NCBI RefSeq assembly: GCF_005234135.1
Contig: NZ_CP039964.1
Coordinates: 1,240,001-1,304,000, forward strand
Reading direction: 5' to 3'
Origin: Pseudorhodobacter turbinis
GTDB taxonomy: Bacteria; Pseudomonadota; Alphaproteobacteria; Rhodobacterales; Rhodobacteraceae
DNA length: 64,000 nucleotides
The notes below the pieces were generated by a model. The model was not told where the DNA came from. It searched no databases and worked only from the letters and a program-made list of their open reading frames with translations. Position numbers and translations under genes: made by a program. Of this stretch, positions 1-64,000 are shown in pieces (within the stretch, counting starts at the first letter, position 1; every line of letters starts with the position of its first letter).

Positions 1-52
1 AAAACGTAATGCAAGCGCAAGCTAATATTTACAGAAATCTCGGAGTTTGATC

Positions 53-685
53 ATGAAACATTTCGCAACAGGACTATCTGACACCGTGCCGTTAGGAAAT
101 CTATCAAACACTCGGAAAATCAGATCAGATAAAGAGAAGATATTGGAAGAGTTTTCGTCGTGGTGCTCGGCACGCGGTTATTCCCAGACAGTCACGATGT
201 CGAACTATTTAGAGTTCAAGAAAGAGCTTTTGCGTTCACATTCTTCGGTGGCCGTCCGCGGAATCATGCGTCACCTCTATGACGAAGGGATTTTCGGCCC
301 CGATTTAGTCCTCAGGGATTTTCTGTTTGCAACTTTTCCGGACAGAAGGACACCGGAAGAAATGATGTTGGGCCCATGGTGGCCGCACATCCCTCGCATC
401 CTGGCGTCTAACATGGAGATATCCAATCGAAAGTTTGTCATTCGTGAACTGGATTGTTTCTTTCGCTGGAAGCAACGATCAGATGAAGTGTGCCCTTCAA
501 AACGGCTTCCCGAAGGCATTTTCGGAAAAAAATTGGCTCCGGCGACGATGTACCATCGCCTGACCCATCTTTGCCGCGGTCTCGACACGGTGCTACCGCG
601 GGACCAGGACTTGGTCAAATTGCGCAACCTTCAAAAGGAACTACGGCGCAAACTTCGGACATGCGCAAACCGACCCGACATCTGA
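53..685 (+). CDS. Hypothetical protein, 3' end replaced
   Basis: I do not recognise this roughly 210-residue basic protein. The start is ATG at 53, preceded by GGAG at 42-45; an in-frame TTG at 47 is less likely. The early part (charged helices, then a conserved-looking FGPDLVLRDFLFATF stretch) could be a SAM-like core-binding fold of a recombinase, but that is only an impression. From about 662 the DNA matches, out of frame, the end of the relaxase gene near 24375. The last nine or so codons are therefore foreign, and the native C-terminus is missing. It lies next to an integrase remnant in an island scar. Confidence 0.45.
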   Translation: MKHFATGLSDTVPLGNLSNTRKIRSDKEKILEEFSSWCSARGYSQTVTMSNYLEFKKELLRSHSSVAVRGIMRHLYDEGIFGPDLVLRDFLFATFPDRRTPEEMMLGPWWPHIPRILASNMEISNRKFVIRELDCFFRWKQRSDEVCPSKRLPEGIFGKKLAPATMYHRLTHLCRGLDTVLPRDQDLVKLRNLQKELRRKLRTCANRPDI

Positions 686-701
686 CGGGCCGGGGGTATG
701 A

Positions 702-1417
702 TCAGATCACGGCTGGTAACTTCTCGATGGCCGCCTGTAAGACAGCGGGCGGCGTAGGCTTGCTATAGGTGCGCTCATGGGTGTCTTTGCCCTCATGTCC
801 GACGATGTCTCGCAGCACCTTGTCGGTCACTTCCGGAACATGTTCCAACGTGCCCTGAACATAGTGCCGCAGGCTGTGGAACGACAGATCAGCACCTTCG
901 GCCCCAAAGGTTTTATCGACGATCTGGCGCATCCGGCGGCCAAGTTTGCGGCCATGTTTCCCCGTTGCAGGTTCGCGCAGGTCGGGGAACAGCTCGGCTT
1001 GCCCCTTGGCGCGGGCTGTTTCCACGAAATCCAGAAAACCCAACGCGATCAGACGGCTGTGGATCGGCACGAGCCGTTTTGACGATATGTTCTTGATCCG
1101 CCGCAACTCGGAATCTTCGATGTTCAGGCAGGGGATGCCATCGATTTCAACAATATCAGCGGGGGCTAAACCCGCGACCTCTTCACGGCGCGCGCCCGTA
1201 AAAGCGCCCAGCAAAGGCGTCCAATAGGTGCCGTTTTGATAGATATCGGGACCGGGGTCGGTCTGGTGATATTCTGACTTCGATCCAGACCAAACAGGAG
1301 ATTTGAACAGGCGGTGCAGATCTGCCTCGGTGAACGCCTGTTTCTTGTCGCAGTCGCGCACATTGTCCTTGCGGCGCAATTTGCCGGGTTTGAGCTTGGG
1401 ATTAACCGCAATCCCCT
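702..1417 (-). pseudogene. Tyrosine recombinase (island integrase), 5'-truncated remnant
   Basis: The reading is almost the same as the last 235-240 residues of the intact 597-residue integrase at 24415-26208, with a few substitutions. It keeps the catalytic-domain landmarks: FTGARREE (first Arg box), SFHSLRHY (HxxR box), GHEGKDTHERTYSK (second His and the Tyr nucleophile). Everything upstream of GIAVNPKL is gone because an IS3-family element begins at 1418. The DNA downstream (662-701) also matches the relaxase-integrase junction at 24375-24414. This is therefore a second, older copy of the same relaxase/integrase module. Without the N-terminal half it cannot recombine. Confidence 0.85.
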
Positions 1418-1488
1418 GGTAATCCCCCCCGAAAGTAAGGGGCTGCGGAAGTAGAATTTTCTCGGCAAGATGAACGAGGAGATTTTGA

Positions 1489-1752
1489 ATGAAAATGACC
1501 AGATATAGCGAACCCCAGATCCTTGCGATCCTGCGCCAAGCCGAAGGTGGTGTGCCGGTGGCCGAGCTTTGCCGTGAACATGGCATGAGCAATGCGTCGT
1601 TTTACAAATGGCGTGCGAAGTATGGTGGCATGGATGCATCCATGGTCAGCCAGATGAAAGCCATGGAGGAAGAGAACCGCAGGCTGAAGCGGATGTATGC
1701 AGATCTGAGCATGCAGGCGGACTTATTGAAGGAAGCCCTCGGAAAAAAGTAA
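1489..1752 (+). CDS. IS3-family transposase OrfA (IS407 type)
   Basis: This 87-residue protein has an N-terminal helix-turn-helix ([16 protein letters not shown] through [14 protein letters not shown]) and a C-terminal leucine-zipper-like helix, as in IS407-group OrfA. The gene ends at GGA AAA AAG TAA. The heptamer A AAA AAG (about 1743-1749) is a canonical -1 slippery site, placed to make the OrfAB fusion transposase with the frame that continues to 2576. OrfA binds the inverted repeats and limits transposition in this family. Confidence 0.9.
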
Positions 1753-2576
1753 CGGGGCCATCTCAGCGCCGCGAGATGGCCGAAACGGCGGTAGAGCGAC
1801 GGGGCGTCAGCATCGCGCTGGCGTGCCGGGCCTTCGAGGTCAGCGAGACCTGCTATCGTTACAGCCCGAAGCTGAAAGACGAGAACGAGGTGATCGCCGA
1901 TCTGCTGACAGGGCTGACGGATGCGCGCAAGACTTGGGGATTTGGCCTGTGTTTCCTGCATTTGCGCAACGTGAAGGGGCATCCGTGGAACCACAAGCGG
2001 GTCTACCGGATCTACTGTGAGCTGGAACTGAACCTGCGCATCAAGCCGCGCAAGCGGCTGAAACGGGAGAAGCCTGACGTTCTGGCGGTCCCGAACAGAC
2101 CGAATGTGACCTGGTCCATGGACTTCATGGCGGATCGCCTCGGCGACGGCAGGGCTTTTCGGCTTTTGAATGTGTTGGACGACTTCAACCGCGAAGGGCT
2201 GGGGATCGAGGTTGATTTCTCGCTCCCTGCCGAACGGGTCATCCGCAGCCTTGATCGCATTATCGAATGGCGCGGAAAACCGGGCACGATCAGGGTCGAC
2301 AATGGGCCGGAATATATCAGCGAAACACTGAGAAAATGGGCTGAGAAACATAGTGTTACGATCCAGCACATCCAACCCGGACAGCCCCAGCAGAACGCCT
2401 ATGTCGAGCGCTACAACCGGACGGTTCGGCATGAATGGCTGGATCAATACATCATCGAAAGCATCGAGGAGGCTCAGGATCAGGCCACACAATGGCTCTG
2501 GACATATAACAACGACCGCCCGAACATGGGCATCGGCGGCATCACACCCGCTATGAAACTGAAAATGGCCGCGTAA
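1608..2576 (+). CDS. IS3-family transposase OrfB frame (DDE integrase)
   Basis: This frame encodes the rve-type catalytic domain: SMDFMADRL (first Asp), [10 protein letters not shown] (second Asp) and [17 protein letters not shown] (catalytic Glu). It is expected to be expressed mainly as OrfAB by -1 frameshifting near 1746. Residues upstream of about KKVTGPSQ are therefore just the open frame and the native OrfB domain starts near 1750. It appears intact and is the same as the frame in the copy at 55798-56766. Confidence 0.88.
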
Positions 2577-2615
2577 GTTCTACAGATGCACCCCGTTAAA
2601 AAGGGGGCGATTACC

Positions 2616-2986
2616 CCTTGGTTTGGTCATGTGTATCACCCACGGAGCATAACGGGACCGACCTGCCGGGCGCAAGGGAGGATTTCCGCACATGGAGGCG
2701 AGCGACGTGAACGGCCCATTGCTGCCGTTGGCCACCACCTAACTATGCTGCGGTGCGGTCCGTTGAAGGAGACATTCGTGGATCGTGCAGCATTTTGTCG
2801 GCCAGAACGTCGGTCTGCGGACTTTTCTGACATTCGCCGCAAGTGCGCCAATGTCGGTTTCAGCGAACCGTTCAACAAACGGTGGCTTTTGGGAGGCTGT
2901 TTTGCGGTAGATAATGGTTTGTCACACAGCCATGGGTAGTTCAAGATGTAGCCCAACAACCTATTATCGACAAGAAAGGCTCACCG
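2616..2986. other. Intergenic stretch without a recognisable gene
   Basis: Between the IS right end and the glycosyltransferase-like gene I see no convincing coding frame, RNA or repeat. Short open frames exist on both strands but have no ribosome binding sites or family features. The boundary at 2616 is a rearrangement point, because the sequence does not continue the integrase found left of the IS. Confidence 0.5.
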
Positions 2987-3757
2987 ATGACGCAAAACAG
3001 CTTTCGTATTTTGCTATGTGCTGATGCAGGATTCTTTCATTTTCTGCCTTCGCTTGAAGAGAATATCCTCAAACGTCAGGGGGAATATCCCGTGATATAC
3101 GATTTGGGAATGACGCCAGCGCAAGTGGCATGCCTCAAGAGCGAGGTCATTAAAGTCACTCCGCCAGACCGCTATAAGCTCCAAGCTTCTAGTGGTGCTA
3201 TTAAAGCTACACATAAGCCGCGGTGCATTCAGCATTTTCTGGAGAATTACGCGCAAGATGTTTTGTATATAGACGCTGATGTCGTTGTTCTTGAAACAAT
3301 TTACTCCGATGAGTTCTTGGGTGGGGATCTCTGTGTTACGCCGCGCCACCCCATAGAACTGCGTTCACCGTCCCCCTTTCTAAACGGCACGCTGAACTCG
3401 GGCGTTATTTTTTTCAAGAACACCCCCGCCGTGCAGAAGGTCGTAAAATTTTGGGAGGCGGAATGCGGCATCGATGATAAAAGTGATCAAATGGCCCTTA
3501 GTGATGTTCTTGAGGATGCCGACATTAAGGCGGGCCCGGGGGTCGGTCATGCCCATGGATTGACAATTCAAAAGCTGCCGGCGGCTATTTATAATGACGT
3601 CAGTTGCTCAACTGGGAAACTGTGGCACTTCAAGAATGCGGGACGCCGATCCAGCAAGAAGAACAAGCGTGCGGCGACCATTTTCTTCGCTAACAACGCA
3701 CCTTGGTCTATGCATCTGTGGTTGTCATGTCAGCGCCGCTTCCGGGCACAGGCGTAG
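2987..3757 (+). CDS. Glycosyltransferase-like protein (GT-A fold, nucleotide-diphospho-sugar transferase)
   Basis: This 256-residue protein begins FRILLCADAGFFHFL. It has the YIDADVVVLE motif near residue 95, a DxD-type metal and nucleotide-sugar site typical of GT-A transferases such as GT8, followed by FLNGTLNSGVIFFKN, the usual NSG(V/L) segment after the DxD. A QMALSDVL stretch matches the D-Q-x-x-(F/L) helix of these enzymes. The start is supported by AGAAAGG upstream of ATG. The last 40 residues are basic and unlike the family, so the 3' end may be frameshifted. The gene is isolated and converges on the disrupted TIR gene. The sugar and acceptor cannot be inferred. Confidence 0.65.
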   Translation: MTQNSFRILLCADAGFFHFLPSLEENILKRQGEYPVIYDLGMTPAQVACLKSEVIKVTPPDRYKLQASSGAIKATHKPRCIQHFLENYAQDVLYIDADVVVLETIYSDEFLGGDLCVTPRHPIELRSPSPFLNGTLNSGVIFFKNTPAVQKVVKFWEAECGIDDKSDQMALSDVLEDADIKAGPGVGHAHGLTIQKLPAAIYNDVSCSTGKLWHFKNAGRRSSKKNKRAATIFFANNAPWSMHLWLSCQRRFRAQA

Positions 3758-4169
3758 CACCAAAAACGGTCGTTTTTGGAGCGCGTGCGCTGGCGGTCAA
3801 GGTCGAGTGCCTAGCTGATCGTGCCCCGTCAATCTCCCAATATCTAGGCGATCCCATCCACCGTTAAAAATTGGCGCTTTTTGCGGATCGTCAGAATAGA
3901 CCTTGACCAACTCGTCAAGTGGCACGCGATCTTCAATCCCAAGCATAGGAAACAAGCGCATAAGTTCTCGTGTCGATTGAGCTCGAGCAAATATCTCAAA
4001 CGGGCGATGGCCACGGGAGAGAAGATACATCGTAACCGGAAACCAGAAGTAGTAGGGTTCTGCGTGGAGCAGGCGGTGGCGCAGAAACAGAACAAAGTCA
4101 GTTTGTATTAGTTGTTCGAACCTAAATCTGAACCGCCCCTTGTTTGCCGGAGAGCGTTTGTTTCGAATG

Positions 4170-5075
4170 TTAGGCTGCTTTTTCATTTGGGTTCAAGGTT
4201 GCATAGAACATCTCCTCTGCTTCATGCGGCGTGACATATCCGATGGCACTGTGCAGGCGCTTGGTGTTGTACCAATCGACCCATTTCAGCGTTTCCCATT
4301 CAAGCTGGCCCATTGATTTCCATGGGCCGAGCAACTTTGTAACCTCAGTTTTGAACAGGCCAATGATGCTTTCAGCGAGGGCATTATCGTAGGAATCTCC
4401 CACGGTTCCGACAGATGGATCGATCCCAGCGTCCGCCAATCGCTCAGTGTATTTAATGGACAAATATTGAGATCCGCGGTCGGAATGATGTATCAACCCG
4501 CCGCCTTTTTCAGGGCTGCGCTGACAGATCGCCTGGTTCAAGGCATCGAGCACAAAGGCTGTTGTCATCGATGTTGAGACCCGCCAGCCGACGATCCTTC
4601 GAGAGAAGACGTCGACAACAAATGCGACGTAAACCATGCCCTGCCATGTGGAAACATAAGTGAAGTCACTGACCCAGAGCTGGTTTGGGGATTGTGCTTT
4701 GAATTCGCGGTTCACTTTATCGTCCGGACACGGCTGAGAGGCATCGGGGTTCGTCGTGATGACTGGCTTGCCGCGAACAACGCCCTGTAATCCCATAACT
4801 TTCATCAAGCGTTCGACAGTGCATCGGGCGATGTCCTTGCTCTCACGGCGCAGTTGGTGCCAGACCTTTCTGGCGCCATAGCGGCCACGACTTTCATCGT
4901 GAACGCGCCGGATTTCCACGCTGTCCGTTACGTCTTGGCGCGCCCTGTTTGAGGCGAGCCGGGGATCTCGTCTGATCGCCGAATTTGCATAGTAGGACGA
5001 TGGTGCGACCCGCAAAATCTTGCAGATCGACCCGACACCAAAGTCCGTGCGGTAATCTTCAATGAATGAAATCAT
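4170..5075 (-). CDS. IS3-family OrfB transposase, copy A
   Basis: A 301-residue DDE transposase catalytic subunit: helix-turn-helix-21 region at the N-terminus (VGSICKILRVAPSSYYA), then LWVSDFTYV (first Asp), IHHSDRGSQYLS (second Asp) and GDSYDNALAESIIGLFKTE (catalytic Glu). Full length, no stops. It is predicted to be active and is identical to the other two copies, so the three insertions look recent. Confidence 0.93.
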   Translation of the reverse strand: MISFIEDYRTDFGVGSICKILRVAPSSYYANSAIRRDPRLASNRARQDVTDSVEIRRVHDESRGRYGARKVWHQLRRESKDIARCTVERLMKVMGLQGVVRGKPVITTNPDASQPCPDDKVNREFKAQSPNQLWVSDFTYVSTWQGMVYVAFVVDVFSRRIVGWRVSTSMTTAFVLDALNQAICQRSPEKGGGLIHHSDRGSQYLSIKYTERLADAGIDPSVGTVGDSYDNALAESIIGLFKTEVTKLLGPWKSMGQLEWETLKWVDWYNTKRLHSAIGYVTPHEAEEMFYATLNPNEKAA

Positions 5076-5404
5076 TTCCTGAACGGGCGGTCGAGTTCCG
5101 CCTGAGCAAAATACGCAGAAGCCTTCTTCAGAATCTCATTTGCTTGGCGCAGTTCCCGAACCTCACGCTCAAGCTCTTTGATCCGGGCCTTCTCCTCACA
5201 GGTGGGACCGTTGCGGGCACCAGCATCGCGTTCAGACTGACGGCACCATCCCCGCAGGCTATCAGGAGCACAGCCCAGCTTGGGTGCAATTGCCTGATAA
5301 GCAGCATTGTCACTGCGATATTCCGAGCGTTGTTCATTGAAAAGCCGAACGCCGCGCGCGCGGAACTCAGCCGTATAAGACGGGATATGTTTGCGTTGTG
5401 TCAT
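5072..5404 (-). CDS. IS3-family OrfA, copy A
   Basis: A 110-residue OrfA: an N-terminal helix-turn-helix (YTAEFRARGVRLFNEQ ... APDSLRGWCRQSE) followed by a heptad-like helix ending ANEILKKASAYFAQAE, the usual OrfA C-terminus in this family. Its TGA stop overlaps the ATG of OrfB (ATGA), allowing coupling or frameshifted OrfAB. It is intact and identical in copies B and C. Confidence 0.92.
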   Translation of the reverse strand: MTQRKHIPSYTAEFRARGVRLFNEQRSEYRSDNAAYQAIAPKLGCAPDSLRGWCRQSERDAGARNGPTCEEKARIKELEREVRELRQANEILKKASAYFAQAELDRPFRK

Positions 5405-5801
5405 AAGGGTTATCCTTGGAGAGTTTTACTCTCCGGTAAACCCGGGGCGGTTCAATCCGCTTCCCGCAGCCCTTTCCTTGAGAAGATCAGCATGAAGCGA
5501 ATACCGCCTTAGTCCTAGTTGTTTGTTGCGATGGTCAAGGAGGCTGTCGTGAAAGGAAAACACGTCATAAGTTCCCACTGCGTTACCGCCGTTCTCTCCA
5601 CGCACGGTGTCGTAATAGGGTCGTCCAGCGATTGCATCGAATAGGTCAGAACGGCCATCAGTCATCGCAATTGTACAGAAATACAGCAAGAATTCGTGTG
5701 CAAAGAATTTGTAGTTATCGAAATCAAATTTGCGATACCTGAAGTGGTCCTGCTTTTCTGAACAGGTTTGCGGCTCAGCTAAGGTGCATCGGGGTTAAGT
5801 T

Positions 5802-6656
5802 TCATGCTGCTTGGTTCATCTGTATTGGGTCAAAGTATGCGTCGTCTGGTGTCCGTTTATCAAGCGCGGTGTGCGGCCGCTCGGCGTTGTAGAATTCGAG
5901 CCATTCGTCGATGACGCGTTTGGCTTGGAACCCGTCCTGCAATTCGTGCAGGTAGACAGCCTCCTGTTTCAGTGAACGCCACAGCCTTTCGATGAAGATG
6001 TTGTCGAGATAACGTCCTCGGCCATCCATTGATATTTTGATCTTGGCGTCGGTCAGGGTGGTGATCCAGGCCGTCCCTGTGAACTGCGATCCTTGGTCGG
6101 TATTCATTATCTCGGGTTTGCCGTATTCGGCGATGGCCTCCTTCAAAGCCTCGACACAAAAGCTGGCATCCAACGTATTCGAGAGCCGCCACGCCAGCAC
6201 CTTACGCGTCGCCCAATCCATGATTGCCACCAGATAAAGGAATCCGCGCCGGACCGGAATATAGGTGATATCGCTGCACCAAACTTGGTTTGGGCGCGTG
6301 ATTGGCAGTTTCCTCAGCAGGTATGGATAGATCGGGTGCTGGGGATGCTTCTTGCTGGTGTTTGGGCCCTTATAGATCGCCTGCAACCCCATAACGCCCA
6401 TCAAGCGGCGCACGCGGTGGCGACCAGCATGAAACCCGTTTCGCGGCAGGTAGGCTGCGATCTGGCGGCTGCCAAAGAACGGGTATTTCATGAACACCCG
6501 ATCGATTTCATTCATCAGCTTCAGGGTCTCGGCATTCACACCGACCGGCGCATAATACAACGATGACCGGCTGATCTTCAGAAGTTTACATTGCTTCGTC
6601 AGGCTCAGGTCAGTGCGATCAGCGTTGATCATAGCCTTGCGTTCAGACGGGCTCAT
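5802..6656 (-). CDS. IS3-family OrfB transposase, copy D
   Basis: A 284-residue catalytic subunit with SRSSLYYAPVG near the N-terminus, VWCSDITYIPV (first Asp), MNTDQGSQFTG (second Asp) and RGRYLDNIFIERLWRSLKQE (catalytic Glu). The DDE set is complete. It overlaps OrfA by 4 bp. It belongs to the same subgroup as the broken copy at 59116, which has lost the middle Asp. Confidence 0.92.
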   Translation of the reverse strand: MSPSERKAMINADRTDLSLTKQCKLLKISRSSLYYAPVGVNAETLKLMNEIDRVFMKYPFFGSRQIAAYLPRNGFHAGRHRVRRLMGVMGLQAIYKGPNTSKKHPQHPIYPYLLRKLPITRPNQVWCSDITYIPVRRGFLYLVAIMDWATRKVLAWRLSNTLDASFCVEALKEAIAEYGKPEIMNTDQGSQFTGTAWITTLTDAKIKISMDGRGRYLDNIFIERLWRSLKQEAVYLHELQDGFQAKRVIDEWLEFYNAERPHTALDKRTPDDAYFDPIQMNQAA

Positions 6657-6931
6657 CGCTTCAGCCCTTGTGACAAAAAATCGTTCTCCACCGCCAGCTT
6701 CCCGATCTTGGCATGAAGCTCTTTGACTTGGGCCTCGTTGTCTTCGACCTTCTTTGCCTTGTCGGAAAACACGCCGGTCAGGCCGTCAATTGCCTGACGC
6801 TTCCATGTCGTCACCTGCGTTGGGTGGATCTTGTGCTTGGCTGCAATCTCTTGCGCCGTCTTGTCTCCGCGAAGTGCCTCAAGCGCTACCGTGGCCTTAA
6901 ACTTGTCCGAAAAACTACGTCTCGTCGTCAT
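6653..6931 (-). CDS. IS3-family OrfA, copy D
   Basis: A 92-residue DNA-binding OrfA starting MTTRRSFSDKFKATVALEA, with a helix-turn-helix around AAKHKIHPTQVTTWKRQ and a coiled C-terminal helix ending KIGKLAVENDFLSQGL. It is intact and placed directly upstream of OrfB with an ATGA overlap. Confidence 0.92.
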   Translation of the reverse strand: MTTRRSFSDKFKATVALEALRGDKTAQEIAAKHKIHPTQVTTWKRQAIDGLTGVFSDKAKKVEDNEAQVKELHAKIGKLAVENDFLSQGLKR

Positions 6932-7345
6932 TTCTGTATCCTGTCGTCAATGCTGGATACATCTTAGCACGCTGTCTGAATTTGCCGGACCACTTCAACC
7001 TGCCACTCTCTGGCGTCGCGTGGAAATAGGGAATGAACCGTTCTAGAAAAGCGTGTAACGCATCTCCGTAACGGGTTTCAGGTTCTGCTCGAGCAATTGC
7101 ACGCACCAGCGTTATTACTTCATCCCTATATGGTAGAAATGAAGCGTAATTGCTTGATATTTCATCTGACAGTGGATCAGTTTCGACATTGATGCGGAAT
7201 GCCTCTAGCTGATCAGTCAGGGTTTCTAAGTACTCTTGCGTCGCGGCAAAGGCATGTGGTTTGCTATTTTGAACAGCATCCATTGCCCGACGGTGTGAAC
7301 CGCCCCGGGTTTACCGGAGAGTAAAACTCTCCAAGGATAACCCTT

Positions 7346-7678
7346 ATGACACAACGCAAACATATCCCGTCTTATACGGCTGAGTTCCGCGCGCGCGGCG
7401 TTCGGCTTTTCAATGAACAACGCTCGGAATATCGCAGTGACAATGCTGCTTATCAGGCAATTGCACCCAAGCTGGGCTGTGCTCCTGATAGCCTGCGGGG
7501 ATGGTGCCGTCAGTCTGAACGCGATGCTGGTGCCCGCAACGGTCCCACCTGTGAGGAGAAGGCCCGGATCAAAGAGCTTGAGCGTGAGGTTCGGGAACTG
7601 CGCCAAGCAAATGAGATTCTGAAGAAGGCTTCTGCGTATTTTGCTCAGGCGGAACTCGACCGCCCGTTCAGGAAATGA
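7346..7678 (+). CDS. IS3-family OrfA, copy B
   Basis: Identical to the 110-residue OrfA of copy A (helix-turn-helix plus C-terminal coiled helix). Ends by ATGA overlap with OrfB at 7675. Confidence 0.92.
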   Translation: MTQRKHIPSYTAEFRARGVRLFNEQRSEYRSDNAAYQAIAPKLGCAPDSLRGWCRQSERDAGARNGPTCEEKARIKELEREVRELRQANEILKKASAYFAQAELDRPFRK

Positions 7679-8580
7679 TTTCATTCATTGAAGATTACCG
7701 CACGGACTTTGGTGTCGGGTCGATCTGCAAGATTTTGCGGGTCGCACCATCGTCCTACTATGCAAATTCGGCGATCAGACGAGATCCCCGGCTCGCCTCA
7801 AACAGGGCGCGCCAAGACGTAACGGACAGCGTGGAAATCCGGCGCGTTCACGATGAAAGTCGTGGCCGCTATGGCGCCAGAAAGGTCTGGCACCAACTGC
7901 GCCGTGAGAGCAAGGACATCGCCCGATGCACTGTCGAACGCTTGATGAAAGTTATGGGATTACAGGGCGTTGTTCGCGGCAAGCCAGTCATCACGACGAA
8001 CCCCGATGCCTCTCAGCCGTGTCCGGACGATAAAGTGAACCGCGAATTCAAAGCACAATCCCCAAACCAGCTCTGGGTCAGTGACTTCACTTATGTTTCC
8101 ACATGGCAGGGCATGGTTTACGTCGCATTTGTTGTCGACGTCTTCTCTCGAAGGATCGTCGGCTGGCGGGTCTCAACATCGATGACAACAGCCTTTGTGC
8201 TCGATGCCTTGAACCAGGCGATCTGTCAGCGCAGCCCTGAAAAAGGCGGCGGGTTGATACATCATTCCGACCGCGGATCTCAATATTTGTCCATTAAATA
8301 CACTGAGCGATTGGCGGACGCTGGGATCGATCCATCTGTCGGAACCGTGGGAGATTCCTACGATAATGCCCTCGCTGAAAGCATCATTGGCCTGTTCAAA
8401 ACTGAGGTTACAAAGTTGCTCGGCCCATGGAAATCAATGGGCCAGCTTGAATGGGAAACGCTGAAATGGGTCGATTGGTACAACACCAAGCGCCTGCACA
8501 GTGCCATCGGATATGTCACGCCGCATGAAGCAGAGGAGATGTTCTATGCAACCTTGAACCCAAATGAAAAAGCAGCCTAA
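7675..8580 (+). CDS. IS3-family OrfB transposase, copy B
   Basis: Identical 301-residue DDE transposase to copy A, with all three acidic residues present (SDFTYV, HSDRGSQ, NALAESI). Intact. Confidence 0.93.
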   Translation: MISFIEDYRTDFGVGSICKILRVAPSSYYANSAIRRDPRLASNRARQDVTDSVEIRRVHDESRGRYGARKVWHQLRRESKDIARCTVERLMKVMGLQGVVRGKPVITTNPDASQPCPDDKVNREFKAQSPNQLWVSDFTYVSTWQGMVYVAFVVDVFSRRIVGWRVSTSMTTAFVLDALNQAICQRSPEKGGGLIHHSDRGSQYLSIKYTERLADAGIDPSVGTVGDSYDNALAESIIGLFKTEVTKLLGPWKSMGQLEWETLKWVDWYNTKRLHSAIGYVTPHEAEEMFYATLNPNEKAA

Positions 8581-9184
8581 CATTCGAAACAAACGCTCTC
8601 CGGCAAACAAGGGGCGGTTCAGTGCGCCGCGCTCGTGGCAAGCGTGATCGTCGCTTCATCTGATTTCAGGTAGGCTGGCGGACGCCCTACGTCTGGCTTC
8701 TTGTAAAGTGGCTTGTCAAAAATCCAACGGACAAGTTGCTCGAAGCTATCTGTCGCTCTGGTCAAATCCGTAAAATCAATAAAAATACGCGACGTATAGT
8801 AAGTAGGCAAGCAGGCGTTTCCGTGTTCATCCCGCTCAAACACAAGCGCGACGAACTTGCCTTCGTCTTCGCCACTATAGAGCTTTGGGGATATGATCTG
8901 CGCTTCGGTTCCTGCGCCACCAGAACGCTGATCTGATTTCTCAGCGTAAACTCGGTCAGAGACGATTATGACTTTCTGAATGTCTTTATCTGTAACCATC
9001 TGCTCCATAAAAGCAGTGGACTCTTGGCCCTCGCGCAGATCCCACTTGTCAAGGATTGCATCAACTCCAGCCGAACGAAGGTCGGTCGCAAGATCTAAGA
9101 CCCGAGCTTCATGGTCGGGGCTACTCCAACTGTAGGAGATAAATGAACCGCCCCTTGTTTGCCGGAGAGCGTTTGTTTCGAATG

Positions 9185-10090
9185 TTAGGCTGCTTTTTCA
9201 TTTGGGTTCAAGGTTGCATAGAACATCTCCTCTGCTTCATGCGGCGTGACATATCCGATGGCACTGTGCAGGCGCTTGGTGTTGTACCAATCGACCCATT
9301 TCAGCGTTTCCCATTCAAGCTGGCCCATTGATTTCCATGGGCCGAGCAACTTTGTAACCTCAGTTTTGAACAGGCCAATGATGCTTTCAGCGAGGGCATT
9401 ATCGTAGGAATCTCCCACGGTTCCGACAGATGGATCGATCCCAGCGTCCGCCAATCGCTCAGTGTATTTAATGGACAAATATTGAGATCCGCGGTCGGAA
9501 TGATGTATCAACCCGCCGCCTTTTTCAGGGCTGCGCTGACAGATCGCCTGGTTCAAGGCATCGAGCACAAAGGCTGTTGTCATCGATGTTGAGACCCGCC
9601 AGCCGACGATCCTTCGAGAGAAGACGTCGACAACAAATGCGACGTAAACCATGCCCTGCCATGTGGAAACATAAGTGAAGTCACTGACCCAGAGCTGGTT
9701 TGGGGATTGTGCTTTGAATTCGCGGTTCACTTTATCGTCCGGACACGGCTGAGAGGCATCGGGGTTCGTCGTGATGACTGGCTTGCCGCGAACAACGCCC
9801 TGTAATCCCATAACTTTCATCAAGCGTTCGACAGTGCATCGGGCGATGTCCTTGCTCTCACGGCGCAGTTGGTGCCAGACCTTTCTGGCGCCATAGCGGC
9901 CACGACTTTCATCGTGAACGCGCCGGATTTCCACGCTGTCCGTTACGTCTTGGCGCGCCCTGTTTGAGGCGAGCCGGGGATCTCGTCTGATCGCCGAATT
10001 TGCATAGTAGGACGATGGTGCGACCCGCAAAATCTTGCAGATCGACCCGACACCAAAGTCCGTGCGGTAATCTTCAATGAATGAAATCAT
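9185..10090 (-). CDS. IS3-family OrfB transposase, copy C
   Basis: Identical 301-residue DDE transposase to copies A and B, full length, with the complete catalytic triad. Confidence 0.93.
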   Translation of the reverse strand: MISFIEDYRTDFGVGSICKILRVAPSSYYANSAIRRDPRLASNRARQDVTDSVEIRRVHDESRGRYGARKVWHQLRRESKDIARCTVERLMKVMGLQGVVRGKPVITTNPDASQPCPDDKVNREFKAQSPNQLWVSDFTYVSTWQGMVYVAFVVDVFSRRIVGWRVSTSMTTAFVLDALNQAICQRSPEKGGGLIHHSDRGSQYLSIKYTERLADAGIDPSVGTVGDSYDNALAESIIGLFKTEVTKLLGPWKSMGQLEWETLKWVDWYNTKRLHSAIGYVTPHEAEEMFYATLNPNEKAA

Positions 10091-10419
10091 TTCCTGAACG
10101 GGCGGTCGAGTTCCGCCTGAGCAAAATACGCAGAAGCCTTCTTCAGAATCTCATTTGCTTGGCGCAGTTCCCGAACCTCACGCTCAAGCTCTTTGATCCG
10201 GGCCTTCTCCTCACAGGTGGGACCGTTGCGGGCACCAGCATCGCGTTCAGACTGACGGCACCATCCCCGCAGGCTATCAGGAGCACAGCCCAGCTTGGGT
10301 GCAATTGCCTGATAAGCAGCATTGTCACTGCGATATTCCGAGCGTTGTTCATTGAAAAGCCGAACGCCGCGCGCGCGGAACTCAGCCGTATAAGACGGGA
10401 TATGTTTGCGTTGTGTCAT
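10087..10419 (-). CDS. IS3-family OrfA, copy C
   Basis: Identical 110-residue OrfA to copies A and B, overlapping OrfB by ATGA. Confidence 0.92.
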   Translation of the reverse strand: MTQRKHIPSYTAEFRARGVRLFNEQRSEYRSDNAAYQAIAPKLGCAPDSLRGWCRQSERDAGARNGPTCEEKARIKELEREVRELRQANEILKKASAYFAQAELDRPFRK

Positions 10420-10505
10420 AAGGGTTATCCTTGGAGAGTTTTACTCTCCGGTAAACCCGGGGCGGTTCAAAACGCCTTTGGCGCAGCTGGTTGAATATCG
10501 GACAT

Positions 10506-10873
10506 GGAGAGCTTTTCGATTGAGGCTATAGAGGTTTATTTAACCTAAAGTAGTGTCTCGTGACCAGAGAGTAACGATTCATGGGTAAGGCCATTCCAAA
10601 AACGCTCCTTTTTGGCACAGGCAAAAACCACGCCGATCTACGCTGCCAAAAACCCCGTTCAAAATCCATGTGGTTGTTGGAGGTTTTTGGAAACTTTCAT
10701 GATGACGGACATTCGTGCAATGCGCAGCATCGGACACAATGGGCTCAAACCGGACTTGCGGCGGTGCGGCAGGCAAATCTTGACCTTGCAGGCTTCTGCG
10801 CGACCAACCGGATGACCGGTCCCAGCCCGAAGCGGACGGTAGGCAACCGTTCCCGAGAAAGAATTTTTGGCGT
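10506..10873. other. Intergenic stretch between the DUF4238 and TIR genes
   Basis: About 370 bp without a supported gene. It should contain the promoter of the disrupted TIR/SEFIR gene (start at 10505, minus strand), since the gap is long enough for separate transcription. I did not find a clear -35/-10 pair or a terminator-type hairpin. Confidence 0.4.
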
Positions 10874-11740
10874 CTATCCAATGCATTTTCTGAAAAATTC
10901 TCGCCCATCAAGCACACAAGAGGAATCACAGTCGAGTATAAGGAAGTCATCCGTTTTGAAGAAAATATTTCGATGTGCATTCACAAGTGTGCCAAAATTG
11001 AAGGACGCGACCATTGTCTTGTCGAGAATTAGCTTAGAGGCTTTTAGCGAGCCGCTCTGACCCAGTATTGCAAGATTTTTCGACAAAGGCACGAAGATTG
11101 TTGCTCCAGGGCTCTCAAACCCCCACGGTGGATCTTCGTTCGCGGTTGCGATCTGTAGTGGAAAGTCGCTCGTAACGAACTCCCCTGCGTCGTCGCCAGC
11201 CTCCAAGATAGCCCAACTTTTTGAGCATAAACTATCAAAAATTGGTTCGATTAGCGGTAGTTCCATTCCGACATGTTCTTCAGAAAACAAGTTACGACTA
11301 TTGCGCTTCTTTAGAATATCGTTTCCATCGTCGCCAAGAGCAGATCTGATCAGCAGTCCGTCAAGCTGCCGCATGGGCGCCTCAAGCATTGAACGTTGCT
11401 TTGGATTGCGGGCTGTCGTCATTGCGAAGAACAGCAAAAGCCTCTCTAGATCTTCCCTCGATGAGAGACTCTTCGATTGGAGAACTTTCTTCAAAGCTGC
11501 GCCCGCAGGTTCCTCCACAGCATAAGAGTAAAGTTTTTCGACACTGTTTGGATCGGCTTTCGAAAAGGACCTGTTAAAATTCTTTGCTCCGCCAGTTTTG
11601 TCAGTGCGCTTTTCAAAAGTTTTTAATTCAAACTTGTCAAACACCTGAATTGCATGTTTCTTTTTTCTATCTTCGGCAGCAAACCCTTTGAGATAAAAAT
11701 TCGAAACGTAGTGATGAAACTTTGGTTCTGACAAAGGCAT
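10874..11740 (-). CDS. DUF4238-family protein
   Basis: The protein (288 residues from ATG 11740) opens with KFHHYVSNFYLKGFA, the signature of the DUF4238 family. Its other typical blocks follow: FFAMTTARNPKQR in the middle, AGEFVTSDFPLQIA and IFVPLSKNLAI in the C-terminal third. The open frame extends 27 codons further upstream, but family alignment favours the ATG just before PLSEPKF. The AGGAG there is unusually close to the ATG. The biochemical role of DUF4238 is unknown to me. The gene is often found in variable islands, and here it is upstream of, and in the same direction as, a TIR/SEFIR gene. A joint defence role is a guess. Confidence 0.75.
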   Translation of the reverse strand: MPLSEPKFHHYVSNFYLKGFAAEDRKKKHAIQVFDKFELKTFEKRTDKTGGAKNFNRSFSKADPNSVEKLYSYAVEEPAGAALKKVLQSKSLSSREDLERLLLFFAMTTARNPKQRSMLEAPMRQLDGLLIRSALGDDGNDILKKRNSRNLFSEEHVGMELPLIEPIFDSLCSKSWAILEAGDDAGEFVTSDFPLQIATANEDPPWGFESPGATIFVPLSKNLAILGQSGSLKASKLILDKTMVASFNFGTLVNAHRNIFFKTDDFLILDCDSSCVLDGREFFRKCIG

Positions 11741-12280
11741 TCTCCTGCAAGAAATAGTCCCAACAAGGGCCATTCTATCTCTACATGTATCAGTTATCCG
11801 CAGGACATATGCAAAGCTCACTAACTGCGCACAACCGACCTTGGCGTGCAGCTCAGCATGGAGGCTTCGGTCTGCTGCGGCTTTAATGGCCGCTTTTGCA
11901 ATTCTGGCACAGAACCTTCGCAGATACAGCTAAGGTCCGGTTTCCTGAAGGTTTTTCGATGCGGGCCGCAGCATGACGTTGGCTGCCATGAGGTGGCGGC
12001 CCGCGTTGACAAACCTCGGAAGGAGGAAGCCGCGGGGGTCTGGGATCAGCCTATGGGGAAAGACCTCTGACGGTCGGGGCTGTGTCCGCAGCTGGCGTGA
12101 GGCTGGAAGGAGCCTGGACCCATTTTGCAACTGGGTCCAGGCGCATGGCCTGCGGATTTATCGACACTTGAAGGTTCGCAGGGCGTATCGGTCTACAGAC
12201 CGGCGCGCTTTGCAAATGGCTTCCTGGCCGGAACTGCGGGGAGATCCGAGGTTTCATCAATGCGGTGATCGGGCGTTTCG
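11741..12280. other. Gene-free stretch with an 11-bp perfect hairpin
   Basis: No convincing coding frame. Positions 12112-12142 hold a perfect inverted repeat with 11-bp arms (GCCTGGACCCA and its complement) and a 9-nt loop. It lies 140 bp beyond the stop codon of the IS91-type transposase, so it could be a terminator or part of the IS91 terminal signal. Confidence 0.5.
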
Positions 12281-13477
12281 TCATGCTGCCTGCTCCCTCG
12301 GTGGCGCGCGGGAACAGGGTTTCTGGCCGCGCCGGAAGATCTCAATGATGCGCATGGGGCCGCCGCAGCATGGGCAGGGTTCGCGCAGGGTGAGTGGCAC
12401 GGTCTCGGTCTCCTGCTGCACGGCCTCGTGTTCAGGGCGCGGTGCCCCGAGCAGGGTGCGGATCTTCGCAATATTGGCCTTGCGGGTCGCGTTGGCCAGA
12501 AACCCATAGTGCCGGATGCGGTGGAAGCCATCGGGCAGGACATGGATCAGGAAGCGGCGTATGAACTCGGGGGTGGTCAACCGCATTACCTTTTGTCTGT
12601 CACCAGACTTGATGCGGTAATCGTTCCATCGGAAGGCGACCGTCTCTGCATCGGCGCTGACCAGACGGGTGTTGGAGATCGCCACCCTGTGGGTGTATCG
12701 GCTCAAATAGGCCAGCACCGCGTCAGGCCCGCCGAAGGGCGGTTTGGCATAGACGACCCATTCGGATTTGCGGAACGGCGCGAGCCAACGGGCAAAAGCA
12801 TCGGCACCCGCCAGCCCGGTGAGATCGCCGAAGAAGGCCAACTCACCTGCGTGATGCAGAGCCATCAGTCCCTCCAGAAACAGGCGCCGGAACAGCCGGG
12901 AGAGCACCCGCACATGGAGAAAGAACCCCGGCCTGCAGGAGACCCACCGGGTACCGTCCGGCGACAGGCCACCGCCGGGAACGATCATGTGGACATGAGG
13001 GTGATGGGTCAGTGCTGAACCCCAAGTATGCAGCACACTGGTCATGCCAACCCGCGCGCCCAAGCGCTTCGGATCTGCGGCGATGGTTATCACCGTTTCG
13101 GCCGACGCCCTCAACAGCAAGCCATAGACCGCCTTCTTGTTCCAGTAGGCGATCTGCGCGATCTCGGTTGGCAGAGTGAAGACGACGTGGAAGTATTCGA
13201 CCGGCAGCAGATCCTCGGCCCGTGCGGCCATCCAGTCCCGCGCCGCCGGACCCTGGCATTTGGGGCAGTGTCGGTTCTTGCAGGAATTGTAGGCGATATG
13301 GTGGTGGCCGCATTTGGCGCAGCCAGCCACATGCCCGCCGAGCGCCTCGGTCCGGCAGGCTTCAATCGCCGACATCACCTTGAGCTGGCTGAGGCTGATA
13401 TGCCCGGCATTGGCCTGTCGCCACGCAGGGCCATGGGCACGGAAGATGTCAGCGATTTCCAGCTTTGGCCGGTTCAC
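12281..13477 (-). CDS. IS91-family transposase (HUH-type rolling-circle)
   Basis: A 398-residue protein with an N-terminal zinc ribbon (CAKCGHHHIAYNSCKNRHCPKC), then WGSALTHHPHVHMIVPGGGL, which holds the His-hydrophobic-His motif used in rolling-circle transposition, and YLSRYTHRVAISN toward the C-terminus with the Tyr region. A second CPCCGG zinc knuckle lies near the end. The frame starts with GTG. It is encoded 12 bp after the stop of a tyrosine recombinase gene, the two-gene arrangement common in alphaproteobacterial IS91 elements. Confidence 0.93.
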   Translation of the reverse strand: MNRPKLEIADIFRAHGPAWRQANAGHISLSQLKVMSAIEACRTEALGGHVAGCAKCGHHHIAYNSCKNRHCPKCQGPAARDWMAARAEDLLPVEYFHVVFTLPTEIAQIAYWNKKAVYGLLLRASAETVITIAADPKRLGARVGMTSVLHTWGSALTHHPHVHMIVPGGGLSPDGTRWVSCRPGFFLHVRVLSRLFRRLFLEGLMALHHAGELAFFGDLTGLAGADAFARWLAPFRKSEWVVYAKPPFGGPDAVLAYLSRYTHRVAISNTRLVSADAETVAFRWNDYRIKSGDRQKVMRLTTPEFIRRFLIHVLPDGFHRIRHYGFLANATRKANIAKIRTLLGAPRPEHEAVQQETETVPLTLREPCPCCGGPMRIIEIFRRGQKPCSRAPPREQAA

Positions 13478-13489
13478 CGGCCACGATCA

Positions 13490-14377
13490 CTACTCCAACC
13501 CTCGTCGAAGGGTTTCATCCTGCAATAGTTTCATATGCTCAAAGGGGCTCACGGTGCTTTGGATCGTCTTTGTCGCCACATGGGTGTAGCGCGCCGTGGT
13601 GGTCAGCTTGGCATGCCCGAGCAACACCTGGATCACCCGCACGTCCGTGTTCGCCTCCAGCAGATGCGTGGCGAAGCTGTGTCGCAATGTGTGCAGGGTC
13701 GCCAGTTTATTAATCCCTGCCATGTGTTTGGCTGAGGTGAAGGCCCGATTCAACTGGCGTGGCGAGAGCGGACTGATCTTCGGTTTGCCCGGAAATAGCC
13801 ACCCCTCAGGGCGGGACTCGCGCCAATACTCCCGCAGCAGGTCCAGCAGGCTGGGCGACAGCATGGCCTTGCGATCGCGCCCGCCCTTGCCGTCATCGAC
13901 ATGGATCAGCATCCGATCGCTATCGATATCCTTGACCTTGAGGTTGCAGACCTCGGCGGCCCGTAATCCTGCACCATAGCTGATCCCAAGCGCTGCGCGA
14001 TACTTGAGCCCCGGGCCAGGCACAGCGGCCATCAGGTCAGCCACCTCCTCGACGCTCAGGACAATTGGCAGTTTCCGGGGTTTGCGGTGGAACTGCATGA
14101 ACCGCTTCATCTCTTCGCGACCGCAGGTGAAGCCGAAGAAGAACCGGAGCGAGATGATCCTGACGTTGTAGGTGCTTGCAGATACTCCGTCGTTGGTCAT
14201 CTGTAACTGATACGCGCGCAGGTCTTTAGGGGTGGCTGTGTCAGGTGGCCGTCCGAGAAAGGCGGCAAAGTGCTTCACGTTCCGGATGTGGGCCTTCTGG
14301 GCCTTCTCGCCGAGGCCACGAATTTGCATGTCCTCAATCATGCGCTGACGCAGCGCGGTGGTCTTTTCCTCCTTCAT
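13490..14377 (-). CDS. Tyrosine recombinase partner of the IS91-type transposase
   Basis: A 295-residue XerC/D-like recombinase. ATG 14377 is chosen because AGGAGG sits 5 nt upstream; the open frame extends 20 codons further. Residues 1-90 are a SAM-like core-binding domain. The catalytic domain shows GAGLRAAEV (Arg), THTLRHSFATHL-type LHTLRHSF (HxxR), LLGHAKLTTTARYTHV (His and Tyr nucleophile). It is followed by the IS91 transposase gene and probably transposes as a unit with it. Confidence 0.9.
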   Translation of the reverse strand: MKEEKTTALRQRMIEDMQIRGLGEKAQKAHIRNVKHFAAFLGRPPDTATPKDLRAYQLQMTNDGVSASTYNVRIISLRFFFGFTCGREEMKRFMQFHRKPRKLPIVLSVEEVADLMAAVPGPGLKYRAALGISYGAGLRAAEVCNLKVKDIDSDRMLIHVDDGKGGRDRKAMLSPSLLDLLREYWRESRPEGWLFPGKPKISPLSPRQLNRAFTSAKHMAGINKLATLHTLRHSFATHLLEANTDVRVIQVLLGHAKLTTTARYTHVATKTIQSTVSPFEHMKLLQDETLRRGLE

Positions 14378-14599
14378 GGGAACCTCCTGTCTGACGGTGG
14401 GAAAGACCCAGATCGTCAGCCCAGAAAGGCCAATCACAAAGTAAAATGCTGAAATGATCCTGAACGCCGCGACTGGGCGCCAATGCCGCGGAGCGGCTTA
14501 GTCCATCCGCCCCAAATGCCTGCGGCACAACCTTTTTTCCGTCTATCCCCCAACCCTCGCTTACGCGACCGTTCACGGTTACAAATCTGGCGACAATCC

Positions 14600-15012
14600 A
14601 GCTCGATGGCAGGGAAATCTCTCTATCGTGCTTGGGGCACCCTCAAAGGTCAGCAAAGAACAGAACTATCCGGCACTTCAAGTTAAAGACGCGGCTCGGT
14701 GGTGGCGGGACCTTGCGGTCCCGGAAGGTATGGGCGCTGCGGCGCTACGCTTTCAAGCCATGACTGTAACAAGGACTGGAGCAGTCAGGTACGCCACTTG
14801 GGATGAGTTTGATCTCGAACGGGGAGTCTGGACGATTCAGCCGGGGCGGAAAGCATCCAAAGTATCCTTCAATGACAAAGCAAAAAAAGTCGTGCTTACC
14901 GAGAAAGGAATAGCTTTTCTCAATGCGCTGCCCAGACGCGCTGGTTGTCCAAATGTTTTTTGGGCACCGCGGGGTGGTTTCTTATCGGACGCAACGATTG
15001 GAAAGGCGATGA
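14600..15012 (+). pseudogene. Phage/P4-type integrase fragment
   Basis: Part of the catalytic domain only: TRTGAVRYATWDEFDLERGVWTI (compare the usual A-R-(S/T)-G-E-V-R box), then VVLTEKG and CPNVFWAPRGGFLSDATIGKAMR. The HxxR and Tyr boxes are missing because the sequence switches at about 15012 into unrelated DNA. No start codon is assignable. Confidence 0.75.
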
Positions 15013-16316
15013 GGGTAGCCCTGCATCACCGGCAAGAGCAGGCAACGTCCGTCGTCGAGCTCAAGCGCCAATTCGCAAACCGTTTCTGCCGTCAAGTACA
15101 ACCGTAGTACAGACAGGTCATCAGTGGCCTTCTCCGGCGCGGACTCCACAATGGCACCGGCGGCCGAACAAGACGTAATAGCGAAGCGCACGATGCCCGC
15201 CCCCGCCAGAGTCAGGCCGGTTTCCTGCGGGCTGAGTTTGCTTGTCGCAGCCTGATAGTTTCGCGGGATCCGCTGGAGCGAGTTAAAGGCGGCAGTTAGG
15301 TCGTTATCGGAAATTTGGTCCAGAGGGCGGTCATCGAATGTCCGGGTCATCAACCGTCCTGTCGAGAACACGTTTGGGCTGGAGTTTTTCGCCCAGCTTG
15401 CACCAGCGTCTTTATTGAGCGTCTCGCTGGCTTTGAATTTGGAATGCCCTTGGGATCTCAGTTCGACGTACTGCTTTACGATCTCATTGATTTTACTGCA
15501 CTTTTTTGTGGTAGGTTGAGGCATCTGCGGGTTGGTCGCCGTTGCAGCTGTTGGAACCGCTTGTGCAATGAGAGCATTGTTCTGAGTTTGAAGAGGGGCA
15601 GATCCCCCAGAGGGTGCAGCGTTAACGGACGGTTGGTGTGCTTGCACAGGAGGGACAGTGATCGGTGCGGGAAAGTGGGCGTGAGCAATTACTGTCCGTT
15701 GCAGTTGCGCCACGGGTTGAGTGGGCAGTGATCGATATTGTGTTGAGCATTCATAAATTCCCTGCTCACGGCTCAGATTCTCTTCTTGTGCCTCCAAAAT
15801 GACCCGAAGGGCACGAAAGGCAAGTCTTTGCCAATCGGGGTCGTTCTCATCGAGGACAAGACCGAGGCGATTTGCGACCTCCTGTAATGGGCCTCGTGCT
15901 GATTGGCGATCGCGCATTGCAATTGCATGGCGGAGTGTATCGATGGCGGCGTTTACGCAGGCCAACTCATAAGCTGCGACCTCAGGAGTGCGGCATGGTG
16001 CAATCTCACGCGCGGCTTCGGCTGCATCAATGATGAAGCGGCAGAGCTCGGTCAGAATTGATTCCATTGTGTAGGGCGCAATTGCCATCGTTCTCTCCGT
16101 CAACCCGGCGAAGGCGATATCGCTCAGAAGGGTCAATTTCAGAGCGAGTGCCTTGGCCTCGGGAATGACATGGGAACGAAGTGGAAAGATCAGTGACATT
16201 TTTTTGCACGACGGGGTTCCACCCCAGGCCCGTAGGGCCTGTGGGAGGCGTCTGCGCCAATGAAAACCGGTTTTTCGGTATTCGAGATGAATCTGTGATG
16301 TGATTGAGATGCGCAA
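14982..16316 (-). pseudogene. Tyrosine recombinase remnant, catalytic domain lost
   Basis: The N-terminus (MRISITSQIHLEYRKTGFHW) and the helical region after it match the arm/core-binding half of tRNA-associated integrases in this group. A Pro/Gln/Ala-rich linker follows (residues 200-260), then IVKQYVELRSQGHSKFKASETL. The Arg, HxxR and Tyr boxes are absent, and the last 70 residues do not look like integrase. It starts about 115 bp from the left tRNA-Asn att repeat, as an island integrase would. It is probably what remains of a neighbouring island. Confidence 0.7.
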
Positions 16317-16431
16317 GTCTGCGACTCCTGTGCCAGCGATTGTGCCAAGCGGAGGGACAGGCTTTGTGCCAAGTGACTAACCCTCCGACTCTAAGGAGAG
16401 AAATGCCATATAAATCAGGTATTTAAGATTT

Positions 16432-16452
16432 ATTGGCTCCGGCGGTAGGGAT
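16432..16452 (-). repeat. Left att repeat of tRNA-Asn island
   Basis: 21 bp identical to 26301-26321, which covers the 3' end of tRNA-Asn including CCA. The surrounding 16317-16788 contains no gene I can support. Confidence 0.85.
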
Positions 16453-16788
16453 TGGAGCCATCTTCAATGCCTATGTAAGTCATTGAAAAATATAGATATG
16501 ACCGCAACGTAACCGTAGGTGATGCCGCAGTATGATGTAGCACTTTGTAGCGTATGCTAACAAATGACGCAACTGAAGTAGGTATGGTTTGGGTCGTGAG
16601 CTACTTTCGACAACAAGGGCGGAATGCGGACATTCGCTGCATACGCGATCTCAGAATATATTCCACATTAGAGTACTTTCAACAGAACAACCCCATTCCC
16701 ATAAGATTCACATGCCACCGCATTTATCACCAAAGTAAAACGGATCCAAAATCCTGAAAATCCGGTGCCAAAGATCGGCATGGCAGAA

Positions 16789-17769
16789 CTACGTAAATGC
16801 CGCTTCGCCAAATAGGCGCATCTCGTCTATCGCCTCGTCTGTGTCGAACGCGCCGTTGCCGTTGAAAACAAGCCTTAGAGACTCCACCCCAGAACGCGCT
16901 TTAAGGGATGCGATTTGCCTGATGCAGTCGTCCGGCGCCCCAACGATCGCCTGCGCTTCGCGGAAACGATGCAAATCTGGCGGGGCGATACGGCTTGGAT
17001 CCCGCCCGGCGCGCCGGGCTGCGTCTATTCGGCGTTGATGCAGCGCGGCGTAACGGTCCGTCAGTAAGCGCTGCGCCTCCGGCCGCGTTCGAGCGATGAA
17101 TACGAAACGCGACAAGGAGGAATCAGCACTGCGGTCTGTCAGTCCTTCAGTTGCAATAATCCGGCGGTAGGTTTCGAATTGCGCGGCTTCGGGAGGCTCA
17201 AGGCTAAGAAGCAGCGGCAGCGCGTTTCTGGCAGCAAAACCGATGGTTTCATCTGTGGACCCGCCAATATAGATCGGGACACGCTCATCGTTGAGCAGCG
17301 GGCCGACAGGGGCGCCCGAGGAGGGCCAAGACATGCCCATATCGATTGTGGCAGTGTCGTACAGCGCATTCGTCAGGATCGTGAAGGCCTCTTCGAAACG
17401 CGTGCGGGTTTCTGAGGGGCTGATTCCCAACCGGGCCAATGTATCGGGGTGCGTTCCACGACCGATGCCAAGATCAAAGCGTCCGCCGCTTTGCCAATGC
17501 AGCTGCGCAACCATCTCGGCAAGCAACAACGGATGATAGAGCGGAAGAACCACAATAGATGTGCCAACGCGAAGACGACGGGTACGCGCCAGCACGGCAG
17601 ACGCTAGAAGCAACGTCGACGGATAGGCTTGTGGGGTAGTCTGAAAGTGAAATTCGTTAAACCAGATACCGCCAAAACCCAGATCGTCCGCCAGTTCGCA
17701 TATCTCCATCAGTTTTTCGTGTGGCAACTCCCGCCCGCCGCGCCCAAATCCAGCAATGTCGATCCTCAT
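16789..17769 (-). CDS. LLM-class (luciferase-like) flavin-dependent oxidoreductase
   Basis: A 326-residue protein with the bacterial luciferase/F420-dependent reductase barrel: GGIWFNEFHFQ near the N-terminus, RLRVGTSIVVLPLYHPLLLAE, GRFDLGIGRGTHPDT, and VPIYIGGST in the second half. The start at 17769 is chosen because it forms an ATGA overlap with the stop of the ABC ATPase gene. It is the last gene of a four-gene operon behind a cobalamin riboswitch. Family members use FMN or F420. A role in handling corrinoids (reduction, ligand modification) would be consistent with context but is inference. A general monooxygenase carried along is the alternative. Confidence 0.8.
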   Translation of the reverse strand: MRIDIAGFGRGGRELPHEKLMEICELADDLGFGGIWFNEFHFQTTPQAYPSTLLLASAVLARTRRLRVGTSIVVLPLYHPLLLAEMVAQLHWQSGGRFDLGIGRGTHPDTLARLGISPSETRTRFEEAFTILTNALYDTATIDMGMSWPSSGAPVGPLLNDERVPIYIGGSTDETIGFAARNALPLLLSLEPPEAAQFETYRRIIATEGLTDRSADSSLSRFVFIARTRPEAQRLLTDRYAALHQRRIDAARRAGRDPSRIAPPDLHRFREAQAIVGAPDDCIRQIASLKARSGVESLRLVFNGNGAFDTDEAIDEMRLFGEAAFT

Positions 17770-18542
17770 GATGCGCCCACCTCGAACGGAGCGATAATCG
17801 GGGCGTCGCGCAGTTGTCCGAATTCGGCCTCTACGCCGTAAGATTGGCGAATGGTCTGTGTCGTTAGGGTGTCGCGCCACGCGCCTTCGGCGAGCATCTT
17901 GCCGCGATGAAGAAGGGCAACCCGCGTTGCGAACCGTGCGGCAAGTGAAAGGTCATGGATCGCGACCAGTACGCCAATGCCCTGGTCGCGCACCTGATCA
18001 GCCAGAAGCCGCAGAGTGAAAAGCTGGTTTCCGATATCCAGCGCGCTCGTCGGTTCGTCCAGCACGATAAGTGGCGTCTGCTGCGCCAACGCCCTAGCCA
18101 GCATGACGCGCTGTCTTTCACCCCCGCTTAGGGCATCCATGGTGCGAAAGGCCAGATCGGCAAGCTGCAACTGGTCTAGTACCTGCTCGACAATGGCGAT
18201 GTCTTTGCGAGCGGGTCTTGACCCCATGTAAGGCGTACGTCCCAGCAGACAGGTGTCGAAAACGCTGACGGGAAATCCGTCCGGCGCGCGCTGGGGCACG
18301 TATGCAATGTGCCGAGCGCGTTCGCGAGCGGATAGTGTGCTAATGTCCTGCCCGCCTAACTGCACCTCGCCGTGTGCAAGGCGGGACTGGCCCAGCATCG
18401 CCCGGACCAATGTGGACTTCCCCGCGCCGTTCGGGCCGACAAGGCCGACAATCTCGCCCGGCGTTACTGACAGGGAAACATCATCCAGCACAGCCCGCCC
18501 ATCGATCATCTGCCGTAGATTATGGGCATGTAATCCGGTCAT
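17766..18542 (-). CDS. ABC transporter ATP-binding protein (iron-siderophore/B12 uptake type)
   Basis: A 258-residue ATPase. Walker A is GLVGPNGAGKSTLV, the signature is LSGGERQRVMLARALA, and Walker B with the D-loop is LIVLDEPTSALD. It belongs to the FecE/BtuD type that powers type II importers. The start at 18542 overlaps the permease stop as ATGA; the longer open frame upstream lies inside the permease gene. Because the operon follows a cobalamin riboswitch, vitamin B12 or a corrinoid precursor is the most likely cargo. Confidence 0.9.
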   Translation of the reverse strand: MTGLHAHNLRQMIDGRAVLDDVSLSVTPGEIVGLVGPNGAGKSTLVRAMLGQSRLAHGEVQLGGQDISTLSARERARHIAYVPQRAPDGFPVSVFDTCLLGRTPYMGSRPARKDIAIVEQVLDQLQLADLAFRTMDALSGGERQRVMLARALAQQTPLIVLDEPTSALDIGNQLFTLRLLADQVRDQGIGVLVAIHDLSLAARFATRVALLHRGKMLAEGAWRDTLTTQTIRQSYGVEAEFGQLRDAPIIAPFEVGAS

Positions 18543-19654
18543 GCGAATGTCTCCCGCTTGCGTGAAATAATCAAATGCAGAAAGACCGGCACACCAACAA
18601 AGGCCACAACGATCCCTACCGGCAGAACCGTTGGACTGAACGCCAACCGCCCGACAGTATCGGCGACAAGCAGCATCGCCGCGCCGCAAATTGCAGAGAA
18701 TGGCAACAAAAAGCGGTGATCACCCCCGATGATCATTCGGGCAAGGTGCGGCCCGATCAGGCCAACAAAGCCAATTACCCCCACAAAACTGATGACCGCT
18801 GCCGCTGCAACGACCGACAACAAGATAGCCGTACCGCGCAGTCGCCGGACGTTCATCCCCAGCGACTGCGCGACATCATCGCCCGCCACCGTCAATGCGT
18901 TCAGTTGCCATGCCTTGGCCTGCATGACCGGCAGCACAATGATCAGCACTGCCGCGCATAACCCGACCGCATCCCATTGCACGCCGTTCAGACTGCCAAA
19001 CGTCCAATGAACGACCCGCGCCAACTGTTCCTCGGTCGCGACGAACTGTACGGCGGCTGTCATGGCGCTGAATAGGTACATCAGCGCGATGCCCGTCAAG
19101 ATCATCGCCTGCGCGCCCATTCCGCGCCACCACGCCAGCGAAAAGACACAGACCGCACAAAGCAGGGCGAAGGCAAATGCAGAAAGCGGGACAAAATAGA
19201 TCCCCGCAGATTGCAGGCCAACACCAAACATGATGGCGATAGAGGCGCCGAACCCCGCCGCCGAAGACACGCCGATGGTATAGGGGCTGACCAGCGGGTT
19301 GCGAGTGATCGCCTGCATCAAAACACCCGAAACTGACAAAGCAGCGCCAGCTACGATCGCCATAACCACCCGCGGCAGGCGCAAGTACACAAGAACGCGC
19401 GCTGATTGGTCATCCGTGACCAGATCAAGCTGACCAAAGCTGGCTTTCTCGATCAGCACCAGCGCGAGCGTGCCAATGCTTGTTTCATTGATGCCCTGCA
19501 CAGTGACTGCCGCCGCAGCCACAATCAGCAGGGCAAATGACAACGCCACGATGACTGCGCGACGCCGACCCGAAGCCAGATACCTAGCGCCCAAGGCGCC
19601 ATCCAGCGAGGTGGGGGCGGTCATCGCCGCCCCGTGTTCAGTGATGGAGACCAT
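18539..19654 (-). CDS. ABC transporter permease (FecCD/BtuC family)
   Basis: About 371 residues and roughly ten hydrophobic segments, with the family landmarks LPRVVMAIVAGAALSVSGVLMQAITRNPLVSPYTIG split over residues 80-125, GDDVAQSLGMNVRR (coupling-helix region), and FVGLIGPHLARMIIGGDHRFLLP. I chose ATG 19654, 8 nt after the binding-protein stop; ATG 19624 is possible. It forms the membrane channel with the ATPase encoded downstream. Confidence 0.9.
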   Translation of the reverse strand: MVSITEHGAAMTAPTSLDGALGARYLASGRRRAVIVALSFALLIVAAAAVTVQGINETSIGTLALVLIEKASFGQLDLVTDDQSARVLVYLRLPRVVMAIVAGAALSVSGVLMQAITRNPLVSPYTIGVSSAAGFGASIAIMFGVGLQSAGIYFVPLSAFAFALLCAVCVFSLAWWRGMGAQAMILTGIALMYLFSAMTAAVQFVATEEQLARVVHWTFGSLNGVQWDAVGLCAAVLIIVLPVMQAKAWQLNALTVAGDDVAQSLGMNVRRLRGTAILLSVVAAAAVISFVGVIGFVGLIGPHLARMIIGGDHRFLLPFSAICGAAMLLVADTVGRLAFSPTVLPVGIVVAFVGVPVFLHLIISRKRETFA

Positions 19655-19662
19655 GGGTTTTC

Positions 19663-20697
19663 TCAAAAACCGCTCTGGTATGTCATGCCGGGCTGATATG
19701 GCAGACCTTGGAAATCCTCGATCCACTGGCGCATGGCCTCTTCGGGATCGATGTCAGCAAATAGGTCGGGATGCGCCCATTTGGCGATCTGAAGTGCGCC
19801 GGTGATTTTTGAGGATCCACCCGCCAGATAGTAATTGATGACATGAACGTTGTCCGATTTCGCGGCCGGTGTCGACTTGATCTCTTCCCGCCCGATCAGA
19901 TTTTGCCAAGTGCGGGAAAACTGATCCTCAGGGATTGCGGTGTACGAACCGGGCTCCAGTTTAACAATCACAGCAGGCGCCCGTTGCACGATCTCCTCTG
20001 GGTCAATCGTAAAGGCGTTGGGATTGCCACGCGCGGCTGCTTCGTCCTCGATCACGATATCACCAAAAACATTCGCGCCTCCGCCCGCAGCAATCATGTC
20101 ATGCCAGCCGGACCCCGGTGTGACGGTCACCAGCGGGCGCGTTTCTTCAAAATAAACTGGCACAGTTGGCACACCCTCCAGCCGCTCTGCCAACAGCTCT
20201 TTATACCCGGTGTAAAAATCGACCAACTCTTCGGCCTGTTCCTCATGCCCGAACAAACGGCCCATCAGCTCTACGTTTTCGACGTGTTTCAGTGCATCCC
20301 ATGCGGTAATGACCATCACGGGAATTCCAAAGGGTTCCAGCTGCCGCGCGGCTTCTTCATAGACGCCATTGCGGGGCAGGATCACCAGATCTGGATTTTT
20401 GGCAATAATTGCTTCATAGTTCAAGTCGTTTTGGCCTTGCCCCACGACGTTGGCTTGGGTGAACTGGGGCCAATAATCCGGGTCACGATAGGTGCTGGCA
20501 CCGGTCCCGACGACCTGATCAATCGCACCGATGGCACGCGCAAATTCGACTGAATAGCGGTTAAAAATCACCGCCCGTTCGATGGGCAGGTCAACCTCTA
20601 CCGAACGGCCAACATCGTCAATGATGGTTTCAGAAAGGACAGCCGAAGAGCACGCCACCAACACACATGTGGTGGACAGGATGGATTTGTAGAACAT
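19663..20697 (-). CDS. ABC transporter substrate-binding protein (BtuF/FepB type)
   Basis: A 344-residue protein with an N-terminal signal peptide ending near SSAVLSE, then IIDDVGRSVEVDLPIERAV, the usual opening of class III (TroA/BtuF-like) binding proteins, and NPDLVILPRNGVYEE. It lies directly behind a cobalamin riboswitch and heads the importer operon, so corrinoid binding is likely; iron-siderophore binding is the alternative. GAGGTGATCT is the ribosome binding site, and an inverted repeat at 20699-20733 can pair with it. Confidence 0.88.
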   Translation of the reverse strand: MFYKSILSTTCVLVACSSAVLSETIIDDVGRSVEVDLPIERAVIFNRYSVEFARAIGAIDQVVGTGASTYRDPDYWPQFTQANVVGQGQNDLNYEAIIAKNPDLVILPRNGVYEEAARQLEPFGIPVMVITAWDALKHVENVELMGRLFGHEEQAEELVDFYTGYKELLAERLEGVPTVPVYFEETRPLVTVTPGSGWHDMIAAGGGANVFGDIVIEDEAAARGNPNAFTIDPEEIVQRAPAVIVKLEPGSYTAIPEDQFSRTWQNLIGREEIKSTPAAKSDNVHVINYYLAGGSSKITGALQIAKWAHPDLFADIDPEEAMRQWIEDFQGLPYQPGMTYQSGF

Positions 20698-20798
20698 AGA
20701 TCACCTCGATCAGGAAAAATGCCAAAGGTGATCGAGAATGCAGGCAGCTTTGATCTGCGTCCGAACGGAACTCCGCCCAGTACTCGTGGTCCAGCCAT
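20598..20798 (-). CDS. Possible leader ORF overlapping the binding-protein gene
   Basis: A 66-codon frame with an excellent AGGAGG six nt before its ATG. It runs into the binding-protein gene in another frame for about 100 bp. The sequence resembles no family I know. If translated, ribosomes would melt the hairpin that covers the next ribosome binding site. It may instead be a chance frame. Confidence 0.3.
   Translation of the reverse strand: MAGPRVLGGVPFGRRSKLPAFSITFGIFPDRGDLCSTNPSCPPHVCWWRALRLSFLKPSLTMLAVR
20699..20733 (-). promoter_or_regulatory. Hairpin that can mask the ribosome binding site of the B12 binding-protein gene
   Basis: Perfect 8-bp inverted repeat, GATCACCT (20699-20706) and AGGTGATC (20726-20733). 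On the transcript the proximal arm contains the GAGGTGATC ribosome binding site of the gene starting at 20697. It lies about 110 nt beyond the riboswitch. Confidence 0.6.
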
Positions 20799-20807
20799 TG
20801 CTACCTC

Positions 20808-20843
20808 CTAGCCGATCACCTCGTCGGCGTTTGCGTTTGTCAT
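20808..20843 (-). CDS. Possible 11-codon upstream ORF after the riboswitch
   Basis: ATG follows the last conserved riboswitch bases directly. It reads MTNANADEVIG and its TAG overlaps the AGGAGG of the next ORF. Too short to judge by coding content. No clear ribosome binding site apart from the riboswitch 3' strand (CAGGAG). Confidence 0.25.
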   Translation of the reverse strand: MTNANADEVIG

Positions 20844-21003
20844 GGCAGGTCTCCTGGCTCGCGGCTCAAATGTTTGATGATCCCTTCCCGGCGTCGCAGC
20901 CAGTGGCATGATATCAAACTCGCCGCCTACAGTTGCGAGGGCAGCCGCAGAGAGGGATAAATCCCGTCCTGCGTTCCCTTTTCATCCGCTTGCGCGGAAC
21001 CGT
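20844..21003 (-). promoter_or_regulatory. Cobalamin (AdoCbl/B12) riboswitch
   Basis: On the minus strand the conserved B12-riboswitch blocks occur in order: CGGTTCC and GGATGAAAAGGGAA, then GCTGCCCTCGCAACTGTA, then ATGCCACTGG, then CGGGAAGG, and finally the B12 box AGCCAGGAGACCTGCC. Spacing fits the Rfam cobalamin fold. It precedes the ABC importer/LLM operon and should lower its expression when B12 is plentiful. Confidence 0.95.
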
Positions 21004-21251
21004 GACAACGCAAAACCTTTCACATCCCAATACGAAAGCCAAGAGCAATCATTGGACGATCCAGTGTTCGCACCATCGAAACCCCGCTAGATGGTGCAAA
21101 CAGTCGCTCTGCGCTACGCTTTTACGAGTATATTTTGGGGTCGCGAACCCGTTACATTTCCAAATTCGGACTGTCTGGAGTGGTCGTGCAAACGTCGGTT
21201 CATCACTTATAATCCAGTCACCCTATTAAAATAGGCCATTGCCCGCTTCCG

Positions 21252-21380
21252 TCACTTGGCAACCGTCTTTGGATTAATGCCGCGTTCTTTGATTAACGCC
21301 GAGATCGAAGCTTGCGATCGCTGTATTGCAGCTTTGACGGCGTACTTGGTCGTGGCGCTCCCATGACGAACTTGTCCCAT
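21252..21380 (-). pseudogene. IS481-type transposase N-terminal fragment
   Basis: MGQVRHGSATTKYAVKAAIQ through INPKTVAK matches the opening helix-turn-helix of IS481-family transposases. The frame stops after about 42 residues and nothing of the DDE domain follows. Confidence 0.75.
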
Positions 21381-21439
21381 AATACTTCCTTCCATTCCTG
21401 AGAAAAGATCGCACCATCCAGCCCTGGGATCAAACAAGT

Positions 21440-22340
21440 AGTGCCTAACTCAATCGGATCGGACTAGCCCACGACTGGTTAGAGCAAGCTGCATCGCAGC
21501 GTTGACGATTGCCCCGAATGGCAGGAAAGGGCCGGTCGCTACGTTCCTGTAGGTAGGCCGGAGAACCGACCTGCACGGCACGCGCGAATTCAACCTTGCC
21601 AAATCATGGAAGCGTTCAGGAAGCCAAAAGCGACGTATCTGAACAGGCCGAACTGTTTTCTTGGCCATCGCGACCGGCTGCATACTTCTGGTTAGCAGCC
21701 TGGCCCATTTTCTGCTTCATCGTTATTAGGTCCCCCATCACGACAAGAAGGGAGGCGTTCGAAAAGGGTAGGGATCTCACTGATTATGACCTCTGAGAAT
21801 GAAGATGGGCCGGTGCCACGGGCTGAGGTTGTGCTGACACCGGGCGGGGCGATATTGCCCAGTGGTGAGTTGCCGGATTTTTGCACGAAATAGTCTGAGA
21901 CTGGGCAGTCTGCGCGCTGCCTTGAGGTAAGTCCCGGGGAAAAATTGGGCGCAGCGAGCGGCAGGGTCATCCCTTTGTGCTGCCAAGTCCCTCCCCAATT
22001 ATGCTGCATCACTCTTCGTAGGGCGGCTCCGGGGAGTGCGATACCTACATCAAGCACGATGAGTGGGAGGCGGTCTTGCCCGAACTTGTGTTTCGTACGC
22101 GCGAGCAAAGGTGATACGATAAGCGTCGCTGGTGGTTGGAAGCTAAATCGCCGAACGGTGGAAGCCGCATGATCGGCCTGAGCACCGATGTTCGCCCAAT
22201 CCCGGATACCCTGCAGTGTTACGGATAGATCCCATTGAGCGCAGGCGGGTATAGGCATGCCCAGTCAGCCTCATTCCAGAAAAGATAATCGAAAAACAAT
22301 TTCGCATAACGCCACGGGTCCAGCAGGCTGCTGGTCGCAG
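21440..22340. other. Gene-free stretch upstream of the mobilisation module
   Basis: Several short open frames occur on both strands, but none has a ribosome binding site plus recognisable protein features. I see nothing I can support as a gene here. Confidence 0.4.
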
Positions 22341-22350
22341 GGATCGTGAA

Positions 22351-22450
22351 ATGGGGGTGCCCCATTGAGCGATTTCGAGAAGGGGTCTCGGGGGTATCCC
22401 CCGAGCGAGCGGTCTTGTTGTCATTTCGGGGTGCCCGAAATTGCAACAAG
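22351..22450 (+). other. Three tandem hairpins upstream of the relaxase: candidate oriT
   Basis: Inverted repeats: ATGGGG-GTG-CCCCAT (22351-22365), CTCGGGGG-TAT-CCCCCGAG (22387-22405), and a two-part stem CTTGTTG..ATTTCGGG-GTG-CCCGAAAT..CAACAAG (22414-22450). All have 3-nt loops. The location about 130 bp before a MobV-like relaxase gene is typical of oriT. No run of T follows the hairpins, which argues against terminators. Confidence 0.5.
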
Positions 22451-22581
22451 ACTAGTGAGTAGCGCAGCGGCAATTCTCACGGGTTCGTGATGCGCAATCC
22501 AGAAAAAACCGCCGCGACCTGTGCCGGGATTTTCGGGGGTACCGCGTATTCTTGGGGGAAGCAGATAACCCGAGGTTCACC

Positions 22582-24414
22582 ATGTCCGTTCATGCCAGAT
22601 TTGACAATCCCCAACCCGTCAATGCCCCAAAGCCGCCGATTGTGCTGCGGTTCCAAGGGCTGCATCCGGACAACCTCGGCCGCTTTGATATGCATGATCA
22701 TCGTAACGGTGGCGATCTCTCCCATGTTGATCTGAATGCGTCAGAGCTGAATGAAGTTCTGCATTGCGAACCCAAATGGCAAGCGACGATCAAGGCAGAA
22801 GTCGCTGCAGCCAGGCGCGACAACTTTCGGGAACGGATGGAGGCCTTGCGCAAGAAGGGCCGCAAAGCCGAACGGGAGGCACTGCAAGCTGAAGGGGAAA
22901 GCGACCCTTGGCGGCGCTGTTCCGGTGGTCCCTTGCGTGAGGGCATCCTGACGGTCAACAAGGAATGGTTTGGCGGGACGGGGCAAGCCGAATGGGATGC
23001 GGAGAAGGTCGCTGCGTTCAAGAAAGCGGCGATGGACTTTCTGCGGAATCACTTCCCTGACGGTCAGCTGCGCTATGCCAATGCGCATCATGACGAGGAG
23101 GCCTTTCATATCCATTTCGTTGCAGTGGTCTGGACAGAGAAAGTGACGGCAAATCGCGGGCGGCAGATGCTGTTGCAGGCCTCAATGAATCCGCTCTTGA
23201 AGAACTATGAGCATGCGCAGGATTTGGCTGGGGAAGCGTTTGCGCCCCTTGGCATTGCCCGAGGAGAACGGCGGGCCGAGGCGCGGCGGGTTACGAAAGA
23301 GGCTGGCGAGGACGTGCCCAAAAAGCGTCGCCATATCCCGCCATCGGAATGGCGTGCCGATCAGCAGGCAGCGGGCCATGAGAAATCCAGCGAGATTTTG
23401 GAGGCTGCTCAGCACAAAGCCAAAGAGATGATCGCTTACGGGCGGATCATGGGCAAGGCCACGATCCGGAAATCGCGCAAACGCGCGATCAAGGAGGCGC
23501 GCCGCAGGAAAGAGGCGGCGACGCGCGAGGTGGCGGCGGCAGAGCGCCACCGCAAAGAAGAGGAACGGGCAGCGGATGCCGCCCGCAAAGCGAGGGCTGA
23601 TGCCGAGGCTGCGCTCGTCACCATAGAAGAAAAGTCGGCAAATAGTGCTGAGGCAGCGCAGGTGGCAACGGCAACACTTCAGGAGGTGAGGGCAGAGACG
23701 GGTGTTGAGGCCGAGAAATTGCAGGGGGTGAAAACGGAAATAATAAATGCAGAAAAGGGGCTGACGGATGTGCAGGCAGAGGTTGAGAAGGCTTCGTTAA
23801 GACGGGATCAGGTTACAGCTGAGGTCGTGACACAAGGCGAGAATCTTGATCGGCTGAAGTCGTTGGCGAAAAAGAAAACGACGGATTTGGCCGCGACTTC
23901 GGGGCAGGTTCAATCGCTGAAATCAGAAAGGCAGGCTGAAACGCAGGCTTTGGACGGGGTGAAAAAGAAGCGGGAGGTAGCAAAATCTGAGCTGGCGGAT
24001 ATTGAAGCCAAGGTGGTGACTGCAGAGGCAAAACTCTCAAAGGCGGAGTCTTTGATGAAGGTGTTGGTTGAAGGCATCGATATGCTTGGCAGTGCCGTGC
24101 TGCGCTGGATTACAGCGCCCAACCCGAGCGAGGAAAAGCTGGGCTGGGGGCCTAATGCGCCGAAAGCCAAAGACGAGCACAAGCGGATCGAGACACGCAT
24201 GCGGCCGGTAATGCCGAAGCTGGTCCCGCTCGCGCAATCCATCCGCCGCACGATTGACGAAACCCTGAGCTTTGAGCGCGCAGAGATTGCCGCAGATGCC
24301 GCCTATGTTCTCGAACAGCGCGAGACTTTGGAGGCGGAGCAGCGGGCCGAGTTGACCCGCATTCTGAACGCACATGCGCAAACCGACCCGACGTCTGACG
24401 GGCCAGGGGTCTGA
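22582..24414 (+). CDS. MobV/Pre-like relaxase (mobilisation protein)
   Basis: A 610-residue protein; start ATG 22582 has GAGG 6 nt upstream. The motif ANAHHDEEAFHIHFVAVV near residue 185 matches the H-x-D-E-x(n)-H-x-H metal-binding motif of MobV relaxases. An N-terminal VLRFQGLHPDNLGRFDMH region corresponds to the R/N-rich motif I. Residues 300-500 are a long Ala/Glu/Lys coiled coil, as usual for Mob/Pre proteins. It would nick an oriT (probably the hairpins at 22351-22450) and lead single-strand transfer. Its stop touches the stop of the convergent integrase gene. It makes the island mobilisable by a helper conjugative system; no type IV secretion genes are visible. Confidence 0.82.
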   Translation: MSVHARFDNPQPVNAPKPPIVLRFQGLHPDNLGRFDMHDHRNGGDLSHVDLNASELNEVLHCEPKWQATIKAEVAAARRDNFRERMEALRKKGRKAEREALQAEGESDPWRRCSGGPLREGILTVNKEWFGGTGQAEWDAEKVAAFKKAAMDFLRNHFPDGQLRYANAHHDEEAFHIHFVAVVWTEKVTANRGRQMLLQASMNPLLKNYEHAQDLAGEAFAPLGIARGERRAEARRVTKEAGEDVPKKRRHIPPSEWRADQQAAGHEKSSEILEAAQHKAKEMIAYGRIMGKATIRKSRKRAIKEARRRKEAATREVAAAERHRKEEERAADAARKARADAEAALVTIEEKSANSAEAAQVATATLQEVRAETGVEAEKLQGVKTEIINAEKGLTDVQAEVEKASLRRDQVTAEVVTQGENLDRLKSLAKKKTTDLAATSGQVQSLKSERQAETQALDGVKKKREVAKSELADIEAKVVTAEAKLSKAESLMKVLVEGIDMLGSAVLRWITAPNPSEEKLGWGPNAPKAKDEHKRIETRMRPVMPKLVPLAQSIRRTIDETLSFERAEIAADAAYVLEQRETLEAEQRAELTRILNAHAQTDPTSDGPGV

Positions 24415-26208
24415 TCAGATCACGGCTGGCAACCTCTCAATGGCCGCCTGCAACACAGCGGGCGGCGCAGGCTTGCTATAGGTGCGCTCATGGGTGTCTT
24501 TACCTTCATGGCCGACGATGTCGCGCAGCACCTTGTCGGTCACTTCCGGAACGTGCTCCAACGTGCCCTGAACATAGTGCCGCAGGCTGTGGAATGACAG
24601 GCCAGCGCCTTCGATCCCAAAGGTCTTGTCGACGATCTGGCGCATCCGGCGGCCCAGCTTGCGGCCATGTTTCCCCGTTGCAGGCTCGCGCAGATCGGGG
24701 AACAGCTCGGCTTGTTCCTTTGCGCGGGCTTCGTCCACGAACTCCAGAAAACCCAGCGCGATCAAACGGCTGTGGATCGGCACGAGCCGTTTCGACGAGA
24801 TATTCTTGATCCGCCGCAGCTCGGAATCCTCGATGCTGAGGCAAGGGATGCCATCACGTTCGACAATGTCAGCAGGGGCCAGCCCTGCGATCTCTTCGCG
24901 CCGCGCCCCTGTAAACGCGCCGATCACAGGCGACCAATAGATGCCGTTGCGGTAAACCTCTGTGCCCGGATCGGTCTGGTGATACTCGGACTTCGATCCG
25001 GTCCAAACCGGGGATTTGAACAGAAGGTGCAGCTCTGCCTCGGTGAAGGCCTGTTTCTTGTCACAGTCGCGAACGGTGTCCTTGCGCCGCAATTTACCGG
25101 GTTTGAGCTTGGGATTGACGGCAATGCCCTCATCCGAGGCCCACTCGACAATCTGGCCCAGATGCTCAAGATGGCGATTGATCGTGCCGATGGAGAGCCC
25201 GACCTTTTCCGGCGGAAGTTTGGCGGCGCGGGCCATGATCTCTTCACGGGTGGCATTGCGGTCAGCGGGACTTTTGCCCCAGCTTTTCGGCAGCTTGTAA
25301 AGCGCCGCGCGAAACCCCGTGGCATCGGCCTGCCGGATTAGGCGCACGTCACTGATGCCGGTCAGCGTGGTAAAGAGGCCAACAAAGCTCTCGTATTGGC
25401 GCAGGGTCTTTTCTTCGATGCCTTCGCTGCGCTTCATCTCGTTCATGCGCGACACAACGGCCTGCATGTCGGGATCGAGGGTGCCCGCGTCCACCTCAGG
25501 ACACAGCAACGGGGGAACGGCTGGCGACTCCGGCTCTGGTGCAAGCACATGAGAGGCGCCGTCCCAAAGATCATCCGCCGCCGTGTCGATATCAGCCAAG
25601 GCCTCTTCGTGCCGGTTCCAGGCCGCGGATTTTCCAGCGATCAGCAAGGAGATCAACTTCGCACGGTCAAAGGCCGAAAGCTGAGGATGACCCGTTAACG
25701 CCTTGAAATCGCGTTGAATGAGGTTCTGGCGGGCTTCGCTGGTGAGGTCATCGCGGATGATGTCCAAATGCAAAGAGACCAAGGGATGATCAGACGTCGC
25801 ACCATGCAAACCATCCGCATTCACCTTTGCCCAAGCATCCGCCGTTGCCTGATCGTGGCGCTGGTCATCGGCGGGATCGCGGGAATCAAAACGATGCAGC
25901 AGTTTGAGCTTCTCGATCTTCTCCCGCTCTTTGGTGATGACACTGGCAAGCCAGCGCCGCGCCATATCCGGCGTGATCTGTTGGTGGCTGAGGTGTTCCA
26001 TGACGATATCGCTTTCCGCACTGATCCTGCGGGATAAGATATGTGCGCAGCGCAGGTCTGTCGTCCCCAGCGAGAGCTTGATATCGACGATTCCTGTGGA
26101 TTGTCGGCGCAAACGACGCCGCCACTGATAGGTATTTCCGCGTTTTGAGAGATGAGGTTGGTTCAACATTCGTTTCAGATCCGGTTGAGACGGATACGAA
26201 ACGGTCAT
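24415..26208 (-). CDS. Tyrosine recombinase, integrase of the tRNA-Asn island
   Basis: A 597-residue integrase. The N-terminus (HLSKRGNTYQWRRRLRRQ) is the DUF6538-like arm-binding segment. The long middle part is helical and includes a core-binding domain near residues 270-370. The catalytic domain shows GAFTGARREEIAGL (Arg), GAGLSFHSLRHYVQ (HxxR) and IVGHEGKDTHERTYSK (His and Tyr). It starts 95 bp from tRNA-Asn and is transcribed away from it, the usual site for an island integrase. A truncated near-identical copy lies at 702-1417. Confidence 0.92.
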   Translation of the reverse strand: MTVSYPSQPDLKRMLNQPHLSKRGNTYQWRRRLRRQSTGIVDIKLSLGTTDLRCAHILSRRISAESDIVMEHLSHQQITPDMARRWLASVITKEREKIEKLKLLHRFDSRDPADDQRHDQATADAWAKVNADGLHGATSDHPLVSLHLDIIRDDLTSEARQNLIQRDFKALTGHPQLSAFDRAKLISLLIAGKSAAWNRHEEALADIDTAADDLWDGASHVLAPEPESPAVPPLLCPEVDAGTLDPDMQAVVSRMNEMKRSEGIEEKTLRQYESFVGLFTTLTGISDVRLIRQADATGFRAALYKLPKSWGKSPADRNATREEIMARAAKLPPEKVGLSIGTINRHLEHLGQIVEWASDEGIAVNPKLKPGKLRRKDTVRDCDKKQAFTEAELHLLFKSPVWTGSKSEYHQTDPGTEVYRNGIYWSPVIGAFTGARREEIAGLAPADIVERDGIPCLSIEDSELRRIKNISSKRLVPIHSRLIALGFLEFVDEARAKEQAELFPDLREPATGKHGRKLGRRMRQIVDKTFGIEGAGLSFHSLRHYVQGTLEHVPEVTDKVLRDIVGHEGKDTHERTYSKPAPPAVLQAAIERLPAVI

Positions 26209-26300
26209 GCCATCTGGCTACAGGGGGATGTAACACCCTGATGCCGCACCTACGAAGCCACGCCGTGGCTTCGTTAGGTATTTCAACAACTTACACTGAA

Positions 26301-26321
26301 ATTGGCTCCGGCGGTAGGGAT
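26301..26321 (-). repeat. Right att repeat within tRNA-Asn 3' end
   Basis: Same 21 bp as 16432-16452. It covers the acceptor stem 3' strand, discriminator, CCA and two bases beyond, so integration keeps the tRNA whole. Confidence 0.85.
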
Positions 26322-26377
26322 CGAACCTACGACCAATTGATTAACAGTCAACTGCTCTACCGCTGAGCTACGCCGGA
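26303..26377 (-). tRNA. tRNA-Asn (GTT)
   Basis: 75 nt including an encoded CCA. Acceptor stem TCCGGCG/CGCCGGA, D arm GCTCAGCGGTAGAGC, anticodon loop CTGTTAATC with anticodon GTT, T arm TAGGTTCGATCCCTA, discriminator G. It serves as the island attachment site. Confidence 0.97.
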
Positions 26378-26722
26378 ACCGTGAGGGCTATCTAGCAACA
26401 GAATTCAGGGACGTCCAGAACCTTTCCGCAGTTTTTGATAAAATCTTTTTCCTGCACTATCTGCAAAGCGATCCGGCCTTTCTGCATAGCCTTGCATCGG
26501 TCAAATGCTCGAACTTAACGGCGGTGAAGCTTGCGTATTTTGAGACCACGCTTACTGTACCGCGGGAGGATGGCGGCAGCTCCCGAACTTTTGGCCAATA
26601 GCACCATTTTATCCTTGCCGCATTGAAAACCTTACCCGAATCTCTATATAGATTCTCGTGGAAGACGACCTCCCCATCGAGCATTTTATCGGGACTGCCC
26701 GATCATCAGATGGGAAAAGAAA
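26378..26722. other. Intergenic stretch after tRNA-Asn
   Basis: No supported gene. A 75-codon minus-strand frame (26457-26684) exists but lacks a ribosome binding site or family features. The upstream part should hold the tRNA promoter. Confidence 0.4.
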
Positions 26723-26848
26723 ATGCGAACATCTTATGATCGCATTCGTCATGCACTTTGCTTTGAGATTATCGGGCTTCTGTTGATCGTACCACTCGGG
26801 GCGATGGGTTTTGGCATGAATGCTCAGGATATCGGGGCTATTTGGACT
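26723..26848 (+). pseudogene. PACE-family efflux transporter, N-terminal fragment
   Basis: Starts MRTSYDRIRHALCFEIIGLL, the conserved opening of proteobacterial antimicrobial compound efflux (PACE) proteins, whose first helix carries the conserved Glu (here CFEIIG). The ribosome binding site GGGAAAAGAAA precedes the ATG. The frame is cut after about 42 codons by an IS3-family element beginning near 26849, and the remainder of the gene is not found beyond that element. Confidence 0.8.
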
Positions 26849-26911
26849 TGGACCTGTCCGGATTTAGTTCCTGTCTCTTTCGAGCGATATTCGCAATGAA
26901 GGAGATGAAGA

Positions 26912-27139
26912 ATGGCACCGAGATACAGTGACGAGTTTAGACGAGATGCGGTTCGCATAACGACGACCAGTGGGCTGACACGCAAACAGGTGGCTGACGA
27001 TCTGGGTGTCGGTATGTCGACGCTGAACAAGTGGATCACGGCACACCGAGACACGGACGTAGTGTCGAATGAGGATTTGGGACTGGTCCAAGAGAATGAC
27101 CGGCTTCGGCGCGAGGAGCGGGAAATCTTAAAAAAGGCG
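26912..27139 (+). pseudogene. IS3-family OrfA, interrupted
   Basis: A helix-turn-helix OrfA with LTRKQVADDLGVGMSTLNKW and the C-terminal REEREILKKA helix. The last ten codons lie beyond the IS30 insertion at 28321. The ribosome binding site AAGGAGATGAAGA precedes the ATG. Confidence 0.85.
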
Positions 27140-28227
27140 GTGGTGAGTTCGACCGGTCAGCGCAAGGGCTGCATTGAACCTATCAGCGGGTGTCACATAA
27201 CCAAGTGTTTTTCTTGGGCGCGTATTCAGCTTCAGCGCCACTTGGTCGAGATCGTCTTGGCTGAAGGATGATAGATCGGTGCCCTTAGGAAAATACTGTC
27301 GCAAAAGCCCATTGGTATTTTCGTTGCTTCCGCGTTGCCAAGGGCTTTGAGGATCACAGAAGTAGACAGAGATATCCGTCGTGACGCTGAACCTGGTATG
27401 ATATGCCAGCTCAGTGCCACGATCCCAAGTCAGCGATGCCATGACAGTTTTGGGAAGTTGGCCAACCTGCCGGATGAGTGCGTCCACCACGGTGTTGCTA
27501 TCTTTGCCTTTCACCTGAACCAGCATGACAAAGCGGGAAGTCCTTTCTACCAGCGTGGCGATGTGACTATTTTTGGCTCCGCTCAGCAGATCGCCTTCCC
27601 AATGGCCTGGTACCGCGCGATCCTCAATCTCTGCCGGTCTGTCCCGGATCGACACCGCATCAATAATCTGCCACGGGTCTGCCCCGCTGTGGTGGCCGTT
27701 TTACCCCGACGCATGATCCGACGGCTGCGTAGATGTGCCATCAGCTCTTTCTTCAGTACACTACGGGCTTGAATGAACAGGCTTTTATAGATCGTTTCGT
27801 GACTGACATGCATGGTCTCGTCTCCGTCGAACGTGATCCTGAGCCATCCCGCTATTTGCTGAGGTGACCATTGCTCCTGCAACTTCTGTGCCACCATGGC
27901 GCGCAAAGCAGAATGCGTCGCTCTCTCCTCAGCTTTCGCGGCGCGGTATGCTTTGCGCCCACCATTGCGAGTAATTTCTCGGCTTACCGTCGATGCTGAG
28001 CGTCCAAGGTCAGACGCAATGCGCTGCTGTGAATGGCCAGCACTCAAACTACGCGAGATCTCTTCACGCTCCGACTGCGTCAGGGACCCCGGTCGTCGTC
28101 GTCTAATCGCCGGCGCTATGCCGCCTTTAGCCACGACAATATCAAAAACCGAAGCTGCATGTTTGTCCAAAGCGCGGCCGATGTCGCTGAGCGACTCTCC
28201 GTTCTTCCAACGTGTCCAGAGTTCCAA
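27128..28227 (-). pseudogene. IS30-family transposase, frameshifted
   Basis: The first frame (28227-27583) carries the N-terminal helix-turn-helix domain of IS30 (SLTQSEREEISRSLSAGHSQ, then SASTVSREITRNGG). The second frame (27655-27128) carries the DDE domain: GHWEGDLLSGAKNSHI, ASLTWDRGTELAYH, SPWQRGSNENTNGLLRQYFP. The two overlap in different frames near 27600-27650, after RGRLLMRCRSGTDRQ, so a single frameshift splits the gene. The native start probably lies a few codons upstream of 28227 (LGRSGLSAEQKLELW). Confidence 0.88.
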
Positions 28228-28320
28228 CTTCTGTTCGGCGGATAAGCCGGAGCGACCAAGCGCAATCCTTTCAGGGCAGAGCCAAATACACCCTATTGCG
28301 CTGACCGGTTGAACTCACCA
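27140..28320 (-). mobile_element. IS30-family element inserted in the IS3-family OrfA
   Basis: About 1181 bp. Ends show imperfect inverted repeats of the form GTGGTGAGTTC(G/A)ACCGGTCAGCGCAA. Removing it with a 2-bp CG duplication restores the OrfA frame (AAA AAG GCG ATC TTC TTC GCG). Confidence 0.85.
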
Positions 28321-28389
28321 CGATCTTCTTCGCGAGCCAAAAGCCGTAAGGTTTGCCTTTATCGACACATGGAAGAAGATCTGGTCCAT

Positions 28390-28631
28390 AGAGTTTCTGT
28401 GTCATGTCTTGCGGGTTTCCTCTCGAGGCTTTCGTGCTTGGCGAACACGACCGATCAGCCAAACGCAACGGAGCGATATGGTGCTTTTGGCCCATATCCG
28501 TGAGCAGCATCGGCTCAGCCTGCAAAGCTATGGCCGTCCGCGCATGACCGAAGAATTGCAGGAACTGGGATTGAGTGTTGGCCACCGTAGAGTTGGACGG
28601 TTGATGCGTGAGAACGGGATAAAGATTGTTC
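28390..28631 (+). pseudogene. IS3-family OrfB, first part
   Basis: SSRGFRAWRTRPISQ through LSLQSYGRPRMTEELQ and HRRVGRLMRENGIKIV is the helical HTH_21 region of an IS3-family OrfB. It stops at the IS66 insertion and resumes at 31733. Confidence 0.8.
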
Positions 28632-28692
28632 GTAAACCTACGCCGAGGGCCGTCTGGATGGGCTGGGTTCTGATCGGTTACGGAGTGTCCTT

Positions 28693-29085
28693 ATGGCCGC
28701 ACACGAGAACACCCCCCGCATGCAAGTTTTATCTGTCTCTGACACGGGTCGTCGACGCCGTTGGACGGATGATGAGAAGATCCGGATCGTTGAGGAAAAC
28801 TTTGGCGATGGCGTGACATTGGCCGAGGTTGCGCGACGCCATGATATTTCGCGATCACAGCTTTACGATTGGCGATATAGGCACAAGAATGGGCTGCTTG
28901 CGGCGGGCCCGCAATTTTTGCGCGTTTTTCAGGTCGAAGACGGTTCTGGCCGTACGGATGTTCCAGCGCCGCCAGCGCCTGTATTGACGATAAACCTTGG
29001 CCCTCGGTGTCGTGTGTCGATCCCATCCGGCTTTGACATGGAGGCAGCAGCACGTTTGCTGAACAGTTTGACGGGGCGGCCATGA
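28693..29085 (+). CDS. tnpA: IS66-family accessory protein TnpA
   Basis: 130 residues with a helix-turn-helix (RRRWTDDEKIRIVEENFGDG, SRSQLYDWRYRHKNG) and a C-terminal domain ending AAARLLNSLTG, typical of IS66 TnpA. It overlaps tnpB by 4 bp. Confidence 0.92.
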   Translation: MAAHENTPRMQVLSVSDTGRRRRWTDDEKIRIVEENFGDGVTLAEVARRHDISRSQLYDWRYRHKNGLLAAGPQFLRVFQVEDGSGRTDVPAPPAPVLTINLGPRCRVSIPSGFDMEAAARLLNSLTGRP

Positions 29086-29432
29086 TCGCGCTTCCGGCGG
29101 GCACGAAGGTTTGGATTGCGGGTGGGGTGACGGATATGCGGCGCGGGATGAACACCTTGGCGTTGTCTGTCCAACAGGGACTTGGGCGTGACCCGCATGC
29201 CGGTGAGATATTCTGCTTTCGTGGGCGTAAAGGCGACTTGGTGAAATTGCTCTGGCATGACGGGGTTGGCATGTCGCTGTATCTGAAACGGCTTGAGGCG
29301 GGCAAGTTCATCTGGCCTGTGAGCCAGGACGGGACGGCTGTGGCGATATCATCTGCCCAGCTCGGTTATCTTCTGGAAGGGATCGACTGGCGTAATCCGC
29401 GTTGGACGCAAAGGCCCAGAACGGCTGGATAA
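29082..29432 (+). CDS. tnpB: IS66-family accessory protein TnpB
   Basis: 116 residues: VWIAGGVTDMRRGMNTLA, FCFRGRKGDLVKLLWHDGVG and AQLGYLLEGIDWRNP are the invariant blocks of IS66 TnpB (IS66 Orf2). Intact. It is required with TnpA for IS66 transposition. Confidence 0.95.
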   Translation: MIALPAGTKVWIAGGVTDMRRGMNTLALSVQQGLGRDPHAGEIFCFRGRKGDLVKLLWHDGVGMSLYLKRLEAGKFIWPVSQDGTAVAISSAQLGYLLEGIDWRNPRWTQRPRTAG

Positions 29433-29491
29433 TTTGCGGTGAGGCACCTGTCTTTATTGGCCTTTCGTGGCGTTCATGGTAGACATCTGCC

Positions 29492-31104
29492 ATGTCAGAT
29501 GCCGCCTTGCAAATCGCCGGATTAAGCGCTGCACTTGCCGCGCAGACCGCCCGTGCGCAGGCTGCGGAAGCCGAATTGGCGCAGGCCCGCGCTTTGGCAT
29601 CCTGCACGGACGCGATGATCTAGGAATTGAAGCTGGAGATCGCCAAGCTGCGGCGCGACAAATACGGCATCTCCTCCGAGCGCCGCGCGCGACTGATCGA
29701 TCAGCTGGAATTGCAGCTTGAAGAATTGGAAGCCACCGCCACCGAGGATGCGTTGGCGACTCAAGCAGCCGCTGCTGCAGACAAGATCAGCACCGTGCGC
29801 GCCTTCACGCGGCGCAAGCCTGTGCGCAAACCCTTTCCCGACCATCCATTGCCCGGCAGCGGTTTGCCTGCAAACCGTGGGAGGGTGCCGCGCGAACGTG
29901 TGGTGGTCGAGGCGCCGACCAGCTGCACCTGCTGTGGTTCGGACCGCATCGTGAAGATGGGCGAGGATGTCACCGAGACGCTGGAAGTGATCCCGCGTCA
30001 GTGGAAGGTGATCCAAACGGTCCGCGAGAAGTTCACCTGTCGGGCCTGCGAGAAGATCAGCCACCCGCCCCGTTCCATGCGATCCCGCGTGGATGGGCAG
30101 GACCGTAACTGATCGCCATGATCGCCTTTGATAAATACGGACAGCACCAGCCGCTGAACAGACAATCCGAACGGATTGCACGAGAAGGTATCGACCTCAG
30201 CCTGTCCACTCTGGCTGATCTGATTGGTCATGCCTGTGTCGCGCTGGCCCCGATCCATGCGCTGATCGAGCGTCATGTGCTGGACGGCGGCCGCCTGCAT
30301 GGTGATGACCGCCCATGGGATAGCGGCGCGCCGCCTGCCGCCTTCTTCAAGTTCTCAACAGATCGTCGGAAAGAACATCCGACCCGGCATCTGGCCGGAT
30401 GGTGTGGTGTGCTGCAGTCGGACGTCTATGGCGGCTACAATGACCTGTATCTGGCAGATCGCAGCCCGGGTCCGGTGCGCTCTGCGCTGTGTTGGAGCCA
30501 TGCAAGGCGCAAGTTTTTCGAGCTAGCCGATATCAAAGCCATCGCCCGCAAGGGCAAAAAGGTTGCAGAAGAGATCTCGCCCATTGCGTTCGACGCCGTG
30601 ACGCGGATCGATGCCATCTTCGCTGTCGAGCGTGAAATCACTGGCCTGTCAGCCGCAGCGCGTCATGAAGTTCGCCAGCAGCGGGTCGCGCCGCTGGTCA
30701 ATGATCTGCATGACTGGATGCGGGCCGAGCGGGCACGGATGTCAAAGCACAACCCTGTCGCTAAGGCGATCAATTACATGCTCGACGGGACAGGTCGCTG
30801 GGACGCCTTTACTGCCTTCCTTGATGATGGGCGCCTCTGCCTGACCAACAATGCCGCCGAGCGTGCCCTGCGCGGCATCGCATTGGGCAGAAAATCATGG
30901 CTTTTTGCAGGGTCTGAACGTGGTGGCGACAGGGCAGCCTTCATGTATAGCCTCATCGTCACGGCAAAGATGAACGACATCGACCCTCAGGCATGGCTGG
31001 TCGATGTGCTCGCCCGTCTGCCGGATATCCCGATCTCGCGCGTGCATGAATTGCTGCCTTGGTATTGGAAGACCGCAACAGAATTGAAGAGGATTGCCGC
31101 ATGA
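29492..31104 (+). pseudogene. tnpC: IS66-family transposase TnpC, decayed
   Basis: Three lesions are visible. A TAG replaces a codon after ARALASCTDAMI (near 29621). The frame shifts near 30075-30110, between HPPRS and LIAFDKYGQHQPLNRQ. About 20 residues are missing between LHGDDRPWD and GAPPAAFF, where relatives carry an extra segment. The zinc region (CTCCGSDRIVKMGEDV) and the DDE domain (LQSDVYGGYNDLY, CWSHARRKFFE, LTNNAAERALRGIALGRKSW) are otherwise recognisable. No active transposase is expected. Confidence 0.88.
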
Positions 31105-31694
31105 CGCTGGTCGCACGTCTCAAGGTGACATTATCCGATGTAGAGCCTCAGGTGCTGCGGCGCTTCGATGTGCCACTCAAGATCAAGCTGAACCGCCTGC
31201 ACGACGTGATCCAGGCCGCGATGGGATGGACCGACAGCCACCTTTATGAGTTCCGGGCCGGCGGTGTTGGCTGGGGCGCGCCAGATCCTGACGGCTATTA
31301 CGATGGCCCGCTGCCCGCGAACAAATCCAGCCTGCTGGATGTCGTCGAAGATGTCGGCACCAAGGCCATCTATGACTTCGGCGACAACTGGCACCATGTG
31401 ATCAAGGTCGAGAAAATCGATGATGCCATCCCAGGTGCTGCATATCCGCGCCTTGTCAGGGCCATCGGGGCATGCCCCCCTGAAGATGTGGGTGGATTCC
31501 CCGGATATGCCGACTTCGTTGACGCCATGGCCGACCCCAAACACGAAAAACACCACCGAATGCTGGAATGGTATGGGGAAAAGTTCGGCCCTGAAGAGGC
31601 AGAGATCGGTCGCATCCTCGACAACTTCGAGCGCCTCGCCAAAAAGTGGACCCCAAAACCCCGCAAACCAAAGGCAGTTCCAAAACCCGTTTGA
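31101..31694 (+). CDS. Plasmid pRiA4b ORF-3-like protein, IS66 passenger
   Basis: A 197-residue protein with the signature of the pRiA4b ORF-3 family: KIKLNRLHDVIQAAMGWTDS, LYEFRAGG, then YDFGDNWHHVIKVEKI and PPEDVGGFPGYADFV. The ATG overlaps the tnpC stop as ATGA, so it is translationally coupled and lies inside the IS66 ends. Its function is unknown. Such genes travel with IS66 elements in several alphaproteobacteria. Unlike tnpC, it is intact. Confidence 0.85.
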   Translation: MTLVARLKVTLSDVEPQVLRRFDVPLKIKLNRLHDVIQAAMGWTDSHLYEFRAGGVGWGAPDPDGYYDGPLPANKSSLLDVVEDVGTKAIYDFGDNWHHVIKVEKIDDAIPGAAYPRLVRAIGACPPEDVGGFPGYADFVDAMADPKHEKHHRMLEWYGEKFGPEEAEIGRILDNFERLAKKWTPKPRKPKAVPKPV

Positions 31695-31732
31695 TCAATA
31701 GGGCACGTCAGCGGCCTTCGGCGGATGCTTAC

Positions 31733-31893
31733 ACTTGTTCGAACCCGCAAACATAAAGTCACGACTGACGGCAATCATCGCTTCAATATTGCGCCTAATC
31801 TGCTGGATCAAGATTTCTTAGCCACTGGTCCCAATCAAAAATGGGCTGGAGACATATCCTACATCTGGACCGACGAGGGCTGGTTGTGGTCGA
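31733..31893 (+). pseudogene. IS3-family OrfB, second part
   Basis: RTRKHKVTTDGNHRFNIAPN then QKWAGDISYIWTDEGWLW, including the first catalytic Asp. Truncated at the junction with nadC sequence. Confidence 0.8.
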
Positions 31894-32032
31894 TGGCCGC
31901 CTGATTATCGAGGCTGGCGGAAACGTCACCCGACAGCGGATTGCCTCCATCGCCGCGACGGGCGTTGATTTCATATCCTCAGGCGCGCTTACACATTCGG
32001 CCCGTACCGTTGATCTTGGTCTGGATTTTTAA
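31889..32032 (+). pseudogene. nadC: Nicotinate-nucleotide pyrophosphorylase (NadC), C-terminal fragment
   Basis: About 47 residues: LIIEAGGNVTRQRIASIAAT then GVDFISSGALTHSARTVDLG, the last two strands and helices of the NadC barrel, with a native-looking stop. All upstream NadC sequence is missing. NadC makes nicotinate mononucleotide from quinolinate in NAD synthesis; an intact copy must lie elsewhere if the organism makes NAD de novo. Confidence 0.75.
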
Positions 32033-32152
32033 ACATCCACCAAGACCCCTACCCTTTCGGGACAGCCCCGCCGATCAGGCAGAACGCGGACATTGTGCCG
32101 CCCGCCGCGGGGGCGCATTCAAGCACAATTAAATACGCCCCCAATATGCCAC

Positions 32153-32166
32153 TTGAGATATGTCAA
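32153..32166 (+). promoter_or_regulatory. FNR/DNR-type box upstream of the nos operon
   Basis: TTGAGATATGTCAA is an inverted repeat with TTGA/TCAA half-sites and the spacing used by Crp/FNR-family regulators (FNR, DNR, NnrR). It lies 36 bp before the first nos-operon start, so oxygen- and/or NO-responsive activation is likely. Confidence 0.7.
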
Positions 32167-32201
32167 TGTGAACGGGCCGGAACACCTCTAGTGTGGGCGC
32201 T

Positions 32202-32666
32202 ATGAAACGCGCCGCTTCTCTCATTTTCAGCTTGCTACTTGCAATGAGCCTTACTTTGTATGGCCCATCACGCACAGCTGCAGCTATTAGCAGCGACTCA
32301 GCCTTTACCATGGAAATCTGCGCTGACGGTGTTTCCAAGGTTGTGCGTGTCGATTTTGACGGCGTGCCTGTTGAGCCCGCCGATGGTTGTCCCGATTGCC
32401 CTGTTTGCTGTGACCTGTTCGCCGCGCAGGCAACGCTTTTGGGGGATAGGCCCCAGGACGTCTTCTCGGCAAAAGCCATAGACGCGCTGCCGCTTCTCGA
32501 TACGCCTTATATCTACAAACGAAATACACGCCCCATGCCGCGTGGCCCCCCGGCCATGCACAAAACGATGCTGACCACGCCAAAGCTGTACCTGATTGAT
32601 CAGGTGCGGTACGGCCATAAAACACGCAGCGACGGGCGCCCAGTTCTCAAGGACGCCACCGCATGA
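32202..32666 (+). CDS. Small exported Cys-rich protein preceding nosR (DUF2946-like)
   Basis: 154 residues. The N-terminal hydrophobic segment (SLIFSLLLAMSLTLYG) is a probable signal peptide or anchor. A GCPDCPVCCDLF cluster near residue 67 resembles the Cys/His cluster of DUF2946-type proteins seen near copper genes. Start ATG 32202; GTG 32193 is possible. The stop overlaps the nosR ATG (ATGA), so it is the first gene of the nos operon. A role in copper supply to NosZ is inference. Confidence 0.65.
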   Translation: MKRAASLIFSLLLAMSLTLYGPSRTAAAISSDSAFTMEICADGVSKVVRVDFDGVPVEPADGCPDCPVCCDLFAAQATLLGDRPQDVFSAKAIDALPLLDTPYIYKRNTRPMPRGPPAMHKTMLTTPKLYLIDQVRYGHKTRSDGRPVLKDATA

Positions 32667-34864
32667 AGATCCTTCCCCACCTTCTCAAAACGATTGCATT
32701 TGCCGTTCTGTTGCTCTTTTGCGGGCTTCCGGCCATGGCTGAAACGGTCCTGTCCAAACTTTTGCCCGATGTTAAAGCCGGGGAATTGGTAGAGGGGGCT
32801 GACGCATTCGGCGCCCTCCATCCCGAAGTTGCAGCGGTTGAGGTTCTCAAAGGGGGGGAGCGTATCGGCTGGGCCTTTGTCACCTCGGACTATGTTTCGA
32901 CGACAGGCTATTCGGGCAAGCCAATTCACACCATGGTTGCGGTAGATGACGCCGCACAGGTTATCGGTGTTGAACTTGTCAAACACTCAGAGCCGATTAT
33001 CCTGATCGGCATCCCTGATTCCAAGATCAAAGCGCTGGTGCATGGCTACACCGGGCTGGATCTGGTGGCCGAGGCCGAGTCTGGCGGATCATCACACCAG
33101 CTTGATATTATTTCCGGCGCCACAGTGACCATTATGGTGATCGACGATTCCATCGTTCGGTCGGGCCTGAAAGTTGCACGGCAACTCGGGCTTGGCGGGC
33201 TGGCGGTCGAAGAGGCAGGCACCGGCCCTCAATTCGAGATCAACCCCGATGCAAAAGCCGCGTCTGACTGGATGACGCTTGAGGGGGACGGCACGCTGCG
33301 CCGCCTGTCGCTGGATGTCGGGCAGGTCAATGCCGCCTTTGCCGCGATGGATGACCCGCGCGCCGCCAAACGCGCGCTGACCGAAGCGCCTGAAACCACC
33401 TTTATCGAAATGCAGGTCGCATTGGTGTCACACCCTGCAATCGGGCGCGCGATATTGGGGGACGCTGTTGCACAGAATATCGAAGACTGGCTTGACGAGG
33501 GCGACCACGCGATCGCGATCGTCGGGCGCGGGCTTTATTCGTTCAAGGGTTCCGGCTATGTGCGCGGCGGAATTTTTGACCGTATCGTGCTGATCCAAAA
33601 CGATGTCTCGGTGCGGTTCCGTGACCGGATGCACAAGCGGATCAACACCATAGCCGCTGACGGCGCGCCCGCCTTTAACGAGGCTGACCTGTTCAAGATC
33701 CCTGCAGACAGCGGGTTTGACCCAACCCAACCGTTCCGCATCCAGCTGTTGGTGCACCGTGACGTGGCCGCCATTGAAAAGGTCTTTACGACCTTCGATC
33801 TGGGCTATCAACTTCCGCCCATCTACGTCCGTGCTGTTGCACCGCCAGAAGCCGCCGCGGTACCGGCCGCCGTTGCGCAAGTCACCGATCAGTCCGAACT
33901 GGACGCGCAACAAGCCCTTTGGAAGCGCATCTGGGAAAGCAAAACCACCGAGATCATCGTGCTGGGCGTGATGTTGACCATTCTTACGGTGGTGTTCTTT
34001 TTCCAATCCTTTGCCACCCGCAACGAGCGTTGGTTCTTCTGGTTCCGCATGACGTTCCTTACCGTCACGCTGGTTTATCTGGGCTGGTATGCCAATGCGC
34101 AACTGTCGGTCGTCAACCTGATGGCCCTGTTCGGCTCGTTGATTTCAGGCTTTAGCTGGCAGGCGTTCTTGCTTGATCCGCTGACCTTCATCTTGTGGTT
34201 TGCCGTTGCTGCGGCGCTGCTGTTCTGGGGGCGCGGGGCCTATTGCGGCTGGCTTTGCCCCTTTGGCGCGCTTCAGGAATTGCTCAACCGGATCGGGCGC
34301 GCATTGCACATCCCGCAATGGACCCTGCCATGGGGCCTGCACGAACGCCTGTGGCCGCTGAAATACATGATCTTCCTTGGACTGTTCGGCGTATCCCTGA
34401 CCAGCATCGAGCAGGCCGAACGTCTGGCCGAGGTGGAGCCGTTCAAGACGGCAATCATCCTCAACTTCGTGCGGGCATGGCCGTTTGTCGCCTATGTCGG
34501 GGCGCTGCTGGTTGCGGGTCTGTTTGTAGAACGGTTCTTTTGCCGCTACCTCTGCCCGCTTGGCGCGGCGCTGGCCATTCCTGCGCGGTTGCGCATGTTT
34601 GACTGGCTCAAGCGCTACCATGAGTGTGGCAACCCGTGCCAGACCTGCGCCCATCAATGCCCCGTTCAGGCAATCCACCCAACCGGTGAGATTAACCCCA
34701 ACGAATGCATCAACTGCCTGCATTGCCAAGTGCTTTACCAGTCAAAAACAACTTGCCCCGTTGTCATCAAAAAGATGAAGCGGCGCAGCAAAGACGCAAG
34801 CGGGCCGGACCTGACACGCTATGTCGGGCACCCCAACCAACACCCTAAACCTCCTACAACATGA
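32663..34864 (+). CDS. nosR: Nitrous oxide reductase electron-transfer/regulatory protein NosR
   Basis: 733 residues, full length. A signal peptide is followed by a periplasmic FMN-binding domain (residues 60-180). Its DIISGATVT motif carries the Thr that is covalently flavinylated, presumably by NosX encoded downstream. After residue 420 there are about five membrane helices. Cytoplasmic [11 protein letters not shown] and [11 protein letters not shown] motifs follow, then two 4Fe-4S clusters ([13 protein letters not shown] and [11 protein letters not shown]). NosR passes electrons from the quinol pool toward NosZ and is needed for its expression. The stop overlaps an ATG just before nosZ. 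Confidence 0.97.
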
Positions 34865-34875
34865 AAGGAAAAACC

Positions 34876-36816
34876 ATGTCAGAGGATAAAAGACTGCCGA
34901 TTTCACGCCGAAGCCTGCTGAGTGCGACTGCAGGGGGTGCTGCCCTTGCCGGCGCATTCGGTTCGCGCGCGATGCTTGCCGGCGGGGCCGTTGCCGGTGC
35001 GGCGACTTTGGCCAGCGCCACAAGTGCAAAAGCGTCCGATGGTGCCAGTGTCGCCCCCGGCCAGCTTGACGAATACTACGGCTTCTGGTCTTCGGGCCAA
35101 TGCGGTGAAATGCGTATTCTGGGCCTGCCCTCCATGCGTGAGCTGATGCGCGTACCAGTGTTCAACACCTGCTCCGCAACCGGTTGGGGCATCACCAACG
35201 AATCCAAGAAAATCCTGACCGAAGGTCTGACACAAAAGACCAAAGACCAGCTTGCGGCCAACGGTCATCTGTTCCCGCCAAACGGCGACTTGCACCACCC
35301 GCATATGTCCTTCACCGAGGGCAAATATGACGGACGCTTCTTGTTCATGAATGACAAGGCCAACACCCGCGTTGCCCGCGTTCGTTGTGACGTGATGAAA
35401 TGCGACAAGATCATCGAGATCCCCAATGCCAAGGCGATCCACGGTCTGCGCCCCCAACGCTGGCCCCGCACGGATTACGTCTTTTGCAACGGCGAAGACG
35501 AAGTGCCGATGATCAACGACGGCAAAATTCTGGACGAGCCCGAAAAATACGTGAACTTCTACACCGCTGTGAACGCTGATGAAATGACAGTGGCGTGGCA
35601 GGTGATGGTGTCGGGCAACCTCGACAACACCGATTGCGATTATGACGGCAAATATGCCTTCTCGACCTCTTACAACTCGGAAATGGGCATGACCCTTGCC
35701 GATATGACCGAGTCCGACATGGACCATGTTGTTGTGTTCAACATCAAAGAGATCGAGGCAGGCATCGCAGCCGGTGACTTTATCGAACTGAACGGCGTTA
35801 AGGTGCTGGACGGGCGTAAGGGGCAAAACAAGAAATACACCCGCTACATCCCGATCCCGAACAACCCGCACGGCTGTAACATGGCACCGGACAAGATCCA
35901 CCTTTGCATCGCGGGCAAACTGTCGCCCACGGTCTCGGTAATCGATGTGCGCAAACTTGATGCTGTGTTCGACGAAGATGCCGATCCACGCAGCGTTGTC
36001 GTGGCCGAGCCGGAGCTGGGCCTTGGGCCATTGCACACCTGTTTTGACGGTGCCGGTCGCGCCTATACCACGCTGTTCCTGGACAGCCAGGTTGTTGTTT
36101 GGGACATTGCCAAGGCGATCGAGCTTTACAATGGCGCGGATGTTGATCCCATCATCACGAAAGAGGATGTGCACTATCAGCCCGGTCACAACTCTACCGT
36201 GATGGGCGAAACCTTGGAAGCATCGGCCAAGTACTATTTGACGATGAACAAATTCTCCAAGGACCGTTACCTCAATGTTGGCCCGCTGAAGCCCGAGAAC
36301 GAGCAGTTGTTCGCAATCGACGGTGACAAGCTGACGCTGATCCATGATGGCCCGACATTTGCCGAACCGCATGATGCGATTATCGTTGATCCCTCAAAGA
36401 TCAATCCAAAATCGGTCTGGGACCGGAATGATCCGATGTGGGCAGATGCGCGCACGCAGGCAGAGGCCGACGGGATTGACCTTGACGACTGGCAAGACAC
36501 CGTCATTCGCGATGGCAACAAAGTACGCGTTTACATGTCAAGCCAGGCGCCAAACTTTGCGCTGGAAAGCTTTACTGTGAAGCAAGGCGACGAAGTCACC
36601 GTCTATGTGACAAACCTTGATGACATCGACGACCTGACACACGGCTTTACCATGGGCAACCACGGTGTCGCGATGGAAGTGGCACCTCAGGCGACCGCTT
36701 CGGTCACCTTCGTTGCGGCCACTCCGGGTGTTTTCTGGTACTATTGCCAGTGGTTCTGCCACGCCCTCCACATGGAGATGCGCGGCCGGATGTTTGTTGA
36801 ACCAAAGGACGCATAA
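34876..36816 (+). CDS. nosZ: Nitrous oxide reductase NosZ (clade I, Tat-exported)
   Basis: 646 residues. The Tat signal is [18 protein letters not shown], which places it in the clade I type. The seven-bladed propeller holds the CuZ-ligand His motifs, including [39 protein letters not shown] and EPHDAI. The C-terminal cupredoxin domain has the CuA site [20 protein letters not shown] 34876 is chosen for the AAGGAA before it; ATG 34861 overlaps the nosR stop but has no such site. It reduces N2O to N2 in the periplasm. Complete and apparently functional. Confidence 0.97.
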
Positions 36817-36818
36817 AA

Positions 36819-38150
36819 ATGCTTCGCCCCCTGATATATCTGTTGGCTGCCATGATGGCTCTGCCCCTTTGGGCGGCAGAGCTGCGCGTGACGCCAACAT
36901 CAGGGGGCCTTGCCCTTGCCATCGCCGGGGCGGCCCCCGGCGATGTGCTAATCCTTGAGGCGGGCCGCTACAAAGGCCCGATCATCATTGACCGCCCCCT
37001 GACACTCATCGGTCCGCCCGAGGCCATCATCGATGGCTTGGGACAAGGCACCGTCATCACCATCGACGCGCCGGACGTTACCGTTCAGGGGCTTACCGTC
37101 ACCGGCTCCGGGCTCAATAGCGAAGACACCGATGCCGGCATCAAAATCTTGAAAAAAGCCGACCGGGCCTTGGTTGAAAACAACCGCGTTTTGGGCAACC
37201 TGCACGGCGTTGACGTTCATGGCGGGCATGATGCCATCGTGCGCGGCAACACCATTGAGGGCACGCAAAACCCGCGTATGAATGATCGCGGCAACGGCAT
37301 TTATGTGTGGAACTCCCCCGGTACAGTTATCGAAAACAACTCTGTGCGTTGGGGGCGTGACGGTATTTTCTCCAACACCTCGCGTGATGGCACCTACCGC
37401 AACAACCTGTTCCGCGACCTGCGCTTTGCGGTGCATTATATGTATACCAACGACTCCGAAGTGTCGGGGAATGTCTCGATCGGCAACCACCTCGGGTTTG
37501 CCATCATGTTTTCCAACCGCGTGGTCCTGAAAGACAACCTAAGCCTGTCCGACATCAGCCACGGCGTGATGCTGAACTTTGCGAATAATGCCGACGTGTC
37601 GGGCAATCTGGTGCGTGGCGGGGCGGATCGCTGTACGTTCATCTATAATGCGCACAAGAATATCATCTACGGCAACCGCTTTGAGGGCTGCAATATCGGC
37701 GTGCATTTCACCGCCGGATCGGAACGCAATGTGCTGACCGGCAACGCCTTCATCGGCAACCGCACCCAAGTGAAATATGTCGGCACGCGCGACATTGAAT
37801 GGAGCTTTGAGGGACGCGGCAATTACTGGTCCGATCACCCCGGCTTTGACTTGGGCGGTGATGGCATCGCCGACAGCGCCTTTCGGCCAAACGACTTGAT
37901 GGATCACATCTTGTGGTCACAACCTGCCGCATCACTCCTGACCGGCGCGCCTGCGGTGCAGCTTATCCGCTGGGCACAATCCAGCTTTCCCGCAACCCTG
38001 CCCGGCGGGGTGGTTGATAGCGCGCCGTTGATGGTCGCCCCCTCCATTCCCGTTCCCCCCGAATACACCGCGCTTGAGGCGAAAGCCGCTGCCAACCGCA
38101 ACGAAAGACAACTTGATGACTTCGACATTAACGATCTCTCATCTCACTAA
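36819..38150 (+). CDS. nosD: NosD, periplasmic copper-site assembly protein
   Basis: 443 residues with a signal peptide (LAAMMALPLWA) and a right-handed beta-helix built of parallel-repeat segments such as NNRVLGNLHGVDVHGGHDAI and GNHLGFAIMFSNRVVL. NosD works with the NosFY ABC transporter to supply sulfur or copper for the CuZ cluster. It begins 3 nt after nosZ and its 3' end overlaps nosF by 35 bp. Confidence 0.95.
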   Translation: MLRPLIYLLAAMMALPLWAAELRVTPTSGGLALAIAGAAPGDVLILEAGRYKGPIIIDRPLTLIGPPEAIIDGLGQGTVITIDAPDVTVQGLTVTGSGLNSEDTDAGIKILKKADRALVENNRVLGNLHGVDVHGGHDAIVRGNTIEGTQNPRMNDRGNGIYVWNSPGTVIENNSVRWGRDGIFSNTSRDGTYRNNLFRDLRFAVHYMYTNDSEVSGNVSIGNHLGFAIMFSNRVVLKDNLSLSDISHGVMLNFANNADVSGNLVRGGADRCTFIYNAHKNIIYGNRFEGCNIGVHFTAGSERNVLTGNAFIGNRTQVKYVGTRDIEWSFEGRGNYWSDHPGFDLGGDGIADSAFRPNDLMDHILWSQPAASLLTGAPAVQLIRWAQSSFPATLPGGVVDSAPLMVAPSIPVPPEYTALEAKAAANRNERQLDDFDINDLSSH

Positions 38151-39012
38151 GGCGTTTGGCGGGGTCAAAGCCCTCAGCAACGTGTCGCTAAGCGTCGCCG
38201 CGGGTGAGCGTGTGGCCCTGCTTGGCCATAATGGCGCGGGCAAATCCACGCTGATGAAACTGGTGCTGGGTTTGATCGCACCAGACAGCGGCGAGATTTC
38301 GGTTTGCGGTGCGCGCCCCGGCAATGAACAAGCCCGCGCGCATGTCGCTTATTTGCCCGAGAATGCAGCTTTTCATTCGGCTTTGACCGGGCTGGAACAG
38401 ATCACCTATTACATGCGCCTGCGCAGTGTTGACACCGCAGGCGCAATGGATCTGCTGGATCGGGTGGGCCTTGGCCATGCTGCCAAGCGCCGGATCGGCA
38501 CTTATTCCAAAGGGATGCGTCAGCGGGTGGGCCTTGCCCAAGCCCTGATAGGGCAGCCAAGGCTTTTGGTTCTGGATGAGCCGACAAGCGGCCTTGATCC
38601 GATTTCGCGCCGCGACTTTTATGCGCTGCTTGACGGGCTTGCCGCAGATGGCGCGGCGATCCTACTTTCAAGCCACGCCTTGACAGAGGTAGAGGCCCGC
38701 ACTGACCGCCTGCTTATTCTATCCGGTGGAAAGATGGCTGCAACGGGCACGTTATCGGATTTGCGGCGCGCGGCTGATCTGCCCGTCTCGATGCAGATCA
38801 CGGCGCTTAACGGTTATGACAGCGACATCATGGCCGCCTTGCCAGAGGCAATCCGCGTGAACGGCGCGCTGCATCTGCACTGCCGTCAGGATGAGAAACT
38901 TGCGACGCTGGCCAAGGTTGCGTCCCTGCAAAGCAAACTTGCCGATGTCGACATCATTCCGCCAAGCCTCGAAGATATTTACAGCCATTTCAGCCGGAGG
39001 GACGGCCAATGA
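38116..39012 (+). CDS. nosF: NosF, ABC ATPase for NosZ maturation
   Basis: 298 residues from ATG 38116. Walker A LLGHNGAGKSTLMKL, signature YSKGMRQRVGLAQAL, Walker B LLVLDEPTSGLDP. The C-terminal extension ends in SLEDIYSHFSRRDGQ, as in other NosF proteins. It pairs with NosY. The start lies inside nosD and the stop overlaps nosY by 4 bp. Confidence 0.95.
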   Translation: MTSTLTISHLTKAFGGVKALSNVSLSVAAGERVALLGHNGAGKSTLMKLVLGLIAPDSGEISVCGARPGNEQARAHVAYLPENAAFHSALTGLEQITYYMRLRSVDTAGAMDLLDRVGLGHAAKRRIGTYSKGMRQRVGLAQALIGQPRLLVLDEPTSGLDPISRRDFYALLDGLAADGAAILLSSHALTEVEARTDRLLILSGGKMAATGTLSDLRRAADLPVSMQITALNGYDSDIMAALPEAIRVNGALHLHCRQDEKLATLAKVASLQSKLADVDIIPPSLEDIYSHFSRRDGQ

Positions 39013-39833
39013 TCGACCGCATCCTTGCCACTGCAACAACCGAAATACACATCGCACGACGCAACCGTTGGGTGCTGATTGCGGTGCTACTGATGGTGAT
39101 TTTCTCGCTCGTATTATCCGCGGCTGGATCGGCCCCCACAGGTGCGCTGGGGGCGGACCGCCTGTCTGTTGTTGTTGCCTCGCTGACGTCCCTGTCGGTT
39201 TACCTCGTGCCTTTGGTGGCACTGCTTATGTCGTTTGATGCCGTGGCCGGCGAGGTAGAGCGTGGAACCCTGCCCCTGCTGCTTACCTATCCTGTGGCGC
39301 GGTGGGAGGTGCTGGCGGGTAAGCTTGTGGCGCATACCGCCATTTTGATCGTGGCAATTGTTGCCGGATATGGCGTGGCTGCGGCCGTGACCATTGCGGC
39401 AGATTCGGCGGCGATGACGGGGCTGACAGCGCTTTGGCGGCTGACATGGACATCGGTTCTGTTGGGGGCCACTTTCTTGGGGATAGGCTATGCGCTTTCA
39501 TCCCTCGCGGGCCGTGTTTCAGGGGCTGCTGGCTTGGCCATCGGGCTTTGGTTGGGCATGGTTGTTCTTTATGATCTGGGGCTATTGGCGGCCGTCGTTG
39601 CCGATGACGGCGGGACATTCACGACCACCGTCTTCCCGTTTGCGCTGCTTGCCAATCCTGCGGACGCCTTTCGCCTGTTCAACCTGACGGCATCACAAGC
39701 CACAGGGGCCGCATCGGGTGTGGGCGGGGCTGCCAACGCCATCCCGCAATGGCAATCATTGCTGTCTGTTCTGGTCTGGCCCTTACTGTCGCTTGGCTTG
39801 GCCGCCCTAGCTTTCCGCAAGGTGGAGCCATGA
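39009..39833 (+). CDS. nosY: NosY, ABC permease for NosZ maturation
   Basis: 274 residues with six predicted membrane helices. SFDAVAGEVERGTLPLLLTY (residues 78-97) and PVARWEVLAGKLVAHT are the conserved blocks of NosY/ABC-2 permeases. It forms the channel with NosF and interacts with NosD. Start and stop overlap its neighbours by 4 bp each. Confidence 0.95.
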   Translation: MIDRILATATTEIHIARRNRWVLIAVLLMVIFSLVLSAAGSAPTGALGADRLSVVVASLTSLSVYLVPLVALLMSFDAVAGEVERGTLPLLLTYPVARWEVLAGKLVAHTAILIVAIVAGYGVAAAVTIAADSAAMTGLTALWRLTWTSVLLGATFLGIGYALSSLAGRVSGAAGLAIGLWLGMVVLYDLGLLAAVVADDGGTFTTTVFPFALLANPADAFRLFNLTASQATGAASGVGGAANAIPQWQSLLSVLVWPLLSLGLAALAFRKVEP

Positions 39834-40396
39834 GACATTTTTCATGCATAATCGCATTGATGGCCCTGACCGCCTGCCAAGACACCGTCCAGCAAGACAC
39901 CAGCGCCGTGCCCCTGTCCGAGGACTCCGTCGGCCATTATTGCCAGATGAACCTGCTGGAACATGACGGCCCAAAGGCGCAGGCCCACCTAGAGGGCTTG
40001 CCCGGCGCGCCGCTGTTTTTCAGCCAGGTGCGCGACGCCGTGGCCTTCTTGCGGATGCCGGAACAAAACCATGCCATTATGGCCATCTGGGTCAACGACA
40101 TGGGCGCGGCAGGGGCAAAGTGGGATGCACCCGGCGCCACCAACTGGATTGAGGCCGATCAGGCCTTTTATGTTGTGGGCGGGCATGTTGTTGGCGGCAT
40201 GGGGGCGCCAGAAATCGTGCCCTTTCTAGACGCCGGAAAAGCGGCCAGTTTTGCCGGGGCCAATGGCGGAGAAGTCATGCGACTGGCTGACATACCCGAT
40301 AGCGCCGTTCTGGCCCCTGTCGTTCTGGATAATGACACCACAGATACAGACTTTGAAAAACGCCTGCGTGCCTTGTCGCGCGAATTCGGAGAGTAA
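39830..40396 (+). CDS. nosL: NosL, copper-binding outer-membrane lipoprotein
   Basis: 188 residues with a lipobox LMALTAC (Cys16) and the conserved GHYCQMNLLEHDGPKAQ, whose Cys and Met bind Cu(I). WIEADQAFYVVGGHVVGGMG is the family's second conserved block. NosL delivers copper for NosZ. ATGA overlap with nosY. Confidence 0.93.
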   Translation: MRHFSCIIALMALTACQDTVQQDTSAVPLSEDSVGHYCQMNLLEHDGPKAQAHLEGLPGAPLFFSQVRDAVAFLRMPEQNHAIMAIWVNDMGAAGAKWDAPGATNWIEADQAFYVVGGHVVGGMGAPEIVPFLDAGKAASFAGANGGEVMRLADIPDSAVLAPVVLDNDTTDTDFEKRLRALSREFGE

Positions 40397-40400
40397 AGCC

Positions 40401-41309
40401 ATGACCAACCGTCGCCGTTTTCTGGCCATCAGCGCCGCAGCCCTTGCCTTTCCCGCAGCCCTTTCGGCAAAGCCTATCCATACTTGGACCGGCACGGCGC
40501 TTGGCGCGCGCGCCACGTTGCGGCTTCAACATCCGGATGCCAAGGCGATCAGTGCCCGCGTCGCTGCCGAAATCTCACGTCTGGAAGATATTTTCAGCCT
40601 TTACCGTACAGACAGCGCCCTTTCGCAGCTGAACCGCACCGGTCATTTGCAAATGGCACCTTTCGAGATGCTTGAGTGTCTTTCGATAGTCAGTGCCGTT
40701 TACCGCGCCAGTGGCGGCCGGTTTGACCCGACCATTCAACCGCTCTGGGCGGTTTATGCCGAAGCCTCGGCAAAGGGCCTGCCCCCCAAAGACAGCAACT
40801 TGCGCAAAGCACAGGCGCTTACAGGCTGGCAAAGCATCACCTTCGACAGTTCGGGCATTACCATGCAGCCCGGTATGGCGCTGACCCTGAACGGCATTGC
40901 GCAAGGCTATATCGCGGACCGCGTGGCGGGATTGCTGCAAGCCGAAGGCCTGACAAATATTTTGATCGATACGGGCGAATTTCGTGCCCTTGGCCCACAG
41001 CCTGATGGCACCGCATGGCCCGTCAAGCTGGCTGCAGGCGGCGAAGTGCCGCTTGAGGCGCGCGCGCTGGCAACTTCTGCACCACTGGGCACCACCTTTG
41101 ACGAGGCCGCAACAGTTGGCCATATTCTTGACCCTAGAACAGGACGGCCGTCACGCACCAACTGGCGGGAAATCACGGTGTCGGCAGACTCGGCCGCGCT
41201 TGCAGATGCCCTGTCGACGGCCGCCTGCCTGTACCCGTCCCGAGCAGAGATCGAGGGATGCATCGCCCATTTCAAAGGCGCCCGTCTCGAAGCAAGCACA
41301 GCCCTCTAA
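40401..41309 (+). CDS. nosX: NosX, ApbE-family FAD:protein FMN transferase
   Basis: 302 residues with a Tat-like signal (NRRRFLAISAAALAF). Family blocks: RLEDIFSLYRTDSALSQLN, GRFDPTIQPLW, LNGIAQGYIADRV, LIDTGEFRALG and the C-terminal DPRTGRPS/SADSAALADALSTA. It attaches FMN to the Thr of the SGAT motif in NosR. It starts 5 nt after nosL and completes the nosRZDFYLX cluster of alphaproteobacterial denitrifiers. Confidence 0.95.
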   Translation: MTNRRRFLAISAAALAFPAALSAKPIHTWTGTALGARATLRLQHPDAKAISARVAAEISRLEDIFSLYRTDSALSQLNRTGHLQMAPFEMLECLSIVSAVYRASGGRFDPTIQPLWAVYAEASAKGLPPKDSNLRKAQALTGWQSITFDSSGITMQPGMALTLNGIAQGYIADRVAGLLQAEGLTNILIDTGEFRALGPQPDGTAWPVKLAAGGEVPLEARALATSAPLGTTFDEAATVGHILDPRTGRPSRTNWREITVSADSAALADALSTAACLYPSRAEIEGCIAHFKGARLEASTAL

Positions 41310-41400
41310 CCAACCTGCGAGGGATCACGCGAGTGTTCCAGGGCTTCTCTGGTATTCTGCGCGCCTGTGTCTTAAATGGGCCCGCAAGAGGAGAAGCACC

Positions 41401-41991
41401 TTGGCACTGAATATCCCATGGACCTGCGTTTTCACGACATGGTCACCGACAATCGGTGATCCAACAGTCATGGGCTGGGTGACTGTGGCCAGCTATCTTC
41501 TGGCCGGTATTCTTTCGGTACTGGTGTTTTTCAGGAAAACCGGGCGGCAACGCATCTTCTGGCTGATCCTGGCCGTCATTTTATTTGCACTGACGGTTAA
41601 CAAGCAGCTTGATTTGCAATCCGCACTCACGGCCATCGGTCGCTGCGTCGCAAAGGCCCAAGGCTGGTATGCCGAACGTCGACCCTTCCAGATAAAGTTC
41701 ATCATTTTCATCGTGCTAACGAGTTTCTTGATCGCGGCATTCCTGATCTGGACGATGCGGCGGGAGCTGGCGCATATATGGCTGGCGCTGCTCGGGCTTG
41801 TCTTTTTGCTTGCGTTCGTTGCCATTCGCGCGGCAGGCTTCCATCACATTGACCGGCTTATCGGCTATCAAATCAACAATATTCGCATGAATTGGGTCAT
41901 GGAGCTTGGCGGCATTGCAATGATTGCGGCGAACGGGCTTTATCTGCTGTTGCGTACCCCCAAAAACAAGAAGAGCGTCGCCCCCCAATAA
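41401..41991 (+). CDS. Conserved membrane protein of unknown function
   Basis: 196 residues from a TTG with AGGAG 7 nt upstream; ATG 41470 would give 173 residues. Four hydrophobic helices are evident (VTVASYLLAGILSVLVFF, IFWLILAVILFALTV, FIIFIVLTSFLIAAFLIW, LALLGLVFLLAFVAIRAAG). Between helices 2 and 3 is NKQLDLQSALTAIGRCVAKA. It follows nosX by 91 bp in the same direction, so it could be cotranscribed, but I know of no role in N2O reduction. Confidence 0.65.
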   Translation: MALNIPWTCVFTTWSPTIGDPTVMGWVTVASYLLAGILSVLVFFRKTGRQRIFWLILAVILFALTVNKQLDLQSALTAIGRCVAKAQGWYAERRPFQIKFIIFIVLTSFLIAAFLIWTMRRELAHIWLALLGLVFLLAFVAIRAAGFHHIDRLIGYQINNIRMNWVMELGGIAMIAANGLYLLLRTPKNKKSVAPQ

Positions 41992-42015
41992 AACAACAGG
42001 GAAGAAGGCCGGACC

Positions 42016-42717
42016 ATGTCAGATCATAAACGCGTTTCCACAATCGTTTTCGACGTCAATGAAACCCTGCTTGACCTCACCACGCTGGCCCCGCTTTTTC
42101 AGCGGCTCTTTGGCACCGCGGATGTTATGCGAGAGTGGTTTGCCGAGCTTGTCCTCTATTCCCAGACGCTTACCCTGTCGGGGCATTATACGCCTTTTGC
42201 CGATCTGGCGGGCGGCGTTCTGCGAATGGTCGCAAAGAACAAACAAATTGTGATCACCGAGGATGACATCTCTGGGCTGAAATCGCTTATCGGGTCCATG
42301 CCCGCCTATGCCGACGTGGCCCCTGCCCTGACCAAGTTGCGCGAGGCGGGCTTCAGGCTTGTCACCCTTACGAACTCCGCGCCATCTGCATCGCCGACGC
42401 CGCTGGAAAAGGCCGGAATCGCGGCGCTCTTTGACCATCACTTCAGCGTCGACGCGGTCAAAAAGTTCAAACCCCACCCCGCGACCTACCAACTGGTGGC
42501 GGATAAATTGGGCCTCAACACATCAGAGCTGTGTATGCTTGCCTGTCACGATTGGGATACCATCGGGGCGCAGGCCGTGGGCTATAAGGGCGCGTTCATT
42601 GCCCGGCCCCATAACAGCGTGCTGAACCTCCCCGATGTTCCACAACCCGATTTTGTCTCGGATGACCTGTCCGATCTGGCGGATCAGATCATCGCCGCGG
42701 GGTTACCCCGCCCCTAG
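42016..42717 (+). CDS. HAD-superfamily hydrolase, haloacid dehalogenase type II-like
   Basis: 233 residues. The motif-1 sequence TIVFDVNETLLDL has the nucleophile Asp but Asn two residues later, as in L-2-haloacid dehalogenases, where the second Asp of phosphatases is absent. Motif 2 is LVTLTNSAPS, Lys is in KKFKPHPATY, and motif 4 is MLACHDWDTIGAQAVG. It likely acts on a 2-haloacid or a related carboxylate, but the true substrate is unknown. It converges on the fused E1 gene with a 4-bp overlap. Confidence 0.85.
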   Translation: MSDHKRVSTIVFDVNETLLDLTTLAPLFQRLFGTADVMREWFAELVLYSQTLTLSGHYTPFADLAGGVLRMVAKNKQIVITEDDISGLKSLIGSMPAYADVAPALTKLREAGFRLVTLTNSAPSASPTPLEKAGIAALFDHHFSVDAVKKFKPHPATYQLVADKLGLNTSELCMLACHDWDTIGAQAVGYKGAFIARPHNSVLNLPDVPQPDFVSDDLSDLADQIIAAGLPRP

Positions 42718-44891
42718 ATCGGTTCCCCGATATTGACCATCATCTCGCGCAGGGCTGCATCGATTTCCCGCATGCCAGCACTTGCGGCGGTTTCCAGCAC
42801 CTTGGAAATGCTGGGCGATGCTTCGGCCCCTGTGACCCGCGCGATGGGTTGATCGAGCCAGTCGAAAACGCGGCGTTGCAGGGCATCGGCCAACCAGCCA
42901 CCATAAGAGGTGCCCTGCGCGCCCTGTTCCACGATCAGCACATTGTTGGTCTTGCGAATAGAGGTTTCGATCGTTTCCCAATCCAGCGAGGCACGGTCAA
43001 GGCTGCGCAGGTCGATAACCTCGGCATCGAGCCCCAAATCCTCAACCACTTGGCGGGTTTTCTCGACCATGGCGAGGTAGGTCAGGATGGTCATCTTCGT
43101 TCCTGGCCGCACGATACGCGCCTTGCCCAGCGGGATGATGTAATCGAAATCATCAACCGGCGCGGTGCCCTTGGCGTTGTAAAGCTCCACATGCTCCAGC
43201 ACCAAGACCGGATCACGGCACAGCAGCGCCGCATTCATCAACCCGACATAATCAAAGGGGGTCGAGGGCGCGACGATGCGCCAGCCGGGGGCGGTGGCAA
43301 AAATCCCCGCCGGGTCCATCGAATGCTGTGACCCATAGCCGGTGCCAATCGCCACTTTGGTGCGCAGGACCAATGGCATATCGGCATCACCACCGAACAT
43401 ATGGCGGAACTTGCCGATCTGGTTAAAGACCTGATCGGCGGCGACCCACATGAAATCGGGGTACATAAACTCGATCACAGGGCGCACACGCCCATCGGCG
43501 GCCATGCCCGCGGCGATGCCGGTAAAGGCATTCTCGCTGATGGGGGTGCCAAGGGTGCGGGTGGGGAAAGCCTCGGCCAGCCCGCGTGTCGCGCCATTGG
43601 TGCCGCCCTTGAGGCGGTGCACATCCTCGCCCATCACCACGATGCGGTCGTCTTGTTCCATCCGGCGGTGCATGACATCGGCGACGGTATCGACAAAACG
43701 GGCCTCTTGCAGGGCGCCGTCGAAACTGGCTTCTTCGGCGGTGCGCACACCTTGGAATTCCGACAGATCACCGCGCAGGCCCGCATCACGGAAACTTTCT
43801 TCGGGCCAAAGGGCGGGGATGATGCGGGGGCGGCCCTCGTGCATCTCGATCAGCTCTCCGGCGACATCCTCCATCAGCGCGACCGAGCGGTTGCGCAGCG
43901 CAGTAATCGCATCTTCGCCCAACACTTGCCGGTCCATGAGGTTGCGCGCCATCGCGTCTAGCGGATCGCGGGCGCGCCATGCGGCCTCCTCGGCCTTGTC
44001 GCGGTAGCCAAAGGCACTGCCGGGCAGCGCACCGTTCTGGTGGAAATAACGGTAAAGATCGGCCTCAATCACGGTCGGGCCATTGCCGCCGCGCATGATC
44101 TCATTCGCCGCAAGAGAGGCATGATAGACCGCGACCGGGTCCATCCCGTCAACCTTGAAAGCGGGGATACCAAAGGCCAGACCCCGCGATGACAGGCGCG
44201 GTTCGGCGGTTGATTCCTCAACCTTGGTGGAAACGGCATAGCGGTTGTTTTCAATGAAGAAACAGATCGGCAGCTTCCACGCCGCCGCGATGTTCATGGT
44301 TTCCAGTACCGACCCGATATTGGTCGCGCCATCACCGAAATAGCTGTAAACCACGCGGTCCGTGCCTGCGTTGCGATGCGCCCAAGCGGCCCCCGCCGCC
44401 ATCGGCACGCCGCCGCCCACGATCGCATTGGTGCCAAGGTTTCCGGCCTCTTCCCAGCGCAGGTGCATAGAGCCGCCACGCCCGCGACAAAACCCCTGCG
44501 CAAGGCCCATGATCTCGGCCATGGTGCGTTTCGACAGGTCGCGGATATCGCCGGAAAATTCATCGGTGGCGGAAATGGTCTTGGCCACATGCCGCAAGGA
44601 TTTCGCCAGAAACTGGTGGTGCGCGCGGTGCGATCCGTTGACCTGATCGCCGTCGCCCAACGTCATGGCCGATCCCACGGCACCGCCCTCTTGGCCGACC
44701 GCACTATGGGCGGGACCGTGGACCAGTTGCTTGCTCGCCAGCTCCAGCACCTTTTCCTCAAAGGCGCGGATAAGGTGCATTTGCGCAAGGATGGTGCCGC
44801 CGGTCTCGGGGTCGATGGCATTGCGGTCGGCATCGGTGACAATGACCTCGCGCCAAGGGGCGAGGGGCTGGATGTCGCGGAATTCGGGCAT
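42714..44891 (-). CDS. Fused alpha-beta E1 of a 2-oxoacid (or acetoin) dehydrogenase, thiamin-diphosphate dependent
   Basis: 725 residues. Residues 1-360 form the alpha part with the ThDP motif GDGATNIGSVLETMNIAAAW and ENNRYAVSTKVEE. From about residue 390 the beta part begins (FVDTVADVMHRRMEQDDRIV, MGEDVHRLKGG) and ends in a transketolase C-terminal domain (DAEVIDLRSL, NVLIVEQGAQG). Natural fusions of this kind decarboxylate 2-oxoacids or cleave acetoin and pass the acyl group to a lipoyl E2. No E2 or E3 gene lies in this operon. It is the last gene of the minus-strand operon, 18 nt after an SDR gene. Confidence 0.88.
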   Translation of the reverse strand: MPEFRDIQPLAPWREVIVTDADRNAIDPETGGTILAQMHLIRAFEEKVLELASKQLVHGPAHSAVGQEGGAVGSAMTLGDGDQVNGSHRAHHQFLAKSLRHVAKTISATDEFSGDIRDLSKRTMAEIMGLAQGFCRGRGGSMHLRWEEAGNLGTNAIVGGGVPMAAGAAWAHRNAGTDRVVYSYFGDGATNIGSVLETMNIAAAWKLPICFFIENNRYAVSTKVEESTAEPRLSSRGLAFGIPAFKVDGMDPVAVYHASLAANEIMRGGNGPTVIEADLYRYFHQNGALPGSAFGYRDKAEEAAWRARDPLDAMARNLMDRQVLGEDAITALRNRSVALMEDVAGELIEMHEGRPRIIPALWPEESFRDAGLRGDLSEFQGVRTAEEASFDGALQEARFVDTVADVMHRRMEQDDRIVVMGEDVHRLKGGTNGATRGLAEAFPTRTLGTPISENAFTGIAAGMAADGRVRPVIEFMYPDFMWVAADQVFNQIGKFRHMFGGDADMPLVLRTKVAIGTGYGSQHSMDPAGIFATAPGWRIVAPSTPFDYVGLMNAALLCRDPVLVLEHVELYNAKGTAPVDDFDYIIPLGKARIVRPGTKMTILTYLAMVEKTRQVVEDLGLDAEVIDLRSLDRASLDWETIETSIRKTNNVLIVEQGAQGTSYGGWLADALQRRVFDWLDQPIARVTGAEASPSISKVLETAASAGMREIDAALREMMVNIGEPI

Positions 44892-44909
44892 GTTCTTGGT
44901 CCTTTGTTG

Positions 44910-45653
44910 TCAGGCAACCATATAGAGGCCACCATTGACCTGAATCGTTTCACCGTTGACAAAGCTGGCGGCATCCGAGGCAAGGAAGGCAGCAACGCTG
45001 GCCACCTCTTGCGGTTGGCCAAGACGGGCAAGCGGCGTGAGTTTGAAGGTTTCCTCGGCGCGGGTTTTGACGAAATCGCCGATCATGGGGGTTTCAATGA
45101 TGCCCGGCGCGATGGCATTACAGCGGATGTTTGGTGCCAGTTCGCGCGTGAGGCTGCGCATCAGGGCGCCCACGGCGCCTTTGGCCGCGGCGTAATGGGC
45201 GTTTGTCTGCGCGCCGCGATGCGGGGCAAGCGAGGTCAGGAACACAAGCGCCCCCCCCGGCTTCAGATGCGGCACCGCACGGCGGCAGATATAGAAAACA
45301 CCGTCGAGGTTGATCGCCATCAGGCGGCGCCAATCCTCATCCGTCATCTGCGCGAAGGGCTGTGCGGGGTAAATGCCCGCGCCGGGGATCAGGAAATCGA
45401 TCCCGCCAAAACGATCCGCTGCCAGATCAACCAAGGCCTGCGCGTCATCGGCACTGGCGGCATCCCCCGCAAGGGTCGCAATACGCGCGCCGCCCAATTC
45501 ATCCGCCAATGCGGTCAACGCCCCCTCATCCCGATCCCCCAAGACCAGATTGGCCCCCGAACGGTGGAACACCTGCGCGATGCAGCGCCCGATACCACCC
45601 GCCGCCCCGGTCAACAGCAGCGTGCGCCCCGAAAAATCATATGTCGCGTTCAT
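44910..45653 (-). CDS. Short-chain dehydrogenase/reductase (SDR) 1
   Basis: 247 residues. Cofactor motif TGAAGGIG, then GDRDE suggesting NAD preference, catalytic FLTSLAP (Ser) and YAAAK (Tyr, Lys), C-terminal VNGETIQVNGGLYMVA. Classical SDR fold. It probably oxidises a secondary alcohol in the operon's pathway. The exact substrate is unknown. Tightly spaced with its neighbours (3 and 18 nt). Confidence 0.88.
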   Translation of the reverse strand: MNATYDFSGRTLLLTGAAGGIGRCIAQVFHRSGANLVLGDRDEGALTALADELGGARIATLAGDAASADDAQALVDLAADRFGGIDFLIPGAGIYPAQPFAQMTDEDWRRLMAINLDGVFYICRRAVPHLKPGGALVFLTSLAPHRGAQTNAHYAAAKGAVGALMRSLTRELAPNIRCNAIAPGIIETPMIGDFVKTRAEETFKLTPLARLGQPQEVASVAAFLASDAASFVNGETIQVNGGLYMVA

Positions 45654-45656
45654 GGC

Positions 45657-46451
45657 TTAAAACCCCCGTGCAAGAAATCCGCCATCCGACAGATGCGCAT
45701 GTCCGGTGACGAACACCGCCGCATCCGAGGCAAGATAAACCGCCATTTCGGCAACTTCCTCTGGGGTGCCCATACGGCCTTGCGGGGTGCGTTTTTCAAT
45801 GGCGTCGAGGTCCAGCTTGCCTTGGGCAATCAGCTCTTTGGTAAGGTCGCTGCGGATATAGCCGGGGCAGATCGCGTTGACACGAATGCCATGGGCGGCC
45901 CATTCATCGGCCAGCACCTCGGTCAGGGAAATCACCCCCGCCTTGGAGGCGCAATAGGCCGCCCGATTGGCCGAGGCCGCCAACCCCCACATCGAGGCCG
46001 TGTTCAAGATGACCCCTCCGTCCCCCGCGATCATAAGCCGTGCCGCGGCCTGCGCGCAGATAAAGGCACCTGTCAGGTTCACATCAAGCGCCCGCCGCCA
46101 ATCGGCCAGCGACAGGTCAATACTGGGCCGGTTCATCGAAATCCCCGCATTGGTTAGCAGGATATCAAGACTGCCGTAAACATCCTTGCAGGTCGCACAG
46201 GCCGCCGCGACATCAGCCTCATCGGTGACAGAGCCTTGGTAGGTTTCAACCTTCGCATCAGGATAGGCCGCGCGCAGACGTGTCGCGGCCTGCGCCAATG
46301 CATCCCCATCCATATCCATCAGCAACAGATATGCGCCGTGGCGGGCGAATGCCTCGGCCATCGCATAGCCGATACCCTTGGCCCCGCCGGTATTCAGTAC
46401 CGCGCGACCGGCAAGGCCGGGATAGGTGGCAGGCACAAATTCTCGTGTCAT
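45657..46451 (-). CDS. Short-chain dehydrogenase/reductase (SDR) 2
   Basis: 264 residues. Cofactor motif NTGGAKGIG with a DMDGD acidic end to beta-2 (NAD), Ser in NTASMWGL, YCASK, and a FVTGHAHLSDGGFLARGF end. Divergent from SDR 1 and SDR 3, so it is not a recent duplicate. It follows the GMC gene by 12 nt. Confidence 0.87.
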   Translation of the reverse strand: MTREFVPATYPGLAGRAVLNTGGAKGIGYAMAEAFARHGAYLLLMDMDGDALAQAATRLRAAYPDAKVETYQGSVTDEADVAAACATCKDVYGSLDILLTNAGISMNRPSIDLSLADWRRALDVNLTGAFICAQAAARLMIAGDGGVILNTASMWGLAASANRAAYCASKAGVISLTEVLADEWAAHGIRVNAICPGYIRSDLTKELIAQGKLDLDAIEKRTPQGRMGTPEEVAEMAVYLASDAAVFVTGHAHLSDGGFLARGF

Positions 46452-46463
46452 ATCATAGCCTTT

Positions 46464-48062
46464 CTAGCGTGCATCGCGCAGGATCAGGTCAGCGCCTTTT
46501 TCTGCGATCATGAAAACGGCGGCCTGCGTGTTACCCGACACGATGGTCGGCATGATCGAGGCATCAACAACGCGCAGCCCCTCCACCCCGCGAACCTTCA
46601 GCGCGGGATCGGTGACGGAGGCCGCGTCACTCCCCATCCGGCAGGTGCCGCTGGCGTGATAGATCGTCTGGCCGTTCGCCCGCGCAAATTGCAACCAGTC
46701 GTCATCACTCTGGCAGGCCTCTCCGGGACTGATCTCATGCCCGCGATAGGCGTCCATCGGCGCTTGGGCCACCACGTCGCGTGTCATTTTCATGCCGTCG
46801 ACCATGGCGCGGCGATCCTCGGGGGTGGCAAGGAAATTGGGGCAAATCACCGGGGGCGTTTCAATCGTCGGTGCCGAAATATGCACCGTTCCGCGCGATT
46901 CCGGCCGCAGTTGCGTGACCCCGATCGTCATGCCGGGGCGCTTGTCCAGTTTACGCTCGGCTGCGTTGGCATAGCTGGCATGCAGGAAAAAAAGCTGCAC
47001 ATCCGGCCCGATTAAATCAGGCCGCGTGCGCAAGAAGCCATGCACAAGGCCGGTGCCATAGGTCAAGATCCCCTTACGCGTAAGCGCATATTGCAAGACC
47101 GATTTGACCAAGGACATCCCGCGCGTCATCTCATTAAGCGTGACGGGCTGGGTCACACGCCAGTTCATGCGAGTGCAGAAATGGTCGATGTAATTCGCAC
47201 CAACCCCCGGTGCGGCATGCACCACGTCAATCCCTGCTTTGCACAGAATCTCAGGATCACCGATGCCCGACAGCTCAAGCAGCTGCGGCGAATGGAAGGC
47301 CCCCGCTGCAAGGATCACCTCGGCATTGCAGTGTAGTGTCCGGGTCACGCCCTTTTGGCAGAGCTCGACCCCCGTGGCGCGCCCGCCTTCCAGCAGGATG
47401 CGGCGGGCCTGTGCGTCGGTCAGGATGGTCAGATTGGGGCGATCCCGCACCGGATCCAGATAGGCGGCGGCGGCGCTGACACGGCGGCCATCCTTTTGGT
47501 TCACTTGATAATAGCCAAAACCATCCTGTGACGGGCCGTTATAGTCGTCATTCTCGGGGTGGCCCGCCGCCTTTGCAGCCTCAATGAAGGCGCGCCCGAT
47601 TGCGGGACGTTCTTTGACCGTGGTCAGGGGCAAGGGGCCGCCGCGCGCGCGCAAATCGCCCTTGGCCTCGTCGTAATCCTCAATCTTTTTGAAAAAGGGC
47701 AGAACATCGTCAAATGACCAGCCGGTGCAGCCGCGCTGCGCCCAACCATCGAAATCCTGCGGCTGCCCGCGCACATAGATCATCCCGTTGATAAGGGTGG
47801 ACCCGCCTAACCCCTTGCCCTTGGGAATAGAGATCACGCGGTTCAAAGTCGCCTCTTCGGGCTGGCTGGTCAGCCGCCAGTTATGACGCGGATTGGTCAG
47901 TAATTTTGAAAAACCTGCCGGAATATCGACCCAGTGGCTCTGGCCTTTACGGCCTGCCTCTATCAGCGCGACGGTGTATTTGCCCGAGGCGCTCAGGCGG
48001 TTGGCAAGGACACAGCCTGCATTGCCGCCGCCGACGATGATATAGTCAAATCTATCAGTCAT
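46464..48062 (-). CDS. GMC-family FAD oxidoreductase (choline/alcohol dehydrogenase-like)
   Basis: 532 residues. FAD motif YIIVGGGNAGCVLANRL, GMC signature 1 GKGLGGSTLINGMIYVRG, signature 2 near GAFHSPQLLELSGIG, and the C-terminal catalytic His in TIYHASGTCRMG followed by the NTQAAVFMIAEKGAD helix. Enzymes of this family oxidise primary alcohols to aldehydes and pass electrons to the respiratory chain. Its start overlaps the FAD-linked oxidase gene by 8 bp. Confidence 0.9.
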   Translation of the reverse strand: MTDRFDYIIVGGGNAGCVLANRLSASGKYTVALIEAGRKGQSHWVDIPAGFSKLLTNPRHNWRLTSQPEEATLNRVISIPKGKGLGGSTLINGMIYVRGQPQDFDGWAQRGCTGWSFDDVLPFFKKIEDYDEAKGDLRARGGPLPLTTVKERPAIGRAFIEAAKAAGHPENDDYNGPSQDGFGYYQVNQKDGRRVSAAAAYLDPVRDRPNLTILTDAQARRILLEGGRATGVELCQKGVTRTLHCNAEVILAAGAFHSPQLLELSGIGDPEILCKAGIDVVHAAPGVGANYIDHFCTRMNWRVTQPVTLNEMTRGMSLVKSVLQYALTRKGILTYGTGLVHGFLRTRPDLIGPDVQLFFLHASYANAAERKLDKRPGMTIGVTQLRPESRGTVHISAPTIETPPVICPNFLATPEDRRAMVDGMKMTRDVVAQAPMDAYRGHEISPGEACQSDDDWLQFARANGQTIYHASGTCRMGSDAASVTDPALKVRGVEGLRVVDASIMPTIVSGNTQAAVFMIAEKGADLILRDAR

Positions 48063-49446
48063 GAAGGGGTACCACCTTGCCAGGATTCATCACGCCCATA
48101 GGGTCGAGCGCGCGTTTGATCCGATGTGTCAGGTCATGTTCGGGCGGGGTCGCCAATCGGGCCCATTCCGCAGTGCGGTATTGCCCCAGCCCATGTTCAG
48201 CCGAGATCGAGCCGTTATACCGTGCAACCATGTCATGCACCGCAGTATTGACGCGGGCGCTATCGGCCTTGGCAACATTCATCACGTTGTAATGCAGGTT
48301 GCCGTCGCCCAAATGGCCAAAGATATTGAGCCGCGCCTCGGGCACCATGCTGCGCAGCATTTTTCCGGTTTCTTGCAGAAAATCCGCGATCTCGGGGATC
48401 GGCACCGACAAATCATGCTTGATCGCGCCGCCCGCCTTGCCCTCGGCCTCGGTCAGGCTTTCACGCAGAGACCACAGCCCATCGGCCTGCGCTTCGGATT
48501 CCGCCAAAACGCCGTCCGTGGCCCAGCCCTCCTCGAAGGCTGCTTCCATCAGGGTTTCCATCGCCGTGCGCAGACCGGGCAAGGAGGACCCCGCTTCGAT
48601 CAGCAGATACCAATCGGCCCCTTTGACGGGGGCCTCTTGCCCCATATGCGTGGCCACAAGAGCAAGCCCGTCCCCCGAGATCAGCTCAAACGCGGAAAGC
48701 GCCTCACCGATATCGTCTTGGGCGCGGGCGTAAAGGCGCACCGCGGCGGCAATATCAGGCACCGAAATCAGCGCGGTTGTGCGGTGACGCGGCAAAGGCA
48801 CAAGGCGCAAAACAGCGGCCGTGATGATGCCAAGACTGCCTTCGGAGCCGATGAAAAGCTGTTTGAGGTCATATCCGGCGTTATCCTTGCGCAGATGGCG
48901 CAGCCGGTGAAGCACTTGCCCGTCCGGCAGAACCACCTCCAGCCCCAGCACCAATCCGCGCGTCATGCCATAGCGCAGCACATCAACGCCGCCTGCGTTT
49001 GTCGCAATCAGGCCACCAATGCGGGCAGAGCCTTCGGCGGCGAGGCTGATGGGCAAAAGGCGGTTCTCTGCCGCCGCTGCCTCTTTTGCTGTTTGCAAGA
49101 TCACGCCTGCTTCCAGCTCTACCGTCATGCCGATGGAGTCGATCCGGCGGATGGCTGTCATCCGGTCCAATGAAATTACCACCTGACGGCCGCTATCGTC
49201 TGGCGTGGCCCCACCGGCAAGGCCGGTATTGCCACCTTGCGGCACGATACCCACCCCCGCCCCGACACAGGCGACAACTGATTTTGCAACCTCGGCCGTA
49301 TTGGCAGGGCGCAGCACGCAAAGCGGTTTGCCATGGAACATATCCCGCCAATCACTGGCATAACCGGCCATATCCGCACCGGTCAGCACGGCGCTATCAC
49401 CGCAAATGCTGCGCAGCATTTCCAGTAAAGGGCCAGCATCTTGCAT
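48055..49446 (-). CDS. FAD-linked D-2-hydroxyacid dehydrogenase (GlcD/D-2-hydroxyglutarate DH type)
   Basis: 463 residues. FAD-binding type 4 (PCMH) domain with VLRPANTAEVAK, IVPQGGNTGLAGGATP and FIGSEGSLGIITAAVLRL. The C-terminal FAD-oxidase domain has KHDLSVPIPEIADF, LNIFGHLGDGNLHYNV and ISAEHGLGQYR (metal- and substrate-binding His residues). Relatives oxidise D-lactate, glycolate or D-2-hydroxyglutarate to the 2-oxoacid, which would suit the 2-oxoacid E1 encoded downstream. The start overlaps the AroE-like gene's stop by 1 bp (TGATG). Confidence 0.88.
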   Translation of the reverse strand: MQDAGPLLEMLRSICGDSAVLTGADMAGYASDWRDMFHGKPLCVLRPANTAEVAKSVVACVGAGVGIVPQGGNTGLAGGATPDDSGRQVVISLDRMTAIRRIDSIGMTVELEAGVILQTAKEAAAAENRLLPISLAAEGSARIGGLIATNAGGVDVLRYGMTRGLVLGLEVVLPDGQVLHRLRHLRKDNAGYDLKQLFIGSEGSLGIITAAVLRLVPLPRHRTTALISVPDIAAAVRLYARAQDDIGEALSAFELISGDGLALVATHMGQEAPVKGADWYLLIEAGSSLPGLRTAMETLMEAAFEEGWATDGVLAESEAQADGLWSLRESLTEAEGKAGGAIKHDLSVPIPEIADFLQETGKMLRSMVPEARLNIFGHLGDGNLHYNVMNVAKADSARVNTAVHDMVARYNGSISAEHGLGQYRTAEWARLATPPEHDLTHRIKRALDPMGVMNPGKVVPLHD

Positions 49447-50240
49447 CAGAGCGCACCCATGAAATCAGCCATAAGACGGGCCTGTGATTGCAACATCGGG
49501 AGGCCCGGATGGGTGCGTGCGCCAGCCTTTTCAGCGGCCGCCAAAAGGGGGGTGACGGCAGGCTCCATAATCGCCTCGGCGACAAGCTGCCCCTTATGCA
49601 ACTGGGATATATCAAGCGGCAAGGCATCGCCTTCACGCATCCCAAGCGAAGTCGCATTGACCACCAGATCCGCCCCCGCAACAGCGCTGGCATCGGTCGA
49701 AAGAACAAGCTTCGGATAGACGCGCCCCACGGCATCCGCCAGATCACGCGCGCGCGCCTCGGTGCGGTTGGCGATGGTAAGCGCGGCAATCCCCGCATCG
49801 GCCAACGCAAAGGCGATGGCACTGGCAGCACCACCAGCACCCGCAAGGATAACCTTCATACCTTCGGGGTCATGCCCCGCGCCGCGCAACCCCTCGACAA
49901 AGCCGATGCCATCAAGGATCGCACCGGTCAGCTTGCCATCTGCATCACGGCGGATGCAGTTGACAGCACCAACCATACGCGCCTGATCGGTAAGATCATC
50001 ACACAGCGCGGGGATCACCGTTTTATGCGGAACGGTGACGATGATGCCCGACAGGCTTTGGATTTGACGCAAACCGCGGACCGCGTCTTCCAGCCCTTCG
50101 GGGGCCACATGCAGCGGCACCAGCACGCCGTCATGGCCGATCTCGGTAAAAAGGGCGTTCATCACCTGCGGGGTTTTAACGTGGTGAATGGGGTCGGCAA
50201 GAATGCCGTATACGCGGGTGTTACCAGTAATTTCGTTCAT
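49446..50240 (-). CDS. Shikimate/quinate dehydrogenase-family protein (AroE paralogue)
   Basis: 264 residues of AroE fold. The catalytic Lys (IVTVPHK), Asn (GAVNCIRR) and Asp (LDGIGFVEGL) are present, with the NADP-site glycine loop GAGGAASAI and C-terminal GLPMLQSQARL. The N-terminal carboxylate-binding segment, normally S-x-S-P, reads HVKTP: the first Ser is Val and the second is Thr. A housekeeping biosynthetic AroE is therefore unlikely. A catabolic enzyme for quinate, shikimate or a neutral analogue fits better. It sits inside a catabolic operon. Confidence 0.85.
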   Translation of the reverse strand: MNEITGNTRVYGILADPIHHVKTPQVMNALFTEIGHDGVLVPLHVAPEGLEDAVRGLRQIQSLSGIIVTVPHKTVIPALCDDLTDQARMVGAVNCIRRDADGKLTGAILDGIGFVEGLRGAGHDPEGMKVILAGAGGAASAIAFALADAGIAALTIANRTEARARDLADAVGRVYPKLVLSTDASAVAGADLVVNATSLGMREGDALPLDISQLHKGQLVAEAIMEPAVTPLLAAAEKAGARTHPGLPMLQSQARLMADFMGAL

Positions 50241-50272
50241 GTAATTGCCTTATATCTATCCGAGGCCATGCC

Positions 50273-51082
50273 TCACGTCATGTAAAGCCCGCCGGCAACA
50301 TCAATGGTTTGCCCGGTGACAAAGCTGGATTCGCTAGAGGTGAGCCAAAGCGCGGTATCGGCAACCTCGGCGGGTTGGCCAAGCCGCGCCATTGGCGTCA
50401 GGCGGATCTGTTCGTCATTGGCGACTTTGCCTGCGCCCGCGACCATAGGTGTCTCAATCCGGCCGGGAGCCAGCGCGTTGACGCGGATGCCAAAAGGGCC
50501 AAGCTCCGCCGCGAGGTGGATGGTAAACCCGACGATGGCCGATTTCGTGGCGGCGTAATGGCTTGCCACGATGGGGGAATGGGTCTTGCCCGCAACCGAG
50601 GACATATTGACGATCCAGCCGCGCCCCGCCTCGCGCATCGCGGGGGTCAGCGCCCGGATGGTGTTAAAGCTGCCGTTCAGATTCACATCAACAACGCGCC
50701 GCCATTCGGCAGGGTCCATCTGCCAAACACCATGCGGTTTGCCGTCATGTTTGGGGGAAATACCGGCGTTATTGATGACCGTATCAAAAGGCGCACCCAG
50801 ATCGCGGCCCGCCTTGGCCAATGTGCCCTCTACGGCGTCCCAATCGGCGACATCAAGCGGCAACGGCACGGCACGGCCAAAGCCCGCTTGGGCGATCAGG
50901 GCCGATGTTTCGGCAATGGCCTCGGCGTTCATATCCGCGACACCGACAACAGCGCCGCGCCGGGCAAAGCCGAGCGCGATGGCGCGGCCGATCCCGTTGC
51001 CCGCGCCGGTCACCAGAACATGACGACCGGCATGGCTGGGCCGCGTGTCCAGCGCCTCGGGGGTAATCTCGTGACGTTCCAT
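50273..51082 (-). CDS. Short-chain dehydrogenase/reductase (SDR) 3
   Basis: 269 residues. VTGAGNGIGRAIALGFARRG cofactor loop, ADMNAE (NAD-type), Ser in NMSSVAG, YAATK, and FVTGQTIDVAGGLYMT at the end. It begins 3 nt after the ABC ATPase gene, linking transport and catabolism in one transcript. Substrate unknown. Confidence 0.87.
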   Translation of the reverse strand: MERHEITPEALDTRPSHAGRHVLVTGAGNGIGRAIALGFARRGAVVGVADMNAEAIAETSALIAQAGFGRAVPLPLDVADWDAVEGTLAKAGRDLGAPFDTVINNAGISPKHDGKPHGVWQMDPAEWRRVVDVNLNGSFNTIRALTPAMREAGRGWIVNMSSVAGKTHSPIVASHYAATKSAIVGFTIHLAAELGPFGIRVNALAPGRIETPMVAGAGKVANDEQIRLTPMARLGQPAEVADTALWLTSSESSFVTGQTIDVAGGLYMT

Positions 51083-51085
51083 ACT

Positions 51086-51782
<697 letters not shown>

Positions 51783-51790
<8 letters not shown>

Positions 51791-53585
51791 GGGTAAACTC
51801 CTTGCCCAGATAGGCTTCGATCACTTGGGGGTCTTCGACCACGGCGCGCGGCTTGCCCTCGGCGATGACCTCACCGGAACTGAGCACGATAACATGGTCC
51901 GAAAGGGACATGACGGCCTGCATCACATGTTCGATCGCGATGATCGACACGCCCTCGTCGCGGATAGATAGCATCAGGTCGATGGCGCGGCGCACGTCGG
52001 ATTGGTTGATGCCTGCCATAACTTCATCCAGCAACAGCACGCGCGGCTCCATTGCCATAACTCGGGCGACCTCCAGCCGTTTGAGGCCACCGATGGTCAG
52101 GGAGGATGCCTCGGCGTGAAGATATGGCGCGAGGCCCATCTTTTCGGCGGTGCGCCGTGCCGCAGCCCGCGCATCATCGACATGCGGATAGCGGTGGAAA
52201 GCGCCGACCATGATGTTTTCCTCAACCGTCATCGCGGCAAAGGGTTGCACGATCTGGAACGTCCGCCCGACACCCAAGGTCGCGAAATCGGCGGGGTTGG
52301 TGGGGGAATGCCATTTGCCATCCGGTCCCTTCACCTCAACCGTGCCGCTATCGGCATCAAGAAAGCCCGAAATCATGTTGAACAGCGTGGTCTTGCCCGC
52401 CCCGTTGGGACCGATCAGGCCAAGGATCTCTCCCTCACGCAGGGTGAAGGACACATCATTGGTCACATGCAAACCACCAAAGTGTTTGTTGAGGTTGCGC
52501 ACGCGCATAATCTCTTCGCCCGGCTCTGGCGGGGTGAAGGTGCGCACCTCATCAGGGGTGGAAATCTCGGCGGCTTGGGTGCCGGTGGTGGCCGTGCGTG
52601 ATGTAAACCAGCGCCCGACAAGGCCCATCAAACCGTTGGGAATAAAGATCACGACCAGCACCAGAACAGCGCCATAAACGAAGCCGTGCAGGCCGATCGC
52701 CTCGGCCCCCAAGGCACCGCGCGCAAATTCCGTCAGCGGGACCAGAAGAACCGCCCCCAGCAGCGGCCCAAAGACCGTGCCAAGCCCGCCAATCAGGGCG
52801 AACATCGCGATCTGGATCGAAAAGGCGAGGGAAAAGGCGGACTCCGGCTCAATAAACGTCAGATACATGCCGTGGAATGTGCCCATCATCGCCGTCAGAG
52901 CAGCCGAGATGGAAACCGCAAACAGACGTACTTTGACAGTGCCAACACCGGCTGCACGCGCTGCAGATTCACGCTCGCGGGTGGCAACCAGCTGGAAGCC
53001 AAGGCGGTGTGAGCGGATCCACCATGCCACCGCAAGGATGAAACACATCATCCCGAAAGCGATGATCAGGGCGGGCAGACGTTCCCGGAAAACCATCCAC
53101 TCCCAGCCGATATTCAGCGGGATCATCATGCCCGTCGCACCGCCGGTAAAGTCACGGAAATGCAGGGCGAGGACGCGAAACACTTCCAAAAGGGCGATAG
53201 TCGACAGGGCAAAGAAAGGCCCGTGCAGACGGAAACAAGGATAGCTGATGATGGCGGCAACCGCAGCCGCGATGCCCGCACCGGCGAACATGCCGATCCA
53301 CGGCGAGATGCCGATATTGGTCAGCATGATGCCCGCATAAGCGCCGATCCCGTAAAAGATCGCATGGCCCAGTGACAGCTGCCCGGCAAATCCGCCGACG
53401 ATGTTCCAAGCGGTGGACAAGCCCGCAAAAATACAGATCGTGATAAAGATGTGATAGACGAACTGGTCATCAATGATGACCGGCGTGATGAAAATAGCAG
53501 CCAGCAGTGCGGCCATTGCGATGGCACCGGCAGTGCGCTTGGCCGTTTTGGCGGCGGGTTTTGGGGTGTTGGTCTGGTCTGTCAT
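51783..53585 (-). CDS. Fused HAAT ABC permease-ATPase (LivM-LivG)
   Basis: 600 residues combining two usual subunits. Residues 1-330 are a LivM-type permease with about ten helices and the conserved LSLGHAIFYGIGAYAG and GGLGTVFGPLLGA. A linker rich in Pro/Thr follows. Residues 355-600 are a LivG ATPase: Walker A LIGPNGAGKTTLFNMISG, signature LTIGGLKRLEVARVMA, Walker B VLLLDEVMAG. No frameshift is seen, so the fusion looks native. It overlaps both neighbouring genes. Confidence 0.92.
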
Positions 53586-54478
53586 GATACATGCGACAGC
53601 TTCAGTCGCCCTCCGAACAGGCCCTGCGGACGCAGGATTAGAATAAGAAGAAAGACACCGAACACTGCGACTTCGCGCATGTCAGAACCGATGTAGAAAC
53701 CCGAAAGGCTGTCAATCAAACCGATGATCATCGCCCCGAGGAAAGCCCCCCCGATAGAGCCGAGACCACCAAGAACCACGACGACAAAGGCCGTCAGCAC
53801 GAAATACGTCCCGATCCCCGGCGAGGTCGGATAAAGCGGTGCGACGAGGCAGGCGGCAAGACCCACGCAAGCGGCCCCAAGACCAAAGGTGATCATGTAA
53901 ACACGGCTCACGTTGATGCCCATAAGCTGGGCTGCGGCGCGGTTTTGGGCGACGGCGCGAATGCCCCGCCCTGCCCGTGTGCGCTGCATAAAGAAGTGCA
54001 GTCCGATGACCAGTGCGGTGGCGACACCGAACATGACGATCTGCCCGACCAGCATACGGACAGGCCCGATTTCAATCGCGGTGCGCAAGCCGTAGGCGGG
54101 CGTGGCGGCGATATCAGCCCCGAAAAGCAACAGCGCCAGATTGATCAGCGCAGTCGAAAGGCCGACGGTGGCGAAAATCTGAATGTCGTGATTGCGCGCC
54201 GACATAAGCGGCTCAATCAGCAGTTTTTGCGTCAGCATCCCCAGCACGAAAAGCAAGGGCACCACCGCAACAACCGCAGCATAGGGGTGCAGGCCCAAGC
54301 GTGAGCTAATCAGAAATGTAGCATACATCCCGATCATCAGAAATTCGCCATGGGCGAAATTCACCACCTTCACGATGCCAAAAATAAGCGTCAGGCCAAC
54401 GCTGGTGATGGCAAAAAGCCCACCCAACAGCAGGCCGTTCACCACGACTTGAAGAAACACGTCCATCGACATTCCCAC
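53582..54478 (-). CDS. HAAT-family ABC permease (LivH type)
   Basis: 298 residues, eight or so helices, with GLLLGGLFAITSVGLTLIFG, VNFAHGEFLMIGMY and VVVLGGLGSIGGAFLGAMII, the conserved LivH blocks. It starts 72 nt after the binding-protein gene. That gap can form a GC-rich stem (54491-54515) that may tune expression between the abundant binding protein and the permeases. Confidence 0.92.
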   Translation of the reverse strand: MGMSMDVFLQVVVNGLLLGGLFAITSVGLTLIFGIVKVVNFAHGEFLMIGMYATFLISSRLGLHPYAAVVAVVPLLFVLGMLTQKLLIEPLMSARNHDIQIFATVGLSTALINLALLLFGADIAATPAYGLRTAIEIGPVRMLVGQIVMFGVATALVIGLHFFMQRTRAGRGIRAVAQNRAAAQLMGINVSRVYMITFGLGAACVGLAACLVAPLYPTSPGIGTYFVLTAFVVVVLGGLGSIGGAFLGAMIIGLIDSLSGFYIGSDMREVAVFGVFLLILILRPQGLFGGRLKLSHVS

Positions 54479-54550
54479 CTTGTCCAGAATGTGGGCGGCC
54501 CGTTCAAGGCCCGCCCCGTTTACCCCTTTACGGGATCATTGATTTTGGGA

Positions 54551-55756
54551 TCAGTTCCGGCTGCGCAGTTCAGCAGCAGCAGCATCGTCGGGATAGACTG
54601 TCACCAGCTTGCCGTCTTGCCATTGCAGACCCATCATGCGGGCGCGCTCGTTCTGGTTATTTTCGCCGAACTTCACACCGTAGCCCGCAGCGGTCGTGCC
54701 TTCGGGGATGTCGATGGCCGAAACCGCCTCTACGATCGTATCCGCGTCAAAGCCGTCAGCAGCGTTCAACGATTGCAGCACAGCCATCGCGCCAACATAG
54801 TTAGTCAAGGAGTGACCGGAGCGCGGCTCGGTGCCATATTTGGCCTGATAGGCTGCAAGGAAATCATCGATACCGGGGGTAAATTCCTTGTTCACGACGT
54901 ATTGCGTGAAGTCGGCATTCAACACACCTTCGATGATGTCATGGCCCACTGCGTCGGCTGTTGGCTGGGTAGAATAACCGCCACCGCCACCAATGATTGC
55001 CAGCGGGCTAAACCCTGCCTCATGTGCTTGCTGCAAAAACAGGACCGAGTCGTTCTGATATGAGGTCTGCAATACCACGTCGACTTCACGCTGCTTGAGG
55101 TCCAGCACGATGGACGACATATCAACCGTAGAGGCAGGATAGGCCAGCGACGTCACGATGTTCAGCCCGTTCTCTTCGGCAAAACGCTTTTCATGGCCGG
55201 AAACCGAGGAGCCATAGCTGCTATCTTCATAGATAATAGCGATCTTCAGATCACCCGGCGCCTTACCGGCTGCAGGCGCGACCTTGTCGATGATCATGTT
55301 GATAACGGTATCGGCCATATCCTCGGCGGTCGGGTTGACCCGAAAGAGATATTGCAACCCACGGCCCGTAACCTCATCCGCCACGGCGCCCAGCTCAAAA
55401 TAAGGGATGCCGGACAGCTCGGCCACTTGGCTGGCCGCGATAGAGCGCGAGGAGGAATAGGAGCCGAAGATCGCCTTGACGCCCTCGCGGGAAATCAGGC
55501 GACGGGCCTCACCGATGGCTTGGTTGTTGTCGACAGCATCGCCGCGCTCCAGCACGATCTGCTCACCCTGCACACCGCCGGTGGCGTTGATCTCATCCAC
55601 TGCCAGCTCCAGCCCGCGCGCGGATTCTTCGCCCAAAAGCGCCAGCTGGCCGCTGAACGGGTAAAGCGCGCCGAAGGTCACATCAGCATAGGCGGCCTGA
55701 GCGCCCAAAATGGCACCAGCAGCAGCTGTCATCTTCAAAATATTGTTCAATTTCAT
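54551..55756 (-). CDS. HAAT-family substrate-binding protein (LivK type), displaced from its promoter by an IS
   Basis: 401 residues with a signal peptide (GAILGAQAAYA) and the type I periplasmic-binding fold: FGALYPFSGQLALLGEE, ELAVDEINATGG, SGIPYFELGAVADEV. An IS3-family element sits immediately upstream: its 4-bp duplication includes the first two bases of the ATG. The gene's own ribosome binding site (GGGAGG) is now on the far side of the IS, at 56969-56974. The IS end supplies AAAAAGGGGGC about 11 nt before the ATG, which may serve as a substitute. The coding sequence itself is intact. Confidence 0.92.
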   Translation of the reverse strand: MKLNNILKMTAAAGAILGAQAAYADVTFGALYPFSGQLALLGEESARGLELAVDEINATGGVQGEQIVLERGDAVDNNQAIGEARRLISREGVKAIFGSYSSSRSIAASQVAELSGIPYFELGAVADEVTGRGLQYLFRVNPTAEDMADTVINMIIDKVAPAAGKAPGDLKIAIIYEDSSYGSSVSGHEKRFAEENGLNIVTSLAYPASTVDMSSIVLDLKQREVDVVLQTSYQNDSVLFLQQAHEAGFSPLAIIGGGGGYSTQPTADAVGHDIIEGVLNADFTQYVVNKEFTPGIDDFLAAYQAKYGTEPRSGHSLTNYVGAMAVLQSLNAADGFDADTIVEAVSAIDIPEGTTAAGYGVKFGENNQNERARMMGLQWQDGKLVTVYPDDAAAAELRSRN

Positions 55757-55797
55757 TGGGTAATCGCCCCCTTTTTAACGGGGTGCATCTGTAGAAC

Positions 55798-56766
55798 TTA
55801 CGCGGCCATTTTCAGTTTCATAGCGGGTGTGATGCCGCCGATGCCCATGTTCGGGCGGTCGTTGTTATATGTCCAGAGCCATTGTGTGGCCTGATCCTGA
55901 GCCTCCTCGATGCTTTCGATGATGTATTGATCCAGCCATTCATGCCGAACCGTCCGGTTGTAGCGCTCGACATAGGCGTTCTGCTGGGGCTGTCCGGGTT
56001 GGATGTGCTGGATCGTAACACTATGTTTCTCAGCCCATTTTCTCAGTGTTTCGCTGATATATTCCGGCCCATTGTCGACCCTGATCGTGCCCGGTTTTCC
56101 GCGCCATTCGATAATGCGATCAAGGCTGCGGATGACCCGTTCGGCAGGGAGCGAGAAATCAACCTCGATCCCCAGCCCTTCGCGGTTGAAGTCGTCCAAC
56201 ACATTCAAAAGCCGAAAAGCCCTGCCGTCGCCGAGGCGATCCGCCATGAAGTCCATGGACCAGGTCACATTCGGTCTGTTCGGGACCGCCAGAACGTCAG
56301 GCTTCTCCCGTTTCAGCCGCTTGCGCGGCTTGATGCGCAGGTTCAGTTCCAGCTCACAGTAGATCCGGTAGACCCGCTTGTGGTTCCACGGATGCCCCTT
56401 CACGTTGCGCAAATGCAGGAAACACAGGCCAAATCCCCAAGTCTTGCGCGCATCCGTCAGCCCTGTCAGCAGATCGGCGATCACCTCGTTCTCGTCTTTC
56501 AGCTTCGGGCTGTAACGATAGCAGGTCTCGCTGACCTCGAAGGCCCGGCACGCCAGCGCGATGCTGACGCCCCGTCGCTCTACCGCCGTTTCGGCCATCT
56601 CGCGGCGCTGAGATGGCCCCGTTACTTTTTTCCGAGGGCTTCCTTCAATAAGTCCGCCTGCATGCTCAGATCTGCATACATCCGCTTCAGCCTGCGGTTC
56701 TCTTCCTCCATGGCTTTCATCTGGCTGACCATGGATGCATCCATGCCACCATACTTCGCACGCCAT
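55798..56766 (-). CDS. IS3-family transposase OrfB frame, copy 2
   Basis: Same DDE catalytic frame as copy 1 ([28 protein letters not shown]). Expressed as OrfAB through the A AAA AAG slippery site near 56630. Confidence 0.88.
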
Positions 56767-56885
56767 TTGTAAAACGACGCATTGCTCATGCCATGTTCAC
56801 GGCAAAGCTCGGCCACCGGCACACCACCTTCGGCTTGGCGCAGGATCGCAAGGATCTGGGGTTCGCTATATCTGGTCATTTTCAT
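56622..56885 (-). CDS. IS3-family transposase OrfA, copy 2
   Basis: The 87-residue OrfA is identical to the one at 1489-1752: helix-turn-helix plus C-terminal coiled helix. The ribosome binding site AGGAG precedes the ATG. Confidence 0.9.
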
Positions 56886-56968
56886 TCAAAATCTCCTCGT
56901 TCATCTTGCCGAGAAAATTCTACTTCCGCAGCCCCTTACTTTCGGGGGGGATTACCATTGGATTATAT

Positions 56969-56974
56969 CCTCCC
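56969..56974 (-). promoter_or_regulatory. Orphaned ribosome binding site of the livK-like gene
   Basis: GGGAGG on the minus strand. If the IS and one ATTG copy are removed, it lies about 10 nt before the ATG at 55756. This shows the pre-insertion arrangement and that the qor-like and binding-protein genes were adjacent. Confidence 0.75.
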
Positions 56975-57022
56975 TTGGGTTTCGTATAAGCAAGCGACAC
57001 TCCTCTGTGCCGCCCGCCTTGG

Positions 57023-58018
57023 TCAAGCAATCATGGTCAAAACAATTTTGCCGACATGCCCGCCGCTATCCATCCGCGCGTGCGCTTGGCGCACATCGTT
57101 AAGGGAATAAGTGCTGTCGATCACCGGCTTCGCGATACCCTTGGCCAGAAGGGGCAGCACGTGCTCCTCCAGCGCGCGGGCCAATTCTGCCTTCATCTCA
57201 ACCGGGCGGGCGCGCAGGGTGGAGCCTGTCCACGTCAGCCGTTTGGTCAAAAGTTGAAGCATGTTCAGATCGGCCTTAGGGGGCTTTTGAAATGCGATCT
57301 GTGCGATACGGCCGTCGATGGCCACCGCCTCAATATTGCGCTGCATGTATTCGCCGCCGACCATATCGAGGACAACCTCTGGCCCTTTACCATCGGTCGC
57401 CTTTTTGGCCTCTGTCACGAAATCACTGGTTTTATAGTTGATAGCCACATCCGCGCCGTTGGCCTTGGCGGACTCGCATTTCTCGTCGCTGCCGCAGGTG
57501 ACAATCACACGGCATCCCAGCGCTTTGGCCAAAAGGATTGTCGTCGTGCCAATGCCCGAGGTGCCACCGTGGAGCAAGATCGTCTCGCCCTTTTTCAGGG
57601 CTGCGCGCTGGAACACATTGGACCAGACGGTGAAATAAGTCTCGGGAAAGGCGCCTGCCTCGGTCATGCTCATACCGTCGGGCACGGGCAGTGCGTTTGT
57701 TTCATGGACAGCGCAGAATTCGGCATAGCCGCCACTGGGGACCAAGGCCATCACACGGTCGCCAATGGCAAAGCGTGTCGCGCCTTCGCCCAATGCCTCT
57801 ACCACACCGGCGATTTCCAGCCCGAGGATATCCGACGCGCCGGGGGGCGGCGGGTAGTTGCCTTCGCGCTGCATCACGTCGGGGCGGTTGATACCTGCCG
57901 CATGGATCCGCACCAGAACCTGGCCGGGCGCAGCCGTAGGCCGCGGCACCGTCACCACGTCCAGCACTTCGGGGCCACCCGCACCACTGGCCATGACGGC
58001 TTTCATCGATTCGCTCAT
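57023..58018 (-). CDS. NAD(P)H:quinone oxidoreductase-like zinc-free MDR protein
   Basis: 331 residues from ATG 58018, with GGGAGG 7 nt upstream; a longer frame to 58087 lacks support. GroES-like N-terminal half (VLVRIHAAGINRPDVMQREG), Rossmann half with ILLHGGTSGIGTTTILLAKA (AxxGxxG-type loop) and KLVLTMIA-type end VGKIVLTMIA. Catalytic-zinc Cys ligands are absent, as in quinone oxidoreductases. It is the first gene of the catabolic operon, divergent from the GntR regulator. It was separated from the next gene by about 65 bp before the IS insertion. Confidence 0.87.
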   Translation of the reverse strand: MSESMKAVMASGAGGPEVLDVVTVPRPTAAPGQVLVRIHAAGINRPDVMQREGNYPPPPGASDILGLEIAGVVEALGEGATRFAIGDRVMALVPSGGYAEFCAVHETNALPVPDGMSMTEAGAFPETYFTVWSNVFQRAALKKGETILLHGGTSGIGTTTILLAKALGCRVIVTCGSDEKCESAKANGADVAINYKTSDFVTEAKKATDGKGPEVVLDMVGGEYMQRNIEAVAIDGRIAQIAFQKPPKADLNMLQLLTKRLTWTGSTLRARPVEMKAELARALEEHVLPLLAKGIAKPVIDSTYSLNDVRQAHARMDSGGHVGKIVLTMIA

Positions 58019-58173
58019 CGTTATTCCTCCCTTGCAGCATTTCGGCGGGGTGCAAAGCCTGCGCTCCCTCCCCGGAACGACAGACACCCCGCATCCAACG
58101 GCTTTGTTACGCTTCGATCTCGCTTTGCTGGGGATCTATGCGTAATATCTAGCTATGGTCGCGAATGCGTTAT

Positions 58174-58185
58174 TTGTTATAACAA
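58174..58185. promoter_or_regulatory. Palindrome in the divergent promoter, probable GntR operator
   Basis: Perfect 12-bp palindrome TTGTTATAACAA between the qor-like gene and the regulator gene. It fits the T-N-G-T-N(3)-A-C-N-A pattern bound by FadR-type GntR proteins. Placed to control both directions. Confidence 0.65.
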
Positions 58186-58208
58186 GAATAAACAGGGGGG
58201 ATGCGCAA

Positions 58209-58931
58209 TTGTCAACGCGGAGTTTTGAAACTGCTGGTGAAATAGCCGGCACTCATGATTGGGTCAGCCCGATTGCCAAGGAAAACTTAGGCGATCGTGC
58301 GTACTTAGCCCTTCGGGCGGCCTTGATGGGCGGGCAGCTTAAACCCGGTGAAAAGCTGCGTTTGCGGCCCATGTCCAAGCGATTCGGAATCAGCGCAACC
58401 CCGATGCGTGAAGCATTTTTGCGACTCGTATCGCTGGATGCGCTGGCCCTGGATGCGCGCGGTACGGCGATGGTGCCCGAATTGACGCGCGACCAGTTGA
58501 TCGAGATTCGCAACATCCGTGTCGACCTTGAGGGCCGCGCCGCCGCCGCCGCCGCAACCCTTGCAAGCGCCGAAGACATCGCAGCGCTTGAGGCCATGCA
58601 CGCCGCGCTATCTCGTGCCTTTGAGGCCGGGGATTATGCGCAGGCGATTGACCTCAACACACAGTTTCACCTGCATCTTTGCCGCATGGGAGAGATGCCA
58701 ATTTTGCTGGAAATCGTCGAGAACCTTTGGGTGCGCTGCGGCCCCCTGCTGTCGCATCTGTATGACGGCGGCAACCCGTTTAGCGATACCCATCCGCATC
58801 TGACCGTGCTCGAAGGGCTGCGGCGGCGCGACCAAGCCATGACCCGCGGCGCGATCTGCCACGATATCGAGCATGGCGGGCAAGGCCTATTGCACCGGGC
58901 CAAAGGGGCCCAGGCCGATCAGGATATCTGA
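58209..58931 (+). CDS. GntR-family (FadR/FCD) transcriptional regulator
   Basis: About 240 residues. N-terminal winged helix: LGDRAYLALRAALMGGQLKPG and LRPMSKRFGISATPMREAFLRL. The FCD ligand domain follows with the metal-binding Asp/His pattern (DLNTQFHLHLCRMG, SDTHPHLTVLEGLR, AICHDIEHG). I prefer TTG 58209, which has GGGGGG 8 nt upstream, because the probable operator lies before it; ATG 58155 would place the operator inside the gene. Likely ligand: a carboxylate intermediate of the divergent pathway, acting as inducer. Confidence 0.88.
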   Translation: MSTRSFETAGEIAGTHDWVSPIAKENLGDRAYLALRAALMGGQLKPGEKLRLRPMSKRFGISATPMREAFLRLVSLDALALDARGTAMVPELTRDQLIEIRNIRVDLEGRAAAAAATLASAEDIAALEAMHAALSRAFEAGDYAQAIDLNTQFHLHLCRMGEMPILLEIVENLWVRCGPLLSHLYDGGNPFSDTHPHLTVLEGLRRRDQAMTRGAICHDIEHGGQGLLHRAKGAQADQDI

Positions 58932-59115
58932 ATAACCGCGCATGACATCCGCATCTTGATAGCCGAAGGTCCGAAGTGATGTGGATGGAGCATAAGAGTG
59001 CGCACCTTACTGCTTCGACCCTTCACCACGAAAGCGTAAGCTATTGATATAAAATATTTTACAATACAACCACCCTGACTTATAAGGCAATTCCATACGC
59101 ATCAGGACCATAACC
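58932..59115. other. Intergenic stretch
   Basis: AT-richer stretch between the regulator and transposase debris. I see no gene, and it marks the edge between intact metabolic DNA and IS remnants. Confidence 0.4.
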
Positions 59116-59827
59116 TTGGCCCGAGATCCTCCAGCCTTAGGGTTGCAGACCATCTATAAGGGGCCGAACGCCAGCAAAAAGCATCCTCAACATCGGATCT
59201 ATCCTTATCTGTTGAGAAAGCTCGCTATCACGCAGCCCAATCAAGTTTGGTGCGGCGACATTACCTACATTCCGGTCAAGAACGGCTTTCTGTATCTGGT
59301 GGCGATTATGGACTGGGCGACCCGCAAGGTTTTGACCTGGCAGCTTTCCAATACGCTCGATGCCAGCTTTTGTGTTGAGGCGTTGGAGGAGGCAATCGCC
59401 CGATATGGCAAACCAGAGATAATGAATACGGGCCAGGGCAGCCAATACACAGGCACGGGCTGGATCACGACTTTGACCAAGGCTGAAATTAAAATCTCGA
59501 TGCCTCTCGGGATATTGCGATGCAATACCCTGACGGTAATAGATGGGCGGGGCCGCTACTTGGACAACATCTTCATCGAACGGCTGTGGCGGTCGCTGAA
59601 ACAGGAGGCCGTCTATCTGCATGAAATCACCGACGGTTTCCAAGCGAAACGGATCATCGATAACTGGATTGAGTTCTACAACTCAGAGCGCCCTCACACG
59701 GCCCTTGATAAGCGCACTCCGAACATCGCATAATTCACCCAAGCGGAGATACAAAAAGCGGCATGAACATACACCAAATGCACCTTAGCCAAGCCGAAAA
59801 CCTGTCCTGAGAAGCACGACCACTTCA
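59116..59827 (+). pseudogene. IS3-family transposase remnant related to copy D
   Basis: LGLQTIYKGPNASKKHPQH onward matches OrfB of 5802-6656. The second catalytic Asp is replaced (MNTGQGSQ instead of NTDQGSQ) and a 13-residue insertion interrupts the domain after KISM. The first 100 residues and OrfA are gone. The right inverted end GACCACTTCA survives at 59818-59827. Confidence 0.88.
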
Positions 59828-59840
59828 GCATGCCTGTTCA

Positions 59841-59986
59841 GCAAGCGCTTGGAGAGGGGTAGATTTGTCTGGCCATCTGCGAAGGAGGGCAAAATCTCCC
59901 TGACCGCTTCCCAGTTGGCGATGCTGTTGGAAGGGATCGATTGGCGGTCGCCACAACGCAGCTGGACACCACTCAAAGCGGGATAA
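59841..59986 (+). pseudogene. IS66-family TnpB, C-terminal fragment
   Basis: GRFVWPSAKEGKISLTASQL followed by AMLLEGIDWRSPQRSW matches the end of IS66 TnpB; compare AQLGYLLEGIDWRNP in the copy at 29082. The rest of the element is missing. Confidence 0.8.
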
Positions 59987-60002
59987 ATCGGCTCGGAGCG
60001 GG

Positions 60003-60470
60003 TCAGTGGGGTGCCTTGGTTCGACACTTAGGGGCGAGTGAAATAGTTGATGAGGAAAGCTTGAAAGAGTTTGTCGACTTGCGCGCACTGAACCAAAACA
60101 TGGCTATAATCCTCGACAGCGATAAAGATAGTCCGGGGGCCGAGCTGAAACCTGCAGTCAGCCGCCTAAAGAGCGATCTATCTGGTGGAGGTGGGTTGGT
60201 TTGGATCACGGAAGGGCGCGAGGTCGAAAATTACATAAATCCTCAGATTCTACATGAGGCTCTCAAAAATACTCACTCGACCTCCTACAAGGCGCCAGCT
60301 GAAACCAGCCCGTATGACCACGCCTTCTACTTCGAGTAGGAAAAAGCCGGACAGCAAGGGCAACACAATCCACAAAGGTGCGGACAAGGTGAGCGTCGCT
60401 GGATATGTGTGTCAAAAACCGGTCGACCTAGGCTCCAGACCCAGTAATCGGCTTGAGGCCGCGATGGTTG
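60003..60470 (+). pseudogene. OLD-type ATP-dependent nuclease, C-terminal (TOPRIM) fragment
   Basis: GALVRHLGASEIVDEESLKE, NMAIILDSDKDSPGAELKPA and VWITEGREVENYINPQIL resemble the TOPRIM-type C-terminal domain of AAA/OLD-family nucleases: the DSDK acidic pair and the EGREVENY motif. The frame breaks at a TAG near 60340 and seems to resume in another frame (KPDSKGNTIHKGADKVSVAG). The ATPase half is absent. OLD-family nucleases often act in phage defence. This copy is dead. Confidence 0.7.
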
Positions 60471-60502
60471 CATGATTCAAACGCCCAAATTTTGGGGGCG
60501 CT

Positions 60503-60664
60503 ATGAGCAATCTTTATTGGCTGACGGAAGACCAGATAGCGCGGCTCCGGCCGTTCTTTCCGAAGAGCCACGGCAAGCCGCGCGTGGATGATAAGCGCGT
60601 TCTAATCGGAATTATATTCATTAATCGCAATGGTTTACGTTGGAGCGACACTCCGAAAGAGTAG
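60503..60664 (+). pseudogene. IS5-family transposase, N-terminal fragment
   Basis: MSNLYWLTEDQIARLRPFFP then SHGKPRVDDKRVLIGIIFIN and NRNGLRWSDTPKE is the conserved opening of IS5-family transposases. A TAG follows, and the catalytic domain is not found in continuation. Confidence 0.85.
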
Positions 60665-60949
60665 GCCCAGCTAAGACGCTTTCTGTGGTTGCCGTCCATA
60701 ATGCAAGAAGTTTTTGACCCTGTTGGGCTGTGATCGAGTGCGAACTTTTGTCAGGCCTCAAGATACGGCATTTTCAAAAACCGCGGGCCGGGATGGTGAT
60801 CAGCGGATCTGGTCCAAATCTCAACACCGAGCTTTCTTACTTTCAGGGTCTTACTGGTTTTCCCTATCCGGATCTGTTCGATCATTTTGCCCATTCGGGT
60901 CTTCTACTTACACTCCCTTGGCGCCATCGCTAGCAGTTTGACATGAACA
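60665..60949. other. Debris without a recognisable gene
   Basis: Between the IS5 fragment and IS110 pseudogene I see only short frames lacking family features. Confidence 0.35.
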
Positions 60950-61890
60950 TCATGCCGAGCCCACCAGCGCCGAATCCCTGTAATCTTCGTTCTTCGTCAG
61001 CATAGCCTATATTTGGCGGGCCATCTTGTTTGCCAGCACAATCGCAACCAGCATCATGGGTTTGCGCTCCAATATCCGTGACAACCAGCTGCCCTTCAAA
61101 ATGGTGCGCTGGACAAGCCAACCTAATCGCGACATTGCGCCAATGATCAGAAGGCGTCGGATATCAGCTTGGCCAGCCTTGGTCATCCGCCCTAAACGTT
61201 CCTTGCCTCCAGAAGAATGTTGCTTGGGAACAAGACCCAGCCAAGCCGCAAAGTCGCGCCCTGTCTGACTCGGCGGCCAGCGTCTTGAGTTTTGTGGTGC
61301 GTTCGATGACACGCGCCGTTTTTTCTGCAATAGGTGCCAGTAGCTCCAAGCACTCCTCGCGGATCAGTGCGTGCAACCCGACGGTTTTATCTTCTTTCTA
61401 CAAGGGCCGTTATGCGATTGAGGTGGTGCATTCCTACGGGAAACACATGTCCGTGCTCATATAGAAGCGCCCGCAATGCATTTAGATCCGCGGTCCGCTG
61501 ATGAACCAGTCGTTCACGGCCACGGAATAAGGCTGCGCGAGACTGCTGTTCGAGCGTTTTGGGTTCAACAAAACGCATCTCCGGCTGGCGGGCAGCGATG
61601 ACGATCGCTTCAGCATCAGCAGCATCATTTTTCTGACGTTTAACGAACGGGCTAACGTACTGTGGCGCGATCAGTTTTACCTCATGGCCAACTGCTTCCA
61701 TCTCACGCGCCCAGTAATGCGCGCTGCCGCAAGCTTCAAAAATGACCAGGCAGGGCTCCTGCTGAGCCATGAACACAGGAAACTGTGTTCGCGTCAGCTT
61801 TTTGCGGAACCGAACCTCCCCCGTTCGAGGGGGACCATGAACCTGAAAAGCATTTTTTGCCAGATCGACCCCAATCATCATATCCTTCAT
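60950..61890 (-). pseudogene. IS110-family transposase, frameshifted with a nonsense codon
   Basis: The first frame (61890-61387) has MMIGVDLAKNAFQVHG (DEDD nuclease motif), LVIFEACGSAHYWAREM and KNDAADAEAIVIAA. After about residue 167 the reading changes frame to ECLELLAPIAEKTARVIERT, then again to GRDFAAWLGLVPKQHSSGGK and GQADIRRLLIIGAMSRLGWL, the C-terminal transposase_20 domain. A TAG at the usual Trp of ARQIWAMLTKNEDY is a further lesion. The gene is inactive. Confidence 0.88.
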
Positions 61891-61931
61891 CTCGCCGTCC
61901 TCCTCTTCGCGTGGCGTTGAACAACACCACT

Positions 61932-62444
61932 TTGGCACCTTGCGATGCCGTCTTGGGAGGGCGGCACCCACCCCATCTCTACAATCGTTGGAAGTGGTGG
62001 GGTGACATCCCCAGCAGCGATGGCGACAGCCCGGTCTTGCCGGAGTTGCTCGACCAGATCCCCGAGGGCGAAGTGATCGGCACGGTGACCGCAGATGGCG
62101 CCTATGACACCCGCCGCTGCCACACGGCCATCATCGACCGCCAGGCCACGCCGATCATCCCCATCCGCAAGAATGGGCGGCCGTGGAAAGAGGATTGCCC
62201 GGCGGCGATTGCGAGAAACGATACCCTGCGGGCCACTCGGCACTACGGCAGGGCGTTCTGGAAGCGCTGGACCGGATATCACGCACGAAGTCGGATCGAG
62301 GCAAAGATGCGGTGCCTCAAGGCCTTTGGGGAGCGGATCGCCGCGAGAGACCCAGACCGGCAAACTGCCGAAATCCAAGTCCGCATCGCCCTCATAAACC
62401 GCTTCAACGCACTCGGCACCGCCGAGATCGTTCGCGTGGCCTGA
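61932..62444 (+). pseudogene. IS5-family transposase, C-terminal fragment
   Basis: VIGTVTADGAYDTRRCHTAI (second Asp), IIPIRKNGRPWKED and YHARSRIEAKMRCLKAFGER (catalytic Glu region, YHARSRIE) identify an IS5-family DDE domain. The 5' half is missing at the IS110 boundary. It differs from the IS5 piece at 60503 in subgroup, so they are probably from different elements. Confidence 0.85.
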
Positions 62445-62584
62445 AGCCAACGAGGAAAGGGGAAGTCATGCCCTTAGGCTGCAGTTGCGCAACAATGCCG
62501 TTTGCATGTGTGGCTCCTAATTTTTTGGAAAGCAGCGCAGGTCACCGAACCGATCGATAAAAGCTGCGAACCAGTTGGCGGGCT

Positions 62585-63328
62585 TCAAGAGACTTCCGAA
62601 CGATCCAGTGTCCTTTCGCATAGCTTGTTTACGGCCGCATGCAGAAGTATTGTTAACACTGCCAGCACGATTAGAGCGGCAAACATGAGGTCGGTTTTGG
62701 CACGTCCGTTGGCTAAAAGCATCAGATACCCCAATCCTTTCGAGGCTCCGACCCATTCGCCAATGATCGCACCAATCGGCGCATAAACAGCCGCCAACCG
62801 CAGGCCAGATGCAAAGCCGGGTAAGGCCGCGGGCACCCGGATATGCCACATGATGCGCGCGGGGCTTGCGCCCATTACCTTAGCCAAACCGATCCAATCG
62901 CGGTTCGTCCGCATAAGCGCGTCAAAAAAGGACGACGTCACCGGAAAGTAGATGATGATCAGGGCCATCGTGATCTTGGACCAAAGCCCGAATCCCAACC
63001 AAAGTGTCAAAATTGGCGCGAGTGCAAAGACAGGCACCGCTTGGCTGAACACCAAGATCGGCCGCACAAGCGCGCGGGCGGTTGGCCATGCGACCAGCGC
63101 GATTGCAGAAACAAACCCAAGTGCTGCGCCCAATGCGAGGCCGATCAACACTTCGATCATCGTGATGATAGCGTGCTCTGCCAACAGCGCGCGGCTTTCC
63201 CAAATTGTTTGTGCGACCAACGCGGGTGGCGGCAGAATGAAACGTGCGACATCCGTGCTCCAGATCACCATCTGCCACAGCGCCAACACCAGACAGGTTG
63301 CTGCAAGGCCTGCGCGCCAACCCGTCAC
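62585..63328 (-). CDS. ABC permease, probable thiamine-precursor (HMP) uptake
   Basis: 247 residues, six helices, with the cytoplasmic EAA-type loop AKVMGASPARIMWHIRVPAALPGF of the SsuC/ThiX class split across residues 150-175. It overlaps the tenA stop by 4 bp (ATGA), so it is cotranscribed with a TenA protein. That pairing points to import of hydroxymethylpyrimidine-type thiamine precursors. The partner ATPase that usually follows is not present: IS debris begins about 140 bp downstream. Confidence 0.8.
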   Translation of the reverse strand: MTGWRAGLAATCLVLALWQMVIWSTDVARFILPPPALVAQTIWESRALLAEHAIITMIEVLIGLALGAALGFVSAIALVAWPTARALVRPILVFSQAVPVFALAPILTLWLGFGLWSKITMALIIIYFPVTSSFFDALMRTNRDWIGLAKVMGASPARIMWHIRVPAALPGFASGLRLAAVYAPIGAIIGEWVGASKGLGYLMLLANGRAKTDLMFAALIVLAVLTILLHAAVNKLCERTLDRSEVS

Positions 63329-63978
63329 TTGGCGACCGTAAAGCCAGCCCAGGATGCATCAAAGAACGCGCGTTCCAAGCGCACCGCTTGCGTGAAGGTC
63401 GCGGAGACTTCTGCGCGCGCAGTATCGTCCAGTGTTTCCCAAGCCGTATCGAGTTGGCCACGCAAATAGGCGACGACCTGCGTAAAGCCTTCGCCTGAGT
63501 GAAGCGTGATCCATTCACCGAACCAAAACGGCAAATCATCTGCTCGGCCCTCGAACGGCGTAGCCCAGTCGAGGTAAATCCATTCCGCAACCACGAGGAC
63601 CGAAAGCATGATCTCATACCGCCCAGAATGCCGTGCTTGATCCATCAGCTCTTGGAAGGCGCGCGTTTCCGGCGCGGGCTTGGCGGTTGATGTGACCTCA
63701 AGCGCCTCTAATGAGCGCAAAAAGTAAGTGTTCTCGGGGCCGCAAATCAAACCCAAAAACTGCGCTGCGGGAACCGCGTCTGCTAAGGTGGGCGCGTTTG
63801 CGACGGCAGATGCAAGAAGCCGCACAAAGCCTTCGACAAAGAGATAATCCTGTTGCAGATAACCTGCCATCTTTTCTTGGCTTAATGTGCCATCCGCCAA
63901 GGCATCGGTGAATGCGTGGTGCGTTGCGACCTTCCAGTCTTCAGCGGCAAGCAATTGTAGATAATGGGTGGCACTCAT
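63325..63978 (-). CDS. tenA: TenA-family thiamine-salvage protein
   Basis: 217 residues, all-helical TenA/THI-4 fold: WKVATHHAFTDALADGTLSQ, YLQQDYLFVEGFVRLLASAV, and WFGEWITLHSGEGFTQVVAY at the C-terminal third. The segment that carries the active-site Cys in canonical thiaminase II (xLPCYWxY) reads VLVVAEWIYLDWA, so the Cys is missing and an acidic residue is nearby, as in TenA_E-type proteins. It probably processes pyrimidine degradation products of thiamine. First visible gene of a thi operon that continues beyond the window. Confidence 0.85.
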   Translation of the reverse strand: MSATHYLQLLAAEDWKVATHHAFTDALADGTLSQEKMAGYLQQDYLFVEGFVRLLASAVANAPTLADAVPAAQFLGLICGPENTYFLRSLEALEVTSTAKPAPETRAFQELMDQARHSGRYEIMLSVLVVAEWIYLDWATPFEGRADDLPFWFGEWITLHSGEGFTQVVAYLRGQLDTAWETLDDTARAEVSATFTQAVRLERAFFDASWAGFTVAK

Positions 63979-64000
63979 GTCGGTCTCCGAAGTTGGTCAA

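Follow-up and report, generated by a model that had tools for sequence, protein, structure and literature searches.

The window analysed here is a 64,000-nucleotide stretch of Pseudorhodobacter turbinis DNA (contig NZ_CP039964.1). It contains a minus-strand gene (3797-10505) that lies in five pieces, split by four IS3-family insertion sequences (ISs; Table 1). Pieces 2 to 5 are each open throughout in one frame, and the short piece 1 is open from its start codon. The gene is bordered by a pair of 20-bp palindromes, with a glycosyltransferase-like gene on one side and a DUF4238 gene on the other.

Table 1. Features at the broken bSEFIR locus (positions in the window)
Feature	Position	Strand	Evidence or remark
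Left element (LE) with degenerate site, start of glycosyltransferase unit	2773..2900	+	Sequence comparison
Glycosyltransferase-like gene (Nucleotid_trans 4.3e-6)	2987..3757	+	Adjoining unit, common to P. aquimaris C49
Left cassette palindrome CCAAAAACGGTCGTTTTTGG	3760..3779		Similarity breaks there in two comparisons
bSEFIR piece 5, C-terminus and stop codon	3797..4128	-	95% to intact locus; alone without profile match
1326-bp IS, target duplication ATC	4129..5454	-	Duplication, identical copies, ALIL pseudoknot
bSEFIR piece 4, C-terminal region	5455..5739	-	PADLOC bSEFIR 0.016; 97% to intact gene
Second IS3-family IS, 1258 bp, target duplication ACC	5740..6997	-	Duplication, IS3 transposase profile, identical genome copies
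bSEFIR piece 3, C-terminal region	6998..7295	-	PADLOC bSEFIR 1e-4; 98% to intact gene
1326-bp IS (inverted), target duplication GTG	7296..8621	+	Duplication, identical copies, ALIL pseudoknot
bSEFIR piece 2, SEFIR/TIR domain with conserved GGAGTEAQ segment	8622..9143	-	Pfam SEFIR 5.1e-15; PADLOC bSEFIR 2.8e-77; 98% to intact gene
1326-bp IS3-family IS, target duplication AAA	9144..10469	-	Duplication, identical copies, IS3 transposase profile, ALIL pseudoknot
bSEFIR piece 1, start codon 10503-10505	10470..10505	-	Frame; 92% DNA match to intact P. aquimaris locus over 10470-10615
Right element (RE), two-hairpin sequence	10594..10691	+	Similarity continues to about 10752 in some copies
Right cassette palindrome CCAAAAACGCTCCTTTTTGG	10596..10615		Similarity breaks there in two comparisons
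DUF4238 gene, defence-type neighbour	10874..11821	-	PADLOC DUF4238-Pers 3.4e-25

Both types of IS belong to the IS3 family, as their transposase profiles (NCBIfam IS3, 2e-93 and 4.5e-80) and 3-bp target duplications indicate; the ALIL pseudoknot is present in all three 1326-bp copies and nothing unusual was seen. These three copies are 100% identical to one another. Genome-wide there are 10 identical full-length copies of the 1326-bp IS (3-bp duplication at 8 of 10) and three of the 1258-bp IS (duplication at all three). The positions and duplications that a preliminary description had assigned to the four ISs in the gene are all confirmed. The DNA around the locus also carries ISs and integrase remnants, and forms an IS- and integrase-rich island.

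The N-terminus of the gene matches the Pfam families SEFIR and TIR_2 (6.6e-13 for the latter), in agreement with the type of domain proposed earlier. The PADLOC bSEFIR profile matches three separate pieces and not the last one. The unity of the gene was judged against a natural orthologue rather than by rejoining it in silico: an intact gene of Pseudorhodobacter aquimaris (L010, 595-2067) holds all five pieces, in order, at 92-98% DNA identity, which shows that they belong to one gene. The recorded P. aquimaris bSEFIR protein (P0002) has 486 aa, exactly the length predicted for the restored product in the preliminary description, which had also expected intact relatives to exist. The orthologue matches PADLOC bSEFIR from residues 5 to 446 (9.7e-101) and the solved SEFIR domain 5y8e (5.8e-28). 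Residue E91, which we take to be the conserved catalytic glutamate of the TIR/SEFIR NADase site, is invariant across 39 aligned homologues, and the GTE segment is present in the window piece.

Judged by these similarities, the window gene is a copy of the already known family bSEFIR (PADLOC PDLC03957), including most of the C-terminal region: the SEFIR domain, the profile over orthologue residues 5-446, the single-gene layout and the conserved GTE segment are all shared. It differs from that system in being cut by four ISs, where a bSEFIR member has one intact open reading frame; the window copy is thus a pseudogene of the bSEFIR family, a non-working member. For the proteobacterial branch anti-phage activity is predicted. 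SEFIR itself is a published anti-phage system (Millman et al. 2022, as cited in PMC12322248), acting by NAD depletion and abortive infection. Literature searches on bSEFIR, and on SEFIR with IS inactivation, found no papers.

The intact family had initially been proposed as an undescribed TIR/SEFIR defence effector. In line with this, NCBIfam models gave no match to the gene pieces at cut-off (one sub-threshold match, E 0.045), and Pfam gave no family above cut-off for the C-terminal pieces. Nonetheless, the extent of the bSEFIR match in the orthologue refutes the strong form of the proposal, and among the best 120 of 2060 homologues found, 11 of the 20 named by their source carry a SEFIR-domain or TIR-domain name. 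We therefore regard a new family as highly improbable.

No further stops occur in the gene pieces and pN/pS is about 0.37, so that the inactivation looks recent. The clustering of the insertions can be read in two ways. The first, put forward in the preliminary description, is the purge of a costly or auto-toxic gene, with selection for the first IS and tolerance of those that followed. Four ISs in one gene are indeed improbable if insertion is uniform (0 of 200,000 simulations placed at least 4 of the 13 IS copies within 1464 bp), and NAD-depleting systems can be costly. One other alphaproteobacterial copy (G545) is moreover split into two frames, possibly by sequencing error. Against this, the cluster would be unsurprising in a genome where no more than 1-2% of the sequence tolerated ISs: its probability is 1.4e-4, 0.012 or 0.077 for assumed tolerant fractions of 10%, 2% or 1%. 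The adjacent DNA likewise carries ISs and integrase remnants, the pieces lack further stops, and 27 of the 28 long homologues in a contig survey are open over the matched stretch, so that nothing singles out auto-toxicity. The insertions are thus no specific mark of a purge; cost-driven loss of bSEFIR is possible, though rather unlikely.

Alternatively, the region might be an IS hotspot in dispensable island DNA, with no selection on the gene, and ISs landing in such DNA fit the cluster as well. A 6.4-kb stretch contains three of the 1326-bp copies, with another one 15 kb away, no common consensus was seen among the target triplets compared, and GC is lower in the gene pieces (0.48-0.51) than in the right half of the window (0.58-0.59). 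A hotspot does not explain, however, why the 1.46-kb gene took four ISs while the DUF4238 and glycosyltransferase genes next to it took none. We give this explanation about an even chance.

Comparison with P. aquimaris also bears on how the gene arrived. In that species the same flanks enclose an Abi_alpha gene in place of bSEFIR, and its bSEFIR gene sits at another locus, also between such palindromes (the right one without a right element beyond it, which counts against the cassette reading). Against both P. aquimaris loci the breaks in homology coincide with the palindromes, on both sides. These alignments suggest that bSEFIR moves as a cassette of one gene enclosed by short palindromes that match each other; a limited literature search found no description of such an arrangement. 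An empty site with the P. aquimaris C11 flanks was not seen in nine genomes of the genus. The cassette palindromes may be comparable to Hin (hix) sites. Recombining sites of serine recombinases share an identical central dinucleotide; the left palindrome has GT and the right CT, and simple serine recombination between the two thus does not fit.

Of 198 genomes of the host's bacterial family, 26 contain the right element (~98 bp, opened by the right palindrome). A left-type site in the same orientation lies inside for 30 of the 49 right elements examined, the other 19 having no recognised left site, and likewise for 14 of the 26 that were fetched by the right element alone. A search for the palindromes at two mismatches gave too many control matches for counting. 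The enclosed cargo often consists of single genes, often of unknown function. In a choice of cargo proteins from 28 units, Pfam names 2 of 11 (Abi_alpha and one hydrolase-like protein) and none of the other nine, and PADLOC matches 3 of 10 at E 0.01 (two of these below 1e-4); defence genes among the cargo include bSEFIR, Abi_alpha and a PD-T4-5-like fragment. Two further leads concern the surroundings of the element: on pTHAF37_a a Tn5053-like tni insertion, with weak support, lies 120 bp past it, and identical copies in G043 were of no help as a guide to its ends, given that the repeat spans the whole 5.6 kb fetched.

It might be argued that the palindromes and right element are homologous-recombination patches or regulatory repeats rather than sites of a dedicated enzyme. 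In the fetched loci, tblastn and a motif scan show no serine recombinase near most cassette units, the recombinase loci of the genus lack the right element and the central dinucleotides differ. RNAalifold found the hairpins unsupported by covariation (term +0.44), and single-strand folding of the element exceeds that of shuffled sequences only modestly (z -1.8 and -2.0). On the other hand, homology breaks at the palindromes on both sides, and cargo genes occur in both orientations (28 units: 16 toward the right boundary, 12 away from it), so that neither palindromes nor right element can be a plain terminator or promoter. Moreover, RE-like sequences lie 0, 10 and 10 nt before the start codons of serine recombinases at L228, L229 and L232, respectively, and half of a right element lies upstream of another at L231. 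We put such patches or repeats at somewhat less than even chances.

The position of RE-like sequences directly upstream of small serine recombinase genes at L228, L229 and L232 resembles that of res sites of Tn3/ParA-type resolvases, from which the right element differs in enclosing cargo and in that most cassette loci have no recombinase in view. Integron cassettes (attI/attC) are similar as well, being often single genes, often of unknown function, that are exchanged whole next to a conserved folded site. In the present units, however, genes face either way, attC core motifs are absent from the right element by eye, and RE-like sites adjoin serine recombinases in three genomes. The pdif modules (XerCD) of plasmids are also single-gene modules between short inverted-repeat sites, whereas the cassette site has 20 bp and another sequence. 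These likenesses would allow an integron-like system without IntI, in which often single-gene cassettes are exchanged at the 20-bp palindromes, at dispersed res-type docking sites, through the trans action of a small serine recombinase. A search of 30 loci with serine recombinases in the genus makes this reading less likely, as none gave a strong RE-like match (one weak match, L208, 15.7 bits, E 0.05, about 1 kb from the recombinase), and we consider it doubtful. The one small serine recombinase of the host (C1:649291, L238) was rejected as a candidate, as it is not close to any listed site and nothing RE-like precedes it; other PF00239 matches in this genome are frames of 528-575 codons.

Overall, the locus probably holds a recently inactivated bSEFIR copy that arrived as a palindrome-bounded single-gene cassette and was then cut four times by ISs. 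By analogy with its family, the intact SEFIR (TIR-like) domain would cleave NAD+ on phage sensing, leading to abortive infection, with the C-terminal region as putative sensor or regulator. The gene would have entered the genomic island between the two palindromes, next to the res-like element, presumably by site-specific recombination. The four cuts that followed came from two IS3-family elements, and the insertions after the first were probably neutral.

Taken alone, the bSEFIR gene, a disrupted copy from a known defence system, contributes little; the point of interest is the cassette arrangement. If this arrangement holds true, a bacterial family keeps and exchanges cassettes of genes, immune and many unknown ones among them, at a class of sites other than integrons, and the right element together with the left site would provide a sequence handle to list new candidate defence genes.

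The five pieces into which four insertion sequences (ISs) split the minus-strand gene do form one gene, as the preliminary description had proposed: analysed separately and never joined, all five are found in order, at 92-98% identity, within an intact Pseudorhodobacter aquimaris gene (C11 locus). Piece 2 matches Pfam SEFIR and TIR_2 as well as the PADLOC bSEFIR profile (2.8e-77), whose later part is matched by pieces 3 and 4 (1e-4 and 0.016); the last piece gave no match in the PADLOC search. The intact P. aquimaris gene matches bSEFIR at 9.7e-101, and the N-terminal domain of its protein matches the solved SEFIR structure 5y8e at 5.8e-28. By these matches, the broken gene belongs to a known family, bSEFIR. 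A table in PMC12322248 lists SEFIR under NAD+ depletion with an abortive phenotype, and a grouping in PMC12774641 places it with NAD+-depleting systems.

The positions given earlier for the four ISs are correct, and a clean 3-bp duplication accompanies every one of them. A single 1326-bp element accounts for three, 100% identical to each other and inserted in both orientations; the genome has 10 identical full-length copies of it (8 of the 10 with a 3-bp duplication); the fourth, of 1258 bp, has three identical full-length copies, all with duplications. Both elements match IS3 transposase profiles. Compared piecewise with P. aquimaris, the pieces show 17 synonymous and 21 non-synonymous codon changes (pN/pS ~0.37 by a simple count) and no new stops; together with the identical IS copies, this points to a recent insertion into bSEFIR.

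Similarity between the window and C11 begins and stops at two 20-bp palindromes. These gave 4 matches on both strands with at most 3 mismatches (100 shuffles: mean 0.03, maximum 2), and 7 of 9 genomes from the genus, the source genome included, carry palindromes of this kind, with 0 control matches. A second P. aquimaris locus (C49, L097) shares the outer flanks of the window (97.9% left, 95.5% right), but between the palindromes it carries an Abi_alpha gene (Pfam 3.2e-19) instead of bSEFIR. Base by base, similarity breaks at the palindrome or at most ~1 bp beyond, on both sides and in both comparisons. The C11 palindromes are imperfect, and no right element follows the right one.

In the window, the right palindrome starts this conserved right element, of ~98 nt with two hairpins. 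Support for its pairing is mixed: in an alignment of 49 distinct rows the share of paired cells is 84.9%, against no more than 59.8% for slid versions, and 22 cells show two-sided changes (16 or fewer when slid), whereas sliding by +3 does as well as the structure itself on two other measures; the alignment had been fitted to the structure, and RNAalifold on 12 rows found no covariation gain. A model of the element matched 26 of 198 family genomes (one per genus), with 52 places at E <= 0.01. Class-wide it matched 3 of 385 at E <= 0.001, namely the source genome, one of the same family and a partial match outside it; among 22 plasmid records with a match, 21 belong to Roseobacter-group genera.

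Leaving out the three weakest of the 52 local matches, and allowing up to 2 mismatches, we found a left-type site (resembling the left palindrome) inside and in the same orientation for 30 of 49 elements, many of whose loci had been located via the palindrome itself. Opposite sites inside were seen for 7 (five being self-complementary palindromes also within the 30), and sites outside for 1 in each orientation, the same-orientation one being another unit's right element. Loci fetched by the element alone (L167-L189, L196, L197) gave 14 of 26; of the 14, three represent a single repeated unit and two have a palindrome in common. The 28 units listed (in two, the right boundary is a palindrome that lacks the right element) carry 0.4-3.2 kb of cargo, with exactly one frame of at least 80 codons in 19 (overlaps removed) and the longest frame pointing toward the right boundary in 16 against 12 away. 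By sequence reading, cargo includes ThiC, BioY with a regulator, an arsenic-type operon and an SDR. An identical block fills the fetched 5.6 kb of L178, L179 and L180, which are contigs of a single genome; it comprises a serine recombinase, a left site, a ThiC-like gene and a right element.

A possible link to recombinases comes from small serine recombinase genes in L228, L229 and L232, whose start codons are preceded at 0, 10 and 10 nt by sequences like the right element (42.8, 35.1 and 27.7 bits); in L231, half of such a sequence precedes a recombinase-like start. In one unit (genome G043) a recombinase lies ~0.1 kb before the left site. This suggests that right elements may be res-type sites; yet tblastn and a motif scan found no recombinase near most units, the L230 recombinase has no such sequence directly upstream, a single weak match came from 30 serine recombinase loci in the genus, and the central dinucleotide is not the same in left and right sites. 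In L229 and L230 a gene reading like the DUF4238 family (by reading alone) follows the recombinase. Transposons related to the tniABQ one in the table are known as res-site hunters. Judged by their listings, the literature found on gene cassettes with a serine recombinase and res site (on IS1111/IS110) and that found on cassettes with integron and palindrome described no such arrangement; none was found on Rhodobacter mobile gene cassettes.

Features of the window and of fetched loci (L-numbers)
Feature	Sequence	Position	Remark
Truncated integrase copy	window	702-1592	near left end; C-terminal part of integrase 24415-26208 (translations read)
Left palindrome	window	3760-3779	
bSEFIR gene	window	3797-10505	piece 2, 8622-9143
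Four ISs	window	4129-5454, 5740-6997, 7296-8621, 9144-10469	
Right palindrome	window	10596-10615	
Cassette with palindrome bounds and right element	window	3760-3779/10594-10752	
Cassettes, same type	L097, L098, L100, L101, L266, L267		
DUF4238 gene	window	10874-11821	adjoins bSEFIR cassette; PADLOC DUF4238-Pers, 3.4e-25
IS91-type transposase and tyrosine recombinase	window	12281-14437	by reading
Same pair	L105	4323-6000	this pair lies beside right elements or within a cassette at several loci (by reading)
Same pair	L014	1-597	
Same pair	L190	2107-4335	
Cobalamin riboswitch	window	20827-21018	Rfam, 104 bits; upstream of ABC transporter operon (by reading)
Mob_Pre-type relaxase gene	window	22552-24414	in island; Pfam 2.2e-6
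Integrase	window	24415-26208	adjoins tRNA-Asn
tRNA-Asn	window	26303-26377	
tniABQ transposon	L272 (pTHAF37_a)	4218 onward	inserted 120 bp past a right element

Four insertions in one gene are extremely improbable under uniform insertion, but no longer so if just 1-2% of the genome tolerates insertion. Sequence reading and profiles place further mobile remnants in the region (integrase fragments, the IS91-type pair and the relaxase). By reading, the integrase and its truncated copy may be nested or tandem island remnants. The four ISs would fit a costly gene that was purged as well as a gene that was already dead and lay where mobile DNA piles up.

Relatives are mostly open. Piece 2 matched 5 of 195 genomes including the source: a congener has an uninterrupted 496-codon frame (99% identity to piece 2), the frames in two more run to 493 and 511 codons, and a distant one (32% identity) has two stops. 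The copy in NZ_LGHS01000011.1 (P. aquimaris KCTC 23043) is 100% identical to the search query. A protein search that scored 8000 candidates yielded 2060 relatives at E <= 0.001; piece 2 also has matches in 153 plasmid records. The match spans most of the protein in 28 of 34 genome-contig loci with a homologue, and 27 of these stay open along the match (L026 and L034 run into a contig end), the exception, L025, having an early stop; the other six match the query partially, L048 in a 77-codon frame. Of 385 genomes sampled across the class, four reach E <= 1e-20: the source genome; G545, where the homologue is split in two near residue 264; G484, whose 487-codon frame carries a flag for a single TGA of unchecked place; and G542, where the match is confined to the domain. 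Judged by these frames, breakage is not a rule in the bSEFIR family.
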